Source of the DNA: an uncultured Bacteroidota bacterium
GTDB lineage: Bacteria > Bacteroidota > Bacteroidia > Chitinophagales > Chitinophagaceae
Reading direction: 5' to 3'
Assembly (NCBI GenBank): GCA_903933765.1
Contig: CAIZLI010000060.1
Location: 1-31,701 of the forward strand
Length of the DNA: 31,701 nucleotides
Shown in pieces: positions 1 to 31,701 of the stretch. Made by a program: the position numbers and the translations under genes. Position 1 is the stretch's first letter. Each line of letters starts with the position of its first letter. A model generated the notes under the pieces. The model was given only the letters and a program-made list of their open reading frames with translations, did not search any database and was not told where the DNA came from.

Positions 1-51
1 GCCTAAACCAACTAAGACAATCCATAAAAACCCAGAAATAAAGTGGTTAAC
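1..51 (-). pseudogene. Out-of-frame continuation of the DUF5690 gene
   Basis: Reading the minus strand from position 51 down to 1 gives VNHFISGFLWIVLVGLG. This hydrophobic stretch with its VLVGLG ending matches what I know of the DUF5690 C-terminal half. It lies one base out of frame with the 305-residue open frame that stops at 47-49. The AAA run at 52-54 (TTT on the coding strand) is a possible slip site. Only 17 codons are visible, because the gene runs off the window edge. Confidence 0.55.
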
Positions 52-964
52 AAATAATAAAGCCGCATAAAATAATAGTTTGCGCTAAGAAAAACGCCAA
101 CTTATTATTTTTTATATAAATCATACTTGCAATTAAGATTAACACACAAATTGCAATTGGAATTTCAGTTGTTGTAAAAATAGATGCTGTATTGCCATAG
201 CCTAATTCATTCCATAGCTCGGCTGCAAAATTGTCTCTAATGTCTCTAAATAAAGACAATAACATATAAATTAAAATAAAGGAAATTAATCCAAAACTAA
301 ATTGAGTAAAAAAATATTTTCTCTCCTTGCTATTCAATGGAACACGAACGGATTTATTTATTTTTTCTTCGTAAGTAGGATTGGGTATTTTTTCCAATAA
401 GTATACCAGCACAATCACTGGGATAATAAAAATACCCCCCGTATAAAAAGGAATCCAATTTTCTGAAATCAGGTATTGCATTTGCAACCATTTGCCCACA
501 GATTTAACAAAGCCCGAAGAAACAATGAAACTCACAGCCATAGTTGCCCCAATAAAATCGGTAGATTTTCTTCCTTCAACAAAAGAAAAAATTAAACCCC
601 AAAGAACGCCTAATGGTAAGCCATTTAAAAAAAGCATGGTCACATTCCAAGGGCTATCAATTAAGGGAAATAACAATAATGGAATCCAAGATGCTATAAG
701 TAAAATTAAAATAGCCCAGCCCCTTCCAATATGCTTTAATTCCGAAATATATTTAATTCCGCAAAATTTACTAATCGTATACCCTATGACTTGAGAGATG
801 ACTAGTATATTTTTATAATCTACCCCAAATATCTTTGGCTCATTTAAATATAAGCCAATGGTAAACGGTTTTCTAAAGGCATACACGCATGCATAGGTCA
901 AAAAGCAAATTGCTGCTATATAGATAGACAGTAATACCGAATGTTGCTTTTTATTTTGGTTCAT
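47..964 (-). CDS. DUF5690 family multipass membrane protein, C-terminus lost by apparent frameshift
   Basis: An MFS-like membrane protein of the DUF5690 family; its substrate is unknown. The 305 residues show the family's N-terminal pattern, including YAFRKPF near residue 29, a NGLPLG…FSFVEGR block around residues 115-132, and RDIRDNFAAELW in the second half. Hydrophobic segments alternate along the length. Family members as I remember them run to well over 400 residues, but here a TAA at 47-49 ends the frame. In the minus-strand frame one base away, positions 51 to 1 read VNHFISGFLWIVLVGLG, which resembles the next conserved part of the family. The gene is therefore broken by a one-base change, or the assembly has an indel. 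The ATG at 962-964 fits well. A terminator hairpin separates it from the upstream SusD gene, so it is probably transcribed independently. Confidence 0.75.
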   Translation of the reverse strand: MNQNKKQHSVLLSIYIAAICFLTYACVYAFRKPFTIGLYLNEPKIFGVDYKNILVISQVIGYTISKFCGIKYISELKHIGRGWAILILLIASWIPLLLFPLIDSPWNVTMLFLNGLPLGVLWGLIFSFVEGRKSTDFIGATMAVSFIVSSGFVKSVGKWLQMQYLISENWIPFYTGGIFIIPVIVLVYLLEKIPNPTYEEKINKSVRVPLNSKERKYFFTQFSFGLISFILIYMLLSLFRDIRDNFAAELWNELGYGNTASIFTTTEIPIAICVLILIASMIYIKNNKLAFFLAQTIILCGFIIC

Positions 965-984
965 ACCTTATCTTAAACAAATAA

Positions 985-1010
985 GGAAGAGCAGGTAAAC
1001 CTGCTCTTCC
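985..1010 (-). terminator. Hairpin terminator after the SusC-SusD operon
   Basis: A perfect inverted repeat: GGAAGAGCAGG (985-995), loop TAAA, CCTGCTCTTCC (1000-1010). The 11-bp G+C-rich stem stands out in AT-rich DNA. Read in the minus direction it begins 38 bases after the SusD stop codon and is followed by TTATTTGTTT, a fair but interrupted U-rich tail. It lies between SusD and the next minus-strand gene (DUF5690), so it probably ends the SusCD transcript and insulates the two units. A smaller repeat, CCTTAT at 966-971 with ATAAGG at 981-986, overlaps its downstream edge. Confidence 0.75.
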
Positions 1011-1048
1011 GCTAAATAAAACCCCCAATTCAAATTCAAAAAAAACTA

Positions 1049-2608
1049 TTATTTAATGATCCACATTTTTGCATTGATATCATCTGTACCTCCATATTGA
1101 GCACTGATAGCAGCTTCCAAGTTTGTTTTGTTGTTAATTCTCTCTGCACTTGGATATTGGAAACGCAATGCAACTCTTTGGCTATTACCAGAACCTGGTC
1201 CTGTATGGAAAGTTGGTACACCTGTTCTTCTCCAGTTATAATAACCTTCAGCTCCACTGTTTTGGTACATCGCTAAATACTTTTGTAACAAAATTTGCTT
1301 CAATCCATCAGCATTGTTACCAGCATATTTAACTGTTGATTGTGCGTAATATGTAGCATAATTAAAGTCAACAGTATATGTTACAGACTCCGCTAAAGTA
1401 CCGCCTGGTTTTTGGAAAGTAACTGTGTTAGCACCTTCTTTCACACCGTAGAAAGCTTGAGAAGCTTTGATACCATTTTGGTACCAAGTTTCTGCATTTT
1501 GAGTAGAAATCCAACCTCTGTTTACGGCTTCTGCAATGTTGAAACACATTTCTTGGTAACCAACTTGCGTTGTTTTTTCAGCAGTATAAGTTTGATAATA
1601 ACGCTTACGGTTGATAAATGAATACTTGCCTAAACCAGCGTTTGAACTCATTGTCGCTAAATCTTCTCCAGAACCAGCACCCATAAATGCATCATAAGAA
1701 TTAGGTGCTTTACCCGCAGCTACTAAAGCAGCAGCTGGCTCAGCAACAAAGAAAGTTCTAGGATCTTTCAAAGTTGTTAAGTTACCTAAGTAAGTAGAAG
1801 ACATGTTGTAACGAGTTGCATCAAAACCGAAATTATCTGGATTTGTAGAGTACTTGTTGTATTGGCTATTGTAAGTAAAAGCTAAATTATCATCATCGCT
1901 GCTAAATAAAGGATACTTAGTAGGATTGTTGAGGACTTCTGCAAATTTAGTTTTGATTGCTAAATCAGTATCCGCTTCTTTATTGCTCAATTGGATCAAT
2001 ACTCTCAATTTGAAAGCATTCACCGCTTTTTGCCACTTAGACAAGTTGTTACCGTAGTAGAAATCATTCGCTAATACATAGTTAGTCGTCTTTAAAGTAC
2101 CCATTTCTGTATTTGCTTCTTCTAAATAAGTCAAGATTTGTTGGAAAACTTGCTTTTGTGTATCGTACTTAGGTGTAATATTTCCTAAACCTTTTAAGGC
2201 TTCAGAAACTGGAATGTCACCTAAATTCATTGTTAAATCATACAAGAAGTAAGCTTTTAAATACTTAGCAAGCGCTGTATAAGGATTTGGAGCTGTTACA
2301 GACTTCTTTGCTTCGTCTTCCATCTTTGTGATGTTCTTTAATACATTGTAATTGTTGTATGAAAAACCAGTCCAGTTGTACTCTTGGTTTCCATAATAAT
2401 CATAATTACATACGTAATATTGATTCCATCTTTGTAAAGTATTAAATGCACCTTCATTGTATTCAAGAAGGACATTGTTTAAAAGCAAGTTCGCAGGAAC
2501 TGATGTAGCTCTATTAGGATCTGAGGCTAAAGTATCGAATGACTTTTTACATGCTGTCATTGAACTCAATACCAATCCTAAACTTAGTATTTGAAATATC
2601 TTTTTCAT
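1049..2608 (-). CDS. SusD/RagB-family outer-membrane nutrient-binding lipoprotein
   Basis: The surface-exposed lipoprotein partner of the SusC-type transporter just upstream; SusD-like proteins cap the SusC barrel and bind the nutrient. The signal peptide MKKIFQILSLGLVLSSMTAC ends in a lipobox with the lipidated cysteine at residue 20. The mature N-terminus (SFDTLASDPNRAT) is typical of the SusD_2-like branch (PF12771 type), as is the late motif NWRRTGVPTF followed by a region rich in aromatic residues and glycine (…RFQYPSAERINN). At 519 residues the length is normal. The gene starts 19 bases after the SusC stop, so the two are co-transcribed. The ligand cannot be read from the sequence; the divergent phosphoesterases suggest a phosphoester-containing compound, but that is inference. 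Confidence 0.93.
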   Translation of the reverse strand: MKKIFQILSLGLVLSSMTACKKSFDTLASDPNRATSVPANLLLNNVLLEYNEGAFNTLQRWNQYYVCNYDYYGNQEYNWTGFSYNNYNVLKNITKMEDEAKKSVTAPNPYTALAKYLKAYFLYDLTMNLGDIPVSEALKGLGNITPKYDTQKQVFQQILTYLEEANTEMGTLKTTNYVLANDFYYGNNLSKWQKAVNAFKLRVLIQLSNKEADTDLAIKTKFAEVLNNPTKYPLFSSDDDNLAFTYNSQYNKYSTNPDNFGFDATRYNMSSTYLGNLTTLKDPRTFFVAEPAAALVAAGKAPNSYDAFMGAGSGEDLATMSSNAGLGKYSFINRKRYYQTYTAEKTTQVGYQEMCFNIAEAVNRGWISTQNAETWYQNGIKASQAFYGVKEGANTVTFQKPGGTLAESVTYTVDFNYATYYAQSTVKYAGNNADGLKQILLQKYLAMYQNSGAEGYYNWRRTGVPTFHTGPGSGNSQRVALRFQYPSAERINNKTNLEAAISAQYGGTDDINAKMWIIK

Positions 2609-2627
2609 ATTTATTTGTTTCTTTTAA

Positions 2628-5600
2628 TTAAAATGTGAAATTAATATTGATACCGTAAGATCTAGTAGTTGGTGTTTGCAAATTTATAGAAGATTCACCA
2701 GGGTACTGATCAATATCAACATCATTAAATTTAGAATCTGGCATCCAGTACAATAAGTTTCTACCTACAGCTGAAACAGTTGCTTTCTTGAAGAAAGATT
2801 TTTTCATTAAAGTAGTAGGAAGTTCATATGTTAAAACCACTTCTCTTAATTTAAAGAATGTTTTACTCATGATATTCGGCTCTTCAATACCATGTACACG
2901 GCTAATATAATCTTGGATGAAAGTCTTTGTTGCATTTGGTGCAAATGTTAAACTGCTATAATTCGTAATTAAACCAGTTACGGCATCAAATTTTGGAGTT
3001 CCAGAAGCAATTTGAACACCTTCACCTACATAAGCTTTTACGCCTAAGTAATCTTGGTATCTAGCTACACCCATTGCACCTTGAACAGTCTCAAGATGAC
3101 GTCCACCTTGGAATGTTTTCTTTCTAACATAATCTTCCATTACACCACCAACACGTCCATCCACTTGCATGTTTAAAGTAAATGCTTTGTAGCTGAACTT
3201 ATTGTTTAAACCCCACACGAAATCAGGATTAGAATTACCAACTAATTGTCTCACAGGTAAGACAACCGGACGACCACCAGCATCATTGATAATTTGTCCA
3301 TCTTGTGTTCTTGCAAACTTTCTGAAGTATACCGCATCTGTTCTTGAACCCACTGTATAGAATGTATTTAAAGCAGATACGCCTGTAGGTAGTTCAATAT
3401 ACTTGTTGACGAAAGAACCAATATTGAATGTCGCATCCCAGTTCAAACCGTTTGCTTTTTTCAAAATTGCTGCATTTAAACTTACATCGTAACCAGTTCT
3501 TTTAGTTTTTGTACCATTGATTACAAAAGAACCGAAACCAGATGTTTGAGAAATTGATTTAGAGAAAATTTGAGGTCCGTCTGTGTAGCTAAAATAACTC
3601 GCTTCTAAACCAAAACGGTTGTTGATAAATCTTGTTTCTAAACCAAATTCAAGACTAGATCTGTCATCAGGCTGAACATCACTGTCTACTAATGTATTTG
3701 TGAAACCAGCTTGTGTTGTGTTGTTATAACCAATGCCTGTAGAATATACATCTGCATAAGTATAAGTAGGTCCGCCATAAGTAGAACTATATTGTTCGCC
3801 ATATCCTAGAGGAAAACTGTTATTTGGTGTAGAACCAATGTAGTCAGATACGAAGCTACCACCACCTCTTACTTTTGCATAAGAACCTCTTAATTTGAAG
3901 AAGTTAATTTGCTTTGGCATGTCGATATAATCATTCAACACAGTGCTTAAGTTGAAAGATGGATAGAAGAAAGAGTTATTGTCTTTGTTCAATGCAGACA
4001 ATTGGTCATTACGGCCAGTGATTGTTAAGTTGGCATACTTACCAGTCTCAATATCTACTGAATACATTAAAGATTTTACTCTCATTTCTGATGCAAAATT
4101 GTAAGCAATAACCGGATTTCTACTGTTTGCAAATGTGTATACATTCGGTACATTCAAATAGTTTGTAGTTACAAAATTTGAATTGTAATTGAATTGTCTA
4201 AAGTTACCTCCAGCGAAACCAGAGATATTGAAGAAATTAGCTAACTCAGGTGTTTTGAAATTAGCACGGAATTCAGAGTTAGATTCGAATAAAGATCTTC
4301 TGTCTTCTCTATAATCACCTTTGTTTTCTTCTCTACCGTAAGGATGCGCAGAGAAAGGCATTTTCTCGTTACGTAATAAATCATAAGTTGTAACAGATGT
4401 TCTAGCGAATAAATCTACATACTTGTTGATTTTATAGTCTAAGCTAGTATAAGCATAGATATCATTTTTGAAATGACCTCTAGTCCACTCATAAGCCATA
4501 AAGTAAGGGTTATGGTATCTTTGGTATTCCGCATAGATACTTTGTACACCTTCTTTACCTGGCTGCCAGTAATTTCTCATATCATCCACATTCCAGTCAG
4601 CACCACCCCAAATAGTCATTGTGTAGATCACTGAATTTGGACCGTAGTTTACGTCTGGGAAATTATCAGAATATTGCTTGTTGAAATTGATATTCGCATC
4701 TAAAGTTAATTTAGAGTTGAATCTTAATGTTCCTGCCAAATTTAAGTTTGTTGTATTTAAACTTGTGTTTGGCATAATACCCTTATTGTACGTATTACCT
4801 AAAGAAAATCTTAGATCCGCTTTTTCAGTAGAAGAGGCGATTGCAATACTAGATGTATTCAAAACACCTGGTTCAATAAAACGCTTCAAGTTATCTTTAC
4901 CACGAGCAATCCATGGTGTACCAGAACGCTTACCTGTGATTGGATCTACTGGACTATCGTACTGAGGAATCAATTGACCTTCGAATTTTGGTCCCCAAAC
5001 ATCATAATCCGCATCGTTTAAACCACCACCTAAACCATCTACGAATGCATATCTACCGTGGTCACCAGGACCGTACTCGTCTTGCGTTTTAGGTAATGCA
5101 ATAAATCCACTTTGAACCGCAGTACTGCTGTTGAATTCAACAGAGTAACCTCTTTTATCTTTCGTACCTTTCTTTGTGTTGATGATGATCGCACCATTTT
5201 GACCTCTATAACCATATAATGCAGAGGCAACTGGTCCTTTTAACACGTTATAAGACTCGATATCGTCTGGGCTAATATTCCATGTATCAGAGTTAATTGG
5301 CACACCATCCACCACAATCAAGTTCACACGTCCACCTCTTAATACAAGGTTTGGAATTCTTAACATTTCTTGGTTAAGACCTACTGTTAAACCAGCGACT
5401 TTACCTACTAAGTTATTGATTGGGTTCAATTCTCTAGCTTTCACTAAATCAGCACCCTTCACTTCTTGTGTAGCGTATCCGATTTTTCTTTTCTCTTTTT
5501 TAATACCCAAAGCAGTTACAACCACTTCGTTTAATAATTCATCCGCTTTTACTAATTCAACTACAACTGCATCGTTAGAAGCAGTCACTGTTTTAGTAAC

Positions 5601-5846
5601 ATAACCAATGTAAGAAACTGAAACAGCAGCATTCGCATTTAAGTTGTTTAAACTAAAAGCTCCATTTGCATCTGTCTTCGTAGCTTGTCCTTTAACAGAC
5701 ACAGTTGCAGACTCCAAAGCTTTTTTGGTTTCCGCATCTACCACTTTTCCTTTAAATTGTATGTTTTGAGCGATTGAGCTTAAACTCAATCCCAATAACA
5801 TAAGTGGCGTAAGAACCCACTTAATACATCGTTGTTTTGAAATCAT
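2628..5846 (-). CDS. SusC/RagA-family TonB-linked outer-membrane transporter
   Basis: A TonB-dependent outer-membrane transporter that works with the adjacent SusD. After a signal peptide ending …LSLSSIAQ comes a carboxypeptidase-regulatory-like (CarbopepD_reg_2) domain with the usual VVDAETKKALESATVSVKG and SYIGYVTKTV strands. Next is the SusC signature NEVVVTALGIKKEKR, then a plug domain (LVLRGGRVNLIVVDGVPIN, GYRGQNGAIIINTKKG), then a long beta-barrel ending in the aromatic tail …GININFTF. I chose the ATG at 5844-5846 (MISKQRC…, 1072 residues) rather than the upstream ATG at 5910-5912. The shorter form begins directly with a signal peptide, and a TAGGTTTG promoter element at 5865-5872 lies between the two ATGs, which would put the longer start upstream of the transcript. 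Confidence 0.93.
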   Translation of the reverse strand: MISKQRCIKWVLTPLMLLGLSLSSIAQNIQFKGKVVDAETKKALESATVSVKGQATKTDANGAFSLNNLNANAAVSVSYIGYVTKTVTASNDAVVVELVKADELLNEVVVTALGIKKEKRKIGYATQEVKGADLVKARELNPINNLVGKVAGLTVGLNQEMLRIPNLVLRGGRVNLIVVDGVPINSDTWNISPDDIESYNVLKGPVASALYGYRGQNGAIIINTKKGTKDKRGYSVEFNSSTAVQSGFIALPKTQDEYGPGDHGRYAFVDGLGGGLNDADYDVWGPKFEGQLIPQYDSPVDPITGKRSGTPWIARGKDNLKRFIEPGVLNTSSIAIASSTEKADLRFSLGNTYNKGIMPNTSLNTTNLNLAGTLRFNSKLTLDANINFNKQYSDNFPDVNYGPNSVIYTMTIWGGADWNVDDMRNYWQPGKEGVQSIYAEYQRYHNPYFMAYEWTRGHFKNDIYAYTSLDYKINKYVDLFARTSVTTYDLLRNEKMPFSAHPYGREENKGDYREDRRSLFESNSEFRANFKTPELANFFNISGFAGGNFRQFNYNSNFVTTNYLNVPNVYTFANSRNPVIAYNFASEMRVKSLMYSVDIETGKYANLTITGRNDQLSALNKDNNSFFYPSFNLSTVLNDYIDMPKQINFFKLRGSYAKVRGGGSFVSDYIGSTPNNSFPLGYGEQYSSTYGGPTYTYADVYSTGIGYNNTTQAGFTNTLVDSDVQPDDRSSLEFGLETRFINNRFGLEASYFSYTDGPQIFSKSISQTSGFGSFVINGTKTKRTGYDVSLNAAILKKANGLNWDATFNIGSFVNKYIELPTGVSALNTFYTVGSRTDAVYFRKFARTQDGQIINDAGGRPVVLPVRQLVGNSNPDFVWGLNNKFSYKAFTLNMQVDGRVGGVMEDYVRKKTFQGGRHLETVQGAMGVARYQDYLGVKAYVGEGVQIASGTPKFDAVTGLITNYSSLTFAPNATKTFIQDYISRVHGIEEPNIMSKTFFKLREVVLTYELPTTLMKKSFFKKATVSAVGRNLLYWMPDSKFNDVDIDQYPGESSINLQTPTTRSYGININFTF

Positions 5847-5864
5847 AGTTAATATTTTGAGACG

Positions 5865-5872
5865 CAAACCTA
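5865..5872 (-). promoter_or_regulatory. Bacteroidota -7 promoter element for susC
   Basis: On the minus strand this reads TAGGTTTG, an exact match to the Bacteroidota -7 consensus TAnnTTTG. A TTTG (CAAA at 5888-5891 on the plus strand) lies 15 bases upstream as a possible -33 element, slightly close. It would give a short leader of about a dozen bases before the ATG at 5846. Confidence 0.5.
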
Positions 5873-6031
5873 TTGTGAATTCTTTAACAAAATTTAAAAT
5901 GTATGTGAACAATAGATGAACTAATTGTTTCAGAATTGTTAACTATATAGAACAGTATAATTATAAAAATTAATGCGTTTGCTTAACAATAAATTAATGT
6001 TTCAAATAAAATATACCTAATTCATTAATGG

Positions 6032-6039
6032 TAGGTTTG
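6032..6039 (+). promoter_or_regulatory. Bacteroidota -7 promoter element for the first phosphoesterase gene
   Basis: TAGGTTTG, an exact match to TAnnTTTG and identical to the element facing the other way in front of susC. It lies 17 bases before the ATG at 6057. I see no TTTG at the expected -33 distance, which would fit an activator-dependent promoter, but this is inference. Confidence 0.45.
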
Positions 6040-6056
6040 CTGTTCAACTTTTGTCT

Positions 6057-8765
6057 ATGAAAAAATATCTTTTTTTAGTGGTTGTTATTTTGTTTTGTAT
6101 TAGTGATTCAATAGGTCAACAAAAACAATCTTTTTTAACAGTTCCTGGTTTTAACGAGTTCGCTAAAATAGACACCTCTGGTGTTTCCATTTTACCGAGT
6201 GGAAGGTATGTGCAGCCAGTAGGAAAATCAATTAGAATTACCCACGACCCATTTGGTTTAAAAATTGCCCCAGACGGGAAAGTAGCTATAGCATTACATG
6301 AAAATGTATTTACCCTAATAGACTTACAAACACAAGTCGCTAAGCGCATTCCAGATTATTTAAAAGCAAACGAAAGTCCATTAAAAAAAGGTTCTTTCTT
6401 GGGTATTGCTTTTCACCCAACTAAACAAATCGTATACCTAAGTGGAGGAGACGAGGGGACAGTTGTATTATATGATTACGCACAATTTAAAAAAATTGAT
6501 TCTATTAAATTAGACGGTGTATTCAATGGTACTAATTTCTCTGGTAGTTTTACAAGTGACCTAGTTTACCATGAAGCTTCCAATAATTTATTAATTTTAG
6601 ATAGAGGTAATTTTAGACTGGTTCGTTATAGTCTTACTGAAAATAAAATTATTGCCTCTATTCCAACAGGTCGCCAACCCTTTGGCTTAGCCATCTCCCC
6701 CGATCAAAAAACGGTTTTAGTTGCCAATGTGGGGATGTATGATTATCCTTTGGTTGCTGGTACTACAAAAGAAAATATTAAAACGCAATATATTGGCTGG
6801 CATCCATACGGTAATAACACAAAAGCATCTATTGAAGGAACAGTGATTGATGGAAAGGTGATACCAGGTTTAGGTGATCCAAATGCCAAAGAATCAATGA
6901 GTGTTTATTGTATAGATCTAAATTCAAATAAAGTAAAGGCAAAATTAAAGACGGGTTTATTATTAGGAGAACTAGTAGAAGATGCAGAAGTGATTGGCGG
7001 CGCAAGTCCTAATTCAATTGCAGTAAGTAAAAAGTATGCCTATGTGACTAATGCAACGAACGATAATATTGCTGTGATTGATTATAAAAAAGGAACGATT
7101 GTTAAACATATTCCTATTAAAGTAGATCCTAAATTAGACCGCTATAGAGGTTTATTGCCTTTTGGTATTGCGATTACAAAAGATGAAAGTACCCTATTTG
7201 TTGCTTTATTAGGATTTAATGCAGTTGCAAAAATTGATTTAAAAACTTCTACTACCACTGGATTAATTCCAACTGGATGGGGCACTACAAGAGTCGCTTT
7301 ATCTAATGATGAACAAAAAATATATATTACTTCTTGCAGAGGATTAGGAGCAGGTCAAAACGGAGGAAAAAATTTCAAAGCACCAATACAAGGTACTTAT
7401 GTAGGAGATATTCAATTAGGTGGATTTCAAGAAGTAGCTAATCCAGATCCTACAACACTTGCAGCTTACACCAAGCAAACATTGAATCAAACATATATTG
7501 TTAAAGAACAAACAGATAGTTTACCATTACCTGTTTTACCGGGAAGTAAAATAAGCCCTATTAAACACGTCGTATTTATCACTAAAGAAAACAGAACATT
7601 TGACGAAATATTTGGTCAAATGAAAAATGTAAAAGGGGATCCATCATTGGCAAGATTTGGATTAGACGTAAACGTGTATGGAAAAACACAAAATGTAAAA
7701 CACGTAAATGTGGCGCCAAATCATATTAAAATTGCAAAGCAGTTTTCATTGAGTGATAATTTTTATTGTGATAGTGACGCATCCATTCATGGACACCACT
7801 GGATGATGGGTGTGATTCCTAATGAGTGGGTAGAAGCCAATTCTAGTACAGATAAATCTGCAGATTATTTTTCGACTGCATCTGGTAGAAGGTTTCCAGG
7901 ATCAACAGGAAGTATGGATCCAGAAGATTATGCAGAAATTGGTGGATTATGGGAAGCATTAGACAGAAAAAAAATTAGCTACTATAATTTTGGACAGGCA
8001 AACGAAACTGCGCATGTAAGAGAAGATTGGTATGATACTGCAACTGGTGCTGGTCATATTGTAATGGTGCCGATGCAGAAAGGAGTATGGGAAAGAACTT
8101 CGCATAATTTTGCAGGTTACAATACCAATATTCCAGACCAATTTAGAATGAAGCAATTTGAAGAAGAGTTTACAAAAAAATGGTTGAACGGAAAAGATAG
8201 CTTACCACAATTATTAACTGTGATGTTGCCGAATGACCATACTGCTGGGCCTAGACCAGAAGATGGCTATCCCTTTATGCATTCTTATGTTGCAGACAAT
8301 GATTTGGCTTTAGGTAGAATGATGCAATTTTTGAGTCAAACACCTTATTGGAAGGATATGTTAGTCATTGTAACAGAAGATGATCCTCAAGGTGGGGTAG
8401 ATCATATTGACGCGCACAGAAGTGTATTAATGATGGCTGGACCTTATGTAAAAAAGAACTATGTTTCAAATACCCATGCAAATTTTGGATCTATCTTAAA
8501 AGTGATCTATAATGTTTTAGGCGTTCCATATGTTAATCAATATGATGTAACAGCTTCTTTGTTAACCGACTTCTTTACCAATGAGCCAGATTATAGCCCT
8601 TACTATTTTGAATTTCCAAGTCAGGAGGTTTTTGATTGGGACAAGGCAATGAAAAAATATAATTATAATTTAGATTGGAAAAAAATTAAGCAAGGACCAA
8701 GTATGGACAACGAAAAAGAGCAAAGACAGGAACATTATAAAACTTCGGGCACAATTATCCAATAA
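6057..8765 (+). CDS. Secreted beta-propeller / phosphoesterase fusion protein (YncE-like plus PF04185-like)
   Basis: A two-domain exported protein of the type annotated as bifunctional YncE family/alkaline phosphatase family. A signal peptide (…CISDSIGQ) leads into a YVTN-type beta-propeller over roughly residues 40-460, with repeats such as PFGLAISPDQKTVLVAN and YAYVTNATNDNIAVIDYKKG. The C-terminal domain begins at SPIKHVVFITKENRTFDEIF and resembles phospholipase C/acid phosphatase phosphoesterases. Candidate active-site residues are Glu511-Asn512, Ser576 and His580 (SIHGHHW), Asn726-Asp-His728, Glu774-Asp-Asp776 and Asp785-Ala-His787; all recur in the next gene. A TTG at 6051 could extend the frame by two codons, but the ATG at 6057 begins a normal signal peptide. 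The gene is divergent from susC and 44 bases before its paralogue. The substrate is unknown; phosphomonoesterase or phosphodiesterase activity is inferred. Confidence 0.88.
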   Translation: MKKYLFLVVVILFCISDSIGQQKQSFLTVPGFNEFAKIDTSGVSILPSGRYVQPVGKSIRITHDPFGLKIAPDGKVAIALHENVFTLIDLQTQVAKRIPDYLKANESPLKKGSFLGIAFHPTKQIVYLSGGDEGTVVLYDYAQFKKIDSIKLDGVFNGTNFSGSFTSDLVYHEASNNLLILDRGNFRLVRYSLTENKIIASIPTGRQPFGLAISPDQKTVLVANVGMYDYPLVAGTTKENIKTQYIGWHPYGNNTKASIEGTVIDGKVIPGLGDPNAKESMSVYCIDLNSNKVKAKLKTGLLLGELVEDAEVIGGASPNSIAVSKKYAYVTNATNDNIAVIDYKKGTIVKHIPIKVDPKLDRYRGLLPFGIAITKDESTLFVALLGFNAVAKIDLKTSTTTGLIPTGWGTTRVALSNDEQKIYITSCRGLGAGQNGGKNFKAPIQGTYVGDIQLGGFQEVANPDPTTLAAYTKQTLNQTYIVKEQTDSLPLPVLPGSKISPIKHVVFITKENRTFDEIFGQMKNVKGDPSLARFGLDVNVYGKTQNVKHVNVAPNHIKIAKQFSLSDNFYCDSDASIHGHHWMMGVIPNEWVEANSSTDKSADYFSTASGRRFPGSTGSMDPEDYAEIGGLWEALDRKKISYYNFGQANETAHVREDWYDTATGAGHIVMVPMQKGVWERTSHNFAGYNTNIPDQFRMKQFEEEFTKKWLNGKDSLPQLLTVMLPNDHTAGPRPEDGYPFMHSYVADNDLALGRMMQFLSQTPYWKDMLVIVTEDDPQGGVDHIDAHRSVLMMAGPYVKKNYVSNTHANFGSILKVIYNVLGVPYVNQYDVTASLLTDFFTNEPDYSPYYFEFPSQEVFDWDKAMKKYNYNLDWKKIKQGPSMDNEKEQRQEHYKTSGTIIQ

Positions 8766-8809
8766 TATTCAATGTATCCTTAAATTTATTAATTAATAAT
8801 CAGTAATCT

Positions 8810-11215
8810 ATGAAAGTGAAATTCACCCTTATTTGTCTAGCAGCTAGTATGGTTACTTCTATGACAAGTAATGCACAAATGAAACAAACCGTTTTGCCAA
8901 ATAATTGGAAATTAAGCCCAATCGGTAAACAATTGCCATTAGAAGATCTGCCACTTAATATTGTGGTAAGTCCAAATAAAAAATATGCAGCCATCACTAA
9001 TAATGGCCAAAGTACGCAAGGCATCCACTTAGTAGATATTGCTAAGCAGACAATATTAGATTATGCTACCACCCCTAAAAGTTGGTATGGATTGGCATTT
9101 AGTCAAAATAACCAATACTTATACGCAAGTGGAGGTAATGATAATTGGATTTTAAAATATGCTATTGGGTCAAATAAATTAAAATTAGTTGACTCTATCA
9201 AGCTTGGAGGAAAATGGCCTGTAAGAATTTCACCAACAGGACTATGTATCAATGATGCAACCAATACCATGTATGTGGTATCAAAAGAAAACAATAGTTT
9301 ATATGAAGTTAATTTAACATCCAAAAACTTTGTTGTTTATCCATTAGGTAGTGAAGCATATACTTGTGTTTTAAGCGCGGATAAAAAACAATTGTATATT
9401 TCTTTATGGGGGGCAGATCGTTTATTGATTTGGGATACAGATACAAAACAGACAATTAAAAAATTAGCCATTGGAGACAATCCAAATGAGTTATTGTTAA
9501 CTAAAAATGGTGCTTACTTATATGTAGCCAATGCAAATGACAATAGTGTTGCCGTGGTGGATACAAAGTCTTTAACAATTGTCGAAGTATTGAATTGCGC
9601 TTTATTTGCAAATGCGCCCAATGGCTCAACAACCAATGGACTAGCATTAAATGAAACTGAATCAAGATTGTATGTGGCCAATGCCGATAATAATAATTTA
9701 GCCGTTTTTGATGTAACAAAAAAAGGATTTAGTTCAAGTATTGGATTTATCCCTACTGGATGGTATCCTACCAATTTAAAGATTGTAGGTAATACCTTGT
9801 TTGTAACCAATGGTAAAGGAATTAGCTCAAAGGCAAATCCAAATGGTCCAAGTCCAGTACAAAGAAAGCAAGCCGTGAACTACCAAGCTGGAGATGTAAA
9901 AGCAAAGCCAGAACCAGTACAATATATTGGTGGCTTATTTAAGGGTACACTTTCTATATTCAAGGAACCAACATTGGCAGAACTAACTAATTTAACTAAG
10001 CAAGTTTATTTGAATACCCCTTATGATAAAAGTAAGGAATTGTCTACTTCAGGTATGCAAGGCAATCCAATCCCTAAAAATGTTGGCGATAGTTCTCCTA
10101 TCAAGCATGTATTTTATATGATCAAAGAAAATAGAACCTACGATCAGGTATTAAGTGATTTGCCACAAGGGAATGGAGATAGTAGTTTATTGCTTTTTGG
10201 TAGAAATATCACACCAAACCAACACGCAATTTCTGAGCAGTTTGTATTATTAGATAATTTTTATGTAGATGCAGAAGTAAGTGCAGACGGACATAGTTGG
10301 AGTATGGCTGCTTATGCAAATGATTATAATGAAAAGACTTGGGTCACTAGTTATGGTGGACGTGGAGGTACTTATGATTACGAAGGACAAAAGAATATTG
10401 CATCACCAAAAGGAGGATTTTTATGGGATCATGCCTTAAAAGCGAGAGTGAGCTTTAGAACCTATGGAGAATTCGCAGATGACTATGAAGCAAATTATCC
10501 GACATTACAAGGTAAATTTTGTCCTTATTTCACAAGCTGGGATGAAAAAGTAAGAGATACATCAAGGTTCTACCAATGGAAAAGAGATTTTGATTCTTTA
10601 TATGCCATCAATCAAGTACCTGCTTTAAATACGATGCGTTTTATCAACGACCATACAGAAGGTACAAGAGTTGGAAGACCAACGCCATTTGCGCATGTAG
10701 CAGACAATGATTATGCAGTAGGTTTATTTGTAGAATATTTAAGTAAGCATCCAATTTGGGATAAGATAGCCATCTTTATTTTAGAAGATGATGCACAAAA
10801 TGGCGCAGACCATGTGGATGCACACCGATCAACAGCCTATGTTGCAGGAGGATTTGTTAAAAGAGGGTTTGTAGACCATACAATGTATTCTACTTCAAGC
10901 ATGTTAAGAACCATGGAGTTAATTCTTGGCTTACCACCAATGAGTCAATATGATGCAGCAGCAGAGCCAATGTGGAGATCATTTGATACTAAAGTGAATA
11001 AAACACCATACAATGTAATTGCTCCATTGGTTGATATTAATGAGAAAAATATTAAAGTAGACGCCTTATCTAAATTGAGCGAAAGTTTAGATTTTAGTAA
11101 GGAAGATAAAGTGCCGGATTTATTGTTTAATCAAATTTTATGGAAAGCAATTAAAGGAATGAATAGTGAGATGCCAGCACCTAAAAGAAGTGCTTTTATA
11201 AAAATAATTGATTAA
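8810..11215 (+). CDS. Second secreted beta-propeller / phosphoesterase fusion protein
   Basis: A tandem paralogue of the preceding gene, 801 residues, with the same architecture. A signal peptide ends …TSNAQ. Propeller repeats cover roughly residues 35-360, for example AYLYVANANDNSVAVVDTKS and RLYVANADNNNLAVFDVTK. A phosphoesterase domain starts at SPIKHVFYMIKENRTYDQVL. The candidate catalytic and metal-binding set is preserved: Glu440-Asn441, Ser491 and His495 (SADGHSW), Asn613-Asp-His615, Glu659-Asp-Asp661 and Asp670-Ala-His672. Sequence between these anchors differs clearly from the first copy, so this is an old duplication, probably with a different substrate or product specificity (inference). 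It lies 44 bases after the first gene with no obvious promoter between, and is followed by an intrinsic terminator, so the two probably form one transcript. Confidence 0.88.
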   Translation: MKVKFTLICLAASMVTSMTSNAQMKQTVLPNNWKLSPIGKQLPLEDLPLNIVVSPNKKYAAITNNGQSTQGIHLVDIAKQTILDYATTPKSWYGLAFSQNNQYLYASGGNDNWILKYAIGSNKLKLVDSIKLGGKWPVRISPTGLCINDATNTMYVVSKENNSLYEVNLTSKNFVVYPLGSEAYTCVLSADKKQLYISLWGADRLLIWDTDTKQTIKKLAIGDNPNELLLTKNGAYLYVANANDNSVAVVDTKSLTIVEVLNCALFANAPNGSTTNGLALNETESRLYVANADNNNLAVFDVTKKGFSSSIGFIPTGWYPTNLKIVGNTLFVTNGKGISSKANPNGPSPVQRKQAVNYQAGDVKAKPEPVQYIGGLFKGTLSIFKEPTLAELTNLTKQVYLNTPYDKSKELSTSGMQGNPIPKNVGDSSPIKHVFYMIKENRTYDQVLSDLPQGNGDSSLLLFGRNITPNQHAISEQFVLLDNFYVDAEVSADGHSWSMAAYANDYNEKTWVTSYGGRGGTYDYEGQKNIASPKGGFLWDHALKARVSFRTYGEFADDYEANYPTLQGKFCPYFTSWDEKVRDTSRFYQWKRDFDSLYAINQVPALNTMRFINDHTEGTRVGRPTPFAHVADNDYAVGLFVEYLSKHPIWDKIAIFILEDDAQNGADHVDAHRSTAYVAGGFVKRGFVDHTMYSTSSMLRTMELILGLPPMSQYDAAAEPMWRSFDTKVNKTPYNVIAPLVDINEKNIKVDALSKLSESLDFSKEDKVPDLLFNQILWKAIKGMNSEMPAPKRSAFIKIID

Positions 11216-11231
11216 GTAAGCACCATTGAAT

Positions 11232-11271
11232 AAAAGCCATTCTTGAAATTATTTTCTTGAATGGCTTTTTT
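11232..11271 (+). terminator. Intrinsic terminator after the phosphoesterase pair
   Basis: The stem AAAAGCCATTC (11232-11242) pairs perfectly with GAATGGCTTTT (11259-11269), and the T run continues to 11271. Inside the loop, GAAA and TTTC can also pair, lengthening the hairpin across a small internal loop. The stem starts 16 bases after the stop codon of the second phosphoesterase and ends 38 bases before the TonB receptor ATG. This makes the receptor at least partly a separate transcription unit. Confidence 0.85.
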
Positions 11272-11309
11272 GACATTTAATTTATATTCGTAAAAATATA
11301 AGGATTAAG

Positions 11310-13388
11310 ATGCAATTGAATAAGAAATTGAGATTGGAAAATAAAATAAGGTTAGCATCTATTTTAACAACACTATTTTGTCTTAGCTACGGTGTTATCA
11401 ATGCAAACGCAACTTCGAATAATAGCTTGGGTGATACGAGCTATGTTTATTTAGATTCAATTTTTGTAAAAAGCAGGTTGAATCAAAAAAACAAGATCAA
11501 TCTGCCTTATAGTTTGGTTCAAAAAAGTGCATCCGCAATCAAATTTGGAAATTATAGAACAACTCCCGAGGCCCTAATGGGTAGCTCGGGGGTTTTTGTT
11601 CAAAAAACAAACCATGGTGGAGGTTCTGCATTTGTAAGAGGCTTAACTGGTAACCAAACATTATTAATATTGGACGGGATTCGTATTAACAATGCAACTT
11701 TCAGATATGGGCCCAATCAATATTTAAACAATATAGATTTATTTACGATTAGTCAAATTGATGTGAGTAAAGGAACTGGTTCTGTTGAATATGGATCAGA
11801 TGCCATTGGAGGTGTGATTCATTTGCATTCCTATATGCCTATGTACAATCAAAAAAAGACTTGGAGCACAAGCACCTCGCTTAAATATATTGGACAGAAT
11901 ATGGAAACGTCTAACAGAACTTCCGTGCAGTATGCGCAAAAAAACTTTGCAATCCAATCAGGGATCACATTAAGGAATTTTGGAGACTTAGTTGGCGGAA
12001 AGGATGTAGGTATTCAAAGTCCAAGTGGTTATGGCGAAACAGGGATCAATACCATTGCTAAAATTCAATTGAATAAAGGTGGAGAAATCACCATTTCATC
12101 TCGCTTCTTTATCCAAAAAGATGTGCCTATTTATCATAAAGTATTATTGGAAAGTTTTAAAGTAAATAAAATTGCTAAACAGGAAAGAAATATCCATTCA
12201 GTTCAGTGGGAAAAAAACTTGCCGTCTAAGTACCTTTCTAAGATTAAAGTAATTCAGTCTTTACAGTATTCAAATGAGGCAAGAGAAAGTAATAAGCTTA
12301 ATAATGCTATCTATAAATACGAAAGAGACCAAGTGAATTCAAATGGAACAAGTATTGACCTCTATTCCAATCCGACTAAAAATTGGCAAATCAATTCAGG
12401 GATAGATTATAATTCGGATAAAATAAAAAGCGAACTGATAGATAAAAATTTAACCACGGGATTATCTGTCAATAAAAGGGGCTTATATCCTAACAATAGC
12501 AGCTATACAAGTGTTTCTGTATTTAATTTGCATAAAATTGATCTACAAAAATGGCATTTCGAAGCAGGAGTACGTTGGAATAAATTTAGAATACAATTAA
12601 CAGATACAAGTATAGGAGCCGTGAATATACAGCCATCTGCCTTGGTTGGAAATGGAGGTATCTCTTATAAATTAAATACATCCAATTTAATCTATGCTTC
12701 CCTATCTTCTGGATACCGTGCACCGAATATTGACGATATGGGCACATTAGGTATTGTTGATTTTAGATATGAATTACCAACCAGTAATTTAGCACCTGAG
12801 AAATCATTGCACTATGAATTGGGTTATAAATTGAATACAAAACTGGTACAATTTGATTTGAGTGGCTTTTACTTAAATTTAAAAGATATCATCACAAGAC
12901 AAAAAGTAACAGGCAGCAGCATCAATGGCTATCAAGTATATTCCAAGCAAAATTCAGATGCTTCCTTCATCAAAGGATTCGAAACTAATTTGGCTCTTCA
13001 ATTCAATACACAGTTCAGATGGTCTAGTAATTTAACCTACACCTACGGTCAAAATGAAACAAAGAATGAACCAATGAGGCGTATTCCACCTTTGTTTGGG
13101 CAACAAGAACTAGCATGGAAAAAAAATAAGACACAAATTCTTGTTCAACATTTATTTGCTGGAAAGCAAGATCGTTTAGCGCAAGGAGATAAGGACGATA
13201 ATCGAATTGGTAAAAATGGTACACCCAATTGGAATGTATTTAATATCAGTCTCAATCAACAATTTAACAATGTATTTATTCAGCTAGGTGGCATCAATCT
13301 ACTGAACGAAAAATACAAAACGCATGGATCAGGTATCTATGCAATGGGACGCACTTATTCTTTACTATTGCAATGGAATTTCCATTAG
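11310..13388 (+). CDS. TonB-dependent outer-membrane receptor
   Basis: An outer-membrane transporter of 692 residues. It has a signal region (residues 1 to about 35) and a plug domain with TPEALMGSSGVFVQK, GSAFVRGLTGNQTLLILDGI, NNATFRYGPNQYLN and VEYGSDAIGGVIHL, then a beta-barrel ending in the aromatic tail LLLQWNFH. It lacks the N-terminal carboxypeptidase-like domain of the SusC protein, so it belongs to the simpler receptor type used for metal complexes, haem, cobalamin and similar ligands; the plug loosely resembles haem/haemoglobin-type receptors. An AAGGATTAAG just before the ATG at 11310 could act as a weak ribosome-binding site. It follows the phosphoesterase pair but is separated from it by a terminator. 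Its last 24 bases overlap the end of the convergent pirin gene. The ligand is unknown. Confidence 0.9.
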   Translation: MQLNKKLRLENKIRLASILTTLFCLSYGVINANATSNNSLGDTSYVYLDSIFVKSRLNQKNKINLPYSLVQKSASAIKFGNYRTTPEALMGSSGVFVQKTNHGGGSAFVRGLTGNQTLLILDGIRINNATFRYGPNQYLNNIDLFTISQIDVSKGTGSVEYGSDAIGGVIHLHSYMPMYNQKKTWSTSTSLKYIGQNMETSNRTSVQYAQKNFAIQSGITLRNFGDLVGGKDVGIQSPSGYGETGINTIAKIQLNKGGEITISSRFFIQKDVPIYHKVLLESFKVNKIAKQERNIHSVQWEKNLPSKYLSKIKVIQSLQYSNEARESNKLNNAIYKYERDQVNSNGTSIDLYSNPTKNWQINSGIDYNSDKIKSELIDKNLTTGLSVNKRGLYPNNSSYTSVSVFNLHKIDLQKWHFEAGVRWNKFRIQLTDTSIGAVNIQPSALVGNGGISYKLNTSNLIYASLSSGYRAPNIDDMGTLGIVDFRYELPTSNLAPEKSLHYELGYKLNTKLVQFDLSGFYLNLKDIITRQKVTGSSINGYQVYSKQNSDASFIKGFETNLALQFNTQFRWSSNLTYTYGQNETKNEPMRRIPPLFGQQELAWKKNKTQILVQHLFAGKQDRLAQGDKDDNRIGKNGTPNWNVFNISLNQQFNNVFIQLGGINLLNEKYKTHGSGIYAMGRTYSLLLQWNFH

Positions 13389-14078
13389 TAAAATTTCCGC
13401 ATCCTTTGTCAAAGCTTTCAATTCAAATTGATCAAATTCAGTAATGCCTAATGCATCTCTTTCTGCTAATGTTTGTCCAGCAATTTCAAAAGAGCCATAC
13501 AAGACAAAAGCGTACAAACCATTCCCAGCTTTTTTTACTTTGTAATTAGTAGCAAAGTCAAGATCAAATTTACCTATATGAAACCAAGCGTCTTGATGAA
13601 TCCAAACGCCTGCGTCATCCGCATTGGGAGAAAGTATTTGCTCTAATTTGTTAATTCGATTTGCAGGATCCAAAGTGATTTGATCATAACGAGGCGTTAC
13701 GTCTTTTTTATTTGGTATCACCCAAATTTGTAAAAATTTTACAGGCTTATCTTTATTATGATTGAACTCGCTGTGTTTAATACCAGTACCAGCACTCATT
13801 ACTTGAATGTCGCCGTGTTTAATAACAGTTTGATTACCCATGCTATCTTGATGCGCTAAATCACCTTCTAATGGAATAGAAATGATTTCCATATTGTCAT
13901 GCGGATGTAATCCAAAACCCATACCAGCAGCTACAAAATCATCATTCAATACACGCAATACGCCAAAATGTATTTTTTCTGGATTGTAATAACTTGCAAA
14001 GCTAAAACTGTGTTTGCTATGTAACCAACCATGGTTTGCGTCTCCTCTTGAATCTGCGGTATGTAATATTGTTTGCAT
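13365..14078 (-). CDS. Pirin family bicupin protein
   Basis: A pirin/YhhW-like protein with two cupin domains; bacterial relatives include quercetin 2,3-dioxygenases and redox- or metal-sensing proteins, so the exact reaction is uncertain. Counting from the chosen start, the metal-binding residues are His58 and His60 (LHPHDNMEI), His102 and Glu104 (GIKHSEF), very close to their spacing in characterised pirins. I chose the ATG at 14076-14078 (MQTILHTADSRG…, 237 residues) because family proteins begin just before this RG motif. A longer frame to 14117 would overlap the end of the upstream NhaD gene. The gene follows nhaD by 31 bases on the same strand, so the two are probably co-transcribed. 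Its stop lies inside the 3' end of the convergent TonB receptor. Confidence 0.9.
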   Translation of the reverse strand: MQTILHTADSRGDANHGWLHSKHSFSFASYYNPEKIHFGVLRVLNDDFVAAGMGFGLHPHDNMEIISIPLEGDLAHQDSMGNQTVIKHGDIQVMSAGTGIKHSEFNHNKDKPVKFLQIWVIPNKKDVTPRYDQITLDPANRINKLEQILSPNADDAGVWIHQDAWFHIGKFDLDFATNYKVKKAGNGLYAFVLYGSFEIAGQTLAERDALGITEFDQFELKALTKDAEILLMEIPLQ

Positions 14079-14109
14079 AAGATAGTTATTCAATGTTTGA
14101 ACATCAAAA

Positions 14110-15381
14110 TTAAGCATTTTCTAGGATAAAAACCAAAGCGCCGGTAAGAAATCCTATTAAAGCGATCCAACTGATGTTTTTGAGGTACCAAAAGAAGTCA
14201 ATTTTTTCGATGCCCATCACTGCGACTCCGGCAGCTGATCCTATGATTAAAACCGATCCACCCGTTCCTGCAGTATAGGCTAAGAATTCCCAGAAATAAT
14301 GGTCTGTTGGATACATATCTAAACTATACATACTTTGTAAAGCTGCAACCATGGGAACATTATCTACAACGGAAGACAACAACCCTATCACAATAGCAAT
14401 CATTTTGATATCACTAAACTGATGATCAAAATAGGAAGCAAGACTAGTTAATAATCCCACCTGTTCTAATGCAGCTATACTCATTAAAATGCCTAAAAAA
14501 AACAAAATACTTGGGGTATCTATTTTTCTGAGTGCGTGACTTACCGATAAATTACCTTTTTCATCTGAGACTTTATTGTGATGCAATAACTCTGTTAAAA
14601 CCCACATGATACCAAGGCTACATAACATACCCATATAGGGTGGAAGGTCTGTGATGGCTTTAAAAAATGGCACAAATAACATACAGATGATGCCAATGAT
14701 AAACACTATGTTTCGATCCGATGCCGTAGAAATGACATTGTGATTGATTGCTATTTTTTCTTCTAATTGGATATCCCCTTTTAATCTATAATTAATAATC
14801 AATGTAGGTATCACCATACAAGTTAAACTTGCTAAAAATGTTTCCTTAATAATATTTAATGGCGTCATTTGATGACCAATCCACAACATCGTTGTAGTTA
14901 CATCTCCAATTGGGCTCCAAGCCCCGCCTGCATTTGAAGATATAATCACCAATCCTAATAAATGCCATTTTGTGTTCTTTTCTTTCACTAGTTTATTGAT
15001 GATAGATAGCATTACAATGGTACTAGTTAAATTATCAAGCACTGCTGATAAGAAAAATGTAAGCAATGCGATGGTCCAAATAAATTTAGATTTCTTTGTC
15101 GTCTTTATTTTTTCTGTGATATTTTGAAAGCCATCATGCGCATCAATCAATTCGACAATAGTCATCGCGCCTAAAAGAAAAAATACAATTTCTGCAACAC
15201 TACTTAAATGATGGCCAAGCGCTAACAGCGCATCGTTTTTGTATGCAGGATTCATCACTATGATGGTCCAACAAAGTACCGCAGTGATTAATGCAATTGC
15301 AGCTTTATTAATATGGATGGCATGTTCTAATGTAATTAAAAGATACCCTACAATAAAAACGACTAGCAATAAAATGACCAT
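14110..15381 (-). CDS. nhaD: NhaD-type Na+/H+ antiporter
   Basis: An inner-membrane sodium/proton antiporter of the ion transporter superfamily that expels Na+ (and often Li+) in exchange for protons, supporting pH and salt balance. At 423 residues it is normal for the family and hydrophobic throughout, with about ten or more membrane segments. Diagnostic motifs are SAVLDNLTSTIVM, SSNAGGAWSPIGDVTTTMLW and SSVVDNVPMVAAL; the two DN-containing re-entrant segments are where ion-coordinating residues lie in this superfamily. The ATG is at 15379-15381. It is divergent from the exporter operon across a 162-base spacer. The spacer contains an AT-rich TAAATTTT close to the -7 consensus on this strand, but I cannot assign a promoter with confidence. 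Confidence 0.9.
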   Translation of the reverse strand: MVILLLVVFIVGYLLITLEHAIHINKAAIALITAVLCWTIIVMNPAYKNDALLALGHHLSSVAEIVFFLLGAMTIVELIDAHDGFQNITEKIKTTKKSKFIWTIALLTFFLSAVLDNLTSTIVMLSIINKLVKEKNTKWHLLGLVIISSNAGGAWSPIGDVTTTMLWIGHQMTPLNIIKETFLASLTCMVIPTLIINYRLKGDIQLEEKIAINHNVISTASDRNIVFIIGIICMLFVPFFKAITDLPPYMGMLCSLGIMWVLTELLHHNKVSDEKGNLSVSHALRKIDTPSILFFLGILMSIAALEQVGLLTSLASYFDHQFSDIKMIAIVIGLLSSVVDNVPMVAALQSMYSLDMYPTDHYFWEFLAYTAGTGGSVLIIGSAAGVAVMGIEKIDFFWYLKNISWIALIGFLTGALVFILENA

Positions 15382-15492
15382 AAATAAGGTATTTAAATAG
15401 GCCCCGTTATTTATAAAATTTATAAATATTAGCTATAAACAAAACCATGTTGATCTGTGTAAGCTAGGCCGTGTAAATTAACTAAATATGGT

Positions 15493-15500
15493 TAATTTTG
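15493..15500 (+). promoter_or_regulatory. Possible -7 element of the exporter operon
   Basis: TAATTTTG matches TAnnTTTG and lies 44 bases before the ABC transporter ATG in the divergent spacer. There is no TTTG at the proper -33 distance, so the assignment rests on one short motif in AT-rich DNA and is weak. Confidence 0.35.
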
Positions 15501-15543
15501 CAGTAATTAAAGCAAAATCATAGAAAAGATCCCTTTTCCCGGG

Positions 15544-17247
15544 ATGCCACTGAAACAAATGGAAAAAATAAACATATCGAGATCACTTTATAAACTTTTT
15601 CGTTTATTAAGATTAGATGGGAAAGAAATTACAGCTTTGTATTTATTGTCAATTCTTTCGGGGTTGATCCAATTATCCTTGCCACTGGGTATTCAGGCCA
15701 TCATCAATTTTGCCATTGTTGCTACGGGCAGAAACCAACTTCCTGCATCTATGTGGGTGTTGATTCTTTTAGTGGTATTAGGTGTGCTGTTTACGGGGAT
15801 GCTAAAAATCAATCAAATGAAGATTGTGGAGAAAATTCAACAAAAGATTTTCACCAGATTCTCTTTTGAATTTTCTTATAGAATTCCAAAGCTCAATGTA
15901 AAATCGATTGACCAGTTTCATTTACCCGAATTAGTGAATCGTTTTTTTGATATTCCTACTTTACAAAAAAGTATGGCAAAATTATTACTTGATATCCCAA
16001 CTGCTGTCATTCAGTTATGTTTTGGATTAATCTTATTGGCATTTTATAATTCTGTATTTATTGTATTTGGTATTATACTACTTGTCATCTTATATTTAAT
16101 ATTATACATCTCTTCGCCTAAAGGATTTGAAGCCTCTTTACAAGAAAGTAATTTTAAATATGATATTGGAGGTTGGATTCAAGAGATTGCTAGAGGTATT
16201 AAAACTTTTAAGTTTTTTAATTCATACAATCTACATATCGAAAAAACAAACCATTTACTAGAAGGCTATTTGCATTCAAGGAATAGACATTTTCAAATTT
16301 TAAAATTACAATATTGGTCTTTGGTTGTTTTTAAAATACTCATCACTGCATCTATGTTAATTGTTGGTGGTATTTTATTAATTCGTCAAGAGATCAATAT
16401 TGGGCAGTTTATAGCAGCCGAAATTATTATTTTAACCATTATGAATGCGGTTGAGAAATTAATTGTAAGCTTAGAAACAGTCTATGATTTATTGACTAGT
16501 GTGGAGAAAATTAATAAAATAACCGAAAAACCTATTGACGAAGAAGGTTCTTACGAGTTCATTAAAAAACAAGGTATTGAAATTGAAGCTAAAAATTTGA
16601 GTTTTGGTTTTGAGAAAAATGATATCCTTCAAAACATTAGTTTTCACATCAAACCTGGACAAAAAGTAGCCATTACAGGTGATGGAGACTCTGGTAAAAC
16701 AGTCTTATTAAGACTACTTACTGGTGTTTTTCAAGATTTTAAAGGTGAACTTAGCTTTGATCAAATCCCAATCAATAATTACAACTTAAATACCCTAAGA
16801 AATCATATTGGCATTTATATGCAAAAGCAAGATATCTTCTCTGCAAGTTTATGGGAAAATATCACATTAGGCAATGCTGATATCAAAGAACAAGATGTAT
16901 TGGATGTATTCAAAATAGTAGGATTGGATAACTTTTATAAAAGTTTAAATAAGGGATTTGATACACATTTAGAGCCAACAGGCAAGCAACTAAGCTCTTC
17001 GAATGTTCAAAAGCTGCTTATTGCAAGGTCTTTACTCAATGAACCAGCGTTATTGTTATTAGATGAACCGATGAAGTTAATTGCTGCAGATGACAAACAA
17101 TTTCTGCAGAATTATTTGTTTAGCCTTAAAAATGTCACGATCATTTTTACAACAACCGATCCATCACTCATCTCTAAATCCGAAATGGTGATTCACCTCG
17201 AAAAAGGTTCGATCAAATCTATTCAAAACGCAAATGCTTCAAATTAG
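15544..17247 (+). CDS. Type I secretion-like ABC transporter (fused membrane and ATPase domains, degenerate motifs)
   Basis: The inner-membrane ABC component of a tripartite exporter. About 330 residues of membrane domain, including the IVEKIQQKIFTRFSFEFSYR segment typical of Bacteroidota HlyB-like proteins, precede an ATPase domain. There is no N-terminal C39 peptidase domain. Walker A is intact (GDGDSGKT, residues 379-386), a Q-loop is present (IYMQKQD), and Walker B is intact (LLLLDEP, Asp507-Glu508). The signature LSGGQ is replaced by LSSSN (483-487), the usual SALD D-loop by MKLIAAD, and the switch-loop His by Thr (TTDPSLI, about residue 538). As I recall, similar decay occurs in related flavobacterial proteins. 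Met6 (15559) is an alternative start. The adaptor gene follows after 6 bases. Cargo unknown. Confidence 0.88.
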   Translation: MPLKQMEKINISRSLYKLFRLLRLDGKEITALYLLSILSGLIQLSLPLGIQAIINFAIVATGRNQLPASMWVLILLVVLGVLFTGMLKINQMKIVEKIQQKIFTRFSFEFSYRIPKLNVKSIDQFHLPELVNRFFDIPTLQKSMAKLLLDIPTAVIQLCFGLILLAFYNSVFIVFGIILLVILYLILYISSPKGFEASLQESNFKYDIGGWIQEIARGIKTFKFFNSYNLHIEKTNHLLEGYLHSRNRHFQILKLQYWSLVVFKILITASMLIVGGILLIRQEINIGQFIAAEIIILTIMNAVEKLIVSLETVYDLLTSVEKINKITEKPIDEEGSYEFIKKQGIEIEAKNLSFGFEKNDILQNISFHIKPGQKVAITGDGDSGKTVLLRLLTGVFQDFKGELSFDQIPINNYNLNTLRNHIGIYMQKQDIFSASLWENITLGNADIKEQDVLDVFKIVGLDNFYKSLNKGFDTHLEPTGKQLSSSNVQKLLIARSLLNEPALLLLDEPMKLIAADDKQFLQNYLFSLKNVTIIFTTTDPSLISKSEMVIHLEKGSIKSIQNANASN

Positions 17248-17253
17248 AATTGT

Positions 17254-18609
17254 ATGAAAAAAGTGCTTGATAATATTGACGAGGAAACTGGCAAAAAATA
17301 CTCTGCATATAATTCAATATATAGTGTAGACATTGAAAGCAGGATTAAAAATATTTTCTGGGGTTTATTTTTTGTACTGATCTTTATTTTGTTTGTGCCA
17401 TGGACTCAGAATATCAATACCTCAGGTATTGTAACAACACAGTTTCAAGAACAAAGACCTCAACAAATTAACAGTATTATACCTGGTAAGATCATTAAAT
17501 GGTGGGTGAAAGAGGGTGATTTTGTTCAAAAAGGCGATACCATTGTTGAATTAGCGGATACCAAAGATGATTATTTGGACCCTAGATTGATTGAAAGAAC
17601 CAACGATCAGTTGACTGCTAAAAAACAAAAGGTGGATTTCTATGATAATAAAATTACCAATATTAAAGGACAGCTAATTGCGATTGAAGAAGGCTTTAAA
17701 CTAAAGGAAGCTGCCATCAAAAATAAAATTCAACAATTAGAAAGAAAGATTTTAATTGATAGTGCCGAATTGTCTGCAGCAAACGTTGATCTTCAAGTAG
17801 GAACAAATCAATACAATCGTGCTGGAAAAATGTTGAACGATGGTATTATCTCTTTGGTGGATTATGAAAGAAGAACGCAAAGTTTCAATAAGGCAAAAGC
17901 AGCGTTTCAAGAAAAGCAACAAAAATTCTTGAATACAAAACAGGATGTTTTAATTGCAAGAATCGATTTGAATACCCTTAAGCAAGATGTGAATGATAAA
18001 CTATTTAAGTTAAAGGGTGATATCGCCAATTCCAATACAGAAAAGAGTACCGTCATTGCTGAAGTTGCAAAGAATGAAAATGAACTAAGCAATTACCGTA
18101 TTCGTGGAAGTCAAAAATGGTTACTTGCTCCACAAACTGGACAAATTATCAAAGCTAAGAAAGCGGGTATCAATGAAATTGTGAAGGAAGGAGAAATGAT
18201 TGTTGAGATTGTACCTAATTCATTTTTATACGCGGTGGAATTGTTTGTGAAACCAATGGACTTGGCGCTAATCAATAAAGGTCAAGATGTACGTTTACAA
18301 TTTGATGGGTATCCAGCCATAGTATTCTCGGGTTGGCCAAATTCTAGCTATGGCACATTTGCAGGAAAAATTAGTGCAATTGAAACCAATAGAAACGAAA
18401 ATGGTCAGTTTAGGGTATTGGTTATTCCAGATCAGAAAGAAAAAAATTGGCCATCCAATTTAAAAATTGGAACTGGCGCTCAAGGATTCGCATTACTTAA
18501 TGATGTGCCAATTTGGTATGAATTATGGCGACAATTGAATGGATTCCCGCCCGATTTTTATACGATTGAAGTAAAAGGAAAAGATATAAAAGCAAATGAA
18601 AAGAAATAA
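17254..18609 (+). CDS. HlyD-family periplasmic adaptor (membrane fusion protein)
   Basis: Links the inner-membrane ABC protein to the TolC-like outer-membrane channel. A cytoplasmic N-terminus of about 33 residues is followed by one membrane segment (IFWGLFFVLIFILFVPW, about residues 34-50). The first half of a biotinyl-lipoyl-like fold comes next (PGKIIKWWVKEGDFVQKGDT), then a long Lys/Gln/Glu-rich coiled-coil hairpin (about residues 100-280), the second lipoyl half (LLAPQTGQIIKAKKAGINEIVKEG) and a beta-barrel region with a VRLQFDGYPAIVFSGWP motif. At 451 residues the length is normal. It starts 6 bases after the ABC gene and overlaps the TolC gene by 14 bases, so the three are translationally linked. 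Confidence 0.9.
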   Translation: MKKVLDNIDEETGKKYSAYNSIYSVDIESRIKNIFWGLFFVLIFILFVPWTQNINTSGIVTTQFQEQRPQQINSIIPGKIIKWWVKEGDFVQKGDTIVELADTKDDYLDPRLIERTNDQLTAKKQKVDFYDNKITNIKGQLIAIEEGFKLKEAAIKNKIQQLERKILIDSAELSAANVDLQVGTNQYNRAGKMLNDGIISLVDYERRTQSFNKAKAAFQEKQQKFLNTKQDVLIARIDLNTLKQDVNDKLFKLKGDIANSNTEKSTVIAEVAKNENELSNYRIRGSQKWLLAPQTGQIIKAKKAGINEIVKEGEMIVEIVPNSFLYAVELFVKPMDLALINKGQDVRLQFDGYPAIVFSGWPNSSYGTFAGKISAIETNRNENGQFRVLVIPDQKEKNWPSNLKIGTGAQGFALLNDVPIWYELWRQLNGFPPDFYTIEVKGKDIKANEKK

Positions 18610-19996
18610 ACTGCTCTTATTTCAAGTTCTTTTATTGGTATCCAATGTATTGTTTAGCCAAAATACATTGAGCATTAGCAATACCTTTGAATTAATCAAT
18701 CAGTTCCATCCTATAGCCAAGCAGGCAGGGCTTAAAATTGATCTTTCCAAAGCAAGTCTTTTGAGTACAAGGGGCGCTTTTGATCCTGCTTTTTATATAG
18801 CCAATGATCAGAAAACTTTTGATGGTAAAAACTATTTTTTTTATTCAAACCCAGAATTAAAAATCCCCACCTGGTATGGTATTGAAATCAAGGGTGGATT
18901 GGAAAATAATTATGGAGATAAATTAAGTGGCGAAAATACATTTGGCAAAAGTAGTTATCTGGGTATTTCTATCCCCCTATTAAAAGACTTGATCATAGAT
19001 AAAAGAAGATCGGACTTGGCTCAAAGTAAAATTTTGGTGAGTTTAACCCAAGAGGAAAGACAATTGGTTGTGAATGATTTGTATTTAGATGGTGCGAGCT
19101 CATTTTGGTCTTGGACTTATGCTTTTCAAAAACAAAAATTGTTTACCGAAGTTTTAGACAAGACAAAGAATAGACTTGAATTTATAAAGCAGTCTTATCA
19201 AGCAGGAGACCGAGCTGCAATTGATACTGTGGAAGGGGTGGTACAATATCAAAATATACTCAACCTACAAACTCAAGCTTGGGCAGATCTAATTGAAGAA
19301 CAAAGCAAACTCAGTAATTTTTTATGGGATCAAAATGAATTGCCTTATGAGTTAACTGAAAGTATTCAACCAGATAGTAGTTGGATGCGGGTGGATATAG
19401 ACGATTTTACTGTCCCAGCCTTAATAAGCGTGATTGAAGAAGCGAATCAAATACATCCAAAACTAAAAATGTTGGCTTTCAAGTCGGATATATTACAAAT
19501 TGACAAACTATATAAGACTCAGAATTTATTGCCTACCCTTAGGGTCAATTATAATTTCTTGAATAAAGGATATGAGTTTTCAAATCCTTTGAATACAGCA
19601 TTGTACAATAATAATTATAAAGCTGGTTTGCAATTTGGATTGCCTTTATTTTTAAGACAAGCAAGAGGTGATTTAAAACAAGCTAAGATAAAAATTGACC
19701 AACAGAATTTAGAAATAGGTCAAACCAGACTAGAAATTGAAAATAAAATTAAAACCTATTATGCTGCTTTAAGTGCATTGAGGAATCAATATAAAATCAA
19801 TTTAAAAAGTGTTGATAATACAAAAAGGCTCTTAGATGTTGAATTAGAAAGATTCGAAATTGGCGAGAGTAGCCTCTTTTTAGTCAACAATAGAGAAATC
19901 AGGTATATAGAAGTTGTTCTTAAAGGCTATGAACTCAAAACTAAATTCTTTAAAACACTAATTGCATTGAATTGGGCGAAGGGAAGCATACTCTAA
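18596..19996 (+). CDS. TolC-family outer-membrane efflux/secretion channel
   Basis: The outer-membrane factor of the exporter. The signal peptide (MKRNKLLLFQVLLLVSNVLFSQ) is followed by the helical-hairpin duplication of TolC proteins: a first coiled region (ANDLYLDGASSFWSW-like helices, about residues 140-240) and a second (about residues 330-450, with QARGDLKQAKIKIDQQNLEI). At 466 residues it is typical. The ATG at 18596 lies inside the last codons of the adaptor gene (14-base overlap), which supports an operon of ABC, adaptor and channel. The transported molecule is not evident; no nearby gene carries an obvious RTX repeat or double-glycine leader. Confidence 0.87.
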   Translation: MKRNKLLLFQVLLLVSNVLFSQNTLSISNTFELINQFHPIAKQAGLKIDLSKASLLSTRGAFDPAFYIANDQKTFDGKNYFFYSNPELKIPTWYGIEIKGGLENNYGDKLSGENTFGKSSYLGISIPLLKDLIIDKRRSDLAQSKILVSLTQEERQLVVNDLYLDGASSFWSWTYAFQKQKLFTEVLDKTKNRLEFIKQSYQAGDRAAIDTVEGVVQYQNILNLQTQAWADLIEEQSKLSNFLWDQNELPYELTESIQPDSSWMRVDIDDFTVPALISVIEEANQIHPKLKMLAFKSDILQIDKLYKTQNLLPTLRVNYNFLNKGYEFSNPLNTALYNNNYKAGLQFGLPLFLRQARGDLKQAKIKIDQQNLEIGQTRLEIENKIKTYYAALSALRNQYKINLKSVDNTKRLLDVELERFEIGESSLFLVNNREIRYIEVVLKGYELKTKFFKTLIALNWAKGSIL

Positions 19997-20017
19997 ATAA
20001 AATTTCAGTTACAATAT

Positions 20018-20071
20018 AGTTATGGGATTTAGTTGAATAAATCATAATTTTAAACAACAAATCTCCCAACT
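20018..20071 (+). promoter_or_regulatory. Imperfect hairpin immediately before the 20072 gene
   Basis: AGTTATGGGATTTAGTTG (20018-20035) can pair with CAACAAATCTCCCAACT (20055-20071) in blocks of 4, 3, 4 and 4 base pairs separated by small bulges. The right arm ends at the base before the ATG. No T run follows, so it is not a normal terminator. It could be a leader structure affecting translation of the secreted protein, or chance. Confidence 0.3.
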
Positions 20072-20779
20072 ATGAAATATGTATTAAAGTGCCTATCTTT
20101 TTGTTGCCTCATTTGCATGAGTCATTTAAACCAAGCTCAAACTTTAAATAATTTTAGTTTGAAAGACATAGGTCAATCTGTCATTCTCACAATGGATGGC
20201 AATGGCAAAATGGTGAATCTTGGTATAGACATGGAAAATTACGGATCACCCTATTTTGACCCAGAATTTTTACCAGCAAATATTGTATTGGCAACCGGAC
20301 AACGCTATGAAAATGTACTTGTAAAAATAAATTTATTAAGCAATGAGGTGATTTATAAAACACCTGAGGGCAAAGAACTTGCTGTATTACCGGCCATCAA
20401 ACAAGTTGAATTGAACAAAAATGGCAACTTACTTTTTTTTGAATACGGATTCCCTGTTTATGAAAATCAAAATCATAAAACAATTTACCAAGTACTTACA
20501 AAAGGAAAAGTCAGTTTGCTTAAATATTTTTTTATTCAAGTCACTGAGGCAAAACCATACAGCAGTGCAACAATGTTAAGAACCATTGAGCAATTTCCTA
20601 GATTATTCTTGTATGATCAATCAATGAGTTTAAAAAAAGCACCAAAGTCCAATGAGGACCTATTAAGTCTGTATAAAGAAGATGCAACTAAGCTTAAAAG
20701 TATCCTGCAAAAAAATAATTTAAAAATCAAGAAAGAGGAAGACTTTATAAAATGTATTTCAAAATTGAATGAAAACTAG
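20072..20779 (+). CDS. Secreted protein of unknown function
   Basis: I do not recognise a named family. The 235-residue product has a signal peptide (MKYVLKCLSFCCLICMSHLNQAQ) and a mature part that looks beta-rich up to about residue 150 (GNGKMVNLGIDMENYGSPYF, VLVKINLLSNEVIYKTPEGKE). A charged helical tail follows (DLLSLYKEDATKLKSILQKNNLKIKKEEDFIKCISKLNEN); similar tails occur in many Bacteroidota secreted proteins of unknown role. It lies 75 bases after the TolC gene on the same strand. It may be read with the exporter operon, but it has no recognisable secretion signal beyond the Sec leader, so it is unlikely to be type I cargo. It converges with the DinB-like gene at a 7-base gap. Confidence 0.75.
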   Translation: MKYVLKCLSFCCLICMSHLNQAQTLNNFSLKDIGQSVILTMDGNGKMVNLGIDMENYGSPYFDPEFLPANIVLATGQRYENVLVKINLLSNEVIYKTPEGKELAVLPAIKQVELNKNGNLLFFEYGFPVYENQNHKTIYQVLTKGKVSLLKYFFIQVTEAKPYSSATMLRTIEQFPRLFLYDQSMSLKKAPKSNEDLLSLYKEDATKLKSILQKNNLKIKKEEDFIKCISKLNEN

Positions 20780-20786
20780 ATCAACC

Positions 20787-21260
20787 CTATTTTAAAATAT
20801 CTCTGATGATTTTTAAATGGTGTTCGGTATGTATGGCTAGGAATTTGATCGTTTGTTTTTTATTGAGTTGCCCAAAGAATGGATGCATAAAATATTGATT
20901 CTCCTCGCAATCTTTCAAATAAGTGATGGCCCCATAAGTATTAGCTAGGCTTTCTTGTAATGCCTCTAATGTAATTTCATTGGTAGGAATAACTACTTTT
21001 GGTGCTTTGGCTTTACCTCTTGGAATGGTCTTTGATAAAAAGACAAAAAAACGTTTAATATTAAACTTAGACTTATACAACTTAGGGTCTGACTGCGCTA
21101 CTGTTGCAGTAATTTGTTTAATCACCAATAAGCAATGTTCAATATGCCATCCAACAGCAACCTCCGAGATGGCTGTATTGGATTGATTGTAATTTGGAAT
21201 AAAAGTAGCCAGTTCTGGCACAATGGCATCTAGGTTTTTCATAGCAGATTTGATATTCAA
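20787..21260 (-). CDS. DinB-superfamily protein (DUF1569-like)
   Basis: A small cytoplasmic four-helix-bundle protein, 157 residues. The three-histidine metal site typical of the DinB/YfiT fold is suggested by His39 and His42 (VGWHIEHCL) and by His144/His147/His148 (AIHTEHHLKII), with the characteristic HPFFGQLNKKQTIKF segment before the last helix. DinB-like proteins include thiol-dependent transferases, but the activity here is unknown. An ATG at codon 7 (21242) is an alternative start. It follows the large TonB receptor gene by 36 bases on the same strand and may be co-transcribed. Confidence 0.82.
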   Translation of the reverse strand: MNIKSAMKNLDAIVPELATFIPNYNQSNTAISEVAVGWHIEHCLLVIKQITATVAQSDPKLYKSKFNIKRFFVFLSKTIPRGKAKAPKVVIPTNEITLEALQESLANTYGAITYLKDCEENQYFMHPFFGQLNKKQTIKFLAIHTEHHLKIIRDILK

Positions 21261-21296
21261 TTCATATTAAGATTGGCTGAAGTTAAAACAAACCAA

Positions 21297-23753
21297 CTAA
21301 AATTCAATAATGAATCCAATGGTTGGTATCAAGGTACCTTCGGCATTTTCTAATAAAAAAGGAATTGCATTGCTGCCATTTGTTTGAACAGGCTTCCCAT
21401 TGGTACTTAAGAAGCTTGAATTATCATCTGTTCTTTTAAAAGTATACTGAGGCGATCCTGTACTCTTGGATGCATAAAAGTTTTGTATGTCTATATAAAA
21501 ATCAAAAGTGGTTTTTTTATAGTTCCATTTTTTATCCAAACGGAGGTCTCCAGAATGAAAAGCTTTCAATCTTAAAGTATTCACTTGATCGTAATCAAAT
21601 ACACCAGATCCTAATGTTAAAAAATTCAATCTGCTTTGCTCTAAATTAAATGGCGTATAAGGTGCTGCACCTTGGTACCTAAATTTAACACCTAGCTCCC
21701 AGTTCTTTGGAAGCTTATAGCCTACAGTTGTGCTGATTAAATGTCTGTTATCCCAACTTGCAGGTTTTAATTTTTTATCGAGTCCCGAAAATTCACTCCA
21801 GTATAATGTATAACTCAACACCCCAAAGAATTTTTCTGTCAATTTTTGTTGCGCAAAAAATTCAAAGCCATAGGCCCTTCCTGTACCATCCTGTTGAATA
21901 GGCTCATTACCAATTGCGCCAAATTCAATCCCCTTGTTTGCAAGACTAATTTCGTCTAGTACGCTTACTGGATAATTTTTATACCCTTTATAAAATCCTT
22001 CAAAGGTGAATCTTGTTGTACTAGAAGGTAGGTATTCAAATCCTGCAACATAGTGGTTAGACTGAATGTACTTTCCAGGATTCGTCAATCCATTATTGGT
22101 ATAAGCTAATTGCGTGTAACTAGGCAATCTAAAATAAGTGCCATAACTCGCACTAAAATTCCAAGTATTGCTTAATGCATAACTTAAACTAATTCTAGGG
22201 CTTAATTGATCCAAAGGATTTTGACTACTAGATTCATAACTATTCGCATCAGCTCTTAGACCTGTGCTAACAGCCAAGCGGTCATCAAATAATCTTGTAC
22301 CCAATTGTACAAAACCACCATACCTTAAAAAGTTAACCCCCGTGTTGGTGTTGAACGTGATGGCTTCTTGTAATGTTTTGCCAGTACTGTCTTTTAAAGC
22401 AGGTCTAAAAACTTGAAAAAAGGCATTGTCAAACTGTACATACTGCGCCACTAGGCCATAACTCAAACTAATATTATTGCTATTTTTTGTGACATCAAAG
22501 CGTAATTTATTTTCGGTTTCGTTACTTCTAATTTGATAAGTACGTGATGCGTCCGAAGGTTTTTCGTTGTCCTCGTATCTGTCAGCTTGATTGTCTAAAG
22601 TGTTTCTGCTTATTGATAGATTCCAATAACCATCTTGAATTAATTTTTTCAAAGAAACACCAAGGGTATAGTTCCATTGATTTACCAAAGGATTATTATT
22701 GATTGCAAATAATTTTTCTGGGGTCGCTTCTTTTGGTGCTGCTAATCTAAATTCATCGATGGCTGCAAGTCCAAGCGTCGTCAGCGTCGTTTTATCGTTT
22801 ATTTTGGTAGTGGTCTTAAATTGATAATCCCAATAATTAGGACGTATTGGTAAATCCAATGCTTTAAAAAGTAATTCTAAATAACTTCTTCTCACAGATG
22901 CTAAGAAAGTTGTTTTCTTAGAAATAGGTCCATCTAAAGTGGCTGCCACTTCTGTTCCACTCATTCTAAAATTACCTTGCAATTTATTGGCATTGCCGTT
23001 TTTTTGACGAAACTGAAAAACACTACTCAATGCATTGTCATACCTCGCATCAAAAGCAGAAGTGCTCAATTTTACATCCTGAATAAAACTCACATTCAAT
23101 ATGCCTTGTGGACCACCGCCACTGCCTTGTGTACTAAAGTGATTGATAATAGGCACTTCAATCCCATCTAAGTAAAAAACGTTTTCACTTGGTGCACCGC
23201 CTCTAATAATAATGTCATTTCTAAAAGTACCACCTGCAGCACCGCCACCCACACCAGGTAAAGACTGGATCACTTTACTAATGTCAAAATTCCCGCCTGG
23301 ATTGGCTTTAATATCCTCTGCGGTCAATCTTTGAATACTCAAAGGACTTTCTAATGTGGTCGCTTTTGCAGTATTACGTCTACTTGTAACGGTTACTGCG
23401 TTCAATTGATTGACAGTAGGTTCAAGTTCAATAGTGAAAGTGTTTTCATTACCCGAAGTCACTATGACGTTGGTTAGTAATTTATCTTGTATGCCAAGAC
23501 CCGTAATTTTTATGGCATAAGTGCCTGGTAAAAGACTTGTAAACCTGAATGCACCATTGCTATCTGAAATCATTTTTTCACCACTTGGGGTTAATGATAC
23601 CAAAAGTCCTCCTACATTTTGTTGGGTTTTTCTATTCACCAAAACACCGCTCAGTTTACCAGTATTTTGGACTGTACCCTGCGCTACAGCTAAATCTGTA
23701 GTAAAAACAAGCAATAAACCTACAAAAACCACTTTAAACCATTGCATATACAT
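21297..23753 (-). CDS. TonB-dependent receptor with N-terminal carboxypeptidase-like domain
   Basis: An outer-membrane transporter of 818 residues. The signal peptide ends …TTDLAVAQ. A carboxypeptidase-regulatory-like domain follows (GKLSGVLVNRKTQQNVGGLL, GAFRFTSLLPGTYAIKITGLG), then a plug (VTVTSRRNTAKATTLESPLS, SLPGVGGGAAGGTFRNDIII, RGGAPSENVFYLDGIEVPI) and a beta-barrel ending …TIGFIIEF. No SusD partner is adjacent, so it is probably a stand-alone receptor of the CarbopepD_reg_2 type rather than a SusC. The ATG two codons later (23747) is equally possible. It starts 65 bases after the arginase stop on the same strand. The ligand cannot be inferred. Confidence 0.9.
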   Translation of the reverse strand: MYMQWFKVVFVGLLLVFTTDLAVAQGTVQNTGKLSGVLVNRKTQQNVGGLLVSLTPSGEKMISDSNGAFRFTSLLPGTYAIKITGLGIQDKLLTNVIVTSGNENTFTIELEPTVNQLNAVTVTSRRNTAKATTLESPLSIQRLTAEDIKANPGGNFDISKVIQSLPGVGGGAAGGTFRNDIIIRGGAPSENVFYLDGIEVPIINHFSTQGSGGGPQGILNVSFIQDVKLSTSAFDARYDNALSSVFQFRQKNGNANKLQGNFRMSGTEVAATLDGPISKKTTFLASVRRSYLELLFKALDLPIRPNYWDYQFKTTTKINDKTTLTTLGLAAIDEFRLAAPKEATPEKLFAINNNPLVNQWNYTLGVSLKKLIQDGYWNLSISRNTLDNQADRYEDNEKPSDASRTYQIRSNETENKLRFDVTKNSNNISLSYGLVAQYVQFDNAFFQVFRPALKDSTGKTLQEAITFNTNTGVNFLRYGGFVQLGTRLFDDRLAVSTGLRADANSYESSSQNPLDQLSPRISLSYALSNTWNFSASYGTYFRLPSYTQLAYTNNGLTNPGKYIQSNHYVAGFEYLPSSTTRFTFEGFYKGYKNYPVSVLDEISLANKGIEFGAIGNEPIQQDGTGRAYGFEFFAQQKLTEKFFGVLSYTLYWSEFSGLDKKLKPASWDNRHLISTTVGYKLPKNWELGVKFRYQGAAPYTPFNLEQSRLNFLTLGSGVFDYDQVNTLRLKAFHSGDLRLDKKWNYKKTTFDFYIDIQNFYASKSTGSPQYTFKRTDDNSSFLSTNGKPVQTNGSNAIPFLLENAEGTLIPTIGFIIEF

Positions 23754-23818
23754 CTATTTTGAATTCAAGTATAAAACAATGGAAACGAAGGTTTTGTTTA
23801 ATATTTAGTGAAAATTTG

Positions 23819-24760
23819 TTAGATCTTTTTAGCAACATGGTCTAAAACCATAAAGGCAGTCTCGGCCATCAGATTCCCCTTATTATCGAGTAAAGGATTG
23901 ACTTCAGTGAATTCAATACAAACCAATTTCTTGGATAAAAACAATTGATCAAAAATTGCAATAATTTCTTCGGCAAAAAAGCCAATGGGAACTGGGGTAC
24001 CTGTACCAGTAGAAACGTGATCACAGTCCATAGAATCTACGTCAAAAGAAATATAAATATGATCGCAATCCTGTAATTGTTCTATGGCCTCTTTCACACA
24101 AAGTTCTAGTCCACGAAATCTTAATTCTTCTACCTTATAACAGGAGACTTCCTCTTTTTCAATAATATGCGCTTCGGCGGATTCAAAATCTCTTAACCCA
24201 AAATAAATTAAGTCTTGAGCTAATAATTTTTTATCTGGTGTACCCACATTTTTTAAATTATTCCAATGCAACAATGTGGCAGCACTCGGATCATTTACCC
24301 TACATGCAAGATTATCTTCTTGCAATGCAGCAGCTAGAGGCATACCATGAATATTTCCGGAGGGAGATGTAAAAGGAGAATGCAAGTCGGCATGCGCGTC
24401 AATCCAAATGACACCTAATCTTTTGTTGGGTGAAGCGGCCTTGATGCCACTGATTGTGCCCAATGCAGAGGAATGATCGCCAGATAAAACAATAGGGAAA
24501 AATCCAGTATTGATGGTGCTGCTAACAACGTCTGAAACCCTTTGGCACTGCTCAACTACATGTTCAATCCTCTTAGCAAAATTATTGTTGTTTTTATTGT
24601 AGATGGTTTCGTTATGCGTTTGAACATCAACAAATAAATGGCGATGAAAGAAATCATTGTTTTGATTAATGGCAGCAATTTCAATCGCATCTATCCCTAA
24701 ATCTGAACCCCTTGTGCCTGCCCCAATATCAGATCTGTTTTTAATAATTTTTATCGTCAT
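23819..24760 (-). CDS. Arginase-family ureohydrolase
   Basis: Probably a cytoplasmic arginase converting L-arginine to ornithine and urea with a two-manganese centre. The metal ligands are visible as His96 (SGDHS), Asp121, His123 and Asp125 (WIDAHADLH), and Asp240 and Asp242 (SFDVDSMD). The substrate loop TGTGTPVPIGF and the C-terminal CIEFTEVNPLLD favour arginase over agmatinase, though formimidoylglutamase-type activity cannot be excluded. At 313 residues the length is normal. No other arginine or urea genes are visible nearby. A good promoter-like pair (TTTG, 17 bases, TAGCTTTG) lies upstream, so it is probably the first gene of its transcript. Confidence 0.88.
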   Translation of the reverse strand: MTIKIIKNRSDIGAGTRGSDLGIDAIEIAAINQNNDFFHRHLFVDVQTHNETIYNKNNNNFAKRIEHVVEQCQRVSDVVSSTINTGFFPIVLSGDHSSALGTISGIKAASPNKRLGVIWIDAHADLHSPFTSPSGNIHGMPLAAALQEDNLACRVNDPSAATLLHWNNLKNVGTPDKKLLAQDLIYFGLRDFESAEAHIIEKEEVSCYKVEELRFRGLELCVKEAIEQLQDCDHIYISFDVDSMDCDHVSTGTGTPVPIGFFAEEIIAIFDQLFLSKKLVCIEFTEVNPLLDNKGNLMAETAFMVLDHVAKKI

Positions 24761-24822
24761 AGAAGTTAATTAGAGTAATTCGAGTTCATTAGGATCAATC
24801 CATAAAAGTAAAATTCAATAAA

Positions 24823-24851
24823 CAAAGCTACACAAATTCAAGTAGTCCAAA
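24823..24851 (-). promoter_or_regulatory. Promoter of the arginase gene
   Basis: On the minus strand, TTTG (24851-24848) is followed after 17 bases by TAGCTTTG (24830-24823), both parts matching the Bacteroidota -33/-7 consensus. It predicts a leader of about 60 bases before the ATG at 24760. It lies in the 140-base spacer between two minus-strand genes. Confidence 0.6.
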
Positions 24852-24900
24852 AATAATTAGTAGTAAAATAATAATCTAAAAAATACAAAAAGCATGCTAT

Positions 24901-25356
24901 TTATCGAATAAAAATGGTACGCGAAATGCTATTTAATTTAATGTCATTTCCAATCGCAATTCTACCTAATCGAAAGGGATAATTGGTACCATCAGAAAAT
25001 TCAAAAATAAAATTAAACACGCCAATAAAGTCATCTACGGAACGCGATTTAAATGTAAAATTGATTAGACTACTCATGATAGCCGATTTCTCCATTTTTG
25101 TATCCATTAAATCCATTTGTACCGTCCTCACATCTCCTAATTCCATACTGCCTAAAAGGGTATGTGTGGCATATTTATCCTTTAGTTTAGTTGGTTTTAA
25201 GCTAATGTCAATGGAGGAAGCAAAAAGTAAAGGGTCTTGAATGTCATTGATATCCATTGTGATCCTGGTTAAAACGACTTGTTTTTTAGTTGAATCTAAC
25301 TGCGCAGATGCGAAAAAGGATATAAAAACAAAAAAAACGGTACTGTACAATTTCAT
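24901..25356 (-). CDS. Small secreted protein of unknown function
   Basis: Not recognised. The 151-residue product has a clear signal peptide (MKLYSTVFFVFISFFASAQ) and a mature domain of about 130 residues that alternates short hydrophobic strands (RTVQMDLMDTKM, NFIFEFSDGTNYPFRLGRIAI) and looks beta-rich. There are no cysteines in the mature part and no lipobox, so it is probably periplasmic or released. It is divergent from the secreted esterase gene across 72 bases. An independent promoter in front of arginase suggests it is not linked to that gene. Confidence 0.7.
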   Translation of the reverse strand: MKLYSTVFFVFISFFASAQLDSTKKQVVLTRITMDINDIQDPLLFASSIDISLKPTKLKDKYATHTLLGSMELGDVRTVQMDLMDTKMEKSAIMSSLINFTFKSRSVDDFIGVFNFIFEFSDGTNYPFRLGRIAIGNDIKLNSISRTIFIR

Positions 25357-25428
25357 AAATATGCTTTATACCTTAAAGTTAGCCGAAAAATGCTTCTAAC
25401 CTACAATAAGAAGCTTTAAATTAGTGGA

Positions 25429-26253
25429 ATGAAAAAAATGATGACAGTCCTTTGTATTTTATTTGGTTTGCATGCCATTGCAGGCAGTGTTGATACCATA
25501 GAGATGAAAAGTGTCCATTTAAAAAAAGCAATTAAATTCGTTGTAGTTCAGCCTAGTAATCAAATTCAACAAAACAAGAACCAAGAACGTTACCCTGTTG
25601 TATACTTACTGAATGGCTATGATGGAAATTATGCACAATGGAGTAAAACTGCACCACAATTAGCAAAAACTGCAGACGATTTAAAAATGATTTTTGTGTA
25701 TGCCGATGGGGGAAAAAGCAGTTGGTATTTTGATAGCCCATTAGATAGCATGAGTCAATACGAATCTTATATCACAAAAGAGCTAGTGCCTTATGTAGAT
25801 GCCAACTTTTCTACTAAAGCTAGTTCCAATTCAAGGGCCATCACTGGGCTCAGCATGGGTGGACACGGTGCCTTGTACCTTGCAATAAGGCATTCCGATA
25901 TTTTTGGTGCTGCAGGATCTACATCGGGTGGATTTGATTTTAGACCTTTCCCAAAAAGTTGGAATCTTCAAAATCTATTAGGGGCATATGAAACCAATAA
26001 AGAAAGATGGTATGATTATACAGTCATGCGCCAAGTTGAATTACTAACAAATAAGCAATTAGCAATTGTTTTTGATTGCGGGGTGGATGACATTTTCATA
26101 GCAGTGAATCGAGCATTACATGAAAAACTATTAACATTAAAAATTGATCATGATTATATTGAACGTTCAGGTGGACATAATCATGCATATTGGCGAAATA
26201 GTATCGATTTTCAGATGCTATTTTTTTACCAATTTTTTCAAAAAAATAAATAA
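25429..26253 (+). CDS. Secreted alpha/beta-hydrolase esterase (esterase D / FrmB-like fold)
   Basis: An exported hydrolase of the esterase-D family (274 residues), related to S-formylglutathione hydrolase, mycolyltransferase and feruloyl esterase folds. The signal peptide is MKKMMTVLCILFGLHAIAG. The nucleophile elbow GLSMGGHGA places the catalytic Ser at 142; Asp216 or Asp220 (DCGVDD) and His250 (SGGHNHAYW) complete a plausible triad. The early YPVVYLLNGYDGNYAQW segment supplies the oxyanion-hole region. Export and the absence of formaldehyde-detoxification genes argue against a true S-formylglutathione hydrolase role; an ester of carbohydrate or lipid is more likely (inference). It converges with the DCC gene at a 9-base gap. 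Confidence 0.87.
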   Translation: MKKMMTVLCILFGLHAIAGSVDTIEMKSVHLKKAIKFVVVQPSNQIQQNKNQERYPVVYLLNGYDGNYAQWSKTAPQLAKTADDLKMIFVYADGGKSSWYFDSPLDSMSQYESYITKELVPYVDANFSTKASSNSRAITGLSMGGHGALYLAIRHSDIFGAAGSTSGGFDFRPFPKSWNLQNLLGAYETNKERWYDYTVMRQVELLTNKQLAIVFDCGVDDIFIAVNRALHEKLLTLKIDHDYIERSGGHNHAYWRNSIDFQMLFFYQFFQKNK

Positions 26254-26262
26254 GCGCTTAGT

Positions 26263-26676
26263 TTATTGAAGGAATCTATTACGGGCAGACGCTGCTGGTA
26301 TCATACATTGATCCCTTTTCCCAAATAATGTATACCTGTTTTTTGCAATTAAATCATACCCAAAATTGCGAATCGATTTTGGAATGAATTTTAACAAACG
26401 AAACAGAATTGGCCAGCCAGATAAACGATTGGCTATTTGAATCACCGCATCTGTTTTAGTATATACTTTTTCATTATCAATTAAAATGACCGAAGTAATT
26501 GCTTGCTGTTCTAGACCAAATTGTTGCATGATACCCATTGCAGCATTGGATTGGGATGGGGCAAATTGAAAATAAGCATCTTTATCATACTTCAAAATGA
26601 TATTGATTGTACGATTGCAAAAATTACAAACTCCATCAAATAAAATAATCGGCATAAAATTGTTTGATTGATTCAA
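26263..26676 (-). CDS. DCC-family (DUF393) thiol-disulfide oxidoreductase-like protein
   Basis: A small thioredoxin-like-family protein with the defining DxxCxxC motif near its N-terminus (FDGVCNFCN, Cys17 and Cys20). It continues with the family pattern FQFAPSQSNAA, a SVILIDNEKVYTKTDAVIQI block and a C-terminal LIAKNRYTLFGKRDQC. Function is uncertain; the two cysteines suggest redox activity. The ATG at codon 8 (26655) gives MPIILFDGVC, the form commonly seen in relatives, and may be the true start. The gene is 36 bases downstream of phnA on the same strand. Confidence 0.85.
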   Translation of the reverse strand: MNQSNNFMPIILFDGVCNFCNRTINIILKYDKDAYFQFAPSQSNAAMGIMQQFGLEQQAITSVILIDNEKVYTKTDAVIQIANRLSGWPILFRLLKFIPKSIRNFGYDLIAKNRYTLFGKRDQCMIPAASARNRFLQ

Positions 26677-26712
26677 TACCTATAACTACATAAAGAATTT
26701 CTGCAATTGTAC

Positions 26713-27273
26713 CTAAGCTGATTTTCTTACAAATTTTGTAAGAATCACAATAGTTTGCTCGTTCACTTTGCCCTCTATCTGATCTGTATTGTCAGGCACC
26801 AATCTAATTTTTCTTACAACAGTCCCTTTAGGCGCCATAAAGTTAGCGCCTTTTACATTCAATACTTGAGTAAGTACCACTGTGTCTCCGTTTTCTAAAG
26901 GCGTGTTATTACTATCTACATGAACTGCTTGTTTAATAAATGCAGATACTGCCCAAGTAATCACCGTCTCGTCAAGTTCAACCGAAGACATGATTTCACT
27001 CGCCCAGTCTTTGACTTTATTGGCATATAAAACTCTGTAAGTCAAAGCTTGCACACTTGGTTCAGTATTCCAAATACTGCCTGCAAGGCATTGCCAATGA
27101 TTGCCTGCATCTTCTTTATCCAAGTTGGTTAAACAAGTATCACATAATGCTACTTCGTTTTCAATGACATCATTGTTTTTTGGACTCACTGCATAATCAT
27201 GTGTTGCAGGTTCAGTTGTACAAAGCTCACATAGTCCTTGACACCTTTCGTTTAATTTAGTAGAGACACTCAT
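26713..27273 (-). CDS. phnA: PhnA-family zinc-ribbon protein
   Basis: A PhnA-like protein with an extended middle region (186 residues; the shortest PhnA proteins are about 110). The N-terminal zinc ribbon has Cys15-x2-Cys18 (CELC) and Cys44-x2-Cys47 (CDTC). The C-terminal domain carries the PhnA pattern SNNTPLENGDTVVLTQVLNV…GTVVRKIRLV…KFVRK. Despite the historical name, PhnA proteins are not part of the C-P lyase pathway, and I see no phosphonate genes here, so a link to the upstream phosphoesterase locus should not be assumed. It lies 25 bases after the RNA helicase start and 36 bases before the DCC gene, all on one strand. Confidence 0.87.
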   Translation of the reverse strand: MSVSTKLNERCQGLCELCTTEPATHDYAVSPKNNDVIENEVALCDTCLTNLDKEDAGNHWQCLAGSIWNTEPSVQALTYRVLYANKVKDWASEIMSSVELDETVITWAVSAFIKQAVHVDSNNTPLENGDTVVLTQVLNVKGANFMAPKGTVVRKIRLVPDNTDQIEGKVNEQTIVILTKFVRKSA

Positions 27274-27298
27274 TTTTATTATCGTTTAATAGAAGAAA

Positions 27299-28489
27299 CT
27301 ATCTTCTTTGTTTAAAACCAGTCGATTTTTTTTGTTTTGGATTGTACTGTGGCGTGGGGCCAAACATATCAGGTACAGTACCTTTTAAAACAGGCGCGCC
27401 TAATAGATCTTCGATCAATGCAAATTTAGATTGTTCTTTTTCGCTCACTAAAGTGAAAGCAGTTCCTGTTGTTGCAGCACGGGCAGTCCTTCCAATACGG
27501 TGGATATAATCCTCGCCATCATTTGGTACATCATAATTAATCACCAAATCAATGTCTTCGATATCAATCCCTCTACTTAAAATATCTGTTGCAACTAAAA
27601 TATTCGTTTTACCGTTTCTATAGTCTTGTAAATATTGCTCTCTGCTTTTTTGATCTAGATCCGAATGAATTTCTTCTGCAGCTAATTTAGCTGACTTTAA
27701 AATTGTAGTTAACTCTTTTACATTTTGTTTCTTAGAACAAAAGACAATCACTTTCGAAAAACGCTTTGAACCAAGCATATCTTTAATGATTCCTGCCTTT
27801 TGCTGTTCATACACTATAAATGCTTTTTGAACAATTTGTTCTGGCGGTTTTGAAATCGCAATATTGATCTCTACCGGATTTTTTAAAATTTTATTGGCAA
27901 GGGCACGCATTTTTTGCGGCATCGTTGCAGAGAATAATAAGTTTTGTCTTTCGGCAGGTAGGTAAGTAATGATTTTGGCAATATCGTCGTTGAAACCCAT
28001 GTCCAACATCCTATCCGCCTCATCCAATACCAAATATTTTAAACCTTTCAACTTCACATAACCCATATTCAAATGGGCAATCATTCTGCCAGGCGTGCAA
28101 ACCACAATATCCGCACCAGAAGTCAAGGCTTTTTTCTCTGCAGCAAAAGAATTGCCATCACCACCTCCATATACTGCAATAGAACTTACATCGGTAAAAT
28201 AAGCAAGTCCTTCTAATCCTTCAGCTATTTGAATCGCTAACTCTCTTGTAGGCACAATCACTAATGCATTGATATCACCAGCATGATGTGGCGAAGTCAA
28301 AAGACGATGTAACAATGGTAATAAAAATGCAGCTGTTTTGCCTGTACCTGTTTGAGCGGCTGCTATGATATCCTTCCCTTCTAAAATTGGAACCATCACC
28401 TGTTGCTGAACCGGCGTTGCTGTTTCATAACCCATTGCGTCAATGCCATCTAAAATGCGCTGATCCAGCCCTAAATCGATAAACTTCAA
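27299..28489 (-). CDS. DEAD-box ATP-dependent RNA helicase (RhlE-like)
   Basis: A cytoplasmic RNA helicase of 396 residues with a full motif set. The Q-motif is GYETATPVQQQV (20-31), motif I AQTGTGKT (45-52), Ia PTRELA (80-85), Ib TPGR (132-135), II DEAD (156-159), III SAT (187-189), V around ATDILSRGID (300-309), and VI HRIGRTAR (330-337). The C-terminal extension is short and basic (NPKQKKSTGFKQRR), typical of RhlE-type proteins, which act in ribosome assembly or mRNA turnover, often at low temperature. It lies 27 bases after the methyltransferase gene and 25 bases before phnA. A TACCTTTG element just upstream suggests its own promoter. Confidence 0.93.
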   Translation of the reverse strand: MKFIDLGLDQRILDGIDAMGYETATPVQQQVMVPILEGKDIIAAAQTGTGKTAAFLLPLLHRLLTSPHHAGDINALVIVPTRELAIQIAEGLEGLAYFTDVSSIAVYGGGDGNSFAAEKKALTSGADIVVCTPGRMIAHLNMGYVKLKGLKYLVLDEADRMLDMGFNDDIAKIITYLPAERQNLLFSATMPQKMRALANKILKNPVEINIAISKPPEQIVQKAFIVYEQQKAGIIKDMLGSKRFSKVIVFCSKKQNVKELTTILKSAKLAAEEIHSDLDQKSREQYLQDYRNGKTNILVATDILSRGIDIEDIDLVINYDVPNDGEDYIHRIGRTARAATTGTAFTLVSEKEQSKFALIEDLLGAPVLKGTVPDMFGPTPQYNPKQKKSTGFKQRR

Positions 28490-28506
28490 AATATATAATT
28501 TAAAAA

Positions 28507-28514
28507 CAAAGGTA
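28507..28514 (-). promoter_or_regulatory. Possible -7 element of the RNA helicase gene
   Basis: On the minus strand this reads TACCTTTG, an exact TAnnTTTG match, 17 bases before the helicase ATG. A TTTG lies about 13 bases further upstream, inside the 3' end of the methyltransferase gene, which is closer than ideal. It may be an internal promoter within a methyltransferase-helicase unit. Confidence 0.35.
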
Positions 28515-28516
28515 AC

Positions 28517-29143
28517 CTATAATTTCTCAAAAAGCAGGTTCAATATTCTTGGCAATTGGCTTCTATCTCCTTCATCAAACTGTTCGTCTAATTGTAATAA
28601 TTGAAATCCAGAAGCGTTTGCAGCTTGTATAAAATCTGTCACATGGTGATTAAAGCAAGTCAATACCTCAGTGCCTGTTTCGGTCTCAAATCTGGCTTTG
28701 GATCCAGCATATTGTTTAAAGGGATGCAATTCACCAATATACACCTGACTGCCTGTGGCAGTCACTTTAGAAACTTTATGAAAAACAGCATGAAGGTCTT
28801 CGATATGTTCAAGCATTAAACTAAAAGTAACAAGATCATAGGTGTCCTTTGCAAAATTCCAGTCCTTGGTAATATCCGCTTCACTAAAATTAACTTTAGC
28901 AGATTTGATTTTATTTTTTGCAATGTCAAGCATGCCTTGAGATAAATCTATGGCAGTGATTTGATCACAGATCGTCAATAACCACTGCGTATTTTTACCT
29001 GTCCCGCAACCAACCTCTAAACAATGCTTGTAAGTTTTTCTTGATAATAACTTTTTAAGTGCAAGTGCCTCTAGGTCACGCGTTTTATTGTCATTGGTAT
29101 CGTATTGAACTGCCCAACTATTATATGCATTACCTATATCCAT
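28517..29143 (-). CDS. Class I SAM-dependent methyltransferase
   Basis: A cytoplasmic Rossmann-fold methyltransferase (208 residues). Motif I is LEVGCGTGKN (about residues 42-51), the acidic end of strand 2 is TAIDLSQGML, and motif IV-like YDLVTFSLMLEHIED follows the adenine-contacting SEADITKDW segment. The substrate is unknown; the closest general type is the Methyltransf_11/25 small-molecule group. There is no biosynthetic pathway alongside. It is divergent from the serine hydrolase gene across a 56-base spacer. Confidence 0.87.
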   Translation of the reverse strand: MDIGNAYNSWAVQYDTNDNKTRDLEALALKKLLSRKTYKHCLEVGCGTGKNTQWLLTICDQITAIDLSQGMLDIAKNKIKSAKVNFSEADITKDWNFAKDTYDLVTFSLMLEHIEDLHAVFHKVSKVTATGSQVYIGELHPFKQYAGSKARFETETGTEVLTCFNHHVTDFIQAANASGFQLLQLDEQFDEGDRSQLPRILNLLFEKL

Positions 29144-29199
29144 AAATAAATCTTTCTGGTTTTAATAAAGTTATAAATTTAAAGTCTTAAATTCAAAAT

Positions 29200-30348
29200 A
29201 TGAAAAAGAAACTATTATATACTGCACTATTCAGTACTGTATTGCTTATAGCGAGTCATCAAACTATTGCACAAGCCGAAAAAGCAGAAGCTGCTATTCA
29301 GCAATTGATGCAAACAACCCCTGTAGTGGGCTTATCCGTTGCCGTAGTAAAAGATAATAAAATCATATACAATCATTCATTTGGGTATAAAGACCTTGAG
29401 CAAAAATTGCCATTGCAAAATGACCATATTTTTAGAATCGCATCCATCTCAAAGTCATTTACAACGACTGCCATCATGCAATTGGTTGCAAAAAAGCAAA
29501 TTAGTTTAGACCAGGATGTGAGTGAGTTGGTTGGATTTAAAGTTAGAAATCCTAAGTTTCCTAGTACCGTCATTACCTTAAAAATGTTATTGTCTCATCG
29601 TTCCTCTATCAATGATAGTGAAGGGTACTTTAGTTTAGACGCAATCGATCCAGCAAAAAATCCAAATTGGGAAAAATCATATAACGCTTATGAACCCAAT
29701 AAAGGCTATATGTATTGTAATTTAAATTATAATTTAGCCGGTTCTATTTTAGAAAAAATAACTGGTGTTCGATTTGATCAATACATTCAACAACAAATAT
29801 TGGACCCGCTTGGACTATATGGAGGTTACAATGTGAATGCATTAGATAGTAATTTGATTGCAAAAATTTACGAATACAAAAGAGATAGTACAAAGTTTAC
29901 ACACTCCCCAAGTGCCTATGCACCAAGAACAGAAGAAATTAATAATTACACCATGGGGCGCAGTACTCCAATATTTTCACCAACAGGTGGCATGAAGATA
30001 TCGGCACATGACCTAGCAACCTATATGATTATGCATAGTCAGTTGGGTAAATATAAAGGCGGAAGAATGATATCTGTAAAGTTATCTCAACAAATGCAGG
30101 CAATCATTTCCGAGGAAGAAAACTATGGGATGGCATTAGAAACTTCTACGCAATTGATAACAGGCAAAACGATGATTGGCCATACAGGTGTAGCTTACGG
30201 GCTATATAGTATTATGTTTTTTGAACCTAAAGAAAAAATTGGCTTTGTAGTCATCAGCAATGGTTGTGATCCAAAAACAATCAATGGAATCAATGGAGTC
30301 TTGCACAAAACAGTCAATATTTTGTTCGACAATTTGATTCAAAAATAA
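29200..30348 (+). CDS. Secreted beta-lactamase-fold serine hydrolase
   Basis: A member of the class C beta-lactamase/D-aminopeptidase/penicillin-binding-protein superfamily (PF00144 type), 382 residues with a signal peptide (…SHQTIAQA). The three active-site motifs are present: Ser82-x-x-Lys85 (SISK), Tyr172-x-Asn174 (YCN), and His328-Thr-Gly330 in place of the KTG box. The product is probably an esterase or peptidase acting in the periplasm or outside the cell. Most such single-copy Bacteroidota genes are not resistance enzymes, and nothing here (no AmpR-type regulator) points to induced beta-lactam resistance. It converges with the PepSY-like gene at a 10-base gap. Confidence 0.88.
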   Translation: MKKKLLYTALFSTVLLIASHQTIAQAEKAEAAIQQLMQTTPVVGLSVAVVKDNKIIYNHSFGYKDLEQKLPLQNDHIFRIASISKSFTTTAIMQLVAKKQISLDQDVSELVGFKVRNPKFPSTVITLKMLLSHRSSINDSEGYFSLDAIDPAKNPNWEKSYNAYEPNKGYMYCNLNYNLAGSILEKITGVRFDQYIQQQILDPLGLYGGYNVNALDSNLIAKIYEYKRDSTKFTHSPSAYAPRTEEINNYTMGRSTPIFSPTGGMKISAHDLATYMIMHSQLGKYKGGRMISVKLSQQMQAIISEEENYGMALETSTQLITGKTMIGHTGVAYGLYSIMFFEPKEKIGFVVISNGCDPKTINGINGVLHKTVNILFDNLIQK

Positions 30349-30358
30349 TTGATTGAAT

Positions 30359-30865
30359 CTATACAAATAACATCACTAGCACTAAAACAATACCTGCTAA
30401 AGTAAAGTACATGCCTTTTTTGAAAATGGTGGTTCCTGGCATAAACATGTAGAAGGATGAGATGACAAAAAAGAACAATGAAAGTCCAAAGAATATATTA
30501 AAATAATATAAAGGATCTTTATTGGTTGCTTTATGCATCTTGGTCATCTTATCTAATAAGTATGGTAACTCTTTTACCTTAAAATCTGCCACACCTGTTA
30601 TTTTATTATAAGTGCCTTGTGGGAAAGTGATCACATCCAATGTATCTGAAATTATTTTAAGATTTTTGATTTTGATAGCGGCCCCAACTGCATGTGATTC
30701 AAGACCAGTTGCTACAGTGAGCACTTTTTGATTTTCCTTTTTCAAAAAATCAGTATCTCTAAAAATCATGATAATACCGCTAATAGAATAGATGGCCATG
30801 ATACCAGCTAAGAAGAAACCGAGATAACGGTGGTAAATTCGCATGTTTTTTGAAATATCGCTCAT
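30359..30865 (-). CDS. Small PepSY-associated-type membrane protein
   Basis: A 168-residue inner-membrane protein. The N-terminus (RIYHRYLGFFLAGIMAIYSISG) matches the PepSY-associated transmembrane helix pattern HRxLG…TG, with His12 in the position that often carries haem in larger relatives. A soluble loop of about 75 residues is followed by two further membrane segments (about 120-140 and 150-168). It is much shorter than the multi-domain PepSY iron-reductase proteins, which it resembles only at the start. It may be a minimal or derived form; function unknown. Confidence 0.75.
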   Translation of the reverse strand: MSDISKNMRIYHRYLGFFLAGIMAIYSISGIIMIFRDTDFLKKENQKVLTVATGLESHAVGAAIKIKNLKIISDTLDVITFPQGTYNKITGVADFKVKELPYLLDKMTKMHKATNKDPLYYFNIFFGLSLFFFVISSFYMFMPGTTIFKKGMYFTLAGIVLVLVMLFV

Positions 30866-30915
30866 TGTATAAAATTTAAAGACAGTCTTGTCTATGGTTA
30901 TTGAATAATTGAATG

Positions 30916-30923
30916 CAAAAATA
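30916..30923 (-). promoter_or_regulatory. Possible -7 element of the PepSY-like gene
   Basis: On the minus strand this reads TATTTTTG, an exact TAnnTTTG match, 50 bases before the ATG at 30865. No TTTG lies at the -33 distance. It is a weak call in AT-rich DNA. Confidence 0.35.
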
Positions 30924-30988
30924 AGGAAATTAAGTAAAACATAGCACTTAAGCTACCAAAGATTGAATGAGATAAATCATATTAGTCA

Positions 30989-31018
30989 TTTGTGAATAGT
31001 AAAATGTAGATATATTTG
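30989..31018 (+). promoter_or_regulatory. Promoter of the secreted VOC gene
   Basis: TTTG (30989-30992), an 18-base spacer and TATATTTG (31011-31018) match both parts of the Bacteroidota -33/-7 consensus with near-ideal spacing. The predicted leader before the ATG at 31062 is about 40 bases. This is the best promoter match I found in the window. Confidence 0.65.
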
Positions 31019-31061
31019 ACTTGACTATCTGAAAATTCAATTTTATCCTAAACAAGTTCCA

Positions 31062-31511
31062 ATGAAAAAATCTATCTGTATAGCATTGCTAATTTGTCTT
31101 TTTACAATACAAACCAATGCGCAACAATCTAAAGTACATATCAATCATACTGCTATTTATGTAATGGATATACAAAAAACTGGGGCTTTTTACTCTAATA
31201 TCATTGGCTTAGATACTGTACCAGAACCTTTTCACGATGGCAAGCATATCTGGTATAGTACAGGCGCACATACCATGTTGCATGTCATAGCGGGTGCAAC
31301 AGCTAAAAAGGACTATTATAAAAACCAGCATACTTGTTTCACAGTTCCAGATTTCAATCTGTTTATTGAAAAGTTAAAGCAACTTAACTGGGCTTATGAA
31401 GATGTTGCTGGTAATAAAAACTCCATCACAACCAGGGTAGATGGCGTGCATCAAATTTGGTTGCAAGACCCAGATGGCTATTGGTTAGAAATTAATGATG
31501 ATAAATATTAA
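31062..31511 (+). CDS. Secreted VOC-superfamily (glyoxalase-fold) protein
   Basis: A vicinal-oxygen-chelate fold protein, 149 residues, with an unusual feature: a clear signal peptide (MKKSICIALLICLFTIQTNA) before the fold. The fold begins at HINHTAIYVMDIQKTGAFY, continues with DGKHIWYSTGAHTMLHVI and ends with the typical VHQIWLQDPDGYWLEIND. His29, a His in the HTMLHV segment and the Glu of YWLEIND are candidate metal ligands, so it may be an active metalloenzyme (lyase, isomerase or dioxygenase type). Most VOC proteins are cytoplasmic, so export implies an extracytoplasmic substrate (inference). It is 52 bases upstream of the corA-like gene. Confidence 0.85.
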   Translation: MKKSICIALLICLFTIQTNAQQSKVHINHTAIYVMDIQKTGAFYSNIIGLDTVPEPFHDGKHIWYSTGAHTMLHVIAGATAKKDYYKNQHTCFTVPDFNLFIEKLKQLNWAYEDVAGNKNSITTRVDGVHQIWLQDPDGYWLEINDDKY

Positions 31512-31563
31512 TTCAATAAATAGAACTTAATTAAGTTTAAATTGCAATTCAAATAACGGCATC

Positions 31564-31701
31564 ATGATCATAAAAGAAAAAGCATTTGAATCCTTCACCT
31601 GGATTGATATTGAAAATGCAAATAAAAAAGAACTAGAAGTCATTGCAAGCAAGTATAATCTAAATTATTTTTTAATAAAAGATGCGCTTGATATTGGTCA
31701 C
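31564..31701 (+). CDS. CorA-family Mg2+/Co2+ transporter, N-terminal fragment cut by the window end
   Basis: The first 46 codons are visible, starting at the ATG at 31564 and open to the last base. The peptide contains FTWIDIENANKKELEVIAS and YNLNYFLIKDALDIGH. This is the pattern of the CorA cytoplasmic N-terminus (W-I-D-…eeL…A..y.l….i.DaLd..H). The membrane helices and the GMN signature would lie beyond the window. The assignment rests on this short pattern only. Confidence 0.72.
   Translation, partial: MIIKEKAFESFTWIDIENANKKELEVIASKYNLNYFLIKDALDIGH

Follow-up and report, generated by a model that had tools for sequence, protein, structure and literature searches.

A SusCD locus of an uncultured Bacteroidota bacterium that looks like half of a phosphonate uptake-and-breakdown gene set

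The stretch of DNA analysed here (the window, 31,701 nucleotides) is the whole contig of a MAG with a completeness of 77%, and it appears to hold one half of the genes for taking up phosphonates, compounds with a carbon-phosphorus bond, through the outer membrane and degrading them to obtain phosphate. Judged from sequence, the locus is probably a SusCD-based, phosphonate-utilising PUS that was split by the contig end. The analysis established which genes are present and linked, the families to which they belong and the conservation of folds and residues, whereas substrate, every transport and catalytic step and induction by low phosphate are predicted. The sequence-only reading of the window had proposed the scavenging of a phosphate-containing organic compound with the help of two phosphoesterases. 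The organic-phosphorus scavenging role was retained, but an esterified phosphonate is a more likely compound than a generic phosphoester, because the locus continues into a C-P pathway with DUF5690 as permease candidate. The locus runs past the end of the contig, which is why the earlier reading missed the likely substrate.

Gene layout and its continuation on a second contig

The following features were assigned in the window.

47 to 964, minus strand: DUF5690 (PF18943), N-terminal part, E = 2.9e-107, cut by the contig end
1049 to 2608, minus strand: SusD-like_2 outer-membrane lipoprotein, PusD candidate, PF12771 E = 1.5e-63, lipobox by eye
2628 to 5912, minus strand: SusC/RagA TonB-linked outer-membrane transporter, PusC candidate, TIGR04056 392.9 bits (cut-off 368.25)
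5847 to 6056, no strand: intergenic region that separates the divergently oriented SusC and P1 genes
6051 to 8765, plus strand: P1, exported propeller and PF04185 phosphoesterase, 51.4 bits (cut-off 23)
8810 to 11215, plus strand: P2, exported propeller-PF04185 paralogue, 34.6 bits (cut-off 23)
11310 to 13388, plus strand: TonB-dependent receptor, PF00593 and PF07715
25429 to 26253: PF00756 esterase, 12 kb from the locus

Family matches confirmed the five-gene layout of SusCD, P1, P2 and the TonB receptor claimed earlier. SusC and SusD scored over the cut-offs of TIGR04056 and PF12771, respectively, giving the SusC-SusD pair of a PUS. The best NCBIfam models for the TonB receptor were of the heme/hemoglobin type, every one of them far below its cut-off (158.5 bits for TIGR01785, cut-off 316.85), and heme uptake would be one possible role. 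The start codons are likely the ATG at 6057 for P1 and that at about 5846 for SusC rather than TTG. Six promoter-like sites were counted between 5600 and 6300, compared with a mean of 2.9 after shuffling, a result of no diagnostic value.

As also claimed earlier, families of glycoside hydrolases or polysaccharide lyases were not detected by Pfam scan in 24 of the 25 window ORFs of at least 100 aa, the scan having left out one 100-aa ORF (492-794, antisense to DUF5690); 3 of the 24 had no match whatever. The statement that phosphoesterases are the only degradative enzymes is valid only up to the contig end, since the window stops inside the DUF5690 gene, and past this point phosphonate-catabolism genes were found on contig C2.

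The N-terminal piece of DUF5690 in the window (about 270 residues) lies left of SusD and the other piece stands at the start of contig C2 from that MAG (L133, about 39-425), placing the two pieces at two contig ends; the gene is whole in the relatives L051, L053, L054, L055 and L062. On C2 it is followed by a TIGR03364 FAD oxidoreductase of the PbfD family (388.2 bits, cut-off 285.1), a PhnZ/TmpB-type HD oxygenase and a PhnX-like hydrolase, and no PhnW was seen in this cluster. The HD oxygenase belongs to TIGR03276 (223.2 bits, cut-off 214.6), and its diiron ligands align by eye with those of the PhnZ/TmpB HD-domain diiron oxygenases (PDB 4mlm and 6npa), whereas its score lies below the TmpB equivalog cut-off (185.1 versus 300). 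The best PDB matches of the PhnX-like hydrolase were phosphonoacetaldehyde hydrolases; against TIGR03351 (cut-off 218.9, passed by 7 of 21 matches in the phylum sample) it scored 210.5 bits in the MAG and 222.7 bits in L053.

Propeller matches lie N-terminal to PF04185 in both P1 and P2. The predicted structure of P1 comprises a 7-bladed YncE-like propeller (residues ~55-465) and a PF04185 phosphoesterase (~500-840); the matches of the fold search were filled by propellers, and the fold likeness covers the propeller portion. Both proteins belong to PF04185 by score over the Pfam cut-off and by conserved motif residues, with ENR, NDH, EDD and DHxDxHR invariant across 34 aligned P1/P2 proteins and the same residues kept in P2. 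This family is shared with AcpA and other PF04185 phosphoesterases (local similarity to 2d1g is weak, with E = 3.6e-5), in contrast to which the present proteins add an N-terminal YncE-like propeller; their phosphoesterase activity is predicted. The N-termini of P1 and P2 carry a signal-peptide-like stretch without lipobox, and the compartments of P1, P2 and SusD were assigned by eye. Two PF04185 proteins adjoining SusCD, with no glycoside hydrolase or lyase family in the ORFs scanned, correspond to the phosphoesterase content of a PUS.

DUF5690 is a candidate inner-membrane organophosphorus permease. Its fold is that of the MFS and agrees with the OPA (GlpT/UhpT) fold, with MFS families other than OPA matching equally well or better. 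Residues R31, K66 and R240 were kept in all 30 of the DUF5690 proteins aligned and correspond to R45, K80 and R269 of GlpT, which we take to be the phosphate-binding residues. The hhalign comparison with E. coli GlpT/UhpT/UhpC, using a 3-sequence template profile, was not significant (probability 3%, E 0.015; 0.4% for the single control, NepI), and phmmer and hmmsearch against PDB gave no match to GlpT at E<=1.

Conservation of the gene neighbourhood

The neighbourhoods of P1 relatives were counted in 45 loci with at least 8 kb on each side, 35 loci with shorter flanks being omitted; together these are the best 80 of 216 loci, which are mutually related, and the counts ignore kinship. A phosphonate enzyme was nearby in 28 of the 45 (with profiles of PhnA, PhnY and PhnW built from 3-4 sequences each) and DUF5690 in 27. 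SusC and SusD were both nearby in 29, as found with detectors that were built from P1 loci and may overlook SusD proteins of a different type, and a Sus gene and a phosphonate enzyme occurred together in 24. Operon-like sets of SusC, SusD, P1, HD oxygenase, PhnX-like hydrolase, DUF5690 and PbfD, with or without P2 and the TonB receptor, recur among these loci. In a sample of 296 Bacteroidota genomes, 20 of the 21 carriers of a PhnX-like gene also carried DUF5690, within 3 kb in 17 of them. Among 39 loci that combine Sus with phosphonate genes, in which the same genome may occur twice and no distance limit was set, 5 had neither P1 nor the PF01663 enzyme, which counts against the route proposed below.

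Distant paralogues served as controls (29 loci, that is 30 places minus the P2 of the window itself; in 10 of them one flank was shorter than 7-7.5 kb and 19 pass). A phosphonate enzyme was found in one of the 29, itself beside a P1, DUF5690 in none, SusC or SusD in 4 and a TonB receptor in 1; a subset of 14 loci gave no phosphonate enzyme, DUF5690 or SusC/D and one TonB receptor. The conserved linkage expected by the earlier reading was thus borne out for SusCD and P1 (29/45 versus 4/29), but P2 (15/45) and the TonB receptor (20/45) were less constant. The same control rules out that all PF04185-propeller proteins, thousands of which turned up in searches, are phosphonate enzymes, and this also applies to P1-like loci at 38-42% identity, where one of 7 (L138) had a phosphonate enzyme. 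P1 itself is not phosphonate-only, because 17 of the 45 loci have no phosphonate enzyme nearby; in one of these, L107, it adjoins polyphosphate kinase.

DUF5690-centred loci were counted at 27 of 31 places, omitting both pieces of the window gene, G087, which shares its contig with a locus of the P1 set (L104), and G207, where the ORF caller picked a different frame and a P1-like gene and PhnW adjoin. None of the six phosphonate families tested was present in 9 of the 27, where aspartate oxidase, TatD, glycosyltransferase and others were neighbours, ruling out DUF5690 as an exclusively phosphonate gene.

Proposed route and rival explanations

In the proposed system, SusCD would take up a conjugated aminophosphonate, such as a phosphonolipid headgroup or an AEP-decorated glycan, and exported P1 (and P2) would cut the phosphonate ester in the periplasm, freeing AEP, N-methyl-AEP or a hydroxylated form. 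Comparable PF04185 enzymes act on phosphate esters, which counts against this predicted hydrolysis. DUF5690, as a putative divergent GlpT/AepP-like MFS antiporter, would move the aminophosphonate into the cytoplasm, where the PbfD-like FAD oxidase may yield phosphonoacetaldehyde and the PhnX-like hydrolase may split the latter to release phosphate, while the PhnZ/TmpB-like HD oxygenase may handle 1-hydroxylated relatives. The locus would be induced by low phosphate.

Alternatively, the locus could be a general Pi-starvation PUS, in which SusCD, P1 and P2 scavenge ordinary phosphodiesters (phospholipid headgroups, nucleotides) and the phosphonate genes adjoin only through a common Pho regulon. 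We consider this unlikely on balance. It is favoured by the 17 P1 loci without phosphonate enzyme, by L067 and L068, which have no phosphonate enzyme and where a GDPD adjoins P1, and by PusCD1 of F. johnsoniae, which in the parts of PMC8115612 compared here sits with phosphodiesterases, its presumed targets being lipid headgroups and nucleic acids. However, the recurrence of operon-like SusCD-P1-HD-PhnX-like-DUF5690-PbfD sets and the single phosphonate enzyme near the 29 distant paralogues, at the one that stands beside a P1, argue against it.

It is quite improbable that only DUF5690, PbfD, HD oxygenase and PhnX serve phosphonates, with free AEP entering through porins and SusCD and the TonB receptor serving an unrelated substrate (metal chelate, glycan). 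In favour of this, the small free AEP would have no obvious need of SusCD, the likeness of the TonB receptor is to heme receptors (below cut-off), and four loci with both P1 and phosphonate genes (L082, L088, L094 and L115) showed no Sus gene, yet a Sus gene accompanies a phosphonate enzyme in more than half of the P1 loci. The SusCD pair of L053 and L055 is of another, distant class, which would fit an unrelated substrate, but in other lineages this class itself is found where phosphonate genes are (L074, L076, L130 and L151). A plain PUL was rejected because no glycoside hydrolase or lyase family stands beside SusCD in the 24 ORFs scanned. Although SusCD is the hallmark of polysaccharide loci and a PF00756 esterase is encoded at a distance of 12 kb, a locus of this kind with its carbohydrate enzymes elsewhere is highly improbable, given that the recurrent partners are phosphorus enzymes.

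Relation to known systems

The locus appears to be a variant of a type of SusCD locus for phosphate scavenging that is known from Flavobacterium, where Pi-induced loci of SusCD and phosphoesterases were published as PusCD/PUS (Lidbury et al. 2020, PMC8115612). In the parts of that source compared here, SusCD likewise stands beside phosphoesterases instead of carbohydrate enzymes, and inner-membrane organophosphorus transporters are present, of which DUF5690 is a candidate counterpart. PusD1/PusD2 are PF07980/PF14322, whereas SusD here is PF12771, and induction by low Pi was demonstrated there and is predicted here. Phosphonate-degrading enzymes in PusCD clusters are mentioned in one sentence, and 'PF04185' is absent from the main text, although the figures could show it, or DUF5690, by another name.

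The compared parts of the phosphonate papers deal mainly with Proteobacteria, the transport paper among them with inner-membrane uptake, and do not address how lipid- or glycan-bound phosphonates cross the outer membrane. Searches of open-licence literature found no link of phosphonate, SusD and aminoethylphosphonate or of phosphonate/phosphonatase and TonB dependence in Bacteroidetes, and nothing on DUF5690/PF18943; 'Bacteroid', 'SusC' and 'TonB' were all absent from the review PMC10574752. We tentatively suggest, at slightly less than an even chance, a dedicated outer-membrane route for conjugated phosphonates, in which SusCD would import material derived from phosphonolipids or phosphonoglycans, a propeller-PF04185 protein would act as an exported phosphonate-ester hydrolase linked to C-P breakdown, and DUF5690 would form a new family of aminophosphonate permeases found across Bacteroidota. 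If so, Bacteroidota would use SusCD to carry bound phosphonates across the outer membrane, DUF5690 would gain a testable transport role and the propeller-PF04185 proteins a candidate substrate class.

According to PMC8316502, AepP is a GlpT-like AEP permease and is itself reported in one Bacteroidete, Kriegella aquimaris; it shares with DUF5690 the MFS fold, the kept GlpT phosphate-binding residues and adjoining AEP catabolism genes, but DUF5690 lacks its likeness to GlpT in the phmmer and hmmsearch comparisons described above. The hydrolytic PbfD/PhnX pathway for AEP and N-methyl-AEP (PMC10590968) likewise includes a TIGR03364 FAD oxidase, together with a PhnX-type hydrolase of which the PhnX-like protein here is a candidate counterpart. 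Its oxidases are mainly from proteobacteria and some PVC, with 'Bacteroid' absent from the main text, whereas the genes here stand with SusCD, DUF5690 and the HD oxygenase. The phosphonatase operons of Achromobacter, a glyphosate-degrading proteobacterium, have no SusCD in the portion of PMC11203657 compared, a paper in which 'Bacteroid' does not occur; they carry the same trio of PhnX (PhnX-like here), TIGR03364 (HpnW) and TIGR03276 (PhnHD), close together.

Gene content of the cluster and its continuation on a second contig

The SusC-SusD pair, the tandem propeller-PF04185 proteins P1 and P2 and the TonB receptor described in the sequence-only reading were all in place, each with at least one model above its curated cut-off. 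A sixth gene, encoding DUF5690 (PF18943, an MFS-fold permease candidate), was found at the edge of the window.

Genes of the cluster in the window (coordinates, strand, product)
47-964, minus: DUF5690; the window stops inside the gene
1049-2608, minus: SusD
2628-5912, minus: SusC
6051-8765, plus: P1, propeller-PF04185; N-terminus signal-like
8810-11215, plus: P2, propeller-PF04185, in tandem with P1; N-terminus signal-like
11310-13388, plus: TonB receptor

The earlier statement that glycoside hydrolases and lyases are absent here was also borne out, with neither kind of family found among the 24 of 25 window ORFs scanned. Elsewhere in the window, consecutive ABC transporter, HlyD-like and OEP genes (15544-19996) resemble a type I secretion exporter, and an arginase-family gene adjoins a TonB receptor bearing a carboxypeptidase-like domain (21297-24760). 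A PF03831 YjdM protein is encoded at 26713-27273; its "PhnA domain" name we take to be no evidence of phosphonate use.

Contig C60, which makes up the whole window, belongs to a metagenome-assembled genome (MAG) of 1.64 Mb and 77% completeness. Judged from the named loci closest to it, this MAG is probably a member of Chitinophagaceae. The missing part of the window's DUF5690 gene forms the start of another contig of the same genome, C2. There it is followed by genes matching TIGR03364 (PbfD-like FAD oxidase; 388.2 bits, cut-off 285.1), TIGR03276 (HD oxygenase; 223.2 bits, cut-off 214.6) and TIGR03351 (210.5 bits, below the cut-off of 218.9), together with a gene for a beta-lactamase-fold hydrolase. 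TIGR03276 is the PhnZ/TmpB-like oxygenase group and TIGR03351 the PhnX-like group. The best solved match of the TIGR03276 protein was TmpB, with the ligand residues aligned, and the best PDB matches of the TIGR03351 protein were phosphonoacetaldehyde hydrolases. DUF5690, the three TIGR genes, SusCD, P1, P2 and the receptor lie on a single contig in four relatives (L053, L054, L055 and L062); in a fifth, L051, the contig stops within the HD gene. Because of the genes on C2 and these single-contig relatives, the cluster across C60 and C2 reads, from its gene content, as a phosphonate locus.

According to PMC10590968, PbfD (TIGR03364) enzymes oxidize the aminophosphonate AEP and N-methyl-AEP to phosphonoacetaldehyde. 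The trio on C2 resembles that of Achromobacter operons, for which PhnX, HpnW (TIGR03364) and PhnHD (TIGR03276) are already in print (PMC11203657).

Linkage of P1 with phosphonate and Sus genes

Among 80 named P1 loci (the best 80 of 216), 45 had flanks of 8 kb or more in both directions, and their neighbours within about 9.5 kb of P1 were tallied. A phosphonate enzyme was near P1 in 28 of the 45 loci and lacking near it in the other 17; HD was near P1 in 26, the PhnX-like hydrolase in 22 and the PbfD-like oxidase in 22. DUF5690 was near P1 in 27/45, and a Sus gene occurred together with a phosphonate enzyme in 24/45. The co-location proposed in the sequence-only reading held in part, since SusC and SusD accompanied P1 in 29/45 loci but the TonB receptor (20/45) and P2 (15/45) were less constant. 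PhnW, PhnY and PhnA stood in place of PbfD and PhnX at two loci, L085 and L089 (with NCBIfam confirmation for L089).

For the control, distant propeller-PF04185 paralogues were taken from a phylum sample, at 29 loci in all (30 places minus the window's own P2). A phosphonate enzyme was present at one of these, L217, which itself adjoins a P1; DUF5690 was present at none, and SusC or SusD at four. A 14-locus subset of these controls had no phosphonate enzyme, DUF5690, SusC or SusD. At P1-like loci of 38-42% identity, a phosphonate enzyme was found in one of seven.

Other arrangements were also observed. At three distant paralogue loci (L205, L207 and L215) SusC and SusD are close and a phosphonate enzyme is absent. 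In Segetibacter aerophilus (L107:7535-9640) the P1 orthologue adjoins a polyphosphate kinase, with a TonB receptor close by and without phosphonate enzymes.

The 39 loci with both Sus and phosphonate genes carried P1 alone (24), P1 with an exported-looking PF01663 enzyme (6), the PF01663 enzyme alone (4) or neither (5), so two different phosphodiesterase-type families stand beside one pathway. The glycerophosphodiester phosphodiesterase family (GDPD) was near P1 in 8/45 loci, two of them without a phosphonate enzyme; its presence would fit glycerol-linked phosphonates.

Proposed compartments and SusCD exchange

N-termini were sorted by eye in up to seven proteins per family. Those of P1, P2, the PF01663 enzyme and GDPD looked exported, and those of PbfD, HD and PhnX did not. 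On the basis of this sorting, we propose a scheme in which SusCD would act at the outer membrane, ester cleavage would take place outside the cytoplasm, DUF5690 would provide the step between that cleavage and the cytoplasmic reactions, and the C-P bond would be broken in the cytoplasm. The P1 propeller is YncE-like, and the PF04185 motif residues were invariant across the aligned P1 and P2 proteins; P1 would cleave the ester of this scheme and may also serve other esters.

Two close relatives, L053 and L055, carry a SusC-SusD pair of a different and distant class (SusD 31-32% and SusC 38-40% identical to those of the window), and the flanks retain 82-94% DNA identity to the window, with breaks near window positions 1091 and 5453. 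The best matches of this class in other lineages were 68-82% (SusC) and 63-78% (SusD) identical, and four of them are phosphonate loci (L074, L076, L130 and L151). A distant SusCD class between conserved flanks, with phosphonate loci among its matches elsewhere, suggests that the outer-membrane part may be swapped as a unit while the pathway behind it stays constant.

Relation to known loci and further observations

This kind of locus is already known, since Lidbury et al. 2020 (PMC8115612), on the SusCD-based phosphate-scavenging loci of Flavobacterium, is prior art for it. Within the literature searched, three points are new: the version that combines propeller-PF04185 proteins with DUF5690, including the order of its genes; the spread of this version through Chitinophagaceae and relatives; and the candidate role for DUF5690.

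A second, full-length DUF5690 gene of the same MAG (G000:C65:2731-3876, L141) lies near a glycosyltransferase-like gene, and no phosphonate enzyme was found on its 8.4 kb contig. Caulobacter vibrioides, a control outside Bacteroidota, also gave a DUF5690 match above the cut-off. An HTH and cupin protein of about 194 aa, a candidate pathway regulator, recurs beside phosphonate loci (L072:4122-4712, with relatives at L137, L148-L152, L174 and L177-L183).
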